Below are positions 1 to 64,000 of a stretch of DNA of 64,000 bases, in pieces. How positions within the stretch are numbered: the first letter of the stretch is position 1; each line of letters begins with the position of its first letter. Source of the DNA: Chitinophaga ginsengisegetis. Lineage in GTDB: Bacteria; Bacteroidota; Bacteroidia; Chitinophagales; Chitinophagaceae. The position numbers and the translations under genes are program-made. The stretch lies in assembly GCF_900168065.1 (NCBI RefSeq), contig NZ_FUZZ01000005.1, forward strand, positions 310,001 to 374,000, in the 5' to 3' direction. The notes below the pieces were generated by a model that made no database searches, was not told the DNA's origin, and saw nothing but the letters and a program-made list of their open reading frames with translations.

Positions 1-83
1 AATAGCTTAAAATTTTAAACAAATTTGTTGATTATCAATTATATACAGTTTTAAATATTCAAAATTTAAACAAACAGTTAAAT

Positions 84-119
84 AAACGCTTGTTTAAATT
101 AAACGTTTGTTTAACTTTG
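84..119 (+). promoter_or_regulatory. Promoter with two direct repeats upstream of the efflux operon
   Basis: A Bacteroidota-type -7 element TAACTTTG lies at 112-119, 24 bases before the TetR start codon. A TTG at 90-92, 19 bases upstream, is a reasonable -33 element. Two near-identical 13-mers, AAACGCTTGTTTA at 84-96 and AAACGTTTGTTTA at 101-113, sit 17 bp apart. They cover the -33 element, the spacer and the first bases of the -7 element. This is the expected place for an autoregulatory TetR operator. The promoter match is seen directly; TetR binding is inference. Confidence 0.6.
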
Positions 120-143
120 TCCTGTCAAATCTAAAAAAGGAAC

Positions 144-776
144 ATGGAAGAGTATAGTGAAAAACAGCTCTCAATTTTAACGGTTGCGGAGCGGCTATTT
201 GCCGATCAGGGCTTTCATGGCACATCGGTGAGAGATATAGCACAGGAGGCGGATGTGAACATCGCCATGATCTCCTATTATTTCGGTTCAAAGGACAAAT
301 TGCTGGAATCTATTTTCAAGTATAGAATGGAGGCTTCCCGGAAGTTCATTAATGAATTACTGGAGAACGACACGATGGAGCCACTGGAGAAAATAAACAG
401 CCTGATCGACCGGTTCATCAATAAAATGCTTGGGGAGCAGTATTTCCAGTGCATTATGAGCCGCGAACAGCTGAACAGCCAGCAAAGTCCGGTCAGGGAT
501 CTGATCTGGCAACTGAAAGGGGAAATGCTTGGTCTGATGCGCCCCATCGTTACTAATGCCCAGGAAGCGGGCATCTTTTATAAAGATGTAGATGTGGAAA
601 TGCTGATGACTTCTTTATTCGGGACTATCCATCAGGTAATACCTGCCAAGCATATATTAAGAACGAACCCTGAAGCAAAGGATCTGAACGACGATGAATA
701 CAGGGAGTATTTAAAAAACAGAGTAAGTACACATTTAAAAAAATTGTTCAAAGCAATCCTAACACATGAATTCTAA
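144..776 (+). CDS. TetR/AcrR family transcriptional regulator
   Basis: This 210-residue protein has the usual TetR length and layout. An N-terminal helix-turn-helix lies at about residues 8-55 (AERLFADQGFHGTSVRDIA, then YYFGSKDKLLESIF), followed by an all-helical ligand domain. It probably represses the efflux genes that follow and is inactivated by a pump substrate. Its stop codon overlaps the start of the TolC-like gene by 11 bases, so the two are co-transcribed and probably translationally coupled. The ATG at 144 follows an A-rich AAAAAAGGAAC ribosome-binding region. Family assignment is firm; ligand and target are inferred from context. Confidence 0.93.
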   Translation: MEEYSEKQLSILTVAERLFADQGFHGTSVRDIAQEADVNIAMISYYFGSKDKLLESIFKYRMEASRKFINELLENDTMEPLEKINSLIDRFINKMLGEQYFQCIMSREQLNSQQSPVRDLIWQLKGEMLGLMRPIVTNAQEAGIFYKDVDVEMLMTSLFGTIHQVIPAKHILRTNPEAKDLNDDEYREYLKNRVSTHLKKLFKAILTHEF

Positions 777-2127
777 AAGCATATACACACGATTATATGC
801 GCTTGCATCGGGAATCCTGCTGACTTTTTTCTTTCAGACAGCATCCGCACAACAGAGCGTAAAACCGCTTTCGTTAAATGAAGCCATATCGCTGAGTATA
901 CAAAACAGCAAACAATTAAAGGTGAGTCATGCTAAAGTGGATCAGGCTACTGCCTCACTGAAAGAAGCCAATGAACGCCAGTTACCGGATGTAAGTGTTT
1001 CCGGTTCTTATCTCAGGCTTACACAGCCTAATATCGACATGAAACTTAAACTGGGAGATGATAGCAACGGTGGCACCAAAAGTGAAAGCCCCAAGGTGAA
1101 TTCAGCAGCTTATGGTATCGCCAGTGTATCCGTACCCATCTTTGCAGGTGGATTGATACAAAGCGGTAAAGAATCTGCCCGTTACCTGGCAGAAGCAGCG
1201 CGACTGGATGTTGATAAAGACCGTGAAGATGTGATCCAGAACACCATCGCCGCCTACAGCAATCTTTATAAGGCAAAAGCCGCGGTAGCACTGGTACAGG
1301 AAAACATCCGGCAGTCGGACGAAAGGGTGAAAGAATTTTCCAACAAGGAAAAGAATGGTCTCCTTGCCCGCAACGATCTCTTAAAAGCAGAATTACAGCA
1401 ATCTAATTATCAGCTGGCACTGATGGACGCTGAAAACAACCTGAAAATTGCCAATCTGAATATGGATATCATGCTGGGCCTGCCGGATAACACCATGATC
1501 CAGGTAGACAGCACCGTATTCAAAGTAGATGATAAGGTAGATGGCCGCGGAGTAGCAGAGTTTGAGCAACTGGCTTACCAGAACCGTAAGGATGCAGCCT
1601 CTCTCACTGCACGTGAAAAAGCAGCGAATGCAGGAATAAAAGGAGCTAAAGCGGATTATTTCCCATCACTCGCTGTAACCGGCGGATATGTGGCTGCTTA
1701 CATTCCTAATGTGATCACCATTACCAATGCCGTAAATGCAGGAGTAGGGCTGAAATACAATCTTTCTTCCCTCTGGAAAACAGGATCAAAAGTAAGCAAT
1801 GCAAAGGCGCAACTGGCAGAAGTACAGGCCAATGAGGCGAAGCTCGTGGATGGTATTCACCTGGACGTATACCAATCTTACGAAAATTACCTTCTGAGCC
1901 ACAAGAAAATGGATACTTATATCAAAGCGATAGAACAGTCGGAAGAAAATTACCGGATTACGAAGAACAAGCACGATAACAACCTGGCTACTACAACAGA
2001 TCTGTTGGATGCCGACGTTGCAAATCTGCAGGCGCATCTCAACTATGCGTACGCAAAGGCAGATGCACTGGTAGCATATAACAAACTGTTACAGTCTGCA
2101 GGTATACTGGAATCCAACAACAAATAA
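766..2127 (+). CDS. TolC-like outer membrane efflux protein
   Basis: This 453-residue protein has a signal peptide of about 28 residues ending TASA before Gln29, then two tandem outer-membrane-efflux repeats rich in coiled coil (LNEAISLSIQNSKQLKVSHAK near residues 37-57, and a second repeat from about 265). It forms the outer-membrane channel and periplasmic helical tunnel of a tripartite pump. The length fits the TolC/OprM family. It overlaps the regulator upstream and is 28 bp from the adaptor gene, so the order is regulator, channel, adaptor, pump. Substrate is unknown. Confidence 0.93.
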   Translation: MNSKSIYTRLYALASGILLTFFFQTASAQQSVKPLSLNEAISLSIQNSKQLKVSHAKVDQATASLKEANERQLPDVSVSGSYLRLTQPNIDMKLKLGDDSNGGTKSESPKVNSAAYGIASVSVPIFAGGLIQSGKESARYLAEAARLDVDKDREDVIQNTIAAYSNLYKAKAAVALVQENIRQSDERVKEFSNKEKNGLLARNDLLKAELQQSNYQLALMDAENNLKIANLNMDIMLGLPDNTMIQVDSTVFKVDDKVDGRGVAEFEQLAYQNRKDAASLTAREKAANAGIKGAKADYFPSLAVTGGYVAAYIPNVITITNAVNAGVGLKYNLSSLWKTGSKVSNAKAQLAEVQANEAKLVDGIHLDVYQSYENYLLSHKKMDTYIKAIEQSEENYRITKNKHDNNLATTTDLLDADVANLQAHLNYAYAKADALVAYNKLLQSAGILESNNK

Positions 2128-2155
2128 TACCAACAAACCAATAAATATCAAAGCC

Positions 2156-3286
2156 GTGGAAACGCAAACTCAAACAAAACCTACTAACAATATAAACATG
2201 CAGGAAACAACCGCGCCTAAAAAGAAAAGCAAAGGATTCGTTATAGTGCTGGCAGTGCTGGTACTGGGTGGCGGTGCATTTGGTATCACCAAGTATGTTC
2301 ATGGTCAGCACCATGAAGAAACTGATAATGCGCAGATCGATGCTAATGTGAGCCCGGTTATACCCCGCGTATCCGGTTATGTGAAAGAAGTAAGAGTGAA
2401 AGATAACCAGGTGGTGAAGAAAGGAGATACATTAGTAATCCTGGACGACCGCGACCTGGCCATAAAAGTACAACAGGCAGAAAACGCCCTCTATGCTGCA
2501 CAGGCTAACCTGGGCGCTGCACAGGCCAGCACTGCTGCTGCGGAAGCAGGTATCAGCACCGCACAGGCGCAGGTAGGTACTATCGATGCACAGATTGAAG
2601 CAGCCAAAGTAAACCTCTGGAGAGCCAGCCAGGATTACGACCGTTACGCTAACCTGATCAAAGATCATTCTATTACCCAACAGGAATTTGAACAGGCCTC
2701 TGCTGCCAAACAAACTGCTGAACGTCAGCTCGACGTACTGGCCCGTCAAAAAGCGGCTGCCAGCCGTCAGACAAACGTAGTGAGTTCCCAGAGCGGTGCT
2801 ACTTCCAAACAAATTAACGTAGCGAATGCAGGTATCAAACAACGTGAAACAGATGTGGAAGATGCGAAGCTGAACCTGTCTTATTCCGTGATCCTTGCTC
2901 CGGAAGATGGCGTACTGTCAAAAATCTTCGTACAGCCGGGACAGTTTGTTACTGCGGGTCAGTCTTTATTCAGCGTGGTGCTGAGCACTACTCCGTGGGT
3001 AGTGGCCAACTTCAAGGAAACACAGCTGGATAAAATGAAACTGGGTCAGAAAGTAACTGTACACATCGATGCTTATCCTGAAAAAGGACTGGAAGGTAAA
3101 GTAACTTCCTTCGCTCCGGCTACCGGCTCCAAATTCGCCCTGCTGCCTGCGGATAACGCTTCCGGTAACTTCGTAAAAGTAGTGCAGCGCTTACCGGTAA
3201 AAATTGAGTTCGATAACCCTAACGATGAACTGGTAAAACAGTTACGCCCGGGTATGAACGTACTGGTAGACGTGCATCTCAACTAA
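2156..3286 (+). CDS. HlyD/EmrA-family membrane fusion (adaptor) protein
   Basis: This periplasmic adaptor joins an inner-membrane transporter to the TolC-like channel. A single membrane segment lies at about residues 28-47. A lipoyl-like domain follows (SPVIPRVSGYVKEVRVKDNQ, then VVKKGDTLVILDD), then a long Ala/Gln-rich coiled-coil hairpin at about residues 100-240, then the second lipoyl half (APEDGVLSKIFVQPGQFV) and a beta-barrel end (RPGMNVLVDVHL). The start given is a GTG at 2156. An ATG at 2198, 14 residues later, also keeps the membrane segment and is a real alternative. The DHA2-type pump gene downstream makes this an EmrA-type rather than RND-type adaptor. Confidence 0.92.
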   Translation: METQTQTKPTNNINMQETTAPKKKSKGFVIVLAVLVLGGGAFGITKYVHGQHHEETDNAQIDANVSPVIPRVSGYVKEVRVKDNQVVKKGDTLVILDDRDLAIKVQQAENALYAAQANLGAAQASTAAAEAGISTAQAQVGTIDAQIEAAKVNLWRASQDYDRYANLIKDHSITQQEFEQASAAKQTAERQLDVLARQKAAASRQTNVVSSQSGATSKQINVANAGIKQRETDVEDAKLNLSYSVILAPEDGVLSKIFVQPGQFVTAGQSLFSVVLSTTPWVVANFKETQLDKMKLGQKVTVHIDAYPEKGLEGKVTSFAPATGSKFALLPADNASGNFVKVVQRLPVKIEFDNPNDELVKQLRPGMNVLVDVHLN

Positions 3287-3310
3287 TCATATACATGAAT
3301 AGCAACGTAT

Positions 3311-3426
3311 CCGGAGTTAATAATTAGTGGGAACCATGCAATAATTAACAGACAGGCATAATCGATTAGCATAAATAACAGATCATAAACGGAAAGGTCA
3401 TGTTCGTCATTAATTATTAACTCCGG
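3311..3426. repeat. 116-bp element with 16-bp perfect terminal inverted repeats
   Basis: The sequence CCGGAGTTAATAATTA at 3311-3326 is matched exactly by its reverse complement at 3411-3426. Pairing continues imperfectly inward to a CATG match on each side, so 23 of 28 arm positions agree (3311-3338 against 3399-3426). The element fills most of the 174-bp gap between the adaptor and pump genes. It could be a small MITE-like insertion or a long mRNA hairpin that tunes pump expression. No clear target-site duplication is visible. Confidence 0.65.
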
Positions 3427-3460
3427 GTAGTGTTGTTTTCATTCAAAATATAAGTGCTGC

Positions 3461-5038
3461 ATGCAACAAGAATCATTGATAGAATACGGCTCGCGCAGGG
3501 TGATCATTACGATCACCGCTATATTCTGCGCTTTGCTGGAGATAGTGGATACCACTATCGTAAATGTGGCGTTGAATGACATGCGTGGTAACATGGGCGC
3601 CACACTCAGTGAAATCGGATGGGTCATCACCGCATACGCTATCGGTAACGTAATCATAGTACCGATGACCAGCTGGTTATCACAGCAATTTGGTCGTCGT
3701 AACTATTTCGCGGCGTCTATTATTATATTCACCGTTTCCTCTTTCCTCTGCGGTAACGCAACTGCCATGTGGGAGCTGATCATATTCCGCTTCATACAGG
3801 GTTTGGGTGGAGGTGCATTGCTGGTGACCTCTCAAACGATTATCACTGAAAGTTATCCGCCTGAAAAACGCGGTATCGCCCAGGCCATTTATGGATTGGG
3901 TGTAATTATCGGTCCAACGTTAGGCCCCCCGTTAGGCGGTTACATCACCGATAACTATTCCTGGCCTTATATCTTTTACATCAACATCCCGATCGGTGTA
4001 ATCGCTACCCTGCTCACTTTGCAGTTTGTACGCAGCCCGAAATATGGTGAAAAAAGAGCAATGTCGGAGATAGATTTCCTCGGTATAGGACTCCTGGCGG
4101 TGATGGTAGGGTGTTTGCAATTTGTATTGGAACGCGGACAGGAAGACGACTGGTTTAACGACTCTACCATTACAGCCCTGACCGTAACAAGTGTATTGGC
4201 CCTGTTCTTCTTTGTATGGCGTGAGCTTACCTATAAGAACCCGATTGTGGAGCTGAGGGTGCTCAAAAACGGAAACCTCCGGGTAGGTACCATCCTGTCG
4301 TTCATCATGGGCTTTGGATTATACGGATCTACCTTCATCATCCCGCTGTACACACAAGGTTCGCTGGGATGGACCGCTACCCAATCCGGTATGCTGATGA
4401 TTCCTGCGGCGTTGACTACCGCGGTGATGATGCCGCTCATCGGTAAGATGCTGGAAAGAGGTATTCCACAACAATACCTGGTGGCAAGTGGTATGTTCCT
4501 GTTCTTTGTGTTCTGCTTCTGGGGATATAAAATTATCACACCGGCAGATACCGGTTCAGATGCTTTCTTCTGGATGCTGATTGTTCGCGGTATAGGTATG
4601 GGTTTACTCTTTATTCCTATCACCACGTTGTCGCTGTCTGGTTTGAAAGGACAACAGATTGGCCAGGGCGCAGCCTTCACCGGTATGATGCGTCAGCTGG
4701 GAGGTTCATTTGGGGTGGCTTTGATCACTACGTTTATGGCCCGTCAGAATATGCTGCACCGGAGCGACCTGGTGGCAAAACTGGATACCAATAACCCCGA
4801 TGTAATTAACCGGGTAAACGGGTTACAGCAAAGCTTCGGCGCCAAAGGAATGGACCCTCACCAGGCACTGAATTCGGGTTATAAATTACTGGATTACAGT
4901 GTTACCAAACAGGCCGCCATATTATCCTATATGGATGTGTTCCTGTACCTGGGCCTGATATTCCTGATTTGTGTACCGTTTGTACTCATGGTAAAAGCTA
5001 AGAAAGCTGCAAAACTCGATCCGTCTGCTATGCACTAA
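3461..5038 (+). CDS. DHA2-family (EmrB/QacA-like) drug:H+ antiporter
   Basis: This 525-residue polytopic protein has the length and hydrophobic pattern of the 14-helix DHA2 branch of the major facilitator superfamily. The motif-A region reads SWLSQQFGRRNYF, and the motif-C-like stretch is GLGVIIGPTLGPPLGGYI, which is characteristic of exporters. It should exchange a hydrophobic drug or metabolite for protons and hand it to the adaptor and channel encoded upstream. It is the last gene of the operon and is followed by a clear terminator. Substrate cannot be deduced. Confidence 0.93.
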   Translation: MQQESLIEYGSRRVIITITAIFCALLEIVDTTIVNVALNDMRGNMGATLSEIGWVITAYAIGNVIIVPMTSWLSQQFGRRNYFAASIIIFTVSSFLCGNATAMWELIIFRFIQGLGGGALLVTSQTIITESYPPEKRGIAQAIYGLGVIIGPTLGPPLGGYITDNYSWPYIFYINIPIGVIATLLTLQFVRSPKYGEKRAMSEIDFLGIGLLAVMVGCLQFVLERGQEDDWFNDSTITALTVTSVLALFFFVWRELTYKNPIVELRVLKNGNLRVGTILSFIMGFGLYGSTFIIPLYTQGSLGWTATQSGMLMIPAALTTAVMMPLIGKMLERGIPQQYLVASGMFLFFVFCFWGYKIITPADTGSDAFFWMLIVRGIGMGLLFIPITTLSLSGLKGQQIGQGAAFTGMMRQLGGSFGVALITTFMARQNMLHRSDLVAKLDTNNPDVINRVNGLQQSFGAKGMDPHQALNSGYKLLDYSVTKQAAILSYMDVFLYLGLIFLICVPFVLMVKAKKAAKLDPSAMH

Positions 5039-5105
5039 CGGAAACAGTTTTTCAAGATAAATTATTGTTGCAATAACAGTGTAACAGTTGTAGGTTTAGG
5101 TAAAT

Positions 5106-5139
5106 AAGCCCCGATTTTAATCGGGGCTTTTGTTTTTTC
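5106..5139 (+). terminator. Rho-independent terminator of the efflux operon
   Basis: A hairpin with perfect 10-bp arms, AAGCCCCGAT and ATCGGGGCTT, around a short TTTA loop is followed by TTGTTTTTTC. It lies 67 bp after the pump stop codon and before the next gene on the same strand. Confidence 0.9.
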
Positions 5140-5174
5140 AGGAGCAATGAATTAAATTCATAGAAACACCCGCT

Positions 5175-5747
5175 ATGGAAACATTCGGCCATGTAAGAAT
5201 GGTGATAGGATTTATCCTGAGCCTCAGCATTGCCCATCTGCTCAAAGGCACTGCTAAATTTATCCAGCATCCCAACCGGGAAAAACCTTACTGGGTACAC
5301 CTTTCATGGGTAGCTTACATCTTTGTGCTGCTGGTACATTTCTGGTGGTGGGAAATGCCATTGCACGCATTGAAGAAATGGACTTTCCCGGAATATATCT
5401 TTATTATCTCCTTTATTACTACCTTTTTCCTGCTCTGTGCACTGTTGTACCCGGATGATCTGAAGGATTATAAAGGATACCAGGACTACTTTTATTCACG
5501 GCGAAAGTGGTTCTTCGGGGTACTGGCGTTTTCATTTATTGCAGATGTAATAGATACGCTGATAAAAGGACAGGACTACTTTCATCATTTCGGTATAGAA
5601 TACCCGATCCGCAATATCATTCACTTTGTCCTTTGCCTGTTGGCCATCAGGATCAGTAACCGCACCTTTCACGGGGCGCTGGTCATTATATTCATGCTAT
5701 ACGAAATGAGCTATGTGCTGCGGCTTTATTTGTCGGCCGCCACATGA
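5175..5747 (+). CDS. Conserved hypothetical membrane protein
   Basis: This 190-residue protein has about five hydrophobic segments, for example VIGFILSLSIAHLL near residues 11-24, LSWVAYIFVLLVHFWWW near 52-68, YIFIISFITTFFLLCALLYP near 82-101, and two more toward the C terminus. No catalytic motif is recognisable. Aromatic and His-rich loops (PYWVHLSW, DYFHHFGIEYP) are visible. It stands alone after a terminator and converges with the next gene, leaving only 6 bp between the two stop codons. Function is unknown. Confidence 0.75.
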   Translation: METFGHVRMVIGFILSLSIAHLLKGTAKFIQHPNREKPYWVHLSWVAYIFVLLVHFWWWEMPLHALKKWTFPEYIFIISFITTFFLLCALLYPDDLKDYKGYQDYFYSRRKWFFGVLAFSFIADVIDTLIKGQDYFHHFGIEYPIRNIIHFVLCLLAIRISNRTFHGALVIIFMLYEMSYVLRLYLSAAT

Positions 5748-5753
5748 GGGCTT

Positions 5754-6215
5754 TTACAGGCGGATGCCCACTTTTTTATAGATAAAGCTCAGCAGCCAGG
5801 CGGGCCCGATGAGCAGGAATTGCAAATCCTTGAAGAAAGAAGGTTTGGCGCCTTCTATTTTATGACCAATAAACTGCCCGATCCAGGCCACTACGAAAAT
5901 AAACAATGCCACCTGCCAGATCACCAGCGGAGTGGCTGCTATGAGGCGCCATAGCCATAAACAGATCACGCCGATGAGCAGCATACCTGCCGCCAGGGAA
6001 GGAGAGAGGCGCAGATAGTAAATGATCAGTAACAGCAATGCCACATGGGCCACCGAAATATAAGAACGCACGCCACCAATGGGCAACGGGATCGCGTATA
6101 AAAATCCGACTATACTGAAAAAAATAGCGGGCACACAAATCCAGTGAATCAGCTTGTTGGTGTGGTTACGGTGGCTGCTGCCGTACTCGTCCAGCCATTG
6201 ATGGATTGTTCTCAT
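5754..6215 (-). CDS. DUF962/Mpo1-like membrane protein
   Basis: This 153-residue protein begins MRTIHQWLDEYGSSHRNHTN and continues with LIHWICVPAIFFS. That is the conserved start of the DUF962 family, which includes yeast Mpo1, a 2-hydroxy fatty-acid dioxygenase. The histidines His5, His15, His18 and His24 in this segment are the likely metal ligands. Three or four membrane helices follow. The assignment to the family is good. The oxidation of 2-hydroxy fatty acids is known only for the yeast member and is an inference here, though Bacteroidota often carry hydroxylated sphingolipid or lipid chains. Confidence 0.85.
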   Translation of the reverse strand: MRTIHQWLDEYGSSHRNHTNKLIHWICVPAIFFSIVGFLYAIPLPIGGVRSYISVAHVALLLLIIYYLRLSPSLAAGMLLIGVICLWLWRLIAATPLVIWQVALFIFVVAWIGQFIGHKIEGAKPSFFKDLQFLLIGPAWLLSFIYKKVGIRL

Positions 6216-6280
6216 AGCGGTGGCGGTTTATAAAGTGCTGCTATTAAAATACGTTAAATAACCCAAAATGAGTGATGATT

Positions 6281-9200
6281 TTATTTGCCCCTGATCACCA
6301 CCTTTTTCATGCCTTCTCTCCCAAAAAATACCGGGAAATACATCATTTCTGCTTTGGCCGGGTTCAGGTGGTAATACCCCGTATAGCGCGGCATTAAGGA
6401 CACCGTAAAGCGGTAAGTACCTTTGTTTAAATAATCACTGAAGATGCTTACCTTGTTTTTAAAGTACTCGCGGTGTACTTCATGGTTCGACCACTGACTG
6501 TTTTTCTCCTCATAGGAACAGCCAGCCGGCACCGGTATTTCCACCATCACGTAATCCGCATCTGCTTTTACTTCCACGGTTACTTCCAGGGTAACAGCGC
6601 GGCCTGCGGTGAGGAAGTTTACAGCTGTATCCTGCTGCAGGAACTGGCTGCCCACGCTGAACTGGTGTGATGCAGGTGGCGGCGCCGGATTCCAGTGCTG
6701 TTGCCAGCCGGTAAAATATACGGTGGAACCACCCCGCTTAACGACGTTTAATGGCTTACCGGCTGTAAAAATATGCGTATAAGGAAAGGCACTCACCTGT
6801 TCCCCGTTAATACTAAGCCCCGGCGTTTGCATCTCCGAAGTTTGCAGCGCATCCGGCAGGATGGTAGCCAGGATAGTGGCAGATTCGTAGGTATTGCGCC
6901 AGTTGCCGCTGCGCCGCTTTTCCATGAACCAGTCGCGGATGGTGCGTAACAGGGCATCGTGACCACCCTCTGCCCGCAATATTTTATATGCCAGCAAGGT
7001 GAGTTGTACATCATTGTTAAAGAGCTGGTAACTGTCTTCCCCCCAGTAACTATTGCCCATCATGGTGGTTTGCCGCGCAGCCATCAGTGAGGCTGTATTT
7101 ACGTGTATGCCTGTCTGTTGTTTCAGGTATAATAAACGGAACTGGTCATACTTACTGCCTTTGTTTGCAGGTATGGTATCGAGGTAAGCCGGGAAATTAA
7201 TTTTGGCGCCCAGCTCGTACAATGTTTCCAAAAGGGTTAAATTATTGGTGTACGCATCCCTGGTGTGTACGGAACCATTCAGCTGGAATACGGAGTAATC
7301 GATCAGCGCTGCTTTGTTGATGTTGGGCTTAAATCCTTCTTTTTCAGCCATCAGCAAGGCTTTTGTTACATGTTGTGAAACCCAGTACACAGAAGTGCTT
7401 TTATTCCACCAGCCCCAGCCACCATCTTTATTTTCATTCTGTTCCAGTTTACGGATCAGCTCAGAGATCTTTTTCAGATCCTTAAACGGTAGCGCAAGGA
7501 ATTTACGGGCTTGTTTCTCCAGCAGCAGGCCGGTGAGTTTGGAGGCCAGTTGTTCATTGCATAGATATTCATAACGCCGGAGATAATCTATTTCATCCAG
7601 CAGTACCGGTAGCATGCCGGTGCAGGCATACAGGTGAACAGCAGCGGTATCGTCTGCAAAAGACAGGGAGAAGCTGGTATCGGCTGGCAGTGCGGCAAAG
7701 AAGCCTTTGGTTTCTGTTACGCCTTTTTTAAAGACAGGAATAGCACGGTATTCTCCGTCGAAGTAATCCTGGTTACCAGTGATGGTATATTTAAAGGAGA
7801 TGCTGTCGCCCGATAGGGGAACATGCACCGGGAAGGTATCAATCAGGCTGTTGCGCACGCCAATGGAACGGGTGCCGGTGAGTACCTGGTTGGTGTAGAA
7901 GCTGCGGCTGACAGTAGCGCTGTCGGTGCCATAGTTCAGCACCTTACCGATAATGTTTACACTGTCGCCTTCAACGGCAAACACCGGTAGCGACAAGTTT
8001 GCGCTCAGCGGTTTATATGATTTGATCTGTACCTGTGCGCTGCCGGTTTGTCCCTGGTCAGTGAATGCCAGTGTATAGGTTTTCCAGTTGGTGATATCAT
8101 CCGGGAAGGTTACCTTAAAAGAGGTTTCTCCTTTTTCGTTGGTGCGTAACCGTGGTTGCCAGCATGCATCGTCGCGGAAGTTGCTGCGCAGGCTATTGGC
8201 TTCTGCCGGCAGGGCTTCCTGGCTGGCTGCCGCTATAAAACCCGCTTTGCTGCTGGTGATGAGGATTACTCCGTTGGCGGCCCTGGCGCCATAAATAGCG
8301 GTGGCGGCGGCATCTTTCAGCACCGACATATTTTTAATAAGAGACGGATCCAGGCTTTCCAGTAAACCTTCATAGGGAACACCATCAATGATAATCAGTG
8401 GTGGCGTGTTAATACTGTTGGCGCCCCGGATAGTGACGCCTGCCACTACGCCATTAAGATTGCCGGTAATGAAGTGCGAAGCAGCGGCGGTAATTTCCTT
8501 TTTGCGTTGCGTGCCGTAACCCACTACCACCGTTTCACTCAGGGATTGTATTACCGGTTTTAATTTTATTTCAATAAAATCCTGGTCCCTTAAAGTAACA
8601 GTTTCGGCGTTATACCCAATAGCATTAACGGTGAGCTGTCCTTTTTCTGTAACGGCTAAGGAGAAATATCCTTTTGCATTGCTCAGGGTGCCATACCTTG
8701 TTCCCTTCAGAATAATGGAGGCGCCGGGTACGGGGCCGTTCGCATCTGTTGTTATCACCCCGGATATACGACGGGTGAAGCCGGAAGTATCCAGGTATTG
8801 GTTGTTGAACGGCGTGGTAAAGTCGGTCGTCGCGTTGGTCGACATCTGTTGTGTTTCATAACCTCTCCAGTCCAGTATCGCTTTTGATAATGCAGCGCTG
8901 GTAGAGTCTTTTTCCATTACTTTCCGGGCGTGTAACCGGTAATAGGTATTGCCGCCGGCATTGGCTTTCAGGCTATCGGCCACGTAGTATTTATTTTTCT
9001 TCAGCAATACCAGCAGCCGGTAATTGCCTGGTTCCAGGTTGTAAAACCAGGTGGTTTGTCCGCGGTAAATACGGATATAGGTGGGATCATCGTAGCGGTA
9101 AAGGAACAGCTGCCGCGGTTCATTCCCTTTGAAGGCAGTATCCGGCGAAATAATGAGATTAGAGGTATTCCCGTCGCCTCTTGCATTGGAGTATAGCTCC

Positions 9201-12049
9201 TGGTTTATCTGCAGGCCATCCAGGTGATCATTCCAGATACTGTCCATTTCACTTTCTGTGATCACATGATCATATAACCGTGGCTGATCCGCTTCTTTCG
9301 GCAAATAGAATCTGAGTCGCTGATCGCTGGTACTCGTTTCTTTCACTAATCCTTGCCGGATCTCAAATGTATAACCCGGTTCAGGTACAAAAGATTGTAT
9401 AAACCTGCCTTTTACAATATAGTCGGCATCATTGTTTTTCAGTGGTCCGGCCAGCTGGATGCTTTTGCTGTAACCATTGCCGGGGTTAAACCATTGTATA
9501 TTTCCATTCTGGTTAATATACGTATACCCGTCATTGTTATCCGTAAGAAATGGTACCACGTAACGCTTATATAGATTTACTTCCAGCGGGGTAAGTTCCG
9601 TTGGCATTTTGGTGATGCGTATCCGTTCATCGGGTTTATCGGCAGCGATGCTGATAAAGGTTTTAAGTCCTTCTTCGGCGTAGATGCTGTCGATGATAAT
9701 TTCCTTATCAGAAGTACGGATTTCCAGTTTGTGTTTGCCGGGCCATATGGCAAAACTATAGGCTGGCCGGAGGTCTGTATTGGCAAAGAACACCGGTTGT
9801 TCATCTATCTTCACATGACTGATAAACTGTACAGCGCCATTTTCTGTAACAAACGGGGAAATCTGTGTAATATCATTCTTCGCAGGTTCCGTGCTGTAAC
9901 GTATTCCATCCGGATGCAGGAAGCGATAATACGCGTTGCTATCCAGCGTCATTTCGTTTTTCCACCGGTCCCAGTTCATGATCTGTTTGCCGGATACGGT
10001 TTTTCTATCAGATAACCACTGTTGGCTATATGCTTTCCGCATAGGATGCCTTTTATCAAGATTGGGCAGGTTAGGCATGGTATAGTTAAACCTGGCAGTC
10101 ATCGCATAAGCCGTAACATCTGCATCCTTTACAGGCCGGCCTTCTGCATCAGTAACAGTGATGCCTATACGAACTGTTTGCCCCGGGTACACAGCTACCG
10201 GGTTATTGATGGTTACCTGTAATTGTTTTTCAAGATAAGGGATGATGAAGTGCTCATCTTTCACCTGGTCATTCCAGATATATTGCAGGGAAACAAAATA
10301 ATACCCGTGGGTGGCGGAGGCGGCTTTCCACGACAGCTGCTGGTCGTAGCCCTGTGCCACCAGTTTGTTGCCGGCAAAGATGCTATACCAGAAGTACAAT
10401 TTTTTTGGATTCACAATATCTGCAAATACGGAATCGCGGGTACGGCTGGCATTGCACTGGATCATGCCATTTTCACCGGATGACAGGTAGCTTTTAGTGA
10501 CGTTGCCTGCTGTTACCCGGTAGGTATTTACATAAGGATGCAGCGGCAATACGGCGGGTAATGAGATAGCAGAAAGAGCAACCGTATCACGCTTTGCATT
10601 CAGCAACAGCAGCGTGGCCTGTGAAGGTATGACGTGGCCGGAGCGTTTAAAGTCAACAGATAAGCTATCGCCTTTTGGTGTGAAACTGATTTCATCCGTA
10701 TCATAATAATATTGCTGGGAAATACGGCTGCTTTGGCTTTCATTGTTGCTGTTCAGAAACTGTGTGCTGATGTTATAGGAAAAAGAAGCGGCCGGGAAAA
10801 TACTGTCAGGCAGCGTTACTTTGGTTTCCCCGGTCATATCCAGCGCTACTTCATGTTTCCATAACTGGTGGGGTATAAATACCACCGGCGCGTGATATTG
10901 TGAAATGTTGTTAGGGGTAACGGTGATGGTTACACGCCCATCCATTACCGGGAGATCGTTTTCATCGGTGGCCTTCAGGAACAGGGATACCGGCGTGCCA
11001 CGGGTATGTTCTTTCACATCGGTGCGGGCGGTAAAGCGGATCGATTTCAGCTCATACTCTTCATATTCAAACGTACCGCGCATCAATACTTTCCGTCTGG
11101 CAAAGTATTCATCATCATCCAGGTCGGTTTCGTTATTGTCGGAGGTATATTTCCTGCTGTCCAGGGTTTCCAGGGTAAACAGGTAGTCTGTGTCCAGATC
11201 GAGGTCCAGGCTGTCACTGAGCACCATTTCGTAATCATAGCCTCCCGGCCGGTAAGGACGGATAGTGGTGAGGATTGTATCGATATCCATGTCTTCACTG
11301 TAAAGTCGTAACAGCAGGGGTTCATTTACCGGCTTTGTATGGCGATTAATGATGAATGCCTTCATCCGCAGGGTATCGCCGGGCCTGTATTTCGCTTTAC
11401 TGAAGGCCATGAAGCCTTTGTATTTTTTTTCGGTAGAAGTAGACTGCGAAAACCTGGGTTCATTATGATAATAATTTTTTTTGCGGGGGAACAGTTTTTT
11501 CCAGAAGAGGAGCCTGCCCTTACGGTTGGGGACCGTCAGGTTAAAAAGGTTCAGCACCTGGTTATGATACACCTGTATGATACCGCCTTTTTTGTAGCGC
11601 GGAATGCGATAGGTTTGTGTGCGTGCATCCCAGGGAATAGTCCGTTGGTTGATCCGCACGCTGGCATTGGAAATCGGTTTTCCATTTTTATCATGTAAGA
11701 GCAATGCCAGATCGTAGTTATTGGTTACTACCTTCAGGATTACATTCTGTACGGGTTTGTATTCATACGCCAGGTTATTTTGCAGGCCGGTTACCACTAC
11801 ATAATTTCCTGGGGCGGTACCCGCAGGGAAGCTGGCGCCAAACGGATAAGTGCCGGCTGCGGTATGCAGGTATTTTTCATCCGCCCAGGGTTTGGATGCT
11901 CTGCTCAGCTCAAATATCCGGAGCGCTTCCTTATCTGTTATTTTATAGATGTTATTTCTTTCACTGGTGGTTTTACTTTGGGAGATGTATTGCTGGGCGC
12001 TGGCTGTGATGCTACATAAGCACAGCAGAAACAATGAAATTCTTTTCAA
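6281..12049 (-). CDS. Alpha-2-macroglobulin-family protein with inserted SusC-type TonB-plug module
   Basis: This 1922-residue exported protein has a signal peptide (CLCSITASAQQ near residue 18). The N-terminal half holds macroglobulin MG domains, including KYRPGDTLRMKAFIINRHTK of MG2 and a further MG region ending near residue 1000. Residues about 1093-1165 form a carboxypeptidase-regulatory-like domain (ISGVITTDANGPVPGASI). Residues about 1170-1265 form a TonB-receptor plug (SETVVVGYGTQRKKE, then LKDAAATAIYGARAANGVIL). No 22-strand barrel follows. Instead the alpha-2-macroglobulin region resumes (DDACWQPRLRTNEKGETSFK), and the thioester motif CNEQ is present with Cys1497. The terpenoid-like helical domain has DGGWGWW. 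In the family the thioester traps attacking proteases covalently. The plug insertion is unusual for the enzyme-inhibitor fold; see findings. It is transcribed alone, divergently from the dehydrogenase gene. Confidence 0.88.
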   Translation of the reverse strand: MKRISLFLLCLCSITASAQQYISQSKTTSERNNIYKITDKEALRIFELSRASKPWADEKYLHTAAGTYPFGASFPAGTAPGNYVVVTGLQNNLAYEYKPVQNVILKVVTNNYDLALLLHDKNGKPISNASVRINQRTIPWDARTQTYRIPRYKKGGIIQVYHNQVLNLFNLTVPNRKGRLLFWKKLFPRKKNYYHNEPRFSQSTSTEKKYKGFMAFSKAKYRPGDTLRMKAFIINRHTKPVNEPLLLRLYSEDMDIDTILTTIRPYRPGGYDYEMVLSDSLDLDLDTDYLFTLETLDSRKYTSDNNETDLDDDEYFARRKVLMRGTFEYEEYELKSIRFTARTDVKEHTRGTPVSLFLKATDENDLPVMDGRVTITVTPNNISQYHAPVVFIPHQLWKHEVALDMTGETKVTLPDSIFPAASFSYNISTQFLNSNNESQSSRISQQYYYDTDEISFTPKGDSLSVDFKRSGHVIPSQATLLLLNAKRDTVALSAISLPAVLPLHPYVNTYRVTAGNVTKSYLSSGENGMIQCNASRTRDSVFADIVNPKKLYFWYSIFAGNKLVAQGYDQQLSWKAASATHGYYFVSLQYIWNDQVKDEHFIIPYLEKQLQVTINNPVAVYPGQTVRIGITVTDAEGRPVKDADVTAYAMTARFNYTMPNLPNLDKRHPMRKAYSQQWLSDRKTVSGKQIMNWDRWKNEMTLDSNAYYRFLHPDGIRYSTEPAKNDITQISPFVTENGAVQFISHVKIDEQPVFFANTDLRPAYSFAIWPGKHKLEIRTSDKEIIIDSIYAEEGLKTFISIAADKPDERIRITKMPTELTPLEVNLYKRYVVPFLTDNNDGYTYINQNGNIQWFNPGNGYSKSIQLAGPLKNNDADYIVKGRFIQSFVPEPGYTFEIRQGLVKETSTSDQRLRFYLPKEADQPRLYDHVITESEMDSIWNDHLDGLQINQELYSNARGDGNTSNLIISPDTAFKGNEPRQLFLYRYDDPTYIRIYRGQTTWFYNLEPGNYRLLVLLKKNKYYVADSLKANAGGNTYYRLHARKVMEKDSTSAALSKAILDWRGYETQQMSTNATTDFTTPFNNQYLDTSGFTRRISGVITTDANGPVPGASIILKGTRYGTLSNAKGYFSLAVTEKGQLTVNAIGYNAETVTLRDQDFIEIKLKPVIQSLSETVVVGYGTQRKKEITAAASHFITGNLNGVVAGVTIRGANSINTPPLIIIDGVPYEGLLESLDPSLIKNMSVLKDAAATAIYGARAANGVILITSSKAGFIAAASQEALPAEANSLRSNFRDDACWQPRLRTNEKGETSFKVTFPDDITNWKTYTLAFTDQGQTGSAQVQIKSYKPLSANLSLPVFAVEGDSVNIIGKVLNYGTDSATVSRSFYTNQVLTGTRSIGVRNSLIDTFPVHVPLSGDSISFKYTITGNQDYFDGEYRAIPVFKKGVTETKGFFAALPADTSFSLSFADDTAAVHLYACTGMLPVLLDEIDYLRRYEYLCNEQLASKLTGLLLEKQARKFLALPFKDLKKISELIRKLEQNENKDGGWGWWNKSTSVYWVSQHVTKALLMAEKEGFKPNINKAALIDYSVFQLNGSVHTRDAYTNNLTLLETLYELGAKINFPAYLDTIPANKGSKYDQFRLLYLKQQTGIHVNTASLMAARQTTMMGNSYWGEDSYQLFNNDVQLTLLAYKILRAEGGHDALLRTIRDWFMEKRRSGNWRNTYESATILATILPDALQTSEMQTPGLSINGEQVSAFPYTHIFTAGKPLNVVKRGGSTVYFTGWQQHWNPAPPPASHQFSVGSQFLQQDTAVNFLTAGRAVTLEVTVEVKADADYVMVEIPVPAGCSYEEKNSQWSNHEVHREYFKNKVSIFSDYLNKGTYRFTVSLMPRYTGYYHLNPAKAEMMYFPVFFGREGMKKVVIRGK

Positions 12050-12108
12050 GGTATAAGGATTATATGCTGAATTTAAGGAAAAGAAGGGAAACTAAAAATC
12101 CACATATC

Positions 12109-12139
12109 TTTATATAATCATTTTGAAATGATAGATTTG
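12109..12139 (+). promoter_or_regulatory. Promoter and palindrome upstream of the dehydrogenase gene
   Basis: A -7 element TAGATTTG lies at 12132-12139 and a TTTA at 12109-12112 sits 19 bp upstream as a weak -33 element. Between them, at 12117-12132, is the palindrome ATCATTTTGAAATGAT, with 7-bp arms and a 2-base centre, which touches the -7 element. This fits a repressor site, but no regulator can be assigned. Confidence 0.5.
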
Positions 12140-12163
12140 AACCAACAAGATAACTGAAGAATT

Positions 12164-13051
12164 ATGGAAACCATTGGATTTATCGGCACAGGCCATTTGG
12201 GCTATCCCATTGCAGAAAACCTGCTGAAGGCAGGTTATACTTTAAGAATTTATAACCGTACCCGGGAGAAGGCATTGCCGCTGGAACAGCTGGGTGCCAT
12301 ACTGGTGAACAGCCCGGAGGAAACCGCTGTGAAAGGAGGGGTTGTTCTGAGCCTGGTGGCGGATGACAAGGCGCTGGAAGCAGTGGCCACCGATGCGTTG
12401 GTGCAGGCGCTTGGAGAAGGCGGCATCCATGTGTCTATGAGCACTGTTTCGCCGGATATATCGAGGGAGTTGTCGGTTCGGCATGGGAAGCACGGCGTGT
12501 TGTTTGTAGGTGCGCCGGTATTTGCGCGGCCGGAGGCGGCAGCGGCGAAAGCAGGTAATTCGGTGATTTCCGGTCCTGCTGCGGCTAAAGAAAGGATACG
12601 CCCTTTATTGGAGGCAGGGTTTGCCCGTAATATTTTTGATCTTGGAGAAGATGCCGGTAGCGCCAATGTGCTGAAGCTGATGGGTAATTTTATGATTGCC
12701 GGGGCGCTGGAACTGATGGCAGAGGCTTTTGCGCTGGCAGAGAAAAACGGGGTAGATCCCAGGGTGGCGTATGAAATGCTCACCACTACGTTATTTTCGG
12801 GCCCTATTTTCAGGAATTATGGCGCCATGATCCTGGATCGTAAATTTACCGGTAATCCTTCTTTCAGTGCGGAATTAGGGTTGAAAGATATGGACCTGGT
12901 ATTGCAAACGGCGCGGAAATCATATACGCCGATGCCGCTGGCTAACCTGGTGCAGAACCGGCTCACTACTATCCTGGCGAAGGATATACATGATGCCGAC
13001 TGGACAGCGCTGGCTTCCGGTGCGCTCGAGGACGCCGGGTTGGCAGTTTAA
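12164..13051 (+). CDS. NAD(P)-dependent oxidoreductase, 3-hydroxyisobutyrate dehydrogenase-like
   Basis: This 295-residue protein has the beta-hydroxyacid dehydrogenase layout. An N-terminal Rossmann fold begins IGFIGTGHLGYPIAENLL (GxGxxG at residues 8-13). The substrate loop is STVSPDISREL. The all-helical C-terminal domain carries the catalytic lysine in NVLKLMGNF. The usual DAPVSGG segment reads GAPVFARPEAA, so substrate choice probably differs from true 3-hydroxyisobutyrate dehydrogenase; reductases of the GLYR1/imine-reductase-like type are an alternative. Its stop overlaps that of the convergent HxlR gene by 4 bp. Confidence 0.85.
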   Translation: METIGFIGTGHLGYPIAENLLKAGYTLRIYNRTREKALPLEQLGAILVNSPEETAVKGGVVLSLVADDKALEAVATDALVQALGEGGIHVSMSTVSPDISRELSVRHGKHGVLFVGAPVFARPEAAAAKAGNSVISGPAAAKERIRPLLEAGFARNIFDLGEDAGSANVLKLMGNFMIAGALELMAEAFALAEKNGVDPRVAYEMLTTTLFSGPIFRNYGAMILDRKFTGNPSFSAELGLKDMDLVLQTARKSYTPMPLANLVQNRLTTILAKDIHDADWTALASGALEDAGLAV

Positions 13052-13452
13052 CCTTTATCAGCCATAGCCGCCACGGTTTTTTCTTTGGATGCCTGGCGTG
13101 CTATGGCATCTTCCCGGTGCATAGTGCCCCAGTCGGAGATATGCTGCAACATGCTTTCCATGCTCCATCCCAGCGGGGTGAGTTCATATTCCACCCGTGG
13201 AGGAACTTCCGGGTACACGATCCGTTTAACAAGGTGGTCGTTTTCCAGTTCCCTCAACTGCAGAACCAGCACTCTTTCAGAGATGCCGGTGATCGACTTT
13301 TTCAGTTCATTATAGCGTAGTTTACCATCCAGTAAGCGCCACAGTATGCTGGGTTTCCAGCGTCCGCCGATCAACGACAGGGTATACGCTGTTCCGCAGT
13401 CGCCGCGCAGCTGTTTTCCGTTGATGGCATTAGAGGAATTTTCTTTTCGCAT
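13048..13452 (-). CDS. HxlR-family winged-helix transcriptional regulator
   Basis: I place the start at the ATG at 13452 (MRKENSSNAINGK), giving 134 residues, the usual HxlR length. The frame stays open upstream to 13572, but that stretch has no family similarity. The diagnostic start of the domain is CGTAYTLSLIGGRWKPSILW, with Cys20 (the position of the redox-sensing Cys in some members, for example YodB and HypR). The recognition helix reads ITGISERVLVLQLRELENDHLV, then the wing VEYELTPLGWSM. It converges with the dehydrogenase gene, which may be its target. Redox sensing is a possibility, not shown. Confidence 0.88.
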   Translation of the reverse strand: MRKENSSNAINGKQLRGDCGTAYTLSLIGGRWKPSILWRLLDGKLRYNELKKSITGISERVLVLQLRELENDHLVKRIVYPEVPPRVEYELTPLGWSMESMLQHISDWGTMHREDAIARQASKEKTVAAMADKG

Positions 13453-13476
13453 ACGTTCATTTTTTCTTTCCGGGTA

Positions 13477-13522
13477 TAAAGATACGCAATGCACTGCTAT
13501 AGTGAAGGATACCGCTATCCTT
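13477..13522 (-). promoter_or_regulatory. Promoter and 18-bp palindrome upstream of the HxlR gene
   Basis: On the minus strand a -7-like element TATCTTTA (7 of 8 matches) occupies 13484-13477. About 20 bp further upstream is the palindrome AAGGATAGCGGTATCCTT at 13522-13505, with perfect 7-bp arms. It covers the place where a -33 element would be. The geometry fits autorepression by the HxlR dimer. Confidence 0.5.
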
Positions 13523-13578
13523 TTAGTAACCCTGTTCTCTGGTGCCTTACAGTATTGATAACCGCAAGGCATAAAGCA

Positions 13579-13610
13579 AAAAGGGGAAGGTGCACACCTT
13601 CCCCTTTTGT
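13579..13610 (-). terminator. Terminator downstream of the SPFH gene
   Basis: Perfect 14-bp arms (AAAAGGGGAAGGTG and its complement) surround a 2-base centre. Runs of T/A on both sides would let it work in either direction. It separates the SPFH gene from the HxlR gene, both on the minus strand. Confidence 0.85.
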
Positions 13611-13626
13611 TATGCTTCTTATAGTG

Positions 13627-15537
13627 TTACTCTGCCTGTTTTCCGGCTTCGTTTTTCTTTGCCACATCTTCCAGTAATTTGAGTCCGAGCAATCCGCTGA
13701 TCGGACCGTTGGCGCCGTCTCCGCCGCTGATGAGCACATCCGGCATGATGCGGATTTGCTGTGATCCGATGGCTTCCATTACTTTCAGTTGGGTAAAGTT
13801 GTTGCCACCCATTGCTTCTACTGCCAGTTTGTAGGATTCCGCGCTGGACTGACCAATGGCCAGGATCTTTTCTGCTTCTGCTTTACCGGTGAGGGCAATT
13901 TTTTCCGCATCGGCTTTAGCAATCCACTCGGTGCGTTCCGCTTCTGCTTTGGCCAGCAGGCGTACTTTTTCCGCTTCACCGCCGGCCAGTAATTTCATCC
14001 GGTCGCTTTCCGCGTTGGCTTGCAGCCGCACGCTGTTGGCGTCACCGGTGGCTTTTTTCACGGAGGCGTCTGCATGTCTTTCCGCAATCCAAACGCCCTG
14101 GTCGGCTTTTACAATTTCCTTCTGCATTTCTGCAATGGCGGTTTCTTTTTCCAGCGTCTGACGGGTTTCCTGTGCCAGTCGCTCTGTATCATAGGTAATT
14201 TTCTGTTCTTCTGCAATTTTACGGTCGGTCAGTGTTTTCATCAGTGTTTCCGGTGGCACAATGTCGCCGATAAGGGTATCTACCCCGAACACATTGTACT
14301 GATCCAGTACCTGGCCGATATGTTCCTTCGCGGAAGTTTGCCGTTCCTTACGGCTGGTGAGGAAACTGATCACATCTGATCCCTGGGCTGAGTTACGGAA
14401 ATAGTTACCGATGGTAGGTTCCAGTACCTGCGTTACCAGGTTGCTCATGTTACCGAAGCGGGCAATTACTTTAGGGGCTTCAGTAGTTGGGATGTGGATG
14501 ATCTGCGCTACGTCGAGATTAAAAGTAAAACCGTCACGGCTTCTCACGGTGATGGTAGAGAGGTTTTTATCCAGCTGGTGGGCCTCACTTCTGGCGGTGG
14601 CCCAGTTCAGCACCAGGTTGGTGGTAGGCACCAGTTCTACTTTCATGATATAGGGATTAACAGGATACTTACCCGGTCCCAGTGGCTCGGCCCATACGCC
14701 TTTGGTGCCTTTGGCCACGATGTTACCGTGTTTGAATTCTGCGCCGCTGAGATCCACGCCATCATTACCCACGAAGGAGATCACCACGCCTACGTGGCCG
14801 ATGGCGATTTCCGTCATACGCACCATTTCCAGTTTGGCGAACCACGGGTTAATAAAATAGGAACCAGCCAGGATCACCTGTTCCTGTAAGCCTTTGTAGC
14901 CGCCTTTTTCGAGGAAGGCATCCACATCCTGGAAGTTGTTGTGGTTTTCGATGGTTTTACCCGCAATGGAGCCGGTTTCAATGGCCTGTCCTTCGAGAGT
15001 GGTAACAATTCCCACGGCATTATCGGGGATGGATAGCATGTCGGTGATTTCCACTTCAAACAGGAAGGTATTGATACGGTACGATCCGGGCGTGATAATG
15101 GCGGTTTGCCGGCCTTTGCGGCCGCCGTTCTGCAGGAAGGCTACGGCGTCCTGGAAGGAGTCGCAGGGAACCTTGCGGGCCAGGATGGAACCTGTTTCCA
15201 GTTCTGAACCGTCTTTCGCCAGTACCAGTCCGATTTTACCGGTGGGGATGATGGTAAACGGTTGAAAGGTAACGCTGTACTGCCAGATCCATTTCCAGAA
15301 GTATACGCCGGGAGCGAGTGTTTGCGCCTGGAAGCCTGCTTCGCCATTGGTGGCGAGGATGCGGCCTTCGGGCAGTTCCTGTTTACCGATCAGTACAAAT
15401 TTTTTAGTAACCAGACCGATACGGTCTTCCGGTACAATGACTACGCCAAAGCATATACGAAGAATTACTTTGTACAGTACAAGGCATAGAATGGGCAGGC
15501 CGATAAGCAAAGCCCATCTGAGAAATGTGTTTTCCAT
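13627..15537 (-). CDS. SPFH/Band-7 membrane protein with four N-terminal vault-like repeats
   Basis: This 636-residue protein has one N-terminal membrane helix (WALLIGLPILCLVLYKVIL, residues 8-26). Four related repeats follow at about 32-90, 92-165, 166-240 and 241-310. Each starts with a strand of the type IPxxxVGIVxxxxG, and most end with an xxPGxYxINPxxxxVE segment. The SPFH domain is at about 315-500 and an Ala/Glu-rich coiled coil (KAEAERTEWIAKADAEKIAL) follows to about 580. The C terminus is Gly-rich. SPFH proteins assemble into large membrane cages or microdomains. The repeats resemble those of the major vault protein, whose shoulder domain shares the SPFH fold. It is monocistronic. 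Role in the cell is not known. Confidence 0.88.
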   Translation of the reverse strand: MENTFLRWALLIGLPILCLVLYKVILRICFGVVIVPEDRIGLVTKKFVLIGKQELPEGRILATNGEAGFQAQTLAPGVYFWKWIWQYSVTFQPFTIIPTGKIGLVLAKDGSELETGSILARKVPCDSFQDAVAFLQNGGRKGRQTAIITPGSYRINTFLFEVEITDMLSIPDNAVGIVTTLEGQAIETGSIAGKTIENHNNFQDVDAFLEKGGYKGLQEQVILAGSYFINPWFAKLEMVRMTEIAIGHVGVVISFVGNDGVDLSGAEFKHGNIVAKGTKGVWAEPLGPGKYPVNPYIMKVELVPTTNLVLNWATARSEAHQLDKNLSTITVRSRDGFTFNLDVAQIIHIPTTEAPKVIARFGNMSNLVTQVLEPTIGNYFRNSAQGSDVISFLTSRKERQTSAKEHIGQVLDQYNVFGVDTLIGDIVPPETLMKTLTDRKIAEEQKITYDTERLAQETRQTLEKETAIAEMQKEIVKADQGVWIAERHADASVKKATGDANSVRLQANAESDRMKLLAGGEAEKVRLLAKAEAERTEWIAKADAEKIALTGKAEAEKILAIGQSSAESYKLAVEAMGGNNFTQLKVMEAIGSQQIRIMPDVLISGGDGANGPISGLLGLKLLEDVAKKNEAGKQAE

Positions 15538-16056
15538 TTGTAGGGTTGTTGTTAAGGTATGTGTGTTTGTAAAGATGAATTTAAATGCACAGCGATACTG
15601 CTGACGGACGTGTCACTTCAGGGTTTGGGCCATGCATATCTATTTCAGAAAAGTGGGGGCGAAGTGTTGAAGTTCGTAGCGATATAAGCTATCAGGATGT
15701 TGTTGCCGGAGCAATGATCAGATTCCATTGAAAAATGAATTTCGGATGTAAAAGTGATGATTATTTTTCATCTGTCAAAATAATTTCCGGCAGATGATCA
15801 TGGAGGTTAGCCGGGAATTTCAGATAAATGTTTCCGGATGATCTTTGCTGATTATTTCAGATAATGGCGGAGAGGTTTCTTTGAGAACTATTGAAAAATC
15901 TCCCGTTTTTTTTGATTTTTGGAAAAACGCCCTATATTGAGAGCTGTTTAACTGTTTTTCACTTTGCTAAAACGATTTTTCTGAGCATGTCAACCAAATA
16001 GTTTTTTATATTTGTATAGCTTTAACGATTTAGCAAACATTCTATTTATTGAATTT
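15538..16056. other. 519-bp divergent intergenic region
   Basis: This gap separates the divergent SPFH and ROK genes. I see no coding frame and no RNA gene. A perfect -7 element TATATTTG at 16007-16014, 43 bp before the ROK start, is a likely promoter. No good -33 partner is visible. The short motif TTTCCGG followed within a few bases by GATGATC occurs twice (near 15783 and 15831) and may be a regulatory repeat; this is weak. Confidence 0.45.
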
Positions 16057-16935
16057 ATGACAAATTCCACGGCGTTAGGAATAGATATCGGCGGCTCCCA
16101 CATTACCGCAGCACTGGTAGATCTTAACACAAGATCGATCATAGAAGGCACATGGAACCGCATCCGTATTAACTCACAGGGCGAAGTAGCGGATATCATC
16201 GATGGCTGGGCGGCTGTTATCAGGGAAGTATTTACCCACGCTTCAGCAGATGTCCGGCATATTGGTATCGGCATGCCGGGTCCGTTCGACTATGAGCACG
16301 GGATCAGCCTCATGAAAGGGCAACATAAATATGACGCATTATACAACCTGAACGTAAAAGAACTACTGGCAACAAGCCTCGGAATTTCACCGGAACAGAT
16401 CCGCTTTATCAACGATGCCGGCTGCTTCCTGCAGGGCGAAGTGTTCAGCGGCGCCGGCAGAAACCACCAATGCGTGATCGGGCTTACACTGGGCACGGGC
16501 CTGGGTTCGGCCATCTACCGCGATGGAGCAGCCAATGATGCCAACCGCTGGTGCTCTCCTTTTAAAGACGGCATGGCGGAAGACTATCTTTCTACCCGCT
16601 GGTTTGTAAAACGCTATGAAGAAATAAGCGGTGAAACAGTAGCAGATGTAAAAGCACTGGTAGCTCGTATAGGCGTTGACGATAGAATACCGCAACTGTT
16701 CAACGAGTTTGCCGTAAACCTCGGCACTTTACTTACTGCCTTTATTAAAGAAGAACAACCCGAAATTGTAGTGATCGGCGGCAACATTGCCAACGCGGCT
16801 GACCTCTTCTTCCCTCAACTGAAAAAAGAACTGGAAAAACAACAGATCACCGTTCCGGTAGTTACCGCTACCCTCGGTGAGGCGGCAGCCCTGATCGGCG
16901 CAGCCAGCTTATGGCATGCCTTCCAGGAGGCATAG
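16057..16935 (+). CDS. ROK-family sugar kinase or regulator lacking the zinc motif
   Basis: I choose the ATG at 16057 (MTNSTALGIDIGGSHITAAL), giving 292 residues. A TTG at 16012 would add 15 residues without family similarity and would overlap the likely promoter. The ATP-binding phosphate loops GIDIGGSHI and LTLGTGLGSAI and the catalytic Asp in INDAG are present. The CxCGxxGCxE zinc-binding motif typical of ROK glucokinases is absent; the same region reads WCSPFKDGMAEDYLS. There is no N-terminal DNA-binding domain, so a kinase is more likely than a repressor. Substrate is uncertain. Confidence 0.8.
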   Translation: MTNSTALGIDIGGSHITAALVDLNTRSIIEGTWNRIRINSQGEVADIIDGWAAVIREVFTHASADVRHIGIGMPGPFDYEHGISLMKGQHKYDALYNLNVKELLATSLGISPEQIRFINDAGCFLQGEVFSGAGRNHQCVIGLTLGTGLGSAIYRDGAANDANRWCSPFKDGMAEDYLSTRWFVKRYEEISGETVADVKALVARIGVDDRIPQLFNEFAVNLGTLLTAFIKEEQPEIVVIGGNIANAADLFFPQLKKELEKQQITVPVVTATLGEAAALIGAASLWHAFQEA

Positions 16936-16970
16936 CACAGCCTGTTCAACGAAAACATAAATTTAAAAAG

Positions 16971-17066
16971 AAGCTATTGGCGCAACAACCAAAGCAGGTA
17001 GGTTCCGGGCATATCCATCTCCGGAAAAAATATCCGCCCTGGTGTTTGTGCCAATAGCTTTTTGTT
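16971..17066 (+). ncRNA. Nested stem-loop between the ROK and sigma-factor genes
   Basis: AAGCTATTGG at 16971-16980 pairs exactly with CCAATAGCTT at 17051-17060, and the stem extends inward over ten more positions with 7 matches. Inside is a second hairpin, TTCCGG (17003-17008) with CCGGAA (17021-17026). A TTTTTGTTT tract follows the outer stem. The simplest reading is an elaborate terminator of the ROK transcript. A structured RNA is possible. Confidence 0.5.
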
Positions 17067-17133
17067 TAATGCTTTAACCTTTCTGCTTTTTCCTTTATAT
17101 TAGGGGCATCAACCACTTCTAAATATTTACTGT

Positions 17134-17751
17134 TTGAAAGACCGCCTAATTGCAGCTGATAATATTTTGTGGAACAATGTCATCCTGGGGGATCAGCAAG
17201 CCTACAGGGAGTTGTATGAGATGTATGCGGATATGCTTTTCCGGTATGGCTTAAGATATATAAAAGATACCAGCACTATAAAGGATTGTATCCAGGAGCT
17301 TTTTACCAGTCTTTATCACTACAGGAGTAACCTTGCTCACGACGTGAACATCCGGTTTTACCTGCTCCGGTCGTTCCGCAGGAAGATCCACCAGGCCGTA
17401 AAAAAGAATGCCACCATTCTCCATACCGTCAATGCGGAGGACTATTTCTCCGTTGTTTATGAACCGGATGCCGAACAGCTGTTGATTGCTGCCGAACAAC
17501 AGCAGGAAATGCTGCGGTTGCTGGTCCGTGAACTCAATGAATTACCTGCCCGGCAGAAAGAAGTCCTTTTCCTTAAGTTTAACTGCAACCTGTCGTACGA
17601 AGAAGTGGCCGGTATCATGAAAATAAGTGTGCCTACCTGCCGCACCCTTGCCTACAGAGCCTTCCGGCAACTGCGCGCCAACATGGAAAAGGTGCCGGTG
17701 CTGCCGTTAATCATCCTCTTAATGTCCTGGATTTCCCGGGAGCATCCCTGA
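17134..17751 (+). CDS. ECF-type RNA polymerase sigma factor (Bacteroidota SusC/FecR-linked group)
   Basis: This sigma-70 family protein of about 205 residues has region 2 (LGDQQAYRELYEMYADMLF, then DTSTIKDCIQELFTSLY) and region 4 (ELPARQKEVLFLKFNCNL, then SYEEVAGIMKIS). The start is a TTG at 17134. The next in-frame ATG is 28 residues later and would cut region 2, so the non-ATG start is likely. The C terminus ends in a hydrophobic stretch (VLPLIILLMSWIS), seen in some sigma factors of this group and possibly membrane-associating. With FecR and an STN-bearing SusC downstream it forms a trans-envelope signalling set. Confidence 0.9.
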   Translation: MKDRLIAADNILWNNVILGDQQAYRELYEMYADMLFRYGLRYIKDTSTIKDCIQELFTSLYHYRSNLAHDVNIRFYLLRSFRRKIHQAVKKNATILHTVNAEDYFSVVYEPDAEQLLIAAEQQQEMLRLLVRELNELPARQKEVLFLKFNCNLSYEEVAGIMKISVPTCRTLAYRAFRQLRANMEKVPVLPLIILLMSWISREHP

Positions 17752-17822
17752 ATAAAAAAAAGTTTCGTTCCGGAGTCTATATCCTGTTTGTTTGTTGCTC
17801 TATATAGCAAAGATGCCGCAAG

Positions 17823-18944
17823 ATGCCTGATAAGAAACACCTGAAATTGGAAGACCTGCTTGGTAATGACCATGAATCGCCTGTACAGAGCGATGATCCC
17901 GTGCAGCAACAGATGGCAGATGCCGTGCAGCGCATGATCACAAACGCCGGCGCAGAAACATGGGATCCGGCCGATAAAGCCCTGCTATGGCAGGACATTG
18001 CGGCGGGTTTAGTGTCCAAACCATCCATACACAGGTACCTGTTCCTAAAAATCGCCGCCGCCATATTATTATTGCTGTCGGTAGGCGCCTGGTTGTTCTG
18101 GCCCCGGCCCACGCACTCACTGGTACAGTTTGCCCGGCAACAACACGTGGAAAGCGCCACCGATACCCGCCTGATCCTCGGACAACAACAGGCCATTGTG
18201 GTATCCGGGAAAAACGCATCGCTTGTATACGGAGGCAAAGGAGTAACCATCAATGCAGACAGTACCCTGTCGTCAGCAGCCCCGTACAACACGCTGTTGG
18301 TGCCTTACGGCCGCCGCGCCCGCCTGCAGCTGGAAGACGGGACCGTCGTGCTGCTGAATGCCGGCTCCCGCCTTGTTTATCCCGCTACCTTCCGGCAAAA
18401 GAAACGGGAAGTATACCTGGAAGGAGAAGCCTTTTTTGAAGTGGCCCCTGATGCCCATGCTCCTTTTTTCGTATATGCTTCACGTATAGAAACAGAAGTA
18501 CTCGGTACCTCCTTTAATATCAGCGCTTATCCGGACGACCGGCAACAAAGCCTGGTGCTGGCTTCGGGCAGTGTACGTATGCAGCTGCCGTCACAACATC
18601 TTTTCGGAAAACATTCCCGTAAGCTGCAACCTAATGAGATGGCTACGGTAGGTGTGGAAAGCGAAGACCTGCAGGTAAGCACCGTAAACGTAAGTACTTA
18701 TACCGCCTGGAAAGACGGGCGCCTGTTGTTTTACAGCACGCCGCTGAAAGAGATCCTGAAAAAACTAACGCGTTACTATAATATACAGCTGGACCTTGCA
18801 TCAACACAACCCGGACTGGAAACCTGTTCCGGTGACCTTGACCTGGAAGATAATCTTGAAAACGTATTGGATGTGATCTGCGCCACCAACTCGCTGCGCT
18901 ATGAGCGCCACGGACAGCGCATCATCCTGAAAGAGAAAGACTAA
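17823..18944 (+). CDS. FecR-family anti-sigma factor
   Basis: This 373-residue inner-membrane protein has a cytoplasmic N-terminal segment, one membrane helix at about residues 73-93 (KIAAAILLLLSVGAWLFW), a periplasmic FecR domain (TLLVPYGRRARLQLEDGTVV through LEGEAFFEVAPDAHAPFFV) and a C-terminal DUF4974-type domain (SAYPDDRQQSLVLASGSV region, then LLFYSTPLKEILKKLTRYY). It should hold the sigma factor encoded 71 bp upstream until the SusC partner signals ligand binding through its STN domain. The length and layout are standard. Confidence 0.92.
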   Translation: MPDKKHLKLEDLLGNDHESPVQSDDPVQQQMADAVQRMITNAGAETWDPADKALLWQDIAAGLVSKPSIHRYLFLKIAAAILLLLSVGAWLFWPRPTHSLVQFARQQHVESATDTRLILGQQQAIVVSGKNASLVYGGKGVTINADSTLSSAAPYNTLLVPYGRRARLQLEDGTVVLLNAGSRLVYPATFRQKKREVYLEGEAFFEVAPDAHAPFFVYASRIETEVLGTSFNISAYPDDRQQSLVLASGSVRMQLPSQHLFGKHSRKLQPNEMATVGVESEDLQVSTVNVSTYTAWKDGRLLFYSTPLKEILKKLTRYYNIQLDLASTQPGLETCSGDLDLEDNLENVLDVICATNSLRYERHGQRIILKEKD

Positions 18945-18967
18945 ATACCATATATATCGCCAAAAAA

Positions 18968-19040
18968 AACCGGAAGATGGTGGGACATCTTCCGGTTGCA
19001 CTGCCCCGCCGGAAGCGGGGACGGGCTTGTCTTTTTGTTT
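18968..19040 (+). terminator. Two tandem hairpins before the susC-like gene
   Basis: The first hairpin has perfect 12-bp arms, AACCGGAAGATG (18968-18979) and CATCTTCCGGTT (18986-18997). The second has arms CCCCGC (19004-19009) and GCGGGG (19015-19020) and is followed by TCTTTTTGTTT. Together they probably end the sigma/fecR transcript, so susC would have its own, sigma-dependent promoter or be reached by read-through. Confidence 0.7.
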
Positions 19041-19064
19041 AACTAAAAAAACTGTAGTGAAGTT

Positions 19065-22000
19065 ATGAAAAAAATCTATGCACAATGGCGCGTACCGCCA
19101 GGCAATGTTTTTGCCATTAAACTCGTGAGAACAATGAAACTGACTGTAATTTTACTGTTCGCCGCTATTCTTGGGGTTTCTGCTACGGGTAAGTCGCAGG
19201 ATGAGCACCTCAACATTAAACTGCACCAGGGCACTTTACCCCAGCTGTTTAACCAGATCCAGTCGCAAAGCCGCTGGCGTATCTTTTATAAAGATGAACT
19301 GGTAAACAGGGAACAACCGCTGACCCTTGAACTGCAGGACAAAAAGATCAACGAAGTGCTGGATAAAGCCCTGTTAAATACAGGACTCAGCTACCGCATC
19401 ATGCGCAACCAGGTAGCCATCATCCCGAAAGAAAAAAGTAAACCCGATCAGCGCCTGTCCTCCGCCTCACCATCGGAAGACAGTACCTACCTCATACGTG
19501 GACGGGTATACGATACGCATGAACCGCCGCAGGCATTACCAGGCGTGACTATACGGGTGAAAGACAATAACAGTCTTGGTACCACTACCGACGCCGATGG
19601 CTATTTCACCTTCCATGCTAAGAAAAACGCCGTGCTTGTTTTTACGCAAATGGGTTATCTCCCGCAGGAATACACCATTATCCGCAGTCATAACGCGCTG
19701 AATATTTCCCTGAAAGAAAACGTAGCCGCACTGGATGAAGTAGTGGTGGTGGGCCTTTCAGAGCAACAACGTAAGCATATTGCCAGCTCCATCAGCTCTG
19801 TAAATATTGCGCAGCAAACCAATGGCAAGCCCATTACTGCATTATCACAGGCGTTGCAGGGTGGCGTTACCGGTTTGCAGGTAACGCAGAACTCCGGCCT
19901 GCCCGGTGGCGATGCCGCCGTGATAAAGATCCGTGGCATCAGCACGCTAAATGCTTCTAATCCGCTTGTAATGGTGGATGGCGTGCCGATGGACATGAAC
20001 TATATAGATCCCGTTACCGTAGAAAGCGTAACGATCCTGAAGGATGCCGCCGCTGCTGCTGTGTACGGCGCCCGTGCCGCCAACGGCGTAATACTGGTAA
20101 CTACCAAACGGGGTGTAGCCGGAAGGGTAGCCGTTACCTATGATGGTTATTATGGCGTGCAATCGCCATCCTCCATGCCCAAACTTGTAGAAGCGCCGGA
20201 ATACATGCGCATGTTTAATGAAGCACAGGTGAACGCGGGCAATGCACCGTTTTATTCCGAAGAAGATATTCAACATACCGAAGCCGGTGACGACCCGGTA
20301 AAGTATCCCAACACCGACTGGCAGAAAGAAATCCTGAACCGGGCAGCGCCTATTACCAGTCACTCGGTGGGCGTGAGCGGCGGTAACAGCCTCGCACGTT
20401 TTGCCCTAACTGCCAATTATCAGAACCAGCAGGGGATGATCCCACTCAACCACTCCAATAAATATAATATCCGCGCCAACACCTCCATTACTCTTACCAA
20501 AAAGTTCCTGGTATACATGGACATGCTGGCCATTAAACGGAATACTTTTTATCCTAACCGCCCCAATGGCAGTAATGGAAACAGGATACTGGAAGATATT
20601 TTCCGGGTACCGCCCACTATTCTTCCCAAATACCCGGCAAAAGACGGCGCCCCGGTAATATACGGGCGCTACGTGGATATTGTAAACCCGGTGGCTTATG
20701 CAGAACACGGTGGTAAGGCCGCCAATGAGTATGGTCAGTCCAGTATCAATTTACAGCCTAAATGGGAAGTTTTACCCGGACTGAATCTCCGCGGACAATT
20801 CAGCTTCCGGCTGAACAGTGATGTAACCCGCACCACCCGCGATAATTACTACTTCTTCGATTATTATACCGGTAAACTGGTGCAAACATGGGGTGTGCAG
20901 CGATCTGCTGAAATGGATAGGACTACTTACTATTATGCCGGCGTAACAGCTGACTATACCTATGATCTGAAAGAGCATCATTTTTACCTGATGGGTGGTT
21001 ATTCGCAGGAAGAGAATAATAGTAGATTCTGGGATGTAAATTCCCTGCTGTCGTTTTATGGAAAAGTAAATTATTCTTATAAAGATAAATACCTGCTGGA
21101 AGGAGCCATTCGTACCGATGGTTCATCGCGCTTTGGTCCCGGTCATAAGTACGGTACTTTCCCTTCCGTAGCATTGGGCTGGAATATACATAAAGAGCCC
21201 TTTATGGCGCCGGTGTCTTTCATTAATAGCATGAAACTCCGTGCATCTTACGGCCGGCTGGGCAACGAGAATATAGCGCTTTACCAGTATCAGAATATGA
21301 TCAGCGCTAGTGATGGCGTGGAATCCGTATTCGGTAACCCCGACATCACCTGGGAGACCGTAGATATGCTGGATCTTGGTCTGGACCTGGCTTTGCTCCG
21401 GAGCAAACTGGAACTCACTTTCGACTTCTATAACAAAACCACCAATGGTATCATCCTCTGGCCGCCGGTATCTTATGTGGGCGGTATGGGAATTCCTCCT
21501 ATCAATGCAGGCCGGTTACGGAATAAGGGCGTGGAGTTGTCGCTGAATTATAATGGTCGCATTGGGAAGGACATTACCGTCTCTGTACGTCCCGGCGTTT
21601 CCTATAACAATAACACCTTCCTCACGGTATTGGGTGGTCCTTATATCGATGGCAAAAAAATTAACAAGGAAGGCTACTCGCTGAATAGTTTGTATGGATA
21701 TAAAACAAATGGGTTGTTGCAGGCGGCAGATTTTAAGCCGGATGGTACGCCGCTGGTGCCGGTGATCGCCAACGCCAAACCAGGGGATATCCGCTACCTG
21801 GATCAGAACGGCGATAATATCATTGATGGCAATGATCAAACCGTGATCGGCAACCCTACGCCCCGTGCCGATTTCTTTGCCAACTTCCGCATTACCTATA
21901 AAAAATGGGAGCTGGAAATGCTGCTGCAGGGCGTGAGCAAAAGCGATGCAGTACTGGCAGGTATGCTGGCTTATCCGTTGGACATGTCTTTTGATGGCGG

Positions 22001-22337
22001 CGTTCCTACGAAGTACTATGCAGATAACTACTGGACGCCGGAACGCACCAATGCACGCTTTCCGCGCTTAACCACTACACCGGATATCAACAAGTTATCG
22101 TCCGATTTCTGGATACAGAACGGCGCATATATCAGGATGAAATATATCCAGCTGGGTTACAATTTCAGCAGTACCACTTTAAAGCGTATAGGCGTTAACG
22201 GTGCCCGGGTATATGTGAATGCACAGAATCCGTTTGTATTCACTTCCATGAAGCTGGTAGACCCTGAAAGTCAGGGTAACCAATGGACTTATGGCATTAT
22301 GAAAATGTATACAGCAGGGGTAAGTATTCAACTATAA
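19065..22337 (+). CDS. SusC/RagA-type TonB-dependent outer membrane receptor with STN domain
   Basis: This 1090-residue protein has a signal peptide with a basic N-terminal extension (membrane segment LTVILLFAAILGVSA near residues 26-40). An STN domain lies at about 50-118 (LNIKLHQGTLPQLFNQIQSQ). A carboxypeptidase-regulatory-like domain lies at about 142-220 and a plug at about 222-350 (LKDAAAAAVYGARAANGVIL). The 22-strand barrel follows to the end. It imports an oligosaccharide or glycoconjugate with TonB energy. The STN domain is the signalling module that contacts FecR, matching the sigma and FecR genes upstream. SusD follows after 18 bp. Confidence 0.96.
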   Translation: MKKIYAQWRVPPGNVFAIKLVRTMKLTVILLFAAILGVSATGKSQDEHLNIKLHQGTLPQLFNQIQSQSRWRIFYKDELVNREQPLTLELQDKKINEVLDKALLNTGLSYRIMRNQVAIIPKEKSKPDQRLSSASPSEDSTYLIRGRVYDTHEPPQALPGVTIRVKDNNSLGTTTDADGYFTFHAKKNAVLVFTQMGYLPQEYTIIRSHNALNISLKENVAALDEVVVVGLSEQQRKHIASSISSVNIAQQTNGKPITALSQALQGGVTGLQVTQNSGLPGGDAAVIKIRGISTLNASNPLVMVDGVPMDMNYIDPVTVESVTILKDAAAAAVYGARAANGVILVTTKRGVAGRVAVTYDGYYGVQSPSSMPKLVEAPEYMRMFNEAQVNAGNAPFYSEEDIQHTEAGDDPVKYPNTDWQKEILNRAAPITSHSVGVSGGNSLARFALTANYQNQQGMIPLNHSNKYNIRANTSITLTKKFLVYMDMLAIKRNTFYPNRPNGSNGNRILEDIFRVPPTILPKYPAKDGAPVIYGRYVDIVNPVAYAEHGGKAANEYGQSSINLQPKWEVLPGLNLRGQFSFRLNSDVTRTTRDNYYFFDYYTGKLVQTWGVQRSAEMDRTTYYYAGVTADYTYDLKEHHFYLMGGYSQEENNSRFWDVNSLLSFYGKVNYSYKDKYLLEGAIRTDGSSRFGPGHKYGTFPSVALGWNIHKEPFMAPVSFINSMKLRASYGRLGNENIALYQYQNMISASDGVESVFGNPDITWETVDMLDLGLDLALLRSKLELTFDFYNKTTNGIILWPPVSYVGGMGIPPINAGRLRNKGVELSLNYNGRIGKDITVSVRPGVSYNNNTFLTVLGGPYIDGKKINKEGYSLNSLYGYKTNGLLQAADFKPDGTPLVPVIANAKPGDIRYLDQNGDNIIDGNDQTVIGNPTPRADFFANFRITYKKWELEMLLQGVSKSDAVLAGMLAYPLDMSFDGGVPTKYYADNYWTPERTNARFPRLTTTPDINKLSSDFWIQNGAYIRMKYIQLGYNFSSTTLKRIGVNGARVYVNAQNPFVFTSMKLVDPESQGNQWTYGIMKMYTAGVSIQL

Positions 22338-22355
22338 CCATTCAACTTTTTCACG

Positions 22356-23954
22356 ATGAAAATGAAATTCAACATAACAATGATACTGGGCCTGATATTA
22401 CTGTGTTCGCCGGCCTGCAAAAAATTTCTCACCCACGATAACCCGTCCGGTGTAACCGATGAGGAATGGTGGAAAACGGAGAGTCATGCCTATAGTGCGC
22501 TCGGCTCTATTTATGCAGGTGTACCTGCAGGTTCCAGCGGCAGAAATGTAATGTTCTGGTCGGGGCTGAGCGATGAAGCTGTTTGCCGCGGCGACTTCAG
22601 GGGCAACTATGATATTTATACACGTGGCTTGCAGAACCCTACCTGGGATGTGGCGGAATGGATCTGGCGGGATGATTATATAGATGTGCGCCGTGCCTGT
22701 CGCTTTCTTGAAAACGTAGATAAATGTTTTATGGACGACCAGCTGCGTACCCGTATGAAGTATGAAGCCCGCGCATTGCGTGCTTTTTATCATATGGAGA
22801 TCATGTTGTTTTTTGGTGACATTCCCATTGTAACGAAGTCGGTTACACCACTGGAGAATCACCTGAAAAGAGATCCGGCAGAGAAAGTGTATGAATTTAT
22901 TTTGAGCGAATTAAAAGAGTGTGCGGAAAATTTGCCGAAAGAATATGACAGCGATGAAACCTGGCGTATTTCTGCCGGCGCCTGTAATGCGCTGATCGTG
23001 CGGCTGGCCTTATTTTTTCATCATTACGATGTGGCCAGGGACGCAGCGGCAAAGATCATCGGCACCGGGGTTTATAAATTACACCGCAGCGAAAAAGCGG
23101 GTGTAAACAGTTATGCGGAATTGTTCAGTTATACCGGTGAGCTGAATAAAGAGCGTATTTTTTTCAAAGCCAATGGTTGCGATAACGCATGGACCACCTT
23201 TGCGCCTTATGGTATTGGCGGAGAAACTTATGTATCGCCCACCGCGCAGGTAGTAGATAACTTTGAAACAAAGCAGGGTAAAACGCCGGCGGAGCTGGGA
23301 GCGGATTCTGTGGCGGTATACCGCAAGGATCCCAACTACAAAAATAACCGTGATCCCCGCTTAGCCGTGTCTGTTCTATATCCCGGCCAGTCGTATTTAG
23401 ATGCTAATTATATTCTTTCTCCCTTTGATAATTCTACCAACAACACCGATAAGATAGGTGTGCAGAAATCTACCGCTACCGGTTACTGGATCCGGAAATA
23501 CCTCGATCCGCGCGACCGGCAGGGCAGAGGTGGCTCACTCGATTTTATGTATATCCGTTACAGTGAGATATTGTTATCCTATGCAGAAGCCGTGATTGAG
23601 CTGGGCAACTGGCAGGATCCACTGATCATACAATATTTGAATGACGTTCGTACCCGGGCAGGTATGCCGGTAGTAGACCAGCAGCGGTATAACAGTGCGG
23701 CCACGCTGCGGCAGCTGGTGCGCCGGGAACGGCAGGCGGAGCTGGCATTTGAAGGACAGCGTTATTTTGATATCCGGAGATGGGGACTGGTTAAGCAGGT
23801 AATGAACGGGCAGGTATTCGGCGCCACCAATCCGGAAACGGGTATTGCTGTAAAGGTGCAGGACCGTTCGTATATCGACCGGGATTATCTCTGGCCTATA
23901 CCGGAAAAAGAAATGTTATCTAACCCGGAAATGACACAGAACCCCGGGTATTAA
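22356..23954 (+). CDS. SusD/RagB-type nutrient-binding lipoprotein
   Basis: This 532-residue lipoprotein has a short signal with the lipidation Cys at residue 21 (LLCSPACKKF). The TPR-like helical fold of the family is seen in segments such as KYEARALRAFYHMEIMLFFG and DPAEKVYEFILSELKECAENL. The conserved C-terminal region is RRERQAELAFEGQRYFDIRR, ending in WPIPEKEMLSNPEMTQNPGY. It caps the SusC barrel at the cell surface and binds the glycan. It is co-transcribed with susC. Confidence 0.95.
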   Translation: MKMKFNITMILGLILLCSPACKKFLTHDNPSGVTDEEWWKTESHAYSALGSIYAGVPAGSSGRNVMFWSGLSDEAVCRGDFRGNYDIYTRGLQNPTWDVAEWIWRDDYIDVRRACRFLENVDKCFMDDQLRTRMKYEARALRAFYHMEIMLFFGDIPIVTKSVTPLENHLKRDPAEKVYEFILSELKECAENLPKEYDSDETWRISAGACNALIVRLALFFHHYDVARDAAAKIIGTGVYKLHRSEKAGVNSYAELFSYTGELNKERIFFKANGCDNAWTTFAPYGIGGETYVSPTAQVVDNFETKQGKTPAELGADSVAVYRKDPNYKNNRDPRLAVSVLYPGQSYLDANYILSPFDNSTNNTDKIGVQKSTATGYWIRKYLDPRDRQGRGGSLDFMYIRYSEILLSYAEAVIELGNWQDPLIIQYLNDVRTRAGMPVVDQQRYNSAATLRQLVRRERQAELAFEGQRYFDIRRWGLVKQVMNGQVFGATNPETGIAVKVQDRSYIDRDYLWPIPEKEMLSNPEMTQNPGY

Positions 23955-24121
23955 TTTCTTACCGTTTATCAAATTTCCGTTACTGTATTTGCATATCAGC
24001 TAGTTAGATTATATCTTACCATCCAGACGAACCACGATGTGACAAAACAGTGAATATATCATCATACAGTGAACTAATACTATCAATCAAAACAAATCCA
24101 GGCATTCAATTAAACTGAATT

Positions 24122-25399
24122 ATGGCGAAACAAAACAGCGATTCAAGGCGGGCATTTCTCAAAAATTCCCTGGGAGCGCTTGCTGCATTTACAATTGTGC
24201 CCAGGCATGTGCTGGGCCGCGGTTACCTGGCGCCCAGCGACCAGCTGACCAAAGCCGTTATAGGCACCGGTGGCATGGGACGTGGCCACTTTGGCTACGC
24301 CGGCACACGGGTAGTAGCGCTCTGCGATGTAGACCGCAGTCACCTGAAACTGGCGATGGACCAGTTGGGTGATAAAAGTAAAGGCGTAAAAACCTTTGCC
24401 GACTACCGCGAAGTGATCACCTTACCGGAGGTAGATATTGTACACGTGGCTACCCCGCCGCACTGGCATGGTATCATTGCCGCAGACGCCGCACGGGCCG
24501 GCAAAGACATCTGGTGTGAAAAGCCGATGACCGCCACCATTGGCGAAGGCAAACGCCTCGTGGAAGCAGTGCAGCAACATGGAAGGATTTTCCGCCTGAA
24601 TACCTGGTTCCGCTTTGAAGACCGTTTTTATGGAATGGGCACCACGGTGAAGCCGATTAAAAAACTGGTAGACAGCGGTCTGCTTGGCTGGCCGCTGAAA
24701 GTGACCGTGAGTAAGCATACCGGTTTCGACTGGAAATTTTACTGGGTAGGTAAAACCAACCTGGAAGCAATGCCGGTGCCGAAAGAACTGGATTATGATA
24801 TGTGGCTGGGGCCTGCGCCTTATCGCCCGTATAACCCGCACCGTGTGCACCAGACCTTCCGTGGTTATTGGGATTATGATGGTGGTGGTTTGGGAGATAT
24901 GGGCCAGCATTACCTGGATCCTATCCAGTATTTCCTGGGGAAAGATGACACCAGCCCTGTAAGTGTGGAAGTAGATGCACCACAACAACACCCTGATGCA
25001 GTGGGCACCTGGAGAAGAATTACCTACACCTATGCAGATGGTTGCCAGATCATCCTGGATGGTGATGGCGCCGATGAAAAGGCCGCTTATATAGAAGGAC
25101 CCAAAGGAAAACTGTACCCCGGTTTCCGTTCAGATATCCAGGACCTGGAAAAGAAACTGGCTGCATTCCCTGACCCGGCGCCACAGCAAACAGATTTTGT
25201 GGACGCCGTAAAGAACCGCCGGAAATTTGCGCTGAATGAAGAAAATGGTCATCGTTCCGCTACCCTCGTGAATATGGGTAAGATTGCCCTGCGCCTGAAC
25301 CGCTCGTTGAAATTCGATCCGGTGAAACAGGAATTTATAGATGATGCAGGCGCTAATGCGCTGATCTATCAGCCAATGCGCGGACCGTGGACTATCTAA
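24122..25399 (+). CDS. Tat-exported Gfo/Idh/MocA-family oxidoreductase
   Basis: This 425-residue protein starts with a twin-arginine signal (SDSRRAFLKNSLGALAAF, Arg9-Arg10). The Rossmann segment follows (KAVIGTGGMGRGHF, GxGxxG), then the family EKP motif (CEKPMTAT) and a C-terminal alpha/beta substrate domain with GGGLGDMGQHYLDPIQYFLG. Such enzymes oxidise sugar hydroxyls with a tightly bound nicotinamide cofactor. Tat export of a folded, cofactor-loaded enzyme fits a periplasmic role. It is 167 bp after susD and 19 bp before the DUF1080 gene, which suggests it makes 3-keto sugars for that protein. GH109-type hydrolase activity is an alternative. Confidence 0.9.
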   Translation: MAKQNSDSRRAFLKNSLGALAAFTIVPRHVLGRGYLAPSDQLTKAVIGTGGMGRGHFGYAGTRVVALCDVDRSHLKLAMDQLGDKSKGVKTFADYREVITLPEVDIVHVATPPHWHGIIAADAARAGKDIWCEKPMTATIGEGKRLVEAVQQHGRIFRLNTWFRFEDRFYGMGTTVKPIKKLVDSGLLGWPLKVTVSKHTGFDWKFYWVGKTNLEAMPVPKELDYDMWLGPAPYRPYNPHRVHQTFRGYWDYDGGGLGDMGQHYLDPIQYFLGKDDTSPVSVEVDAPQQHPDAVGTWRRITYTYADGCQIILDGDGADEKAAYIEGPKGKLYPGFRSDIQDLEKKLAAFPDPAPQQTDFVDAVKNRRKFALNEENGHRSATLVNMGKIALRLNRSLKFDPVKQEFIDDAGANALIYQPMRGPWTI

Positions 25400-25418
25400 A
25401 CAATCAAGTAAACGAATT

Positions 25419-28400
25419 ATGAAAAAGATACAATACTTACTCGTTGCATTACTGGTTGGCTGGAGTAGCCTGGTTTCCGCACAGGGGCCATCAGACCAGC
25501 GTGCGTTTCATACCAAAATAGCCGATGTGCTGGCGTTGATGCCGGCCCCCAATAAAACGCAGTTTAATACCAATATGGAGTCGATTGCGGCGCTGGGGGA
25601 AGAAGGGCTTACTACTATTGCCGGTATGCTGGCAGCGCCCGGAAAGGGCAATAACACGCAGTTGGAATATGCGCTGGCAGGATATGCTTATTATGTTACC
25701 CAACCGGGAAAAGAAACCGCCCGCAAACAGGCTTCTGCGGCGCTTTGCAAAGCATTGGCAAAAACAGCGGAACCGGAAAATAAATTTTTCCTGATCACCC
25801 AGCTGGAAACACTGGCAGATGATAATGCTGTCAGCACGTTGCAATCATATCTCACGGATAACCGTTTGTGTGATCCTGCTGCACGCGCGCTGGTAAAAGT
25901 TAATACGCCCGCCGCACAGCAGGCCCTGTTACAGGCGCTCAGCGCAGCTTCCGGCGACAACCGCATCACCCTTACAGAAGCGTTGGGTGATAGCCGTTAT
26001 ACTGCCGCTGCTGCCGCTATTGCGCCACTGGCAACCAATGCGGATAAAAAACTCGCTAAAGTAGCGTTGTATGCACTGGCGCAGATCGGCGCACCGGCTT
26101 CTGCACCGGTATTAGCCAATGCTGCCGCCAACAGCGGTTATTCCTACGATGTAACCGACGCTACTGCTTCCTATCTGTACTACGCCGCCAATATCACTGA
26201 TAAAGCAGCTGCTGCAAAAATAGCAGAGAACCTGCTGAAGCAAACAAAAACAGACGCACAGGTACACACCCGTACAGCAGCATTAAAACTGCTCACCGCC
26301 ATCCGTGGTGAAAAAAATATGCCGCTGCTGTTAGCTGCTGCAGATGATAAGAATGCGGAGTACCGTGATGCTGCGCTGAAATTTGCTGGTCAATACGGCC
26401 TGGCTGGCAATGCACTGTGGCTGAAGAAACTGTCGGGTTCCGATAATGCCAATAAAGCCGCTGTAATAGGTATGTTGGGAGATAATAAAGTGGCCGCTGC
26501 TTTACCTGCCCTTCAGAAATTACTGGGTAGCAAAGAGGAGCGCGTAAAACTGGCTGCCATCAAAGCGGCCGGCAAAACCGGCGGCGCCGCTGCCTTGCCT
26601 TCCCTGCTGCAAACCATGAAAACAGGAGATGCTGCTACTGTGGAAGCGGTAAAAGAGGCGCTCCTGATTATGCCGGGTGACGAAGTTGCTGCACAGTCGG
26701 GCGCCTCGCTGGCAACTATGCCGGCAGCAGCACAAACGGCTTTACTAACGGTACTGGCTGCACGTAAAGCAGACAACCGCGTAAACGATGTATTACCGCT
26801 CACCGCCAGCACAGACGCCGCTACCCGCAGCGCGGCCATCGCCGCATTGAAGGATGTGGCTACAAAGGCAAATCTTCCTGAACTATTTACGTTACTCAAT
26901 AACACCACCAGCGAAACGGATATCGCCAGCATACAGGAAGCGCTCATCAGCGCAGGCGCCACCAGCAACGATGTGCTTGCACAGATGAAGCAGGCGCCCG
27001 CCGGTCAGCAATCCCGCTACCTTCCTGTATTGGCAGGTATTGGTGAAAAAGATGCCTTATCACCGGTAGTGGCCTCCTTTAATAACGGTGACGCTGCTAC
27101 GAAAAAAGCAGCAGTAAGGGCATTGTCTTCCTGGAAAGATATTGCCGCCACACCTGCGCTCTTAAAAATAGCCCGTGAAGATGCTACCTATCGTGATGAA
27201 GCGCTTGCCGGCTATGTAGCGCTTACCCGTCGCTCCGCTTTGCCTGCCGATCAGCAATTGCTGATGTTCCGCAACGCAATGGAGCTGTCGCCCTCAACCA
27301 CTATACAGCAGAAAGTGCTGGAAGGCGTGGAGCGTTGCAAAACATTGCCTGCATTACTATTTGCGGGTAACTACCTCGACAATGCACCGGTGCAACAAGC
27401 AGCCGCCAATGCTGTAATGAACATCGCACTGGCGGATAAAAGTTACAATGGCGCCATCGTACGCTCTCTGTTAGAGAAAACATCCAAAGTACTGAACGGA
27501 CCCGATGCCGATTATCAACGGCAGTCGATCCGCAAGTACCTCGCGGAAATGCCCGCCGGCGAAGGATTCGTTCCGCTCTTTAATGGTAAAGACCTTACCG
27601 GCTGGAAAGGATTGGTGGAGAACCCTGTAGCACGCGGTAAAATGGATGCCAAAGCACTCGGCAAAGCGCAGGACAAAGCAAACGACAACATGCGCAAAGG
27701 CTGGTCAGCGAAAGATGGCCTGCTTGTATTTAGTGGTAGCGGCGATAACCTCTGCACCGAAAAGAAATACGGCGACTTTGAAATGCTGGTAGACTGGAAA
27801 ATCACCTCACAGGGCGACGCCGGTATTTACCTCCGTGGCTCCCCCCAGGTGCAGATCTGGGATACCTCCCGCACCGATGTGGGCGCACAGGTTGGATCCG
27901 GTGGTTTATACAACAACCAGCAACATGAAAGCAAACCACTGAAACTTGCAGACAACGCTATCGGCGAATGGAATCATTTCCGCATCCTCATGCAAGGCGA
28001 TCGCGTAACGGTATATCTCAATGGCGAACTCGTAACCGATAACACCATCCTGGAAAACTACTGGAACCGCGGATTGCCGATCTTCCCCGAAGAGCAGATC
28101 GAATTGCAGGCACATGGCACCTATGTAGCATACCGCGATCTTTACATCCGCGAAATTCCGCGTCCGAAGCCTTATGTACTGAGCGATGAAGAAAAGAAAG
28201 CCGGCTACAAAATGTTGTTCGACGGTACCAACATGCACGAATGGACAGGCAACACCAAAGACTATGTGATCGATAACGGTAATCTCGTGATCTATCCAAC
28301 CAATGGTGGTCACGGTAACCTCTATACGAAAGATGAATACAAAAACTTCTCTTTCCGTTTCGAATTCCAACTCACACCCGGCGCTAATAACGGTCTGGGT

Positions 28401-28775
28401 ATCCGCGCGCCACTCGAAGGCGATGCCGCCTACGAAGGTATGGAGTTACAGATCCTCGATAACGAAGCAGATATCTATAAAGACCTGCAGGTGTATCAAT
28501 ATCATGGCTCCGTATATGGTGTAATCCCTGCCAAACGTGGTTTCCTGAAACCCGTTGGAGAGTGGAATACAGAAGAAGCGATTGTAGATGGCACTCACAT
28601 CAAAATAATACTGAATGGCACCATTATCCTCGACGGTGACATTGCAGACGCCCGGAAAAACGGTACACTGGATCATAAAAAACATCCTGGTCTGAACAGG
28701 GAAACCGGTCATATCGGCTTCCTGGGACATGGATCGATTGTAAGGTTCAGGAATATCAGGGTGAAAACGCTGTAG
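25419..28775 (+). CDS. HEAT-repeat protein with two C-terminal DUF1080 (3-keto-glycoside hydrolase-like) domains
   Basis: This 1118-residue exported protein has a signal peptide ending VSAQG near residue 22. About 690 residues of Ala-rich HEAT-like helical repeats follow (for example AALPALQKLLGSKEERVKLA). Two DUF1080 (PF06439) jelly-roll domains then begin near residues 715 (FVPLFNGKDLTGWKG) and 928 (YKMLFDGTNMHEWTGN). The two domains are diverged copies; the first has a long insertion after WKG. PF06439 is named 3-keto-disaccharide hydrolase, and such domains cleave 3-oxidised glycosides by elimination. With the oxidoreductase upstream this implies an oxidise-then-cleave route. The HEAT solenoid may be a scaffold or substrate platform. 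A terminator follows. Confidence 0.88.
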   Translation: MKKIQYLLVALLVGWSSLVSAQGPSDQRAFHTKIADVLALMPAPNKTQFNTNMESIAALGEEGLTTIAGMLAAPGKGNNTQLEYALAGYAYYVTQPGKETARKQASAALCKALAKTAEPENKFFLITQLETLADDNAVSTLQSYLTDNRLCDPAARALVKVNTPAAQQALLQALSAASGDNRITLTEALGDSRYTAAAAAIAPLATNADKKLAKVALYALAQIGAPASAPVLANAAANSGYSYDVTDATASYLYYAANITDKAAAAKIAENLLKQTKTDAQVHTRTAALKLLTAIRGEKNMPLLLAAADDKNAEYRDAALKFAGQYGLAGNALWLKKLSGSDNANKAAVIGMLGDNKVAAALPALQKLLGSKEERVKLAAIKAAGKTGGAAALPSLLQTMKTGDAATVEAVKEALLIMPGDEVAAQSGASLATMPAAAQTALLTVLAARKADNRVNDVLPLTASTDAATRSAAIAALKDVATKANLPELFTLLNNTTSETDIASIQEALISAGATSNDVLAQMKQAPAGQQSRYLPVLAGIGEKDALSPVVASFNNGDAATKKAAVRALSSWKDIAATPALLKIAREDATYRDEALAGYVALTRRSALPADQQLLMFRNAMELSPSTTIQQKVLEGVERCKTLPALLFAGNYLDNAPVQQAAANAVMNIALADKSYNGAIVRSLLEKTSKVLNGPDADYQRQSIRKYLAEMPAGEGFVPLFNGKDLTGWKGLVENPVARGKMDAKALGKAQDKANDNMRKGWSAKDGLLVFSGSGDNLCTEKKYGDFEMLVDWKITSQGDAGIYLRGSPQVQIWDTSRTDVGAQVGSGGLYNNQQHESKPLKLADNAIGEWNHFRILMQGDRVTVYLNGELVTDNTILENYWNRGLPIFPEEQIELQAHGTYVAYRDLYIREIPRPKPYVLSDEEKKAGYKMLFDGTNMHEWTGNTKDYVIDNGNLVIYPTNGGHGNLYTKDEYKNFSFRFEFQLTPGANNGLGIRAPLEGDAAYEGMELQILDNEADIYKDLQVYQYHGSVYGVIPAKRGFLKPVGEWNTEEAIVDGTHIKIILNGTIILDGDIADARKNGTLDHKKHPGLNRETGHIGFLGHGSIVRFRNIRVKTL

Positions 28776-28794
28776 TTTTTTGTTTGAGATATAG

Positions 28795-28830
28795 AACCGT
28801 TCCTGCGTAAGTGGGAGCGGTTTTTTTTAT
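28795..28830 (+). terminator. Terminator of the SusCD/DUF1080 operon
   Basis: AACCGTTCC (28795-28803) pairs with GGAGCGGTT (28814-28822) with one G-T pair, and eight T follow. It lies 20 bp after the DUF1080 stop and just before the convergent glyoxalase-like gene. Confidence 0.85.
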
Positions 28831-29171
28831 GGTTGTACCAGTTCAATTTTTCTTCCGTCGGGGTCCTGGATAATGGCGGTATATCCCCATGCTGTTAATG
28901 CAGGTGCGGTGAGGATATTTTCTTCAGGGAGTTCTTTTATCAGGTTATCAAGATCGGCAATTTTGAAGCCCAACCTGGTAGTATTATCTGCAACGGTAAT
29001 CCCTTTGGGCAAGGGATAGATTTCCAGTACGATGTTCCCATTGATGCTTGCATAATGATAAGGTCCTGTACCATGCCGGTGATAATCAAACTGAAAACCA
29101 AGCTTAGCATAGAATGCAGCATGTTCGGCAAGTTGGCTGGTTTTTATAACGAGCAGATTCAGGTCGGGCAT
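28827..29171 (-). CDS. VOC (glyoxalase/bleomycin-resistance) family protein
   Basis: This 114-residue protein is a single VOC unit with two beta-alpha-beta-beta-beta modules. The first is LNLLVIKTSQLAEHAAFYAK, with LGFQFDYHRHG. The second ends IIQDPDGRKIELVQP, the usual closing motif with its metal-ligand Glu. It is transcribed alone. The family covers lyases, dioxygenases and antibiotic-binding proteins, so no substrate can be given. Confidence 0.85.
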   Translation of the reverse strand: MPDLNLLVIKTSQLAEHAAFYAKLGFQFDYHRHGTGPYHYASINGNIVLEIYPLPKGITVADNTTRLGFKIADLDNLIKELPEENILTAPALTAWGYTAIIQDPDGRKIELVQP

Positions 29172-29410
29172 TATTTATTATTTATTGTAATGTGAAGTTA
29201 ATATTAAAGTACCTGGTAAAATACCACGAATGTGGGATGATCCGGTTAATGATAAGTTAATTACTTTTGGCCTTGGATTTAATTGATTTTTACTATTTTG
29301 CGTCAGAATTAACTGTAGTGTTCAACCCAGTAAGAATGTAATTGTTTACCCTGATAGTAAGTCATAGTCATATACCTGATAAGTTTGTTTAATTGTTTTA
29401 TCCTTTATTT

Positions 29411-30463
29411 ATGAAATATTCTTGTTCCCTGCTTCTTTCTTTTGTTGCGTTAAGCAGTTATGCCCAGAATAATAAACTGGAAGCCACTGGCAATGCGGGT
29501 ATTGGCACTACTGCGCCTACTGAAAAGCTGGAAATATCTTCCAACGGTTCTTCAAACATTAAACTAACGCATACCGCGGACGTATTAGGCGTGGTAGGTG
29601 CACTCAAATTCAATATGGCAGGTTCTGATCTGGGAAGGCTGGAAGTAGAGAGAACTGATGCTTCAGGAAGGATGTCTGCCATGAAGTTTTTTGTGCGGGG
29701 TAGTGGGGGCGAATTTGAAACAATGAGGATTGTGAATAATGGATTTGTAGGGATTGGAGAAACCTCTCCATCTGCCAGGCTGCATGTTGATGGTTCGCCT
29801 GGAACTGTATTTGCCAGATTTACACAAACAGATGTTTCCGCGGCGGATGGCGCACTGAGTTTTATGAATGGCACTGGTAGCACAGGGAATTATATTCCCG
29901 TTATCAACGGACGGAGTTACATGCCAGGTCGTTCGTTGGGTCTTTATCTTATAGCCGATGTAGAGGACGTACTTCCAGCTTCTGATATTGCCTATGGCGC
30001 GATGATACTTGACAGCAGAAGTAAAACAGGGGCGAGGCTGACAACCAGTAATGTTCTGGCGGTTAACAGCGGAGGAGTAAACCTGATGCTGGTAAAAGCC
30101 AACGGCAGTGTGGGCATAGGCACCACGGATACTAAAGGATATAAGCTGGCTGTGAACGGCAGCGGCATCTTTACAAAAGTCGTTGTGAAATCCTATGCCA
30201 ATTGGCCAGATTTCGTTTTCCGCTCAGATTACAAATTACCAACCCTGTCCGAAGTAGAACAGTTTGTTGCAAAAAATCAGCATCTCCCAGGTATTCCATC
30301 TGCCAGCGAAGTAGAAAAAAACGGAGTGGATGTAGGAGAAATGAACAAACAATTATTGCAGAAAGTTGAGGAACAAATGTTGTATATTATAGAGATGAAT
30401 AAGCAACTCGCTACTCTTTCAAAAGAAGTGGAAGTGCTTAAACAGAAGATCGCCGCGAAATAA
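29411..30463 (+). CDS. Secreted fibre-like protein, paralogue 1
   Basis: I use the ATG at 29411 (MKYSCSLLLSFVALSSYAQ), giving 350 residues with a clear signal peptide. A TTG at 29393 in frame is less likely. The body holds repeats of the type NAGIGTTAPTEKLEI and GFVGIGETSPSARLHV, which are typical of phage-tail-fibre-like beta structures in Bacteroidota. The C-terminal 90 residues have a conserved module (WPDFVFRSDYKLPTLSEVE, then HLPGIPSASEVEKNGVDVGE) that ends in a coiled coil. The same module ends the protein at 31928-33121. It opens the block that leads to the RHS genes. A trimeric surface fibre is the likely form; this is inference. Confidence 0.8.
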   Translation: MKYSCSLLLSFVALSSYAQNNKLEATGNAGIGTTAPTEKLEISSNGSSNIKLTHTADVLGVVGALKFNMAGSDLGRLEVERTDASGRMSAMKFFVRGSGGEFETMRIVNNGFVGIGETSPSARLHVDGSPGTVFARFTQTDVSAADGALSFMNGTGSTGNYIPVINGRSYMPGRSLGLYLIADVEDVLPASDIAYGAMILDSRSKTGARLTTSNVLAVNSGGVNLMLVKANGSVGIGTTDTKGYKLAVNGSGIFTKVVVKSYANWPDFVFRSDYKLPTLSEVEQFVAKNQHLPGIPSASEVEKNGVDVGEMNKQLLQKVEEQMLYIIEMNKQLATLSKEVEVLKQKIAAK

Positions 30464-30477
30464 CCCCCTGATTTGCC

Positions 30478-31899
30478 ATGAAAACTATTTATCAACTGAC
30501 CTTATTATTGTTTGCCTGCCTGTGTACTGCCCAGGCCCAGGACAGCCTGTTGCAAAAAGCGAATGCCATTCCGGGTAAATACCTGTCGCAGGTAAAACAA
30601 AAGTCCGATAAAATGGAACGGCAAATCACCCAGCGCAGCGAAAAAGCCCTGAGCCGGTTTATGAAGCAGGAAGAGAAGCTGAAACGCAGGCTGGGTCGTA
30701 TCGACTCCCTGAAAGCCAATAATCTTTTTGCGCATTCGATCGATTCCCTCGGAAGTTTGAAGTCCCGCATGAAAGGCAAGCTTGGGAAGTATTCCGGTGC
30801 TTTAACACAGTCCGGCGGTCCTTACCTCGATAGCCTTAGCAATTCACTGTCCTTTCTGAAAGATTCCAAAGGCTTACTGGAAAAATCCAAAGGTGTTACC
30901 GATAAATTGAATGGCTCGTTAAAATCTGTCGATAACCTGAAAGACAAACTGGCCCAGGCAGAACAGATCAAAGCGTATATACGTGAGCGTAAACAGCTGC
31001 TGAAAGAACAGTTAAGTCAGTATACCGGTTTCACCAAAGATCTGCAGAAAATGAACAAGGAAGCCTACTATTATGCACAGCAACTGAAAGAGTATAAAGA
31101 GGTTTTTAAAGATAAAAAGAAGGCAGAGCAAAAAGCAATGGAAGTGATAAAGAAGATACCCGCTTTCAATGACTTTATGCAGAAACATTCCCAGCTCGCC
31201 AGTTTATTTAATATACAAGGCGCCACTGGCTCAGCCCCCAACCTCGAAGGATTGCAAACGCGCAACCAGGTGGAACAGCTCATCCAGCAACGCTTAGGTA
31301 GCGGCCCCAATGCCAGCGCCGCTGTAAGTCAGCAAATGGCCGAAGCCCGCAGCAAATTCGACGAACTGAAAAGCAAGTTCCCCGATCTTGATAATGCCGC
31401 AGAGATGCCGGATTTCAAGCCAAAGGAAATGAAAACAAAAAGTTTCCTGCAACGATTGGAGTTTGGCAGCAATATACAGTTCCAGCGTAGTAATAAATTC
31501 TTTCCCACCACCGGCGACCTCGCCGGGCAAGCTGCCTATAAGTTTCATAAAAATGGAAGCGCCGGTCTTGGGCTTTCTTACAAACTGGGCATGGGCACCG
31601 GCTTTGACAATATCCAATTCTCCGGTCAGGGTATGGGGATCCGCTCCTTCATCGACTGGAAGCTGAAAGGCACCTTCTTCCTGAATGGCGGCTATGAGCA
31701 GAATTATCAGCCTGATTACGCCGGTGTGCCGGAAGGAGTAGGACAGAAGTGGACCCAGAGCGGGTTGATTGGTATCAGTAAGAAGTATAAGATCAATAGT
31801 AAGCTGAAAGGGAATATGATGGTGTTGTTTGATTTTTTGTATAACCAGCATGTGCCGCGCACGGATCCCGTGAAGGTGAGGCTGGGGTATAATTTTTAA
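30478..31899 (+). CDS. Secreted coiled-coil protein with possible beta-barrel C terminus
   Basis: This 473-residue protein has a signal peptide ending TAQAQD near residue 21. A long charged helical region rich in Lys, Glu and Leu covers about residues 25-240 (QEEKLKRRLGRIDSLKANN). The C-terminal 150 residues alternate polar and hydrophobic residues with Gly and aromatic positions (GLGLSYKLGMGTGFDNIQFS, ending VKVRLGYNF). The terminal Phe is typical of outer-membrane beta-barrels. It lies 14 bp after the first fibre gene and 28 bp before the second. I do not recognise a named family. An outer-membrane anchor for the fibres or the RHS proteins is a hypothesis. Confidence 0.72.
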   Translation: MKTIYQLTLLLFACLCTAQAQDSLLQKANAIPGKYLSQVKQKSDKMERQITQRSEKALSRFMKQEEKLKRRLGRIDSLKANNLFAHSIDSLGSLKSRMKGKLGKYSGALTQSGGPYLDSLSNSLSFLKDSKGLLEKSKGVTDKLNGSLKSVDNLKDKLAQAEQIKAYIRERKQLLKEQLSQYTGFTKDLQKMNKEAYYYAQQLKEYKEVFKDKKKAEQKAMEVIKKIPAFNDFMQKHSQLASLFNIQGATGSAPNLEGLQTRNQVEQLIQQRLGSGPNASAAVSQQMAEARSKFDELKSKFPDLDNAAEMPDFKPKEMKTKSFLQRLEFGSNIQFQRSNKFFPTTGDLAGQAAYKFHKNGSAGLGLSYKLGMGTGFDNIQFSGQGMGIRSFIDWKLKGTFFLNGGYEQNYQPDYAGVPEGVGQKWTQSGLIGISKKYKINSKLKGNMMVLFDFLYNQHVPRTDPVKVRLGYNF

Positions 31900-31927
31900 T
31901 TTTTTTATTACTCAAAAACTATTCTGA

Positions 31928-33121
31928 ATGCATTCTTTTTTTCGTCTGTACCGTTTGTTAACCAGTATCATTTTGATCATTTCCGGTTTAAGTGTAAAAG
32001 CGGCTCATGTAAGTGGACCGGGCGACTGGCTCGCAATGGGCAATACCAACGCCAATGTATCTCCCTACAACTTTTACTATTACAAAGTAGCTAAAATTAA
32101 TAGTGATGCACATCGGTATGCTACCACCATCGAGTTGGATATAGAGGGAGATGCCAATGCCTATTATATGCAGGGTACCTATCGTATCCGTATCAACAAA
32201 TATGAAAATACTACCGGGAGATTCGATGGATTGGAGATTCGCTCTATATCCGGTAATCCGTCCGCTGCCACTTTTTATGTTTTTAATGATGCTTTATGGG
32301 TAAGATCCAATTATCAATGGGGAAGTATTTATTATCGCACTATTGACTATCTGGCCACAAGCCCTATAAACTCAGCTCCTTTTGATCAGACCGTCATAGC
32401 CCCGGTAGGTTTTGTGGCAAGTACCAGCACTTATGGCCTGAAATGCGATTTTGATAATAATCAGTACTATCAATTGTCCTATGAAGATGTGCAGGGAAAT
32501 ACCACAAATATGGGGAAAATGGGAATAGGCACTGTGCCGGCATATGCGCTGCATACAGTTGCACAGGGTAATACAACTAGGGCATCTGCTTATTTATGGG
32601 GAGAAAACTATGGCGTGGCGGTCGGTACCTTGAATGCATCGGCTACCAATTATTCATTTGCCGTTTTAAATAATGCCAACATAGACGGGTCCGGCGCCAC
32701 CGGCGGAGGTAAACCACTATTATATGTTAGAGGTGATGGTAATGTAGGTATAGGTACGAATGCTCCCCAGGCAAAACTGGCAGTGAAGGGAGATATTTTT
32801 GCCCAGAAAGTGAAGGTTACACAGAGTGGTTGGGCGGATTTTGTATTTCATCCGGATTATGAGTTGCCATCATTACAGGAGGTAGAACGCTTTATTAAGG
32901 TGAATAAGCATTTGCCGGAGATTCCTTCAGAGAAAGAAGTAGAGAAAGAAGGACTGGATGTAGGAGAGATGAATAAGAAGTTATTGCAGAAGATTGAAGA
33001 GCTGACGTTGTATATTATTGACCTGAAGAAAGAAAGTGTGGAACAACGGAGGGAGTTGGAGAAGTTGAAGGATAAGATTAAAAACGAAGCGAATAAACCC
33101 GCTGGAAAATATAATAGGTAA
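31928..33121 (+). CDS. Secreted fibre-like protein, paralogue 2
   Basis: This 397-residue protein has a signal peptide (LTSIILIISGLSVKAAHVSG, residues 11-30). The unique N-terminal domain of about 190 residues may be the binding head. GIGT-type repeats follow (NVGIGTNAPQAKLAVKGDIF). The C-terminal module is shared with the protein at 29411-30463 (WADFVFHPDYELPSLQEVE, HLPEIPSEKEVEKEGLDVGE) and ends in a coiled coil. The two proteins differ in their N-terminal parts and agree in their C-terminal parts, which fits a common docking or trimerisation end. It precedes the RHS pair by 88 bp. Confidence 0.8.
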   Translation: MHSFFRLYRLLTSIILIISGLSVKAAHVSGPGDWLAMGNTNANVSPYNFYYYKVAKINSDAHRYATTIELDIEGDANAYYMQGTYRIRINKYENTTGRFDGLEIRSISGNPSAATFYVFNDALWVRSNYQWGSIYYRTIDYLATSPINSAPFDQTVIAPVGFVASTSTYGLKCDFDNNQYYQLSYEDVQGNTTNMGKMGIGTVPAYALHTVAQGNTTRASAYLWGENYGVAVGTLNASATNYSFAVLNNANIDGSGATGGGKPLLYVRGDGNVGIGTNAPQAKLAVKGDIFAQKVKVTQSGWADFVFHPDYELPSLQEVERFIKVNKHLPEIPSEKEVEKEGLDVGEMNKKLLQKIEELTLYIIDLKKESVEQRRELEKLKDKIKNEANKPAGKYNR

Positions 33122-33209
33122 GTGAGCAAATTGTTTCTCACTTGAAGTTAAATATTCGTCCAACCATGTGTATATGACGATTTGTGTTTAAGTAAGTATA
33201 TCTGAAATT

Positions 33210-36200
33210 ATGAAATGGATTAATGGTATTTTCTTTTGTTTGGTTATCCTGTTAACCCGGGCGGAAGCTCAGACACTACCTTCTGTTACCTTTAAGACGC
33301 CAGAGGTGGCGGCATTTAACAGGTTTATCGAGACCCCGGTTTCCTATTATACTGGTGTTCCTAACATCAGTATTCCTTTGTATGAAATTAAAATAAAAGG
33401 TGTGACGGTTCCAATAACACTTGATTATCATGCGGGTGGTATAAGGGTGGATCAGGATGCTACATGGGTGGGACTCGGATGGAGCCTGAGTTATGGAGGA
33501 GAGATCTCCAGGAAAACCAAAGGAGCCCCAGATGAAAATTATTACTACACAGGTGGGATAAATAACAGAGGACTTACTATAGATGAGTTTAATAACCTCG
33601 CTATTGACGACGAGAGCCAGGCTCAGGTACGGCTGGAAAATATTACTGCAGCTAAGTATAACAGGAAGGATTATATGCCCGATGAGTTCTACTATAACAT
33701 ATTGGGAATGGGCGGGCGTTTTATGTACAGCCAGAAGCAAAATAAATTTATTCTATTTCCTAAGGAAGACATTCTTGTTGCGCAGTATGACAACAATAAT
33801 ACACTTAATGGAGCCATCAATCCATTCAATTACTGGAACCTGAAATTACCTGATGGTACAAGTGTGGATCTTGGAAAAGATGGTACTATTACTGATGATC
33901 CATTAAGTGTGACACCTGCCGGCGCATTCAAAAGCGCATGGAATGTAAAAACTATCAGAAATATATTTAATGACAGCATTAATTATACCTACGAGAAATT
34001 TAACTACATCAATTATCGCTTATCTGGTCTTAGAGTAAGTCTTTTTCAATCCTCGGTAGCAAGCGGAAATATGGGTAGAGATGGTTTTTATGACAACTTA
34101 TCCAATAGTGCTTATTTGAGTGGAGTCCGGTATTATGATGCGAGACCAAGTTCAATTACTTATCCGGAAGGGAAAGTTGATTTCCTTACCACAAGCAGGA
34201 ATGATGCGCCTTCGAGAGCTTTGAACGAAATAAATGTGACAAACCAGCAAGGTCAACTGATCAGGAAAATACGTTTCTATTACAGTTACTTTTATGCTGA
34301 TGCCTTTGACAGGTACATCAATAATGAGAGTATATTCCCGTCTGAATATCGTTTTCAGCGATTGCGGCTTGACAGCATTGCTATAAGCGGAAGTGACAAT
34401 ACTGCGCCAGTGAAATACAAGTTCGATTATTATGTTTCCCAGGATATGCCATCCAAGTTTACCTATTCTCAGGATCATTGGGGCTTTTATAATGGAGCTG
34501 CCAATACTTCTCAGTATTCCTTTATACCGAATATTGCTCCGGACATATTTACCGGAGGAGATAGAAGTGTACATTCTTTAAAAGCCAATGTTTTTTCTAT
34601 CAAGAGTATTACTTATCCGGAAGGAGGGAAAAGTGAATTTGTATATGAAGGTAACACTGCCGGTATATGGAATATGCCTGTGGAAACCTATCAGGATGAT
34701 AACACTAATATTGCAGAAAAATCTGCGGCTATTGGAATCAGTAGCTATAGCAGGAGTACGTCATATCCATCGCCGGATTATGTAAATGGAAGTGGTGGAC
34801 GTTGTTTTACAAAAACTTTTGTCGTTGAAAACGGCGTACAGCCGGCGATAGGATATGGCTGGGAATGTAGTACTAATTTTGGTATTTCTGACCTGGAGAA
34901 AGATATGCCTCCCAATGTTAACAATGTGAACTTTCTGTTGGAGAAACTGGATGCTGGAAGATATGTATCCGTACGGGAGTTCAATACTGCATACTATCAG
35001 GGATCAGTAGTGGTGCGCAAAGGGGAGGATAAACAACCTTTATCGCTCACACCAGGGAGTTATAAAATTACAGTGACGTTATCTTATGGTAATCAGCCTG
35101 GCTCTCCGCCTGATAATCAACCCTACAATCTCTCATTTATAGTGAAATGGAGGCAAGTTAATACTGGGTCTAATATGGTAAATGTGGGAGGTTTGCGCAT
35201 AAAAGACATTAATTACTATGATAATGATGGCAAGTTGGCCAAAAAGAAAAGTTACACTTATTTAAATCCGTACGCCTATCCGGCAAACCCTAATTTCACT
35301 TCAGGCAGAGTAGTATCTTTTCCTCAATATTTTCAATATAACTTCAAGTATTATCCCCAAACAACAAGTTCAGGAGGAGGAATTCAAGCACAAATGCAAT
35401 GGGGAATAAACTTTTACTCCAATTCTGTATTACCTCTGGAAACGACTTCTGGTTCCTATTGTGGATATGAATACGTAGATGAGTATACGGTCGATAATAC
35501 TAATCCCGATAATAACCAACGGATTGGGTACAAATTTTCCTTCGCTATGCCCTACTTTAGTCAATATTATCAATACAACTATCATGGTATTATAGAACCA
35601 CAAGAATGGACAAGAGGGAAATTGCTTGAAACAAAATATTATAAAGGCGATAAAGTCGTAAAAAAGGATTCAATCAGCTATTACGATTGGTCTCCGCATT
35701 TGAATGATATCTCAGAAGAAGATTACGTACAGGAGATTAATACAAATCTTATCAGCTTCCAGTATCTCAATTTTTTTAATCGTAATACAGCATTGCCGGA
35801 GGACTTTTATGATAATGCTCCCCCAAGTATTAATTACGATGACTATCCCAATTTTAACAGGGCTGCCGGGGGAGTTCATTGTGTAAAGTTTAACTTTGGT
35901 GCAGTCCCAAGCACAGTTGATTTCGCCTGGCCATATCTCCTTCTCTCATGTCAACCTTCTATTTATGTGAAAGTCCCGTATTTTACTCACAATACAGGCT
36001 TTAATAAGCCCAAAACAAAAACGGTTATCACTTTCGACGATGCGGGTAACAGTATTCAGGAAAATGAAGCGTACTACTATGAGAAAACGCCACTCCATTA
36101 CCAGTTGACGCAAACAGCCATAATAAATAGTAAAAAAGATACCCTGAAACAAAAGAACCAGTATGCGGCAGACTTTGGATCTCTGCTTCCCTATTCTGCT

Positions 36201-36773
36201 ATGGTACAGCGTAATATGGTAAATAGTGTTGTTTCTACATCCAGCTATAAGAATAGTACTTTTCTGCAGTCCTTGAAGGCAAACTATAAGGATTGGGGAA
36301 ATAATATTTTTATGCCGGTTTCTTCAGAAACTCAGACGGCTGGATTTGCAACAGAGCAACGCATGAATTTTGAAGGCTACGACAGCAAAGGTAATTTGTT
36401 AGGTATGTCCCAATCTGGGGGTGTAACCACCGCCTATCTCTGGGGGTATAAGGGACTGTACCCGGTAGCCAGAATTGAAGGCGCAGATTACAACACAGTA
36501 AAGACATATATCACGCAAAGTATTCTTGATAACCCTCTCAGCGATCAACAATTGAGAGACGAAATAAATAACCTGAGAGCTAAGCTGCCAAATACACTGA
36601 TCACTACCTATACTTATATGCCATCCATAGGTATTACAAGTGAAACCAGCCCTGCAAACAGAACAACATTTTATGAATATGATGGTTTGGGTCGCCTCAG
36701 ATTAATTAAAGACCAAAATGGTAAAATTCTGAAGCAATTTGACTATCAATATCAAAAACCTATTAACCAATGA
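33210..36773 (+). CDS. RHS-type shell protein without core (upstream half of split RHS)
   Basis: This 1187-residue protein has a signal peptide ending RAEAQT near residue 20. Its N-terminal domain is the one usual in Bacteroidota RHS companions (TPVSYYTGVPNISIPLYEI, LDYHAGGIRVDQDATWVGLG). Beta-rich strands follow, many with YD/YE dipeptides. It closes with an RHS-like repeat (YEYDGLGRLRLIKDQNGKI). It has no RHS-associated core and no toxin tip. Its stop overlaps the ATG of the next RHS gene by 4 bp (ATGA at 36770-36773), so the two products are probably made in fixed ratio. By analogy with TcB-TcC, the pair may build one cage; this is inference. Confidence 0.85.
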   Translation: MKWINGIFFCLVILLTRAEAQTLPSVTFKTPEVAAFNRFIETPVSYYTGVPNISIPLYEIKIKGVTVPITLDYHAGGIRVDQDATWVGLGWSLSYGGEISRKTKGAPDENYYYTGGINNRGLTIDEFNNLAIDDESQAQVRLENITAAKYNRKDYMPDEFYYNILGMGGRFMYSQKQNKFILFPKEDILVAQYDNNNTLNGAINPFNYWNLKLPDGTSVDLGKDGTITDDPLSVTPAGAFKSAWNVKTIRNIFNDSINYTYEKFNYINYRLSGLRVSLFQSSVASGNMGRDGFYDNLSNSAYLSGVRYYDARPSSITYPEGKVDFLTTSRNDAPSRALNEINVTNQQGQLIRKIRFYYSYFYADAFDRYINNESIFPSEYRFQRLRLDSIAISGSDNTAPVKYKFDYYVSQDMPSKFTYSQDHWGFYNGAANTSQYSFIPNIAPDIFTGGDRSVHSLKANVFSIKSITYPEGGKSEFVYEGNTAGIWNMPVETYQDDNTNIAEKSAAIGISSYSRSTSYPSPDYVNGSGGRCFTKTFVVENGVQPAIGYGWECSTNFGISDLEKDMPPNVNNVNFLLEKLDAGRYVSVREFNTAYYQGSVVVRKGEDKQPLSLTPGSYKITVTLSYGNQPGSPPDNQPYNLSFIVKWRQVNTGSNMVNVGGLRIKDINYYDNDGKLAKKKSYTYLNPYAYPANPNFTSGRVVSFPQYFQYNFKYYPQTTSSGGGIQAQMQWGINFYSNSVLPLETTSGSYCGYEYVDEYTVDNTNPDNNQRIGYKFSFAMPYFSQYYQYNYHGIIEPQEWTRGKLLETKYYKGDKVVKKDSISYYDWSPHLNDISEEDYVQEINTNLISFQYLNFFNRNTALPEDFYDNAPPSINYDDYPNFNRAAGGVHCVKFNFGAVPSTVDFAWPYLLLSCQPSIYVKVPYFTHNTGFNKPKTKTVITFDDAGNSIQENEAYYYEKTPLHYQLTQTAIINSKKDTLKQKNQYAADFGSLLPYSAMVQRNMVNSVVSTSSYKNSTFLQSLKANYKDWGNNIFMPVSSETQTAGFATEQRMNFEGYDSKGNLLGMSQSGGVTTAYLWGYKGLYPVARIEGADYNTVKTYITQSILDNPLSDQQLRDEINNLRAKLPNTLITTYTYMPSIGITSETSPANRTTFYEYDGLGRLRLIKDQNGKILKQFDYQYQKPINQ

Positions 36774-39700
36774 TTTCATCCTTGATATCTATTTCAAAGC
36801 AGCATGGGATTTCTTATTATCCAAGGTTGGCTGGTATTGTAGCAGGTTTGTTTTCAGGTATGTTAACTGTAACAGCCCAAACTCCAAACACATCTACAAG
36901 ACCTGTAGCTACACCTGTGCAAACTCCGGCTGCCTATACCAATCCACTCATCAACTACGTCCGTACCTGGGAACCAGCGTTGCCAACTACAGACACCGCA
37001 TATGTGGCATCGGCCAGCCGGTCGGTTGCGGAAGTGAGGCAAACAACGGCCTATGTGGATGGTCTGGGAAGGCCATTGCAAACGGTAGCAAAAGCAATGA
37101 GCTTTGGTGGTAACGATATTGTATCTCCTGTAGTTTACGATCAATTTGGAAGAGAACAGACTAAATATCTGCCTTATGTTCCGCAGGGTGTGAAAGATGG
37201 CAAGTTTAAAACAGATCCATTTAACGCGCAGAAAAGTTTCTACCAGACACAGGTTCCCGGCGCCAGTGGAGAAAGTGTTTATTATAGTCGTGTTGATTAT
37301 GAAGCATCGCCTTTGAACCGGGTGCTGAAAACCTATGCCCCTGGCAACAGCTGGGCAAAGAACGATCCTTCGACGGTGGAAAGGGGAGGAAACCACCCGG
37401 TGGAAAACCAATACCTGATAAATGCCGCGACAGATTCAGTGCGCATCTGGGACTTCGCTGCCGGAGCTATTATTCCTACCAGTGCAGCAGGCCGCATATA
37501 TGCAGCCGGCCAGCTGTATAAAAATATATCAATCGATGAAGCAGGTGGTCAGGTAGTTGAATACAAAGATAAAGAAGGTAAGGTTCTGCTTAAAAAAGTA
37601 CAACTGGGTACAAATCCTGGTACTGGTCATATGGGCTGGTTATGCACCTATTATGCCTATGATGATCTGGGTAACCTGCGTTTTGTAATACCTCCCAAAG
37701 CAGTGGAAGCCATTATCAGTAACTGGACAATCAGTACAGCCATCGCAGCCGAACTCTGTTTTATCTATCGTTATGATGGTCGCAACCGTATGATCGTAAA
37801 AAAAGTACCCGGCGCCGACTCCACAGAAATGGTCTATGATGTACGCGACAGGTTGGCTTTTTCCCGGGATGGCAATATGAAGGGTGAAAGCTGGCTGGTG
37901 ACTTTCTATGATGGGCTGAATCGTCCTACAATGACAGCCCTCTACAACGTTGCCACCGACCGGGCCATATTGCAGGCAACTATGAATACGGCAACCAGCA
38001 ATACGCAAAGCCTGTCGTATAACTTTCCGGGAACAGCGGACCTGGTACTGGCGTTTCATAATGGGAGTAACTCCTACGTGGCTACCAACAGTATTACTCT
38101 TACAGATGGTTTTGACACCGGAACAGGAACGGAGGTGATCGCAGAGATCAATACCGCAGCCAGTAATGGTACCGCCAGTGTTACTGTTACTAATCCGCTG
38201 CCTAATATACCCATCAGTGCACTAACACCGCTGACTTACACCTTTTACGAGAGTTATGGATTTGCCGGTAAGCAAAACTACGCTAGTACAGATATTACTA
38301 AACCGCAAGCCGGTAGTAACTTAAATGCAGAAGCGCTACCTGCCACTGCCAGCACTATGATAAAAGGGCTGGTTACTGGCACTAAAGTAAAAGTGCTGGA
38401 TACCGACCAATGGCTGACCACCACCAACTATTACAACGACAAAGGACGACTGATCCAGACGATATCGGACAATGTCAGCAGAGGGCAGGACGTGACCACT
38501 AACCTGTATGATTTTAATGGAAAGCTGTTAAGCACTTATCTCAGTCATAGGAATCAGCGCAGTGGTACCCGTCCTCAAACGGACGTACTAACTATGTTGA
38601 CATACGATGCCGGCGGGCGTCTGCTTAGCATCAAAAAGAAGCTGAATAATGACGCGGATCTGGAAAGGACAATAGCCGTAAATGAGTATGATGAGCTTGG
38701 TCAGCTAAAGAAAAAGCGTTTAGGTATAAACGGAACCGGCGCTCCGGTGGAAACGTTAAATTACGACTACAATATCCGGGGCTGGCTAAAGGGAATTAAC
38801 AAGGATTTTATTCCTGCAGCCGGAAGCATAACAAACTGGTTTGGGCAGGAGCTTAGTTATGATTACGGTTTCACCGCCTCTCAATTCAATGGAAACATTG
38901 CAGGCGCGAAATGGAAAAGCCGCAGTAATGGAATTGCCCGCGCCTATGGATACAGTTATGATAAGGGTAATCGCCTGACGGGGGCACAGTTTACTCAGCA
39001 AAACACGGGCAGTACCAACTGGACTGATAATCTGGCAAATTTCTCTGTAAGCGGACTGTCGTATGATGCCAACGGTAATATCCTGTACATGAACCAGAAA
39101 GGGTTAAATGGCGCCGTAGTGCAAACCATTGACAGCTTAAAGTATGGTTATGTTGCAGGTAGTAATAAACTATCATTTGTAACAGACAGGAAAAACAACA
39201 CACAAAGCCAGCTGGGCGATTTTAAAGAGATCAATAACAATGAAACAGCGGATTATATTTATGATGTCAATGGTAATCTCACTAAAGACGCCAATAAGAA
39301 TATAGCCGCTATTCGTTATAACCATCTCAATCTGCCGGATAGTATAGCTATTACCGGTAAGGGCCTCATCAAATATCAATATGACGCTGCCGGGAATAAA
39401 CTAAGAAAGATAGTTGTAGATAATACCCTTACCCCGGCCAAAACTACCACGACGGATTATATTAACGGTTTTGTTTACCAGAATGATACCCTGCAGTTTT
39501 TGGCTCATGAGGAAGGGCGGGTGCGTGCTGTTTTTGAATCGGGCCAACCACTTGCATTTGCATACGATTACTTCGTAAAGGATCATCTCGGAAATGTACG
39601 GATGGTGTTGACAGAGCAAACAGATCTTTCGATGTATGCAGCCACAATGGAAACATCCGCGGCAGCAACAGAAACTGCTTTGTTCAGTAATATTGATAAC

Positions 39701-41299
39701 ACCCGTTCAGCTAAACCTGCAGGGTATCCATCAGATGAGAGTGCGGGGACTAACGCTTCTGTGTCAAAATTGACAGCAGCCAATGGTGGTAAGAAAATAG
39801 GTCCTTCCCTTGTACTGAGGGTCATGGCTGGAGATACGATCCAGATTGGTGCAAAAGCCTTCTATAAATCCACGGGGCCTCAAAATAAGAATACCCCAAC
39901 AGCGCCCGCAGAAAGTATGCTGGCGGACCTGGTGCAGGTATTTAATGGTAGCACTTCTGCAGACGGCACTCACGGTGTGGCATCCTCTGAACAGGCAACG
40001 CCGTTTAACAGCAGTTTCTATAATAATGATTACCAGCGTCTGAAGGAAAAGGAACCTGATCAGCAAAACGTTGACCGACCCAAAGCGTACCTTAATTTTG
40101 TTTTGTTTGACGATCAGTTTAAATTAGTAGACGGGAATAGTGGAGTGAAGCAGGTAAAGGCAGAACCGGATCAGCTACAAACATTGGCCCAGGATAAAAT
40201 GGTGATGGAGAAGAGTGGGTTCCTGTATGTTTACACAAGTAACGAAAGTCCGCAGGATGTGTTCTTTGATAATGTAGTAGTAGCGCAGGCGAGTGGGCCG
40301 TTGTTGGAGGAAACGCATTATTATCCGTTTGGGTTGACGATGGCGGGGATTAGTTCCAATGCGTTGAAGGGTGCCAATTATCCTGAAAACCGCAAGAAAT
40401 ATAATGGGATAGAATTTACGGAAGATCTGGATCTTGATATATATGATGCGCAGTTGAGGAATCTAGATCCGCAGATAGGCAGGTGGAACCAGATAGATCC
40501 GAAGATTGAAAAGATGGAGATGTGGAGTCCATATGTATCTAACTATGATAATCCGATTAGGTATAATGACTTTCTGGGAGATGAACCTGGTGGTCCAGGA
40601 GATCCAGAAACATGGAATACAAGTAGTAGTGGCTATGATATTCTGAAAGGAGGACTGGAAATTAAAGCGGGTATCAAGAATTTAATATCATCCGTAGTTA
40701 GTCAGTTGACTTCTGTAAATGGTATGGGGCCCCGAACTGTTTACAGTGTAACGGAAGGAATGAATGATAATGGAGGAAGAACAGCAGAGATAACAAGTTC
40801 CGTTGTTTTTGACAAGGATGCAGGAAGTCGGTTTTTGAATTGGGAGGTAGGTAAAGGAGCCGTTAATTTAGCGTCATTAACCCCAGCGGGGAAAATTGGT
40901 GCACTAAATACGCCTATGTTGGCTGCGGAAGCGGGCGGGCCAACTGTGGCTAATGAGGGTATAAAATTAGCAGAGCAAGCATCTTATACATTAACTAAGC
41001 ATGGAGAATTAACTAATGGAGTATATACAGTATCACAAGAGGCAATGAAGAAACATGTATTTGGTGGTGTTGAAGGGAAAAGTGTGTTTTACCCAACAGT
41101 GAATGCTAACGAAACGGTATTAAAAGCGGCAGAGCATGCAGATGCAGCAGGGTTATGGAATGCGCAAGGTAAAGCTAAGGTTCAGGTTCTAAATACCAAT
41201 GTAGGCATACTAGGTAGTGGAGAGCCAACAAACTTTATTAATATCTACAGGAAAATAAATGGGCTTATTCATGGATCTCCGGGCACTCCGGTAAAATAG
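36770..41299 (+). CDS. RHS-repeat protein with RHS core and variable C-terminal (putative toxin) tip
   Basis: This 1509-residue protein has a signal peptide ending TVTAQ at residues 33-37. A DUF6443-type N-terminal domain follows (TAYVDGLGRPLQTVAKAMSF). RHS/YD repeats run through the middle (YDANGNILYMNQKG, YDVNGNLTKDANKN, YQYDAAGNKLRKI). The RHS-associated core is at about residues 1195-1268 (HYYPFGLTMAG, DAQLRNLDPQIGRWNQIDP, SNYDNPIRYNDFLGDEPG). The remaining 240 residues are unrelated to RHS. The last 105 or so (from TLTKHGELTNGVY) form a compact, Lys/His-containing domain ending GLIHGSPGTPVK. I do not recognise its family; a small RNase of the BECR type is possible. The tip is more A+T-rich than the body. 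Confidence 0.88.
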   Translation: MISSLISISKQHGISYYPRLAGIVAGLFSGMLTVTAQTPNTSTRPVATPVQTPAAYTNPLINYVRTWEPALPTTDTAYVASASRSVAEVRQTTAYVDGLGRPLQTVAKAMSFGGNDIVSPVVYDQFGREQTKYLPYVPQGVKDGKFKTDPFNAQKSFYQTQVPGASGESVYYSRVDYEASPLNRVLKTYAPGNSWAKNDPSTVERGGNHPVENQYLINAATDSVRIWDFAAGAIIPTSAAGRIYAAGQLYKNISIDEAGGQVVEYKDKEGKVLLKKVQLGTNPGTGHMGWLCTYYAYDDLGNLRFVIPPKAVEAIISNWTISTAIAAELCFIYRYDGRNRMIVKKVPGADSTEMVYDVRDRLAFSRDGNMKGESWLVTFYDGLNRPTMTALYNVATDRAILQATMNTATSNTQSLSYNFPGTADLVLAFHNGSNSYVATNSITLTDGFDTGTGTEVIAEINTAASNGTASVTVTNPLPNIPISALTPLTYTFYESYGFAGKQNYASTDITKPQAGSNLNAEALPATASTMIKGLVTGTKVKVLDTDQWLTTTNYYNDKGRLIQTISDNVSRGQDVTTNLYDFNGKLLSTYLSHRNQRSGTRPQTDVLTMLTYDAGGRLLSIKKKLNNDADLERTIAVNEYDELGQLKKKRLGINGTGAPVETLNYDYNIRGWLKGINKDFIPAAGSITNWFGQELSYDYGFTASQFNGNIAGAKWKSRSNGIARAYGYSYDKGNRLTGAQFTQQNTGSTNWTDNLANFSVSGLSYDANGNILYMNQKGLNGAVVQTIDSLKYGYVAGSNKLSFVTDRKNNTQSQLGDFKEINNNETADYIYDVNGNLTKDANKNIAAIRYNHLNLPDSIAITGKGLIKYQYDAAGNKLRKIVVDNTLTPAKTTTTDYINGFVYQNDTLQFLAHEEGRVRAVFESGQPLAFAYDYFVKDHLGNVRMVLTEQTDLSMYAATMETSAAATETALFSNIDNTRSAKPAGYPSDESAGTNASVSKLTAANGGKKIGPSLVLRVMAGDTIQIGAKAFYKSTGPQNKNTPTAPAESMLADLVQVFNGSTSADGTHGVASSEQATPFNSSFYNNDYQRLKEKEPDQQNVDRPKAYLNFVLFDDQFKLVDGNSGVKQVKAEPDQLQTLAQDKMVMEKSGFLYVYTSNESPQDVFFDNVVVAQASGPLLEETHYYPFGLTMAGISSNALKGANYPENRKKYNGIEFTEDLDLDIYDAQLRNLDPQIGRWNQIDPKIEKMEMWSPYVSNYDNPIRYNDFLGDEPGGPGDPETWNTSSSGYDILKGGLEIKAGIKNLISSVVSQLTSVNGMGPRTVYSVTEGMNDNGGRTAEITSSVVFDKDAGSRFLNWEVGKGAVNLASLTPAGKIGALNTPMLAAEAGGPTVANEGIKLAEQASYTLTKHGELTNGVYTVSQEAMKKHVFGGVEGKSVFYPTVNANETVLKAAEHADAAGLWNAQGKAKVQVLNTNVGILGSGEPTNFINIYRKINGLIHGSPGTPVK

Positions 41300-41304
41300 G
41301 TATT

Positions 41305-41694
41305 ATGAAAGATATCACACATAGTATAGAAAAGGCAATCAGTCAGGATGTATTGTGGCGACAAGGCTTTTCCAACATAATTAAGAAATTGGAGAATAAT
41401 GGATATATTATATCTTTTTGGGAAAATGAGGAAAATTGGGCCTCCATTCTTTTGGGAGATGAGATTATTGGCTATATGTGGGAAAAGTATCCGTTGGTGT
41501 TTATTAAGTCTCAACATTCTGATTCTATAAAGAGTCTTTTAAGTGAAGGGCAGCCAATAGTTTTTATAGATGCCAATGAAATGACAGAGAAAGTATTTAT
41601 AATTAATTACGAGGCGTTAAAGGATTATATTGATTATGGATTACCTGATGATGGGTTTTCTGCAGAAGACTTTTGGTTTGTTACAAATACATAA
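41305..41694 (+). CDS. Putative immunity protein for the RHS tip
   Basis: This 129-residue acidic, soluble protein has no signal peptide, unlike every other gene of the block. It starts 5 bp after the RHS stop and is strikingly A+T-rich, like the toxin tip. Segments are IIKKLENNGYIISFWENEE and NYEALKDYIDYGLPDDGF. It resembles no family I can name with certainty. Position, size, cytoplasmic location and acidity are the usual marks of an immunity protein that binds the toxin domain. It is followed by strong hairpins. Confidence 0.72.
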   Translation: MKDITHSIEKAISQDVLWRQGFSNIIKKLENNGYIISFWENEENWASILLGDEIIGYMWEKYPLVFIKSQHSDSIKSLLSEGQPIVFIDANEMTEKVFIINYEALKDYIDYGLPDDGFSAEDFWFVTNT

Positions 41695-41700
41695 CATAAA

Positions 41701-41820
41701 ATGAAAGAGCCGCAAGCGTAGATACTTGCGGCTCTTTCATTTTGTCATAGGGCAGAGAGAAGCCGCGGGTATCGCCCGCGGCTTCTCTGTTTATCGTGAA
41801 GAGCCGTTTGCGACTCTTCT
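41701..41820. terminator. Cluster of three hairpins between convergent genes
   Basis: The first has perfect 16-bp arms (ATGAAAGAGCCGCAAG, 41701-41716, with 41725-41740). The second has perfect 14-bp arms (AGAGAAGCCGCGGG, 41756-41769, with 41775-41788). The third is short, 6-bp arms GAAGAG/CTCTTC at 41798-41819. They share the GAAGAGCC/GAGAAGCC theme. They stop transcription from both the RHS side and the metallopeptidase side. Confidence 0.8.
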
Positions 41821-41829
41821 ATAAGAGAC

Positions 41830-42609
41830 TCACCCCTTCCCCGCAGGGTCCTGCCTGAATATCCGCACCAGCATCCCATACAACTCCGGGTGCTTCTCCG
41901 CCAATAAATCCGGCCGCTCAAAAAAGTATTCTGATATCACCGCAAAAAACTCCGCTTCATTCATGGCGCCATAAGGATTTATATCCGTATGCCCCTCTGA
42001 AATCTGCTGAATCGTTTGATGCACCAGTTTCATCCACGGAATGCTATAGCTGTGATCCAGTAATTTACTGGGGAAGCCATCTATGGAGCCATCGGTTTTA
42101 TCAAGGAGGTGTACAAATTCATGAATGGCGGTATTGTTTTTATCGGTTACATTGGAGAACCCTTCCCGCAGCGCGGAGCGGGAGAGGATCATTTGTCCGT
42201 TCAGTGCACCGGTGCCTACCATGCCGAGGATGTTGCGGCGATTGCCTTCATACTGGTAAGTTTCGTCGAAGGTATCGGGGTAAAGGATTACGTTGGTAAG
42301 ATTGAAGTATTCCCAGTCTTTGAATCCAAAGATGGGGATGATGGCGCTGGCGGCTACCAGCACGCGGTCCAGCGGTTCTACTTCGGTGCCTACGCCTTCT
42401 ATGCTGGTTCTTTTAAGGAAGCGTTGCAGCATGCTTTCAAAGCGCGTTTTCTCTGCGGGTTGCAGCTGCTGGTAGTAGCGTACATGCTCTTCTAACAACG
42501 ACTGGTACCCTTCGGGTACCGCCGTTTTCTTCCCTTTCCTGCGACCGTACATATTCTGGAAGTACAGGAACAGGATAAGTCCTATCATTATCAATCCGAA
42601 TAAAACCAT
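41830..42609 (-). CDS. mtfA: MtfA-like (M90 family) zinc metallopeptidase
   Basis: This 259-residue protein has an N-terminal membrane helix (FGLIMIGLILFLYFQNMYG). The zinc-binding HEFVH motif lies at residues 163-167, followed by LLDKTDGSIDG, which matches the MtfA/M90 family. The downstream conserved Glu is in NEAEFFAVISEYFFERPDLL. E. coli MtfA binds the Mlc repressor and cleaves model peptides; the Bacteroidota members have an added membrane anchor, so the target is likely different. It is 8 bp after the M28 peptidase gene and co-transcribed with it. Confidence 0.88.
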   Translation of the reverse strand: MVLFGLIMIGLILFLYFQNMYGRRKGKKTAVPEGYQSLLEEHVRYYQQLQPAEKTRFESMLQRFLKRTSIEGVGTEVEPLDRVLVAASAIIPIFGFKDWEYFNLTNVILYPDTFDETYQYEGNRRNILGMVGTGALNGQMILSRSALREGFSNVTDKNNTAIHEFVHLLDKTDGSIDGFPSKLLDHSYSIPWMKLVHQTIQQISEGHTDINPYGAMNEAEFFAVISEYFFERPDLLAEKHPELYGMLVRIFRQDPAGKG

Positions 42610-42617
42610 GTCTGTAG

Positions 42618-44237
42618 TTATTTTCTGTATGCTTTAAACTCTGAACCTTTCTTCCATGCAGGGAAACTGCTTTCATTGCTGAGGTGGTAGCCCACGTCGA
42701 ACAGGAGGCGGATATCTTCTACCATGCCGTCCATGTTCCAGGTGGCGGCGTCAAATTCATCGGCAGGGGAGTGGTAACGCAAACGGTTATACGCAGCGGT
42801 CTGTTCTTTTCCCCAGCCGGCTTCATGCCCTATGGCGTCGTTACCCGGACCGATATACAACCCCGGCACGCCTTTTTTAGCGAAGTTGAAATGGTCGGAG
42901 CGGAAAAACCAGCCACCTTCAGGATTGGCTTCAGGAACGGTGATACGGCCCTGCTTTTTAGCGGCGCGCAGCGCGTATTCATCCAGCTCAGACTGACCGA
43001 AACCAATAACAGTGATATCACGGGTACGGCCAAACGTATTGAGTACATCCAGGTTGATATCTGCTACGGTTTTCTCCATCGGGAACACGGGATGTGCGGC
43101 GTAGTATTCCGATCCCAGCAGCCCTTGTTCTTCGCCGGTAACGGAAAGGAACAGGAGGGAGCGGGCCGGTGGCTGCGGCAGCTTAGTGAAGGCAGTGGCC
43201 AGTTCCAGCAGTCCTGCGGTGCCGGTGGCATTGTCTACGGCGCCGTTGTATATGGAGTCTCCTTTAACGGGCTCGCCTATACCAAAATGATCCCAGTGGG
43301 CTGAATATACTACGCATTCCTGCGGACGTTTAGCGCCTGGCAGTATTGCCAGCACATTATGGGAGGTAGATTTTTTGATAGTATTATTTATAACGAGAGA
43401 TGTATTTAAGTGGAGGTCTACGGGCTTGAAACCTTTTGTCCTGGCCTGCTGCATAATATCGGGCGATACGCCGGCCAGCTGAAAGATTTTCTTTGCGGCG
43501 TCCAGTGTGATCCATCCTTCCAGTGCGGTACGATGCATATTGTTATTAGCGGTTTGCAGGTGCAGCTTGGAGTTGGACCAGCCACTGCGCACTACCTTCC
43601 ACGGATAGCTGGCGGCGGCAGTTTCATGGATGATGATCACGCCGGTGGCGCCCTGCCGCGATGCCTCTTCAAATTTATAGGTCCAGCGACCGTAGTAGCT
43701 CATGATGCGGCCTTTAAACAGGGTGCTGTCGGCAAAGCCGGGGTCGTTGATCATCACGATTACAGTCTTGCCTTTTACATCCAGCCCCTTATAATCGTTC
43801 CAGTTATATTCGGGTGCTACAATGCCATAGCCGGCAAACACCAGTTCGCTGGTGGGAATGGTTACCTGCTCCTGTACGCGGCGGGTGGCGGCTACAAAGT
43901 CTTCGAGGTACTGCAGTGATACTTCGCCGCCAGCGCCTTTTATGACCAGGTTACCGGCGGGTTTGGAACTGATAGACACCATCGGCACTTCCTGGAAATA
44001 GCTGTTGCCATTACCAGGCTTTAATCCCAGCTGCTTAAACTGTGCCGCCAGGTATTGAATGGAGCTGTCTTCTCCGCGGGTAAAGGGTTTGCGGCCCTCA
44101 AAAGCGTCGGATGCAAGTACGCTGATGTGCCGGGCGAAATCTGCCGGGTTAATAGCTTTGATGGCCGCTGAATCCTGCGCCTTCAGCCCGATACCGGGTA
44201 AAAGCGCTGTGAGGGCCAGTATGATAGGTACTTTCAA
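42618..44237 (-). CDS. M28-family zinc aminopeptidase with PA domain
   Basis: This 539-residue exported protein has a signal peptide ending GLKAQ near residue 21. A PA domain is inserted at about residues 140-260. The M28 zinc ligands are all visible: His and Asp in SAHWDHFGIG and GAVDNATGTAG, the Glu pair in TGEEQGLLGSEYY, Asp in ADINLDVLNTFG and the last His in FRSDHFNFAKKGVPGL. It should remove N-terminal amino acids from peptides in the periplasm or outside. It leads a two-gene operon with the MtfA-like gene. The neighbouring hydroxyproline operon makes supply of collagen-type peptides an attractive but unproven link. Confidence 0.92.
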   Translation of the reverse strand: MKVPIILALTALLPGIGLKAQDSAAIKAINPADFARHISVLASDAFEGRKPFTRGEDSSIQYLAAQFKQLGLKPGNGNSYFQEVPMVSISSKPAGNLVIKGAGGEVSLQYLEDFVAATRRVQEQVTIPTSELVFAGYGIVAPEYNWNDYKGLDVKGKTVIVMINDPGFADSTLFKGRIMSYYGRWTYKFEEASRQGATGVIIIHETAAASYPWKVVRSGWSNSKLHLQTANNNMHRTALEGWITLDAAKKIFQLAGVSPDIMQQARTKGFKPVDLHLNTSLVINNTIKKSTSHNVLAILPGAKRPQECVVYSAHWDHFGIGEPVKGDSIYNGAVDNATGTAGLLELATAFTKLPQPPARSLLFLSVTGEEQGLLGSEYYAAHPVFPMEKTVADINLDVLNTFGRTRDITVIGFGQSELDEYALRAAKKQGRITVPEANPEGGWFFRSDHFNFAKKGVPGLYIGPGNDAIGHEAGWGKEQTAAYNRLRYHSPADEFDAATWNMDGMVEDIRLLFDVGYHLSNESSFPAWKKGSEFKAYRK

Positions 44238-44411
44238 TGTTTTACGGTTTATTCAGGGCAAAAATTAGCGGACTTAAGCTAGAATTCCAAAAAAATAGGT
44301 ACAGTGATAATATGCGGATATTTTTTAAATATCGGTAGATGAAGGGTTTTTTCGGTTAAAATCTGCGCAGTATTGATTAATTACAGCAGCGTGCTATCGG
44401 GCCTCTCCGGC

Positions 44412-44419
44412 TATTTTTG
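44412..44419 (+). promoter_or_regulatory. -7 element of the hydroxyproline operon promoter
   Basis: TATTTTTG matches the Bacteroidota -7 consensus TAnnTTTG and lies 24 bp before the first start codon. I see no convincing -33 element at the right distance. Confidence 0.45.
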
Positions 44420-44443
44420 TTGACATAAAAAAGATAGGAAAAA

Positions 44444-45367
44444 ATGGCAGCAATTAACTGGCAAGGCGTATTTCCCGCACTGCTCACCCCTTTTACTGCG
44501 GATGATCATATTGATTATGAGATGTTCGACAAAAACCTGCAGGCACAAATCGATGCAGGCGTTAATGGTATTATCCTCGGCGGCTCGCTGGGAGAAGCCA
44601 GTAGTTTACTGAACGAAGAAAAGTATGCACTCGTGAAGCATGCAGTGGCTTTTCTGGCCGGTAAAGTACCGGTAGTCATGAATATTGCGGAACAAACCAC
44701 TACAGCAGCTATCGCCTGCGCTAAAGCCGCAGAAGAAGCCGGTGCAGCAGGACTCATGCTCCTGCCTCCCATGCGCTATAAGGCAGACGACCGCGAAACT
44801 GTGGCTTACTTCCTCGCCATTGCAGGCAGCACTTCCTTGCCAATTATGATCTACAACAACCCGGTGGATTATAAGATCCTCGTAACACTGGATATGTTTG
44901 AAGAATTGTCAAAAGCACCAAACATCCAGGCAGTGAAAGAATCTACCCGCGATACTACCAATGTAATCCGCATGATCAACCGCTTTGGCGATCGTTTCAG
45001 TATCCTCGGCGGCGTAGATACGCTGGCGCTGGAATGCCTGGTACTGGGCGCTAATGGCTGGGTAGCCGGACTGGTAGATGCTTTCCCACGGGAAACTGTA
45101 GCCATCTATCGTTTGGTGAAAGCAGGCCGCATCGCAGAAGCACTGGCTATCTACCGCTGGTTTATGCCACTGCTGGAACTGGATATCGTTCCTAAACTGG
45201 TGCAATATATTAAGCTGGCAGCTACCGCTACCGGTATCGGCAGCACAAATGTACGCGCACCACGACTGATGCCGCAAGGCGCTGAACTGGCCCATGCGGA
45301 AAAAGTAATTGCAACTGCACTGGCTACACGCCCGCAACTACCGGATTATTTAAAACTCCCTGCATGA
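44444..45367 (+). CDS. DapA-family 1-pyrroline-4-hydroxy-2-carboxylate deaminase (predicted)
   Basis: This 307-residue TIM-barrel protein of the dihydrodipicolinate synthase superfamily has the Schiff-base Lys165 (IQAVKESTRDTTN), the catalytic Tyr in MIYNNPVDYK, and GGSLGEASSL in place of the GTTGE substrate loop. In the hydroxyproline pathway this fold deaminates and dehydrates pyrroline-hydroxycarboxylate to alpha-ketoglutarate semialdehyde. The three other pathway enzymes follow directly, so that function is preferred over lysine synthesis. Its stop overlaps the next start by 4 bp. Confidence 0.87.
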   Translation: MAAINWQGVFPALLTPFTADDHIDYEMFDKNLQAQIDAGVNGIILGGSLGEASSLLNEEKYALVKHAVAFLAGKVPVVMNIAEQTTTAAIACAKAAEEAGAAGLMLLPPMRYKADDRETVAYFLAIAGSTSLPIMIYNNPVDYKILVTLDMFEELSKAPNIQAVKESTRDTTNVIRMINRFGDRFSILGGVDTLALECLVLGANGWVAGLVDAFPRETVAIYRLVKAGRIAEALAIYRWFMPLLELDIVPKLVQYIKLAATATGIGSTNVRAPRLMPQGAELAHAEKVIATALATRPQLPDYLKLPA

Positions 45368-46953
45368 TAACAGGCAAAAATATCATAGGCTTCGCGGCGG
45401 CTGCAACGGGAACGGATACACTTCGTGCGTACGATCCCGTTAGCAACGCCACGCTGCCGGAAATGTTCGCAACCGCAACAACGGAAGAAGTAAACCAGGC
45501 GGTGGAAAAGGCCACCACGGCTTTTAAAACATACCGCCACACTTCCCCGGAACAACGGGCAGTATTCCTCGAAGCCATCGCCACAGAAATACTCGCCATC
45601 GGCGATCCGTTGCTGGAAAGGACAGTAACGGAATCCGGGCTCCCCCTGGCACGCATTACCGGCGAACGTATGCGCACGGTTAACCAGCTCCGCCTGTTCG
45701 CAGCAGTGCTGCGGGAAGGCTCCTGGGTAGAAGCCATCATCGACCCTGCCCAGCCGGAACGTACGCCGTTACCGCGGGCGGATATACGAAAAATGCTGGT
45801 GCCGCTGGGCCCCGTATTAGTATTTCCTGCCAGCAATTTCCCGCTGGCATTTTCTACTGCCGGAGGCGATACGGCATCAGCACTGGCCGCCGGCAACCCC
45901 GTTATCGTAAAGGCGCATGAATCGCATTTAGGCACCAACGAACTGGTGGCTACTGCCATTCAAAAGGCTGCACAATCCTGCGGTATGCCCGATGGCGTGT
46001 TCTCCAGCCTGAACGGCGCCGGCGCTTTATTGGGACAACAACTCGTAAAGCATCCCGGCATTAAAGCCATTGGCTTCACAGGCTCCTTCAAAGCAGGCAC
46101 GGCTATCTTTGATGCAGTAAACCAAAGGGCAGAACCCATCCCCGTATACGCGGAAATGGGCAGCATTAACCCCGTATTGCTGTTACCCGGCAAACTGGAG
46201 GCATCTGCGCAACAAACGGCGCAACAATATGCGCAATCCATCACGCTGGGCACCGGGCAATTCTGCACCAATCCTGGCCTGCTGATAGCGCTGGCCGGCA
46301 ACGCCACAGAACAATTCGCGGTAGCATTGCAAAAGGAAATGGCTGCAATCAACGCAGGAACCATGCTCAACCCCGGCATCTGTTATCACTATTATGAAAA
46401 CAGGGAGCAGTTGTCGCGCCGCAAAGGAGTGCAAACATTGTATGCCGGTCCGAAGGAGAAGGATGCTACCAAAGGCTCGCCTGCGCTTTACCGCGTAGAT
46501 GCAAAGGATTTTATAGCCAGTGAAGAACTGCAACAGGAAGTGTTTGGACCCGCGTCCCTGCTGGTAGTGTGTAATGACGATGCAGAACTATCAAAGTTGT
46601 TATTACATTTACATGGCCAGTTAACCGGTACGGTAATGGCTTCCGCCACCGACTTGTTAACATATGCGGATGCAGTGGAAATCCTGTGCCAGAAAGTAGG
46701 CCGGGTTATTTTGAATAATGTGCCTACCGGTGTGGAACCTGGTTATGCTATGCATCACGGAGGCCCGTTCCCCGCTACCACGGATATACGAAGTACCTCT
46801 GTGGGCGCATCGGCGATCGTTCGTTTTGCAAGACCGCTATGCTTCCAGGATTGGCCGCAGCAGCTGCTTCCGGATGCGCTGAAAGATGAGAATCCGTTAG
46901 GCATCTGGAGAAAGATAGATGGTCAGCTGACAAAGGACACCGTTAGTCGTTAA
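45364..46953 (+). CDS. Alpha-ketoglutarate semialdehyde dehydrogenase (2,5-dioxovalerate dehydrogenase)
   Basis: This 529-residue aldehyde dehydrogenase has the catalytic Cys301 (GTGQFCTNPGLL) and general-base Glu264 (YAEMGSINPVLLLPG). The EMGSINP form instead of the common ELGG is characteristic of alpha-ketoglutarate semialdehyde dehydrogenases. The NAD-binding segment IGFTGSFKAGTAIFD is present. It oxidises the semialdehyde to alpha-ketoglutarate, the last step of hydroxyproline breakdown. It is translationally coupled to the deaminase and 8 bp from the epimerase gene. Confidence 0.9.
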   Translation: MITGKNIIGFAAAATGTDTLRAYDPVSNATLPEMFATATTEEVNQAVEKATTAFKTYRHTSPEQRAVFLEAIATEILAIGDPLLERTVTESGLPLARITGERMRTVNQLRLFAAVLREGSWVEAIIDPAQPERTPLPRADIRKMLVPLGPVLVFPASNFPLAFSTAGGDTASALAAGNPVIVKAHESHLGTNELVATAIQKAAQSCGMPDGVFSSLNGAGALLGQQLVKHPGIKAIGFTGSFKAGTAIFDAVNQRAEPIPVYAEMGSINPVLLLPGKLEASAQQTAQQYAQSITLGTGQFCTNPGLLIALAGNATEQFAVALQKEMAAINAGTMLNPGICYHYYENREQLSRRKGVQTLYAGPKEKDATKGSPALYRVDAKDFIASEELQQEVFGPASLLVVCNDDAELSKLLLHLHGQLTGTVMASATDLLTYADAVEILCQKVGRVILNNVPTGVEPGYAMHHGGPFPATTDIRSTSVGASAIVRFARPLCFQDWPQQLLPDALKDENPLGIWRKIDGQLTKDTVSR

Positions 46954-46961
46954 AATATTAA

Positions 46962-47969
46962 ATGATTATGTCGACCAAGACTTTTTTTTGTATAGATGCG
47001 CATACCTGCGGCAACCCGGTTCGACTGGTGGCCGGCGGTGGCCCCGTGCTGAAGGGAAACAACATGATGGAGAAACGCCTGCATTTCCTGCAGGAGTTCG
47101 ACTGGATCCGTAAGGGGCTCATGTTTGAGCCCCGCGGCCATGATATGATGAGCGGCAGCATCCTGTACCCGCCCACTGATGAAGCAAACGATACCGGCGT
47201 ATTATATATTGAAACCAGTGGCTGCCTGCCAATGTGCGGTCATGGTACCATCGGTACCGTGACTATCGCTATTGAACAGGGGCTTATTATTCCAAAGGTC
47301 CCCGGCCAGCTGCGACTGGAAACACCAGCCGGACTGGTACTGGTGAGCTATGTACAGGAAGGGAAGAAGGTGAAATCTGTAAAGCTCACCAACGTAAAGT
47401 CTTTTCTCGCTGCAGAAAACCTGGAAGTGATGTGCCCCGATCTCGGGTTGCTGAAAGTAGATGTGGCCTACGGCGGTAACTTCTACGCAATAGTAGATCC
47501 GCAGGAAAACTTCAAAGGACTGGAAAATCATACGGCCGATCAACTGGTATCCTGGAGCCGCGAATTACGGAAAAGACTAAACGAAAACTATTCCTTTGTG
47601 CATCCGGAAAATGAGCATATCAAAGGATTAAGCCATATTCTCTGGACCGGCGCCACTATCAGCCCGGAAGCAACGGCGCGTAACGCGGTGTTTTATGGCG
47701 ATAAAGCCATCGACCGCTCCCCCTGCGGCACCGGTACATCCGCAAGGATGGCACAGTGGCACGCCAAAGGAAAACTGAAAGCAGGCGACCGTTTCATCCA
47801 TGAAAGCATCATCGGCTCACAATTCACGGGCACCATTGAAGCAGAAACCACCATTGGAGGGAAACCCGCTATTGTACCGGGTATCGAAGGTTGGGCAATG
47901 GTAACCGGCTATAACACTATTATACTGGATGACGACGACCCGTATGTACACGGATTCCAGGTGATCTAA
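46962..47969 (+). CDS. 4-hydroxyproline 2-epimerase (proline racemase family)
   Basis: This 335-residue protein carries both catalytic cysteines of the proline racemase superfamily, Cys92 in LPMCGHGTIG and Cys255 in SPCGTGTSARMA. A Cys/Cys pair excludes the trans-3-hydroxyproline dehydratase branch, which has Thr at the second site. It converts trans-4-hydroxy-L-proline to cis-4-hydroxy-D-proline. The operon partners make the epimerase call much more likely than proline racemase. The start may be the ATG at 46962 or the one at 46968. Confidence 0.92.
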   Translation: MIMSTKTFFCIDAHTCGNPVRLVAGGGPVLKGNNMMEKRLHFLQEFDWIRKGLMFEPRGHDMMSGSILYPPTDEANDTGVLYIETSGCLPMCGHGTIGTVTIAIEQGLIIPKVPGQLRLETPAGLVLVSYVQEGKKVKSVKLTNVKSFLAAENLEVMCPDLGLLKVDVAYGGNFYAIVDPQENFKGLENHTADQLVSWSRELRKRLNENYSFVHPENEHIKGLSHILWTGATISPEATARNAVFYGDKAIDRSPCGTGTSARMAQWHAKGKLKAGDRFIHESIIGSQFTGTIEAETTIGGKPAIVPGIEGWAMVTGYNTIILDDDDPYVHGFQVI

Positions 47970-47980
47970 CTTATTAAAAC

Positions 47981-49225
47981 ATGAAAGCAATCGTCATCGG
48001 TGGTGGAATTATCGGCCTTTGTACCGCTTACTATCTGAACGAAAGCGGTTGGGAAGTAACCGTACTCGATAAAGGAGATTTCAGCAACAACTGCTCCTAT
48101 GGAAACATGGGCATGATTGTTCCAAGTCATTTTGTACCACTGGCTGCACCGGGCATCATCTCACAGGGAATCAGGTGGATGTTTAGCAGCAAAAGCCCTT
48201 TTTATGTAAAGCCTTCGCTGAATAAACAACTCATCGGCTGGGGACTCAAATTCATGAAAAGCGCTACCGCAAAGCATGTGGAAGCTTCCGCGCTGCCACT
48301 GAGGGATATCAATTTACTCAGCCGCTCGTTGTATACATCGCTGGCGCAACAGCCCGGGTTTAACTTCGGACTGGAGCGCAAAGGCATTATCATGTACTAT
48401 AAAACAGCTGCGGTGGCGGAAGAAGAAGCACACCTCGCCGCCCAGGCCAATACAATGGGACTGGACGCGGTAGTACTGGATAAAGCCGCACTGCAGGCGC
48501 TGGAACCACAGGTACAGCTGGATGTATTGGGCGGCGTGCATTATCGCTGCGATAGCCATCTCTATCCCAACGACCTGATGCAGCAACTAAAACAATACCT
48601 GGAACAAAAACAGGTGAAGTTCCTGCCACAGCGCGAAGTAACAAAAATCAAAACCAGCGGCAATAAAGTAACGGCAGTAATAACCGGGCAGGAAACACAT
48701 ACCGCAGATGTATTTGTACTGGCAACCGGCTCCTGGAGCCCTGCTGTAGCGCATCTGGCGGGTGAACGTCTTCCCATGATGCCAGGCAAAGGCTATTCAG
48801 TTACCCTGGAGTCGCCGTCCGTGAACTTAAATATCCCGGCGATTCTTTGTGAAGCACGGGTGGCACTAACGCCAATGGGTAATCGTTTACGTTACGGTGG
48901 TACCATGGAAGTAGCGCCGGTGAACGACCAGGTAAACATGAACCGTGTGGCCGGAATCGTGGATTCAGTGAACCGGTATTTCCCCAATCTCCCTATACAA
49001 ACACCCGATAAAAAACAGGTATGGAGCGGTTGCCGCCCCTGTTCACCGGATGGCCTGCCCTATATCGGTTATGCGCCCTCCCACACCAATTTGCTGATGG
49101 GTACCGGTCACGCTATGATGGGCCTCAGCCTGGGACCCGCTACGGGCAAGCTGTTGGCGGAACTGGCCAATGGCTCCAATACCAGTATGGATATTGCTGC
49201 ATTTTCTCCCGCAAGATATCGTTAG
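47981..49225 (+). CDS. FAD-dependent D-amino acid (D-hydroxyproline) dehydrogenase
   Basis: This 414-residue DAO-superfamily flavoprotein begins with the dinucleotide motif GGGIIGLCTAYYLNESG (residues 7-23). It has the DadA-like C-terminal segments WSGCRPCSPDGLPYIGYAP and MGTGHAMMGLSLGPATGKLL. It should oxidise cis-4-hydroxy-D-proline to the pyrroline, passing electrons to the respiratory chain. It lies 11 bp after the epimerase gene and supplies the substrate of the deaminase at the head of the operon. Confidence 0.9.
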   Translation: MKAIVIGGGIIGLCTAYYLNESGWEVTVLDKGDFSNNCSYGNMGMIVPSHFVPLAAPGIISQGIRWMFSSKSPFYVKPSLNKQLIGWGLKFMKSATAKHVEASALPLRDINLLSRSLYTSLAQQPGFNFGLERKGIIMYYKTAAVAEEEAHLAAQANTMGLDAVVLDKAALQALEPQVQLDVLGGVHYRCDSHLYPNDLMQQLKQYLEQKQVKFLPQREVTKIKTSGNKVTAVITGQETHTADVFVLATGSWSPAVAHLAGERLPMMPGKGYSVTLESPSVNLNIPAILCEARVALTPMGNRLRYGGTMEVAPVNDQVNMNRVAGIVDSVNRYFPNLPIQTPDKKQVWSGCRPCSPDGLPYIGYAPSHTNLLMGTGHAMMGLSLGPATGKLLAELANGSNTSMDIAAFSPARYR

Positions 49226-49252
49226 CTAACAGCGAATAGTTATATTTGTTCC

Positions 49253-49954
49253 ATGCAAACAGATATCGGTAAAAAAGCAGCAGGCGAAAAAGCCGCTGAA
49301 TATATTAAGCCTGGTATGACCGTTGGTTTGGGTACAGGCAGCACAGCGTATTATACAATTCTGCGTATAGGCGAGTTAGTTAGATCGGGCCTTGATATAA
49401 AGGCGGTGGCTACTTCCGCACAATCGGAGCAACTGGCCATAGAGCAACAGATTCCCCTGGTAGATTTTGAACAGGTGGAGAAGATAGATATTGATATAGA
49501 TGGGGCAGATGAAGCAGATGCGCAACTGCAACTGATCAAAGGAGGGGGCGGCGCATTGCTGCGGGAAAAAATTATTGCAGCAGCATCAAAAGAAATGCTG
49601 GTAGTGATAGATGAAAAAAAACTGGTAAAGCACCTGGGCAAATTTCCTTTGCCGGTAGAAGTAACCACCTTTGGATGGGAGCTTACCTTCAAACAACTGG
49701 CGGCGCTCGGAGCGCATCCTGTTTTACGTTTAAAAGACAACAACCGTTTTGTAACGGACAATGGCAACTATATCCTCGATTGCCATTATCAGAAAATACA
49801 TAATGCAGCAGCACTGCACGCACAACTGAATAATATTCCCGGCGTAGTGGAAAATGGATTATTTCTCCACTACGCTACCCGGTTGATCATCGGTAATGCC
49901 GATGGCTCCATCAGGGAAATTACGCATCCCTATCAAGCAAAGACGTCTTTTTAG
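49253..49954 (+). CDS. rpiA: Ribose-5-phosphate isomerase A
   Basis: This 233-residue protein has all the RpiA signatures: GLGTGSTAYYTI for phosphate binding, DIDGADEADAQLQLIKGGGG with the catalytic region, and EKKLVKHLGKFPLPVEV. It interconverts ribose 5-phosphate and ribulose 5-phosphate in the pentose phosphate pathway. It starts 27 bp after the D-hydroxyproline dehydrogenase, so it may be read from the same transcript, without an obvious metabolic link. Its last 35 bp overlap the end of the convergent transporter gene. Confidence 0.95.
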   Translation: MQTDIGKKAAGEKAAEYIKPGMTVGLGTGSTAYYTILRIGELVRSGLDIKAVATSAQSEQLAIEQQIPLVDFEQVEKIDIDIDGADEADAQLQLIKGGGGALLREKIIAAASKEMLVVIDEKKLVKHLGKFPLPVEVTTFGWELTFKQLAALGAHPVLRLKDNNRFVTDNGNYILDCHYQKIHNAAALHAQLNNIPGVVENGLFLHYATRLIIGNADGSIREITHPYQAKTSF

Positions 49955-51203
49955 TATCCCGCGAAGTAGCGTATACCAGCAGCGAAATAAAGATGCAAAT
50001 GGTTACATACCAATAGTACAGCGGTTCATACCCTATCTTCTTAAAGTAAAGCGCAATAGGTTCTGCGGTGCCGCCAAAAAGCGCCACTGTAATGGCATAG
50101 GGGAATCCAACCCCCAGCGCCCGCACTTCCGCGGGGAACATTTCCGCTTTTACCACGGCATTGATAGAGGTATAACCGCTTACAATCAGCAGCGCCATTA
50201 AAATAAGCCAGAAGGCGGTCCATTCAGAGGTAGCATGACTGATGCCCGTTAAAATAGGAACGGTAAATGTTGTCCCTAACACACCAAACCCGATCAGCAA
50301 AGGCTTCCGGCCATAGATGTCTGAAATCCAGCCAAAGAGTGGTTGCAAAATGGCAAAGATGAGCATGAGGAAGAAGGTGAGGGTAGTGGCGTGTTCTATG
50401 GTCAGATGCACGGTATTTACCAGGAACTTCTGCATGTAAGTAGTATAGGTATAGAAGGCCAGTGTGCCGCCCATCGTTAATCCCACTACCGTCATCACTG
50501 CCCGTGGATGCTTTTTAAACAGCAGTTTCAGGGAGCCTTTATCTTTTGTTGCTTTTATTTTTTCGAAAGAAGTGGATTCCTGCATATGCCGGCGGAGGTA
50601 GAGCGCAAAAAACGCCAGCGCGGCGCCAATCACAAACGGGATACGCCATCCCCATTCATGCAGCTGGGCCGGCGTAAGGAATACCTTCTGGAGCAGCATC
50701 TGCACACCAAGTGCCACCAGCTGCCCGCCTATCAGCGTTACATACTGAAAACTGGAGTAAAAACCCCGCAGATCTCTTGTAGCCACCTCGCTGAGGTAGG
50801 TGGCGGAGGTGCCGTATTCGCCGCCTACGCTGAGGCCCTGTAACAGGCGCGCTATCAGTAGCAGCGCAGGCGCCGCCAGGCCAATACTGTTATAGGAGGG
50901 CGTAAATGCAATGAGCAGGGAACCCAGCGACATCAGGAGCACGGACAGTGTCATGGAGGCTTTACGCCCCTGTTTATCGGCAATGCGGCCAAACATCCAG
51001 CCGCCAATGGGCCGCATCAGGAAACCCACCGCAAATATGGCTGCCGTATTAAGTAACTGGGCGGTATAACTGCCCTTCGGAAAGAAGACCGGCGCGAAAT
51101 AGAGTGAAAACGTGGCGTAAATGTACCAATCATACCATTCTACAAGGTTACCGGCAGAACCGGTTAATATGGCTTTTATCCGCCATGCGTCAGGATGTTT
51201 CAT
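49920..51203 (-). CDS. MHS-family metabolite:H+ symporter (ProP/KgtP-like)
   Basis: This 427-residue 12-helix major facilitator has the MHS-subfamily signatures: GNLVEWYDWYIYATFSLYF at the start, GGWMFGRIADKQGRKASM after helix 2, and RLLQGLSVGGEYGTSATYLS. Members import proline, betaine, alpha-ketoglutarate, citrate and related solutes with protons. Its position beside the hydroxyproline operon makes hydroxyproline a candidate substrate, as inference. The stop lies inside rpiA on the other strand. Confidence 0.9.
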   Translation of the reverse strand: MKHPDAWRIKAILTGSAGNLVEWYDWYIYATFSLYFAPVFFPKGSYTAQLLNTAAIFAVGFLMRPIGGWMFGRIADKQGRKASMTLSVLLMSLGSLLIAFTPSYNSIGLAAPALLLIARLLQGLSVGGEYGTSATYLSEVATRDLRGFYSSFQYVTLIGGQLVALGVQMLLQKVFLTPAQLHEWGWRIPFVIGAALAFFALYLRRHMQESTSFEKIKATKDKGSLKLLFKKHPRAVMTVVGLTMGGTLAFYTYTTYMQKFLVNTVHLTIEHATTLTFFLMLIFAILQPLFGWISDIYGRKPLLIGFGVLGTTFTVPILTGISHATSEWTAFWLILMALLIVSGYTSINAVVKAEMFPAEVRALGVGFPYAITVALFGGTAEPIALYFKKIGYEPLYYWYVTICIFISLLVYATSRDTKKTSLLDRDA

Positions 51204-51462
51204 ATAGAATGCGAAAATATATTTTAATATGGAATTATGAGCCAGCAGGCCATAGTGGCGAAGAAAAAGTTTAAAATAAATTAGGGTTGTATTCAGGAAA
51301 TCATTTATCTTCGTACCGCTTCTTAAGGATAATGTATTTCAATTCTGTTGGTAGATCACCTCTTCACATTCAGCTTTTTCTTACAGTCTTTCTTCTAGTT
51401 GCCCAGGTAGCCGCCTGCTGTAATAATGGCGAGAACACGTTCACAATTAAATATTAAATATA

Positions 51463-51654
51463 ATGCAAACAGGTGTAGTAAAATTTTTTAATGAAGCTAA
51501 AGGTTTTGGATTCATTAAAATCGAAGGTTCAGGACAAGAAATTTTTGTTCACGTATCTGGTATCAAAGAAAGCATCGGCGAAAATGACCGCGTAGTTTTT
51601 GACGTGGAAGAAGGTAGAAAAGGCCCGAATGCTGTTAACGTAAGACTGGCATAA
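51463..51654 (+). CDS. CspA-family cold-shock protein
   Basis: This 63-residue protein is a single cold-shock domain with both RNA-binding motifs, KGFGFIKI (RNP1) and IFVHVSGI (RNP2). It binds single-stranded RNA or DNA and melts mRNA structure. A possible promoter (TTG at 51287-51289, TATCTTCG at 51306-51313) would give a leader of about 140 bases. Long leaders are typical of cold-shock mRNAs and often respond to temperature. It is monocistronic, with a terminator right behind. Confidence 0.97.
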   Translation: MQTGVVKFFNEAKGFGFIKIEGSGQEIFVHVSGIKESIGENDRVVFDVEEGRKGPNAVNVRLA

Positions 51655-51677
51655 TTTATTTTATAATAGTTCGTTAT

Positions 51678-51711
51678 AAACCGCGCTGGCTTTGCCAGGG
51701 CGGTTTTTTTA
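51678..51711 (+). terminator. Terminator of the cold-shock gene
   Basis: AACCGCGCTGGC pairs with GCCAGGGCGGTT with one mismatch around a TTT loop, and a run of seven T follows. Confidence 0.9.
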
Positions 51712-51811
51712 TGCATGAAATCCTGCGTGTTGTTCATTTTGTTCAGTCTCTTCTTCCTGTCTCTCCGGCCAGCCTGTTTTCGTAATTTTAAGGAAACAGA
51801 TTTATCAAACG

Positions 51812-52531
51812 ATGGCAAAACAAACAGGGATCGTCCTTTTTACCGGTAAACTGGAAAACCAGGTAGGTTACCGGAGAAATGGAATTTATTTTATCCGCGC
51901 AATGGCGCAATCAGTGCGGCAAACCGGCGCTACCAGGCAGTCTGCCCGGGAGTTCGGCATTGCCAGCACAAAGGCGAAGCTGATCCGGCACGCCATTGGG
52001 CCGCTGCTGGATATTACGCCGGACGATACCTGCGTAAACCGCCTCAATAAAGCACTGATCCGGGCCGGGAAAAACGGCATGCAGGAGTTGCAGGGCTTCC
52101 GGTTCAACAGGCATACCGCGGTGGAACAGTTTTTTAGCCGGCAACCGGTACTAACCCCCGCCGGAACCTGGAACATACCCGCACAGGAGCTGCTTCCCCA
52201 GGGCAATGCCACACACCTCCATATCACCGCTATTGCTGTCCGTATCAGCTTTATGCAACGGCGCATCATCAGCAGCCGCGCAAAGGGGATCACCATCGAT
52301 TTAAGTAAGCCCTTTCAAGGCGCAGCACTGGATACACGCCTCAGTGGACACGGCACATTGCTGCACGTATTACAAATAAATACATCCGCTAACAAGGCCG
52401 CCCTGGCCAGCCGCCGCTTCACCGCCGCCGATATCATGCACGTGGTACCCCCCATAACCAGCAAAATAAAAACCGCCGGAACCCCTACTGGTAGTACGTT
52501 TCCCGATCAAGTCCACGTCCCCTCCACGTGA
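51812..52531 (+). CDS. Hypothetical protein of a Bacteroidota-specific family
   Basis: This 239-residue protein has no signal peptide or membrane segment and is rich in Arg, Thr and Ala. Its start (TGIVLFTGKLENQVGYRRNG) followed by a basic helix (TRQSAREFGIASTKAKLIRH) resembles a family of uncharacterised Bacteroidota proteins that begin with a Gly-rich beta hairpin and a repeated Arg/Lys region. That resemblance is from memory and not verified. The last codons run into a degenerate 11-bp tandem repeat. Function is unknown. Confidence 0.65.
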   Translation: MAKQTGIVLFTGKLENQVGYRRNGIYFIRAMAQSVRQTGATRQSAREFGIASTKAKLIRHAIGPLLDITPDDTCVNRLNKALIRAGKNGMQELQGFRFNRHTAVEQFFSRQPVLTPAGTWNIPAQELLPQGNATHLHITAIAVRISFMQRRIISSRAKGITIDLSKPFQGAALDTRLSGHGTLLHVLQINTSANKAALASRRFTAADIMHVVPPITSKIKTAGTPTGSTFPDQVHVPST

Positions 52532-52555
52532 ACTCCACGTTCACTCCATGTAATC
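52512..52555 (+). repeat. Four degenerate 11-bp tandem repeats
   Basis: Four units of 11 bases start at 52512, 52523, 52534 and 52545: TCCACGTCCCC, TCCACGTGAAC, TCCACGTTCAC, TCCATGTAATC. Further weaker TCCA units continue to about 52620. The gene upstream ends inside the second unit. Confidence 0.7.
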
Positions 52556-53002
52556 CCCATCTCCACTGTATTTCCTATCCCATCTCCAGGTAATATCCCT
52601 GTAATAGCGATGTATATCCATCTCCCACAATAGTAACTATCTCTGATAGCCAAATCAGTGAAATCAGCATAATAAGTTTAATCCAGCTCCAGGACAATTT
52701 TAAAGCGCCGAAGGCGCTGCACACCCCCGTCCCGGAAAACAAAAAACCGCTCCACAAGGGAACGGTTCTTTTATACAAGAAGCTAAAAAACGGGTTATCT
52801 TAAAGCTCTGTAAACATGTGTCAGGAGTTGCAAAGATAACCGGCCAGATGGATTTCCTGGTTTTATTTAAGGCCAATCGGCCAAAACCCGCAACCAATCG
52901 TGTTTTTTTGTTTGTATTATAATTTAGTTTAAATTATCAAGTCCCGGTGCTGCCGGTCAGGAATACCGTATCAGCAGCGCCTCCGCTGCTGCCATAGCGC
53001 AT
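52532..53002. other. 471-bp intergenic region with several hairpins
   Basis: No coding frame or RNA gene is supported. It holds a hairpin AGCGCC/GGCGCT at 52704-52718, a bidirectional terminator-like hairpin at 52745-52767 (AACCGCTCC with GGAACGGTT, flanked by A and T runs) and a looser pair GGTTATCTT (52792-52800) with AAGATAACC (52834-52842). These separate two convergent genes. Confidence 0.5.
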
Positions 53003-53956
53003 TTACTCCTTTTCCTGGAGCCATACCACCTTTTGTACCGGCGTATGTGCCGCTGCAATCACTTCTCCATACAAATCGGGCCGGCGCGCCAGCCGGTACC
53101 GGTGCCCACCGGCTTCGGTCAGTTTATTTCGTGTAAGCGTAGCCGTTACTACCTCATTGTCCAGTTTCCGGCATTCTGCGATCACATCACCAAACGGATC
53201 AATGATCATGGAGCAGCCGTTTTTCAGCTGGTCGTCGTCCATGCCGATAGGGTTGGAGAAAACGGCATACACCGCATTGTCATACGCACGCGCAGGCAAC
53301 CACTTCATCAGCCAGGAACGGCCTTTCATACCGTCAAATTCCAGTCGCAGCGAAGTAGGGTCTTCCCGGCGTTTTTCCCAGAGCGCCGGGTCCACAAAAC
53401 CCGCACCGGGCCGTGTAGATGGCGTACACATGGTTACATGTGGCATGAAAATGATTTCGGCGCCCAGCAGGGCCGTTGCGCGTACATTCTCCGTAATATT
53501 ATTATCGTAACAAATCAGCATACTGCACTTCCATCCCTTCAGATCAAAGATTACATATTCATTTCCCGGCTGCAGATGCGGATTGATAAACGGATGCAGC
53601 TTGCGGTACTTCGCCACCAGCCCGTTTTTATCTACACATACATAGGCTTTGAATAAATTATCGTCTGCATCTTTTTCAAACAATCCCGCCAGCACGGCAA
53701 TATTATTTTCAGCGGCAATATCCTGCAACGCCTTGATAGACGGACCTCCCGGGATTATCTCCGACAACTCCAGCATCTGCTCCCGCGATAAATTCCTGGC
53801 AAAAGTATAACCCGTCACAGAACACTCGTGGAAAGCCACGGCATCAGCGCCGTCGGCAGCGGCCTGCCGGGATAACTCCCGGATAACACCCAGGTTATAG
53901 GCTTTATCATTACTCCTGTTTTCAAATTGCGCGGTAGCAATTCTGATATCGTTCAT
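53003..53956 (-). CDS. Carbon-nitrogen hydrolase (nitrilase superfamily)
   Basis: I start at the ATG at 53956 (MNDIRIATAQFENRSNDK), giving 317 residues. The frame opens 28 codons earlier, but that part has no similarity to the fold and overlaps the divergent promoter. The catalytic triad is complete: Glu44 (VAFHECSVTG), Lys119 (KYRKLHPF) and Cys149 (SMLICYDNNITEN). The family hydrolyses amides, carbamoyl groups or nitriles in the cytoplasm. The insert around GAGFVDPALWEKRREDP is unlike the common omega-amidase or N-carbamoylputrescine amidase forms, so the substrate stays open. It is divergent from the helicase gene. Confidence 0.9.
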   Translation of the reverse strand: MNDIRIATAQFENRSNDKAYNLGVIRELSRQAAADGADAVAFHECSVTGYTFARNLSREQMLELSEIIPGGPSIKALQDIAAENNIAVLAGLFEKDADDNLFKAYVCVDKNGLVAKYRKLHPFINPHLQPGNEYVIFDLKGWKCSMLICYDNNITENVRATALLGAEIIFMPHVTMCTPSTRPGAGFVDPALWEKRREDPTSLRLEFDGMKGRSWLMKWLPARAYDNAVYAVFSNPIGMDDDQLKNGCSMIIDPFGDVIAECRKLDNEVVTATLTRNKLTEAGGHRYRLARRPDLYGEVIAAAHTPVQKVVWLQEKE

Positions 53957-54000
53957 GCGAAAAAAGTTTTTTGTTGACAGAAAGTAAAACGAAGATACTT

Positions 54001-54008
54001 TACATTTG
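54001..54008 (+). promoter_or_regulatory. -7 element of the helicase promoter
   Basis: TACATTTG matches TAnnTTTG and lies 68 bp before the helicase start. A TTG at 53974-53976 is 24 bp upstream, one base longer than the usual spacing range. Confidence 0.4.
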
Positions 54009-54076
54009 GTTACACGCAATATCTCCGCCGTTTTCGCCACTTTTTCTGTATATTCGCCCTTTCAATTTAACAGCAA

Positions 54077-56317
54077 ATGCCCCAACCGGATAATACAAAT
54101 ACTATCTTTCACCTGGCGGCAGATTTCATAAACCACACACACCGCCATATCTTCCTTACCGGTAAAGCCGGTACAGGGAAAACTACGTTCCTGAAATATA
54201 TCAAAGAACATACACGTAAAAACACGGTAGTAGTAGCGCCTACAGGAGTAGCCGCTATCAACGCCGGTGGTGTTACCATGCACTCTTTTTTCCAGTTGCC
54301 CTTCGGACCTTTTATCCCCGGCACTAAAAGAGGATTTGGAATGGATGAAATCAGCAGTACAGATAAACACGGCCTGTTCCGCAATATTCGTTTCACCAAC
54401 GATAAAAAAGTATTGCTGCAGGAAATGGAACTGCTCATCATCGATGAGGTAAGTATGGTGCGCTGCGATATGCTGGATGCTATCGACGTGATCCTCCGCC
54501 ATTTCCGCAATAAGCCACTGCTGCCTTTCGGCGGTGTACAGGTATTGTTTATCGGGGATCTGTACCAGCTCCCGCCGGTGGTGCCGGATGCAGAATGGCG
54601 CATGCTCTCTGAATATTACAACAGCACCTTTTTCTTTGCCGCCAAAGTAATAGAACAGGCGCCGCCACTGTATATTGAACTGAAGAAAATTTACCGGCAA
54701 AATGAACAGCACTTCATTGATGTGCTGAACCGGATCCGCAATAATGAAGTACTGCACGAAGACCTGCAGTTGCTGAATGAACATTATCAGCCGAATTTTA
54801 AGGGAGAAGATGAAGAGTACATCGTACTCACCACCCATAACCGGAAGGCCGATGAAATCAATGCCCGGCGCCTGGCAGATATGCCCGGAAAAGTATATCG
54901 CTTTGAAGGAAAGATAGAAGGGGATTTCAGCGACAAGGCCCTACCTACAGAACTACTGCTGCAACTGAAAGTTGGCGCACAGGTGATGTTTCTCAAAAAC
55001 GACCTGGCGCAACCCCGTCGTTATTACAACGGCAAAATAGCTACTGTAAAGGAAATCAACGACGATGAAATTATGCTGGTGCTCGCAGGCTCCCATGAAG
55101 AGCTTAAACTGGGAAAGGAAACCTGGCGAAACATCCGCTACTCCTACAACCAGGATGAGAACAGCATTGAGGAAGAAGAAATAGGCAGCTTTACCCAGTT
55201 CCCGATACGCCTCGCATGGGCCATCACCATCCACAAAAGCCAGGGCCTTACCTTTGAACGCGCCATCATCGACGCAGGATACGCCTTCGCACCCGGGCAG
55301 GTATACGTGGCGCTGAGCCGCTGTACTTCACTCGACGGACTGGTACTGCATTCCCGCATCGGGCATGGTAGCATCAGAACAGACCGACAGGTAATTGAAT
55401 TTGCAGAAAAAGAGAATGAAGCCAATGAACTGGTAGTGTTGCTGGAAATGGAAAAGAAAAAGTTCCAGGCTACGTCACTGCTCCAGTTGTTCGACTGGTA
55501 CCGTATGCAGGCCACCATCCGCAGCCACGCCGTATGGATCCAGGATAAAAAGCTCCCCGACTTCGACGCGGCCATTAAACTAAGCCGCGCTATGTCTGCC
55601 AAAGCAGAACAGCAACAGGAAGTAGCCACCCGGTTTGTAACACAGCTGCATCAACTGCTGGATACCGCCGTGCAAACAGGGGAAATGGAACAGCTGAAGC
55701 TACGGGTAAATAAAGCCATCGGCTATTTTACCCAAAGTATTTATGAAGATCTTATCCAGCCTTTGCAAACACACATCGCTGATGTGAAAAAAGCAAAGTC
55801 GAAAAAATATCTCCTCCAGCTCATGGCCCTCGAAGCCGATTGCTGGAACAAGCTGCGGCACGTTTGGGAAGTATCCTACGCTGACCTGGACTTTACCACC
55901 GGTTTAAAAGACTACACCAAACTCAGAGACGCGGATGCCGCTGCCGCCGCGGCTCCTGTTACCGCTGCCAAGGAAAAAGCTGCCAAAGGCAAAGTGGAAA
56001 AAGGCAGCAGCCGTCGCGGTACACTGGAACTATATCTCGCCGGTAAATCTATCCCCGATATTGCCACGGCGCGCCAACTCGCCATCAGTACCATTGAAAG
56101 CCACCTGGCCCAATGCGTGGAAGCCGGTGAAATGGACATCAACCGTTTTGTTACCGAACGCACCATGCGCCTTATCCTCAAGCATATCGGCGAATTAGGC
56201 GCCACCGCCGCAGGTCCCATCAAGGAAAGAGTAGGCGATGCCGCTACTTTCGCTGAAATCCGCGTGGTACAATGGTATCTCAAAAAGAAACAGGAAGAAC
56301 AGATCATGAACGATTAA
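54077..56317 (+). CDS. PIF1-like superfamily 1B DNA helicase with C-terminal helix-turn-helix
   Basis: This 746-residue protein has helicase motif I GKAGTGKT (residues 29-36), motif II LLIIDEVSMVRCDMLDA, the motif III region VLFIGDLYQLPPV, and motifs V and VI (AITIHKSQGLTFERAIID, YVALSRCTSLDGLVL). That is the PIF1/RecD2 5'-3' helicase core. After residue 445 come a helical region and, at about 645-700, a helix-turn-helix (GTLELYLAGKSIPDIATARQ). That domain is also found at the C terminus of some RecQ proteins. PIF1 helicases unwind G-quadruplexes and stalled forks. It is transcribed alone. Confidence 0.9.
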   Translation: MPQPDNTNTIFHLAADFINHTHRHIFLTGKAGTGKTTFLKYIKEHTRKNTVVVAPTGVAAINAGGVTMHSFFQLPFGPFIPGTKRGFGMDEISSTDKHGLFRNIRFTNDKKVLLQEMELLIIDEVSMVRCDMLDAIDVILRHFRNKPLLPFGGVQVLFIGDLYQLPPVVPDAEWRMLSEYYNSTFFFAAKVIEQAPPLYIELKKIYRQNEQHFIDVLNRIRNNEVLHEDLQLLNEHYQPNFKGEDEEYIVLTTHNRKADEINARRLADMPGKVYRFEGKIEGDFSDKALPTELLLQLKVGAQVMFLKNDLAQPRRYYNGKIATVKEINDDEIMLVLAGSHEELKLGKETWRNIRYSYNQDENSIEEEEIGSFTQFPIRLAWAITIHKSQGLTFERAIIDAGYAFAPGQVYVALSRCTSLDGLVLHSRIGHGSIRTDRQVIEFAEKENEANELVVLLEMEKKKFQATSLLQLFDWYRMQATIRSHAVWIQDKKLPDFDAAIKLSRAMSAKAEQQQEVATRFVTQLHQLLDTAVQTGEMEQLKLRVNKAIGYFTQSIYEDLIQPLQTHIADVKKAKSKKYLLQLMALEADCWNKLRHVWEVSYADLDFTTGLKDYTKLRDADAAAAAAPVTAAKEKAAKGKVEKGSSRRGTLELYLAGKSIPDIATARQLAISTIESHLAQCVEAGEMDINRFVTERTMRLILKHIGELGATAAGPIKERVGDAATFAEIRVVQWYLKKKQEEQIMND

Positions 56318-56475
56318 GGCGCGCAACAGGACAGACCGGGTTGCCAACCTCCAAACACTGCTTTAATTTAGATCAGTGAAAAATAAGCCAGTAACCGGTA
56401 AAAAAGAGGGAGGATTACTGTCGCGTTGCCCGCTAAATTTGCAGGTCAGCAATGATCATTTAAATTACTTTACCC

Positions 56476-57231
56476 GTGAAAGTAGGATTATTTATACCAT
56501 GTTATATTGACCAGTTCTACCCGCAGGTAGGCATTGCCACCCTGCAGCTGCTGCAGAAACTGGGTTGTGAAGTGGAGTTTCCCCAGGGGCAAACCTGCTG
56601 CGGCCAGCCAATGGCTAACTCAGGATACGAACATCTTACGCACCAGTGCAATAGCCTGTTCATTAAAAACTTTGCTGACTACGACTATATTGTAGGCCCC
56701 TCTGGTAGCTGTGTGCTGCATATCAAAGATCATTTGCACGATCCGGCAGCAGAAACAGCAGCCACTCATATACGTGAACGGATCTACGAACTCACGGAAT
56801 TCCTCACAGATGTACTCAAAGTAGAAAAGCTGACAGCCCGTTTTCCCTGTAAAGTAGGACTGCACCAGAGCTGTCACGGTCAACGTGGCCTCGCCCTTGC
56901 GCAGATGAGTGAACTGGTGGCGGCGCCTTTCTCCAAACCGGAGCAGTTGCTGCGTATGGTGGAAGGAGTGGAGCTGGTACCGCTGGACCGGCAGGATGAG
57001 TGCTGCGGCTTTGGCGGCACTTTCTGTGTTACCGAAGAAGCCGTATCCGTAAAAATGGGAAAAGATCGTGTAGCCGATCACGTTAAACATGGCGCAGAGG
57101 TGATCACCGGAACAGATGTGAGTTGCCTCATGCACATGGAAGGCATTTTACGCCGGCAGCATGCTGGTGTAAAGGTGATGCATATTGCAGAAATTCTCAA
57201 TCAGAATATCCATGAACAGGCAAACAGCTGA
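56476..57231 (+). CDS. lutA: Lactate utilization protein LutA
   Basis: This 251-residue cytoplasmic protein has two cysteine-rich CCG domains, with the motifs GQTCCGQPMANSG (near residue 42) and DECCGFGGTFCVTEE (near residue 175), plus GLHQSCHGQRGL. These bind an Fe-S cluster. LutABC oxidises L-lactate to pyruvate. The start is a GTG at 56476 giving MKVGLFIPCYIDQFYPQVG, the exact family N terminus. It overlaps lutB by 20 bp. Confidence 0.94.
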   Translation: MKVGLFIPCYIDQFYPQVGIATLQLLQKLGCEVEFPQGQTCCGQPMANSGYEHLTHQCNSLFIKNFADYDYIVGPSGSCVLHIKDHLHDPAAETAATHIRERIYELTEFLTDVLKVEKLTARFPCKVGLHQSCHGQRGLALAQMSELVAAPFSKPEQLLRMVEGVELVPLDRQDECCGFGGTFCVTEEAVSVKMGKDRVADHVKHGAEVITGTDVSCLMHMEGILRRQHAGVKVMHIAEILNQNIHEQANS

Positions 57232-58588
57232 TCACGCCACGCTGGCAGACAAGTTCAACGAAGATGAGCCGCGGGTGGACTGGCACGACCAAACCCTCTG
57301 GTGGGTACGCGCCAAAAGGGATAAGATGGCCTGGAGCATTCCGGAATGGGAACAGCTGCGGGAAACCGCTTCCGCCATCAAGCTGAACGCCCTGGGCAAC
57401 CTGCACGATTATCTCGTTCAGTTTGAACAGCAGGCAATACAGAATGGCGCCATCGTTCACTGGGCCGCGGATGCAGAAGAGCATAACCAGATCGTAACAG
57501 GCATCCTGAAAAAACACGGGGTGCGTCACCTGGTGAAAAGTAAGTCCATGCTCACAGAAGAATGCCATCTGAATCCCCACCTCATGGCCAATGGCATCGA
57601 AGTAATTGATACCGATCTGGGAGAACGGATTGTGCAGCTCGCCAAAGAGCCGCCCAGTCATATTGTACTGCCCTGTATTCATAAAAAGAAAGAAGAGATA
57701 GGAGAGCTGTTCCACGAACACCTGGGTACGCCCGCAGGTAACGCAGACCCGCAATTCCTGACCGCTGCCGCAAGGCAGCACCTGCGGAAGGAATTCCTGC
57801 AGGCCAAAGCAGCGATCACCGGTGTGAACTTCGCGGTAGCGGAAACCGGTGAAATGGTGGTATGCACCAACGAAGGTAACGCCGACATGGGCGCGCACCT
57901 GGCAGATGTGCATATTGCCTGTATGGGCATCGAAAAAATAATCCCGCAGCGTAAGCACCTGGGAGTGTTCCTGCGCCTGTTGGCCCGTAGTGCCACCGGG
58001 CAGCCCATTACTACCTATTCCAGTCATTTCAGGCAACCCCGGCCCGGCCAGGAGCTGCATATTGTACTGGTGGATAATGGCCGTTCCAGGCAGCTGGGAC
58101 GGGAAGATTTCCGCAATTCACTGAAGTGCATCCGTTGTGGCGCCTGCATGAACACCTGCCCGGTATATCGCCGCAGCGGTGGACATAGCTATCATACCGC
58201 TGTAGCGGGCCCTATTGGCGCTATTCTGGCGCCCAACCTCGATATGAAGGATTATGCCGACCTGCCCTTTGCATCTACGCTGTGCGGCTCCTGCTCCAAT
58301 GTATGCCCGGTGAAAATAGATATTCACCAGCAGCTGTATAAGTGGCGGCAGGTATTGGTAAAGGAAGGCTATACTACGGCCGCAAAAACAGCCAGTATGA
58401 AGGCAATGAGCGGGGTATTGTCTACGCCCGCTGTTTACCGGACCGCCGGTAAAATGGGGCGTTGGGTAATGCGCGCTTTCCCCGGTATGGTGAATAACCG
58501 TTTAAATCCCTGGTATAAACAAAGAGAGATGCCGGCTCCGCCGAAGCAATCCTTCTCCCAGTGGTACGAAAAAAATAAAAAATCATGA
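57212..58588 (+). CDS. lutB: Lactate utilization iron-sulfur protein LutB
   Basis: I start at the ATG at 57212 (MNRQTADHATLADKF), giving 458 residues; a TTG 27 bp upstream is in frame but less likely. The N-terminal LUD domain (about 60-290) includes TGVNFAVAETGEMVVCTNEG. Two 4Fe-4S motifs follow, CIRCGACMNTCPVYR and CGSCSNVCPVKID. The C terminus is the LutB-type DUF3390 region. It transfers electrons during lactate oxidation, as part of a complex with LutA and LutC. It overlaps both neighbours, so the three are co-translated. Confidence 0.94.
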   Translation: MNRQTADHATLADKFNEDEPRVDWHDQTLWWVRAKRDKMAWSIPEWEQLRETASAIKLNALGNLHDYLVQFEQQAIQNGAIVHWAADAEEHNQIVTGILKKHGVRHLVKSKSMLTEECHLNPHLMANGIEVIDTDLGERIVQLAKEPPSHIVLPCIHKKKEEIGELFHEHLGTPAGNADPQFLTAAARQHLRKEFLQAKAAITGVNFAVAETGEMVVCTNEGNADMGAHLADVHIACMGIEKIIPQRKHLGVFLRLLARSATGQPITTYSSHFRQPRPGQELHIVLVDNGRSRQLGREDFRNSLKCIRCGACMNTCPVYRRSGGHSYHTAVAGPIGAILAPNLDMKDYADLPFASTLCGSCSNVCPVKIDIHQQLYKWRQVLVKEGYTTAAKTASMKAMSGVLSTPAVYRTAGKMGRWVMRAFPGMVNNRLNPWYKQREMPAPPKQSFSQWYEKNKKS

Positions 58589-59157
58589 GCAGCAGGGACC
58601 AGATATTAGCCGCTGTGAAGCAACATCAACCGGAGGCTTCCGTATTGCCGTCTTTGGAAGGATTATCCGGCAATATGCCGGGTACGCTGGAGGCCTACCG
58701 TAAAGTACTGGAAGGATTAGGCGGCAGTTTGTTTGAGATAAAGGATGAAAGTGAAATACCTGCATTACTGGCGGAGCATTATCCGCACCTGCAGCGTATT
58801 ATCAGGGTAGGGGATGAACAACGTGCATGGATAAACGAAGATCCGCATCTGCTGGAAGATGTGGATATGGCGGTTGTGCCCGGTCAGTGGGGAGTAGCGG
58901 AAAACGGCGCCATATGGCTTACAGAAGCCGAAATACCGGTAAGGGTATTGCCTTTTATTTGTCAGCATCTGGCCATTGTACTGCCGGCCGGCAGGCTCCT
59001 GCCTACCATGCATGAGGCTTATGAAAAGATCGGCGCGCCGCAAACCGGGTTCGGGGTATTTATTGCAGGTCCATCCAAAACAGCAGATATCGAGCAATCG
59101 CTGGTGCTGGGCGCACATGGGGCGAAGAGCCTGGTAGTATTTATTACGGCCGGGTAA
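58585..59157 (+). CDS. lutC: Lactate utilization protein LutC
   Basis: This 190-residue protein is a single LUD domain with VVPGQWGVAENGAIWLTEAE and FIAGPSKTADIEQSLVLGAH, both characteristic of LutC. It overlaps lutB by 4 bp (ATGA). Gene order A-B-C is the standard one. No lactate permease or LutR-type regulator is next to the operon, so regulation is not evident. Confidence 0.94.
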   Translation: MSSRDQILAAVKQHQPEASVLPSLEGLSGNMPGTLEAYRKVLEGLGGSLFEIKDESEIPALLAEHYPHLQRIIRVGDEQRAWINEDPHLLEDVDMAVVPGQWGVAENGAIWLTEAEIPVRVLPFICQHLAIVLPAGRLLPTMHEAYEKIGAPQTGFGVFIAGPSKTADIEQSLVLGAHGAKSLVVFITAG

Positions 59158-59187
59158 TATCTTTTACGTATACGCTATTACGTTATA

Positions 59188-59240
59188 CTCACTAAAAAAA
59201 CGGACTCACCGGTTACCGGTGAGTCCGTTTTTTTAGTGAG
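59188..59240. terminator. Perfect 25-bp hairpin after the lut operon
   Basis: The arms 59188-59212 and 59216-59240 are exact reverse complements around a TTA loop. The arm contains ACGGACTCACCGG, and an A7 tract in the left arm faces a T7 tract in the right, so it can end transcription in either direction. It lies 30 bp after the lutC stop. Confidence 0.9.
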
Positions 59241-59817
59241 GTATCCTGAGTGAGTATGCTATAATTATCTACAGAATATTTTCGTTATTTTTTAACAATT
59301 AAAGGAGTATAATAAATACTTCATTAACTTTAGGCCGGGAAATTAAACAGATCCCTTAAATTGGTATGGTGTTTGTTCAATTGCGTGCGTTGCAAGAATC
59401 GATAGCGCAGTGATTTTTTTTAACCATATTATTATAGCCATATTTTTAGCAGCTGCGTTAACCAGAAAAATTGAAAGACCATGTTTCATCTATTTAACAC
59501 TTTAGAGCGGCATCAGAACAAGTCGTTACAGCAAAAGATCGGGGTGCATCACCACCAATGTAGCATCACAGGAAAATTTTCTTTAATAGTATGCAAACTG
59601 GACAGCATGATTGGCTGATCCGCATTTTTCGTTTATCCGGCGGGGTTATTTGTCGTTATGTGCCAACAGACCAGTGTTTGAGCAGATAGCCCATAGGAAA
59701 AATGGTAGTCATAATCGCTTTGTTAAAAGGGATTCGGAAGTGCTTTGTGTGATTAATCTTTCAGAAGAGTAGAACGTTGAAAAAAAAATTTAACAGTTTA
59801 CTTTTTCATAACAGAAC

Positions 59818-59852
59818 TTTTCATTTTTAGTAGTTATCTTGCGCTAACTTTG
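59818..59852 (+). promoter_or_regulatory. Likely promoter of the exopolysaccharide operon
   Basis: The perfect -7 element TAACTTTG at 59845-59852 is preceded by TTTT at 59818-59821, 23 bp upstream. It is 140 bp before the first start codon of the operon. Confidence 0.5.
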
Positions 59853-59992
59853 AAAACCGAAAGAAAGATTATAATCAATTAATTCTCCGTCCTGTATTCT
59901 AACTAAGCGCCTCTATGAAAACCTTGAAACTTGCGCGACCTTAGTTGAACAGGCGAGCTTATATTTAATAACCATATCTTATTATTGAACCT

Positions 59993-61930
59993 ATGGTGCG
60001 TAATTCATCATGGATTACCCCGTCGTGGCTAATCTTACTGTTAGACCTGGGGTGCTCTGTCATCGCAATCAATTTAGCATTTCTCCTGAGACTAAATTTT
60101 GATGCATCTGCTATTGTTTTGTTTCCATTGGAAAAGATAGCCTTGCTTACCGGAGCTGTAACGCTCGCGTTATCTTTGCTGCTGCACACTTACAGGGGAA
60201 TCGTCCGTTTTACCAGCCTTGCTGATATCGGGCGTATTGCAGCATTGAACATTATCAGCTGTGGTATCTATCTCGCTGTCAGCTACAGCCATCTGCTGGA
60301 TCGGGAACAGGCGCTTTTTCCCATGTCTGTAATCCTGATCAACTTCTTCATCAGCTCCTTCCTGCTGTTATCCTACCGCCTGCTGGTGAAATGGATCTTC
60401 AAATATTATAATAATTTCCGCGCGGTGAACAGAACCCGTGCTGCGATTTATTATACAGGACATTCCAGTCTCATGCTGCGGAAAGCGATCAGTGATGATC
60501 CGCACTCGGATATCCGTATCACCGCTTTCCTGGCAGACACCAATGCACATGCCGGTAAGTCGCTGGAAGGATTACCCATCTACGCTTCCCGCAAAGGAGA
60601 ACTGTATAAGCTCGTAAAACAGGCAAAGGCAACTTTGTTGCTGATTCCGGAAGATCACCTGGACAGGACACACCTCAATGAACTCGTAGAAGAATGTATC
60701 GCATTAAACATACGTGTACAAAAAATCATTCCCGTGAGCCAGTGGACAGAAGGTAACACCAATAGCGGTATCCAGTTAAAGGATATCAACATAGAAGATC
60801 TTCTTGAAAGATCTGTTATCAACATCAAAAACGTACAGCTCAGTAAAGAACTGAAAGGAAAGAGTATCCTGGTTACAGGAGCTGCCGGTTCTATTGGTAG
60901 TGAAATTGTAAGACAGGTAATAAAATATGAACCATCGGTAGTTATACTCTGTGATAAAGCAGAATCGCCGCTGCACGAACTGGAGCTGGAACTGGCGGAA
61001 ACCATCAGCGGGGTTCCGGTGATTCCTTTTATCGGTAATGTATGCGACCGTATACGGATGCAGCAACTGTTTGAAATCTATGCGCCGGTAATCGTTTATC
61101 ATGCCGCTGCCTACAAACATGTACCCATGATGGAAAAAAATCCTTCCATCGCAGTAATGAATAATGTACTGGGTACTAAAATAGTGGCGGAACTGGCGGT
61201 GGAATACGGCGCCGAGAAATTTGTAATGGTATCTACGGATAAAGCGGTGAACCCTACCAACGTAATGGGCGCCTCCAAACGTATTGCCGAAATCTTCTCC
61301 CAGTCGTTCAACAACCACCTGAATGAAAAATACCAGAAAATAGGACCGGTGTATGGTACACCTCCCACACGCTTTATCACTACCCGTTTTGGCAATGTAC
61401 TGGGCTCAAACGGATCTGTAATTCCACGTTTCAAACAACAGCTGGAAAAAGGTGGCCCGCTAACGGTTACCCATCCGGATATTACCCGCTACTTCATGAC
61501 CATCCCCGAAGCCTGCCAGCTGGTGCTGGAAGCCGGTTCTATGGGACAGGGAGGCGAAATATTCGTGTTCGATATGGGTAAACCCATGAAGATTGCGGAA
61601 CTGGCGCGTAAAATGATCCGTATGTCCGGTAAAGAACCCGGAAAAGATATACAGATCGTTTTCACCGGCTTACGCCCAGGGGAAAAACTGTATGAAGAAT
61701 TACTGAACAATGCAGAGAATACCTTACCCACTTACCACGAAAAAATTATGATTGCCAAAGTACGTGCATCAGATTTTACCGAGGTGAATGAACAAGTGAA
61801 TCAACTGATAGAATCTGCCAGGAAACATTATCTCACGCCAACGGTGGCCAGGATGAAACAACTGGTACCGGAGTTCATCAGCAAAAATTCTACTTATGAA
61901 GAACTTGATAAGGGAAAGATGATCATCTGA
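59993..61930 (+). CDS. CapD/WbpM-like membrane nucleotide-sugar 4,6-dehydratase
   Basis: This 645-residue protein has four N-terminal membrane helices (the first WLILLLDLGCSVIAINLAFL), a CoA-binding-like Rossmann domain at about 140-280, and a short-chain dehydrogenase domain with NAD motif TGAAGSIGSE from about residue 294. The catalytic segment is MVSTDKAVNPTNVMGASKR. Here Met replaces the usual Tyr, as in the WbpM/FlaA1 SMK triad. It converts a UDP-N-acetylhexosamine to a 4-keto-6-deoxy sugar for surface polysaccharide. It opens the operon with the export genes that follow. Confidence 0.93.
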   Translation: MVRNSSWITPSWLILLLDLGCSVIAINLAFLLRLNFDASAIVLFPLEKIALLTGAVTLALSLLLHTYRGIVRFTSLADIGRIAALNIISCGIYLAVSYSHLLDREQALFPMSVILINFFISSFLLLSYRLLVKWIFKYYNNFRAVNRTRAAIYYTGHSSLMLRKAISDDPHSDIRITAFLADTNAHAGKSLEGLPIYASRKGELYKLVKQAKATLLLIPEDHLDRTHLNELVEECIALNIRVQKIIPVSQWTEGNTNSGIQLKDINIEDLLERSVINIKNVQLSKELKGKSILVTGAAGSIGSEIVRQVIKYEPSVVILCDKAESPLHELELELAETISGVPVIPFIGNVCDRIRMQQLFEIYAPVIVYHAAAYKHVPMMEKNPSIAVMNNVLGTKIVAELAVEYGAEKFVMVSTDKAVNPTNVMGASKRIAEIFSQSFNNHLNEKYQKIGPVYGTPPTRFITTRFGNVLGSNGSVIPRFKQQLEKGGPLTVTHPDITRYFMTIPEACQLVLEAGSMGQGGEIFVFDMGKPMKIAELARKMIRMSGKEPGKDIQIVFTGLRPGEKLYEELLNNAENTLPTYHEKIMIAKVRASDFTEVNEQVNQLIESARKHYLTPTVARMKQLVPEFISKNSTYEELDKGKMII

Positions 61931-61973
61931 TCATCCGGTATTCATTACTAAATAAGAAACAAGAGCAATCAAT

Positions 61974-62789
61974 ATGTGTGAGCGATCTATCAGAGATTTT
62001 AAAGGATTATTAATGGTGTTGTCGGGTGTGGTCACGTTATTTATCACTTCCTGTTCGGCGCCAAAAAACATTACGTATTTCAGAGATGTACCGGATACTA
62101 TCAAACAACATGAAATACAACAGGCCACTTACTCAACGCCGTTAATCCAGGCAGATGATATCTTACAGATAACCATCCAAACGCTTGATCCAACGGCTAC
62201 CGCCATGCTGAATCAATCCGGCGCAGCAGTGCCGGTAAGCGGTAATACCGCTGCAGCACCCGCTGCCGCAGCAGTAAGCGGCTACCTGGTAGATAAAGAC
62301 GGATATGTGGTACTGCCATTGATTGGTAAAATAATGGTGCAGGGCAAAACAACCGACAGCGTCAGGGAAGAGATCAAAACAAAAGCAGCTACCTACTATA
62401 AAGATCCGGTAGTAAACGTGCGGTTTGCCAATTTTAAGATCACCGTACTGGGAGAAGTGAACAAGCCTTCTACCTATGTGATGCCCAATGAGAAGGTAAC
62501 CTTACTGGATGCACTGGGCGCAGCCGGCGATCTTACTATCTACGGAAAAAGGGAAAATGTATTACTGATCAGGGATAATAATGGAAAGAAGGAATTTGTG
62601 AGACTGAATCTGAACCAGAGCAATATTTTTTCGTCTCCCTACTTTTACCTGCATCAGGGAGATGTAGTATATGTAGAACCTAATAAATCGAAAGTGTCCA
62701 GTACGGACTTTGCACAGGTAAAACGTATTTCAATCCTGGCATCTGTTTTATCACTGTTGATCGTGGCGGTGTCGAGAATTAATTTTTAA
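61974..62789 (+). CDS. Wza-like polysaccharide export lipoprotein
   Basis: This 271-residue lipoprotein has the lipid-bearing Cys27 in LFITSCSAPKN. A Poly_export domain follows (YLVDKDGYVVLPLIGKIMVQ), then an SLBB domain (FKITVLGEVNKPSTYVMPNE). The C terminus has a hydrophobic segment (ILASVLSLLIVAV), common in Bacteroidota members and different from E. coli Wza. It forms the outer-membrane export channel. It is 43 bp after the dehydratase gene and 17 bp before the Wzc-like gene. Confidence 0.93.
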   Translation: MCERSIRDFKGLLMVLSGVVTLFITSCSAPKNITYFRDVPDTIKQHEIQQATYSTPLIQADDILQITIQTLDPTATAMLNQSGAAVPVSGNTAAAPAAAAVSGYLVDKDGYVVLPLIGKIMVQGKTTDSVREEIKTKAATYYKDPVVNVRFANFKITVLGEVNKPSTYVMPNEKVTLLDALGAAGDLTIYGKRENVLLIRDNNGKKEFVRLNLNQSNIFSSPYFYLHQGDVVYVEPNKSKVSSTDFAQVKRISILASVLSLLIVAVSRINF

Positions 62790-62806
62790 TTTTTTAATAA
62801 GAAAAT

Positions 62807-64000
62807 ATGCCAGAGCATATCTTTACGAATCACGCAGCTCATTTAAATGGGCACGAGGCAAGGGAGCCGGAAAAAGACGGCGGGATCAACCCCCGTTATA
62901 TACTGGATACCCTTATGAGACATTGGTACCTGTTTGTTATTTTCATAATAATGGGTGTGTCTGCTGCGTGGTTGTATCTCCGCTACGCCACTCCCAGTTA
63001 TAAAATCAGTGCTAAAGTACTGGTAAAGGATGACCAGAAAGGTGGCGATATCCCCGGTCAGGAGATACTGCAACAGCTGGAAGTTTTTTCCAATAAAAGC
63101 AGCGTGGACAATGAAGTGGAAATATTAAAGTCACGTACCCTCATGCAGAAGGTAGTGAACAACCTGCAACTGAACACATCTTATTTTGTAGATGGAAGAG
63201 TGAAAGAATCCGAGCAATACGGTAACCTTCCTTTTTCATTGCAATGGCTTTCCCTCAATGATACCATTAACAAAACCTCTTATGTTATCACACCATTGGG
63301 GAATGATAAATTTGAATTGTCCGGCAAAAAAGGTACACGTACCGCTGCCTGGAATGATACGCTTCACCTCCAGGAAGGCGTGGCAAAAATAACCCGTACA
63401 GAGTTTCCTTTCACCCGGTCGGCTTACACCGTCAAAGTGGCGTCTGTAGATGAAACTACGGCTAATTACCAGCTGCTGCTGGATGTGCGTATTCCCAATA
63501 AACAGGTGAGTACCATCGATCTGAGTTTAGATGCACGGATTCCTGAAAAAGGAGAAAAAGTGCTGAACAACCTGCTGACCACCTACCTGAAAGCAAGTGT
63601 GGAAGACAAAAACCGTATTGCCGACAGCACCATCGCCTTCATCGACAACCGTCTTGTTATTGTAACACAGGAGTTGTCGGGGGTAGAAAAAAATATACAG
63701 CAGTTCAAACAGGATAATGAACTGGCAGATATTGAATCACAGTCGAAATTACTGGTAGAAGGTACCGGCGACGCCCGCAAACAGCTATTGGAACAACAGG
63801 TACAGTTAAACGTGGTAGAGTCGCTGGAACAATATATGCGCGACACCGAAAACAATAAAAGGGTAGTGCCTTCCTCCCTCATTGTACAGGACCCTACCTT
63901 TGTAGGATTGGTACAGCGTTATAACACCCTGCAGCTCGACAGGGAACGCCAGCTGATGTCCAGCACAACTACCAACCCGGTAGTGGTGAATATGGACCAG
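62807..64000 (+). CDS. Wzc-like polysaccharide co-polymerase / tyrosine autokinase, partial
   Basis: An ATG at 62807 opens a frame that runs 398 codons to the window edge without a stop, so the C terminus is missing. The N terminus is MPEHIFTNHAAHLNGHEARE. A membrane helix at about residues 43-61 (WYLFVIFIIMGVSAAWLYL) is followed by a Wzz domain (KISAKVLVKDDQKGG, then SVDNEVEILKSRTLMQKVV) and a periplasmic coiled coil. In the family the missing part holds a second membrane helix and a cytoplasmic tyrosine kinase. It controls chain length and export together with the Wza-like protein. Confidence 0.92.
   Translation, partial: MPEHIFTNHAAHLNGHEAREPEKDGGINPRYILDTLMRHWYLFVIFIIMGVSAAWLYLRYATPSYKISAKVLVKDDQKGGDIPGQEILQQLEVFSNKSSVDNEVEILKSRTLMQKVVNNLQLNTSYFVDGRVKESEQYGNLPFSLQWLSLNDTINKTSYVITPLGNDKFELSGKKGTRTAAWNDTLHLQEGVAKITRTEFPFTRSAYTVKVASVDETTANYQLLLDVRIPNKQVSTIDLSLDARIPEKGEKVLNNLLTTYLKASVEDKNRIADSTIAFIDNRLVIVTQELSGVEKNIQQFKQDNELADIESQSKLLVEGTGDARKQLLEQQVQLNVVESLEQYMRDTENNKRVVPSSLIVQDPTFVGLVQRYNTLQLDRERQLMSSTTTNPVVVNMDQ

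Follow-up and report, generated by a model that had tools for sequence, protein, structure and literature searches.

Gene content of the locus

The window analysed here, a 64,000-nucleotide stretch of DNA from the soil bacterium Chitinophaga ginsengisegetis, contains six same-strand open reading frames (ORFs) in an operon-like arrangement (Table 1); all six consecutive genes were found where a sequence-only reading had placed them, when it described the locus as a Sec-exported RHS toxin cage displayed on the cell surface. The intergenic gaps are, in order, 14, 28, 88, -4, and 5 bp. While we start the first ORF at its ATG, the ORF tool also gives a TTG farther upstream, at 29393. Terminator-like sites in the stretch are not enriched (9 versus a shuffle mean of 11.9), and sigma-70 promoter matches are about as frequent as expected by chance (34 versus 31.4 in shuffles).

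Table 1. Features of the six-gene locus (29411 to 41694), in window positions.
Feature	Position	Strand	Remarks
fib1	29411..30463	+	signal peptide, tail-fibre-like N-terminal part, C-terminal module
fibC module of fib1	30104..30454	+	56% identity (fib2 module versus own genome)
ccb	30478..31899	+	signal peptide, ~280-aa helical domain, C-terminal outer-membrane barrel
ccb helical (coiled-coil) domain	30544..31377	+	~residues 23-300; AlphaFold2 model; predicted periplasmic
ccb OmpA-type barrel, predicted, 8-stranded	31456..31896	+	residues 327-473
fib2, second fibre-like protein	31928..33121	+	weak match to Bdellovibrio fibre bd2133
fibC module of fib2	32738..33118	+	9 own-genome matches, self included
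rhsA, TcB/Rhs-type cage half	33210..36773	+	predicted fold
rhsB, TcC-like half, core and candidate toxin tip	36770..41299	+	domain and profile matches
DUF6443 domain of rhsB	36986..37375	+	PF20041, 8.6e-48
Rhs-associated core of rhsB, end diverged	40319..40579	+	TIGR03696, below cut-off
rhsB variable C-terminal tip, candidate toxin	40583..41296	+	no Pfam family
small A+T-rich gene, candidate immunity gene	41305..41694	+	GC 0.328; 5 bp after rhsB
terminator-like hairpin	41698..41743	.	directly 3' of last gene; reported on minus strand

The two fibre-like proteins do have the common C-terminal module that had been proposed, and are alike only in this part (~127 aa, 53.5% identity). fib1 resembles phage tail-fibre profiles (PHROG, 3.4e-11 and 1.9e-9), and the earlier statement that no phage gene is present thus needs a qualifier; the fib2 match to Bdellovibrio is to structure 8ond (E 0.0064). 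The small gene matched no Pfam or NCBIfam family above cut-off.

With regard to ccb, AlphaFold2 models the C-terminus, as a predicted fold only, as 8 antiparallel transmembrane strands forming an OmpA-type barrel, in agreement with the proposed coiled-coil protein with a possible outer-membrane barrel; confidence in the model is low at residues 241-308. The topology of an 8-stranded outer-membrane barrel fixes the side on which an attached domain lies, and such a barrel has no protein-sized pore. By this topology, the helical part attached to the C-terminal barrel should face the periplasm, so that ccb could not simply hold a cage outside the cell or be an export pore, for which it is, as modelled, too narrow. 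The idea that fibre and barrel proteins display the cage on the surface is not supported in that form, given a narrow, periplasm-facing ccb model and fibres that are optional (see below). A PDB sequence search with ccb yielded only weak coiled-coil-type matches, and no PorP/SprF match was found in Pfam or NCBIfam, libraries that may not hold that model.

The two RHS proteins look like a split cage, as had been suggested, with fold searches of the rhsA model backing the assignment to cage halves. The 13 best Foldseek matches of this model in the PDB are all Tc BC components, whose scores over the whole model are low (TMq 0.31-0.39, rmsd 24-29 A); VIA-align placed 508-628 residues on Tc BC chains at 3.7-4.7 A, and its Z score places T6SS Rhs cages (up to 18.1) ahead of Tc components (11.2-15.9). 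The model has a TcB-type half shell with an SpvB-like N-terminal domain, at the level of fold only and with a low whole-model TM score. Because whole-model scores are low and T6SS Rhs cages lead in Z, the description of rhsA as TcB-like is based on the Foldseek order, the aligned length, and the SpvB-like start. No sequence match to rhsA was found in the PDB, and Pfam matched neither TcB signatures (SpvB, TcdB_toxin_mid) nor the beta-propeller of the TcdB/TcaC class in the window's rhsA; among 40 rhsA relatives, SpvB was matched in one (0.079) and TcdB_toxin_midN in one (0.0061). The Rhs core of rhsB scores just below cut-off (31.2 versus 32.5 bits), and profile searches match this core to teneurin-like 9pt5 (4.1e-6) and 9ifo (5.5e-5); rhsB also matches Rhs 7q97. 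Judged by sequence, rhsB is the TcC/teneurin-like half and ends in a hypervariable tip; its self-cleavage is uncertain because the end of its core has diverged.

A crude signal-peptide test was passed by fib1, ccb, fib2, and rhsA and failed by the small gene and the window's rhsB; the test is permissive, as 226/419 other ORFs of >300 aa and 8/34 rhsB fragments also pass. By this test, the earlier statement that all genes but the last carry Sec signals held for every gene except rhsB. The window's rhsB nevertheless likely has a signal peptide, because 73/83 of its relatives pass the same test and an own-genome paralogue (L013), which can be aligned with rhsB from residue 23 of the latter, begins with an evident one. 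Sec export agrees with the Sec-type starts that this crude test found in most members. As the sequence-only reading had stated, none of the six proteins matched a T9SS C-terminal domain in NCBIfam, where the sorting-domain library matched 7/7 partner proteins elsewhere; nor was any export signal other than Sec found in the six proteins.

Conservation of ccb beside RHS genes and diversity of the tips

The ccb family is present in 60/147 Chitinophagaceae genomes, namely in 53 of the 55 genomes with strong DUF6443 matches versus 7 of the 92 others. A same-strand DUF6443-RHS gene lies at most 12 kb downstream of 67/97 near-full-length ccb genes (at least 1050 bases), compared to ~0.45-0.5 by chance, and 43 of these 67 gaps measure 3.5-5.0 kb, approximately one rhsA length; conserved co-occurrence, which the sequence-only reading had put forward as its own test, is thus borne out in Chitinophagaceae. 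RHS genes were also found in 64 of 80 further ccb loci; the other 16 have none within the examined stretch, with 5 containing fibres only and 11 neither. When fibres and ORFs of <200 aa are skipped, rhsA is the next gene after ccb in 55 of the 80 loci, and a census of 49 ccb loci counted rhsA in 42, rhsB in 37, fibC in 12, and the next family in 8. Among the DUF6443 matches listed, the 12 kb upstream contain no ccb in 83/150 cases, and one locus in the own genome contains rhsA, a fibre, and rhsB, but no ccb.

Fibres are optional in these loci, since they separate ccb from the RHS gene in 29/56 loci and since some own-genome fibre-module genes lie away from complete RHS genes, one of them (L015) being adjoined only by a 77-aa rhsA-like fragment. 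The occurrence of related gene sets in numerous relatives hints at a delivery route for RHS toxins, possibly an undescribed one.

To describe tip diversity, 95 rhsB proteins were pooled; an earlier tip pattern, which missed 55 of the 95 (the window's among them), was replaced by a crude motif rule, which cut 79 and left 16 without the motif to be dropped. Of the cut tips, 75 are at least 60 aa long and 72 are distinct; the latter form 57 clusters, including 45 singletons, one of which is the window's tip. The rhsB carrier core, by contrast with these tips, was matched in 74/74 proteins at a median identity of 42%. A conserved carrier with apparently interchangeable C-terminal tips is a feature by which polymorphic toxins are recognized, and so is a small immunity-like gene after the tip together with orphan tip cassettes, for which the sequences provide candidates as well: a same-strand ORF of 60 aa or more starts -60 to 200 bp after 69/74 full rhsB genes (a figure with no control count), and 20 orphan rhsB fragments of 60-613 aa include tip fragments that likewise have small ORFs downstream. 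Of those 69 ORFs, 46 look secreted or membrane-bound, which the window's small gene does not. The class-wide search (295 genomes) yielded no usable relative of the window's tip, only one weak partial match besides the tip itself; because the tip has no clear relative, its toxicity is proposed by analogy only.

Proposed export and delivery of the cage

The explanation that we favour, with somewhat better than even confidence and by analogy with known toxins, is that the locus encodes a Sec-exported Tc-BC-type polymorphic toxin with a dedicated outer-envelope partner and an antibacterial function; of the sequence-only reading as a whole, this retains the split cage, the Sec-type starts, and the co-occurrence, and drops surface display via ccb and fibres in the form proposed. 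rhsA and rhsB would cross Sec unfolded and, once in the periplasm, close around the tip to form a single cocoon; the ccb helical domain would dock this cocoon, or the fibres belonging to it, on the periplasmic side of the outer membrane, in a role comparable to that of PorP/SprF barrels, each of which serves a single T9SS cargo; and the complex would reach the surface or vesicles by a route encoded elsewhere, most likely T9SS (59/60 ccb genomes). The fibres would then bind neighbour cells, which the tip would attack, while the small gene would protect the producer. As SprA is nearly universal in Chitinophagaceae (139/147), its presence in 59/60 ccb genomes says little. The lack of T9SS sorting domains in rhsA and rhsB speaks against a T9SS exit; around ccb, the partner-domain model found T9SS domains in 5/1194 and 2/593 ORFs, none in the four locus families.

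The genes of the RHS pair are tightly linked. Outside Chitinophagaceae, the pair is kept in 20/20 sampled DUF6443 loci of other Bacteroidota families, and in 8 of these 20 one protein family stands directly upstream of rhsA in place of ccb; 7/7 tested members of this family have a T9SS sorting domain above cut-off. We tentatively suggest, as a possibility that we rate below even, that a Sec-exported RHS toxin cage made of two proteins is widespread in Bacteroidota and that exchangeable lineage-specific partners serve its passage through the outer envelope. Chitinophagaceae would use ccb, other lineages a T9SS-sorted protein that is probably a beta-propeller, and a third group possibly a fibre together with a membrane-bound coiled coil of the Skp/OmpH-like type. 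If true, exchangeable partners would amount to a delivery pathway of their own, and to one phylum's answer for cage toxins that have neither T6SS nor TcA. Comparison of ccb with the OmpH-like partner found no homology.

Among alternatives, one in which the cage remains periplasmic, docked on ccb, and is released by lysis or within outer-membrane vesicles with no surface display overlaps the favoured explanation save for the exit. The predicted periplasmic position of the helical domain, the narrow barrel, and the finding of no export signal beyond Sec in the six proteins are consistent with it; we nevertheless consider it unlikely, as tail-fibre-like adhesins make little sense intracellularly and a T9SS-sorted protein accompanies the same RHS pair outside the family. 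Less probable still is a non-toxic surface structure for adhesion or kin recognition, composed of the RHS pair, fibres, and ccb, with tips as varying recognition domains. The rest of the locus does vary too (at one apparent site, rhsA residues 1-550 are only 25-30% identical in 5/6 loci, where ccb is 86-92% identical), ccb occurs with fibres alone in 5/80 loci, and the RHS-like teneurins are animal adhesion receptors (PMC13018210); the small ORFs after full rhsB genes, even though counted with no control, and the orphan tip fragments with small ORFs behind them resemble toxin-immunity systems instead.

We regard as improbable that the two RHS proteins supply the BC part for an ordinary, eukaryote-directed Tc toxin, with TcA encoded elsewhere, as the TcB-like fold of rhsA might suggest. 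The TcB-binding domain of TcA (PF18276) was found in 20/147 Chitinophagaceae genomes and is commoner with ccb (16/60 versus 4/87, p 1.7e-4), but it is missing from 44/60 ccb genomes and was not found in the own genome, for which a complete Tc toxin was thus rejected; moreover, the window's rhsA lacks the TcB Pfam signature, and kin competition is suggested by the small genes after tips and by the orphan fragments. Finally, that the pair is cargo of a T6SS encoded elsewhere, with ccb and fibres as unrelated neighbours, is very improbable despite a Bacteroidota-type sheath gene, TssC, away from the locus in the own genome (C9:1932623), a cage fold shared with T6SS Rhs effectors (which give the highest Z against rhsA), and a TssC somewhat commoner with ccb (14/60 versus 8/87 genomes, p 0.03), because the sheath gene was not found in 46/60 ccb genomes (some of them incomplete), no PAAR or other T6SS-loading family was matched in the six proteins (Pfam and NCBIfam, E up to 1), most members start with a signal peptide, and ccb co-occurrence is too strong for an unrelated neighbour. 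The sheath family here is PF17541; a search with PF05943 alone, which matches 0/147 genomes, is therefore misleading.

Comparison with known systems

RHS cages have been described in T6SS, in Tc toxins that include TcA, and as secreted teneurin-like proteins. The locus resembles Tc BC (TcB-TcC) in a cage split over two adjacent genes with a variable tip on the second protein; it differs in its Sec-type starts, in the outer-membrane barrel and fibre genes of its operon, and in that no TcB-binding domain of TcA was found in the genome. A 2012 catalogue contains toxins that combine a signal peptide with RHS and tail-fibre repeats, as well as a TcdB/TcaC class, represented in bacteroidetes among others, whose members have a signal peptide and an SpvB domain; the sections of it available to us describe no outer-membrane barrel partner, ccb, or exchangeable envelope partner (PMC3482391). 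Bacterial teneurin-like proteins, secreted RHS/YD cages with a variable toxic C-terminus, are reported to carry a TIP domain in 96% of cases and, in the portion of the 2026 paper available, to have no obvious delivery machinery; the rhsB core matches them (9pt5, 9ifo), whereas they are described there as a single chain, compared to two chains and an outer-membrane partner gene here (PMC13018210).

The TANFOR toxins of Bacteroidetes are large, mostly signal-peptide-bearing, and encoded near T9SS substrates, with T9SS export speculated; a split RHS cage and ccb are absent from the available description (PMC7073777), and none of the six proteins had a TANFOR match in NCBIfam, a library that may not hold that model. 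PorP/SprF T9SS shuttle barrels are outer-membrane barrels encoded beside the cargo that requires them, and ccb is similarly encoded beside its presumed cargo (PMC12618676, as seen in part); by contrast, ccb is modelled as 8-stranded with a long helical domain, and the proteins encoded with it in the operon are without T9SS sorting domains. Bdellovibrio has mosaic, phage-like adhesive trimer fibres on its surface, which end in S74 or tip domains in place of fibC and are described, in the text available, with no mention of RHS cages (PMC10769870). A literature search, with most subscription papers and bioRxiv outside its scope, found no paper using the term DUF6443, and no such module was evident in the titles and abstract openings that it returned. 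Sec-exported RHS toxins were thus already known from the catalogue of 2012 (PMC3482391, in its available sections); what is added here is a defined and conserved protein as a candidate partner of such cages, which makes the delivery of cage toxins testable by gene deletion in non-pathogenic soil bacteria.

Operon structure and association of ccb with RHS genes

The operon under study (see table) encodes two tail-fibre-like proteins (fib1 and fib2, which share a C-terminal module, fibC), a coiled-coil protein with a predicted 8-stranded OmpA-type outer-membrane barrel (ccb), a TcB/Rhs-type half shell (rhsA), a TcC/teneurin-like half with a variable tip (rhsB), and a small candidate immunity gene. 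Its successive intergenic gaps are 14, 28, 88, -4, and 5 bp, a terminator-like hairpin lies 3' of the small gene, and per-gene GC content is 0.33-0.47 vs. 0.484 for the remaining window, in a genome of 7.9 Mb. Pfam matched DUF6443 in rhsB (8.6e-48) and a single C-terminal RHS repeat in rhsA (7.2e-6). In NCBIfam, rhsB scored slightly below the cut-off for the Rhs core. With a Chitinophaga polysaccharea protein, ccb shares 97% identity.

Coordinates of the operon and of other features discussed
Feature	Location	Coordinates	Basis
Window	contig 4	310001-374000	
fib1, ccb, fib2, rhsA, rhsB, small gene (all one strand)	window	29411-41694	ORF calling
RHS-like locus L014	own genome (G000), C9:277000-296000	1582-16074	
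DUF6443 match in 2866-aa frame, just past L014	own genome, C9	276462	
Glutathione-peroxidase-like protein, apparently secreted, encoded between rhsA and rhsB	L072	5958-6491	
Same	L067	7367-7891	
Same	L119	9634-10215	
TssC match inside ccb gene	G027, C3	756449-756604	below cut-off

Among 147 Chitinophagaceae genomes, ccb was present in 60 and DUF6443 in 73; with strong DUF6443 matches set in this analysis at E <1e-20, ccb was found in 53 of 55 genomes with such a match vs. 7 of 92 others (Fisher 1.3e-29, with species non-independent). The neighbourhood count took in 117 ccb matches, leaving out approximately 15 short or weak matches at the end of the list; 20 matches of <1050 bases were then discarded, so that 97 in 55 genomes were kept, including one (in G123) with internal stops. 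At least 67 of these 97 had a same-strand DUF6443 match within 12 kb downstream, with a rough chance expectation of 0.45, and among the matches listed the gap was 3.5-5.0 kb in 43 of the 67 and approximately 0.2 kb in 4. At 49 loci in 40 genomes, the commonest ccb neighbours were rhsA (42), rhsB (37), fibC (12), and a small family (8). Public-record ccb loci (n=80, some truncated by contig ends), which share species and some loci with the genome-search set, carried rhsA or rhsB in 64 cases, fibC in 44, and none of these in 11; when fibres and ORFs <200 aa were ignored, the first gene past ccb was rhsA in 55 loci and rhsB in 1, and fibres lay between ccb and the RHS gene in 29 of these 56. Because seven ccb genes (L131, L133, L134, L137, L150, L151, and L177) have no RHS or fibre gene among the neighbouring genes inspected, a second use of ccb may exist. 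Many matches to ccb are located at contig ends (G009, G029, G036, G084, and G096), which may reflect assemblies that break at repetitive RHS genes.

The C. ginsengisegetis genome has three RHS-pair clusters: that of the window, a second that includes ccb (L012), and a third that lacks it (L013). A further RHS-like locus, L014, encodes proteins of 1185, 845, 367, and 2173 aa, the first with a PHB-depolymerase-like stretch below cut-off; relatives of the 367-aa and 2173-aa proteins occur in L110 and L175, and a helical part resembling that of ccb occurs in a 1090-aa protein of L110. Nine matches to the fibC module were found in this genome (one with a stop); of the four examined, three lie inside RHS loci and one, at L015, adjoins only a 77-aa rhsA-like fragment.

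Variation of tips and candidate immunity genes

At the presumed equivalent chromosomal site in six Chitinophaga loci (L121, L122, L124, L125, L126, and L136), judged from gene order and length, ccb is 86-97% identical and the first 1000 residues of rhsB, where present, 59-81%; rhsA residues 1-550 are only 25-30% identical in five of the six and 91% in L121. Neither the window's tip nor its small gene was recovered from any of the 11 loci compared, two of which (L121 and L124) are truncated before the tip. From 95 pooled rhsB genes and fragments, 79 tips were cut, 75 of them ≥60 aa and 72 distinct, which formed 57 clusters, including 45 singletons. The 20 rhsB fragments measure 60-613 aa, and at some of their loci (e.g., L084, L107, and L118) a small ORF follows each tip. 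A same-strand ORF closely follows 69 of 74 full rhsB genes, an uncontrolled count; since 46 of these 69 ORFs have a hydrophobic N-terminal stretch, many of the candidate immunity proteins could be located in the envelope, unlike the product of the window's small gene.

Between rhsA and rhsB, 18 proteins were identified, 12 of them belonging to one family; the two proteins scanned gave matches to glutathione peroxidase (7e-22 and 7e-7). Cysteine is absent from the usual catalytic position in the L072, L067, and L119 proteins. A second rhsA type, with DUF5977 behind the last RHS repeat, was seen in 4 of 5 scanned (L053, L061, L069, and L012).

RHS pairs and their partners in other Bacteroidota families

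Phylum-wide, DUF6443 was detected in 52 of 292 genomes and ccb, which is rare outside Chitinophagaceae, in 11 of 296, six of them Chitinophagaceae. Four weak barrel-region ccb matches in another family of the class adjoin rhsA/rhsB genes or fragments (L105-L108) and a fifth (L109) adjoins neither; the weakest match (G322) lies outside this set. In 20 hand-picked, mostly strong DUF6443 loci from other families, rhsA always preceded rhsB in the same orientation, directly adjacent in 19 (gaps -116 to 126 bp) and separated by a fibre in one, and ccb was found in none. Directly upstream of rhsA, 8 of the 20 carry members of one homologous protein family, one truncated by a contig end; a T9SS type A sorting domain, scoring above cut-off (E 1.2e-8 to 1.1e-12), forms the C-terminus of all seven full-length members, six of which also matched a beta-propeller model below its cut-off. 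L214, L220, and L221 each encode a fibre, a coiled-coil protein, and a 231-243-aa protein; the three coiled-coil proteins align together, and that of L220 matches OmpH/Skp (2.7e-25). Nine of the 20 loci showed no nameable partner gene. Across these loci the RHS pair is thus constant, and its envelope partner seems to differ between lineages.

Candidate export routes and relation to known toxins

With regard to delivery, the T6SS sheath model VipB (PF05943) matched none of the 147 Chitinophagaceae genomes; the Bacteroidota sheath TssC (PF17541) was above cut-off in 22, including the genome studied here. TcA, recognised by its TcB-binding domain, was found in 20, with no match in the genome studied here, and the T9SS protein SprA in 139. 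The 60 ccb genomes included 14 with TssC, 16 with TcA, 37 with neither, and 59 with SprA, although incomplete genomes may hide some. TcA was enriched with ccb (16/60 vs. 4/87, p 1.7e-4) and TssC weakly so (p 0.03); larger genomes may account for both associations. One TssC match inside a ccb gene of G027 is probably a coiled-coil false positive.

The analysis shows the genes, their linkage, their folds at the model level, and the variation of the tips. The best explanation of the module is a toxin cage of the Tc-BC kind that is exported by Sec, acts against bacteria, and has an outer-envelope partner specific to the lineage. We propose that the RHS proteins would assemble into a cocoon, which would dock on ccb and then be exported, most likely through the T9SS, that the fibres would bind the target, and that the module would be toxic, with accompanying immunity. 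For orphan TcC proteins, delivery by other means has been raised as a possibility (PMC7861908), in a paper that does not contain the term "Bacteroid". The catalogue of PMC3482391 already includes toxins that depend on Sec and bear RHS and tail-fibre repeats, and it also describes a TcdB/TcaC class with a signal peptide and SpvB domain that has bacteroidetes among its members.
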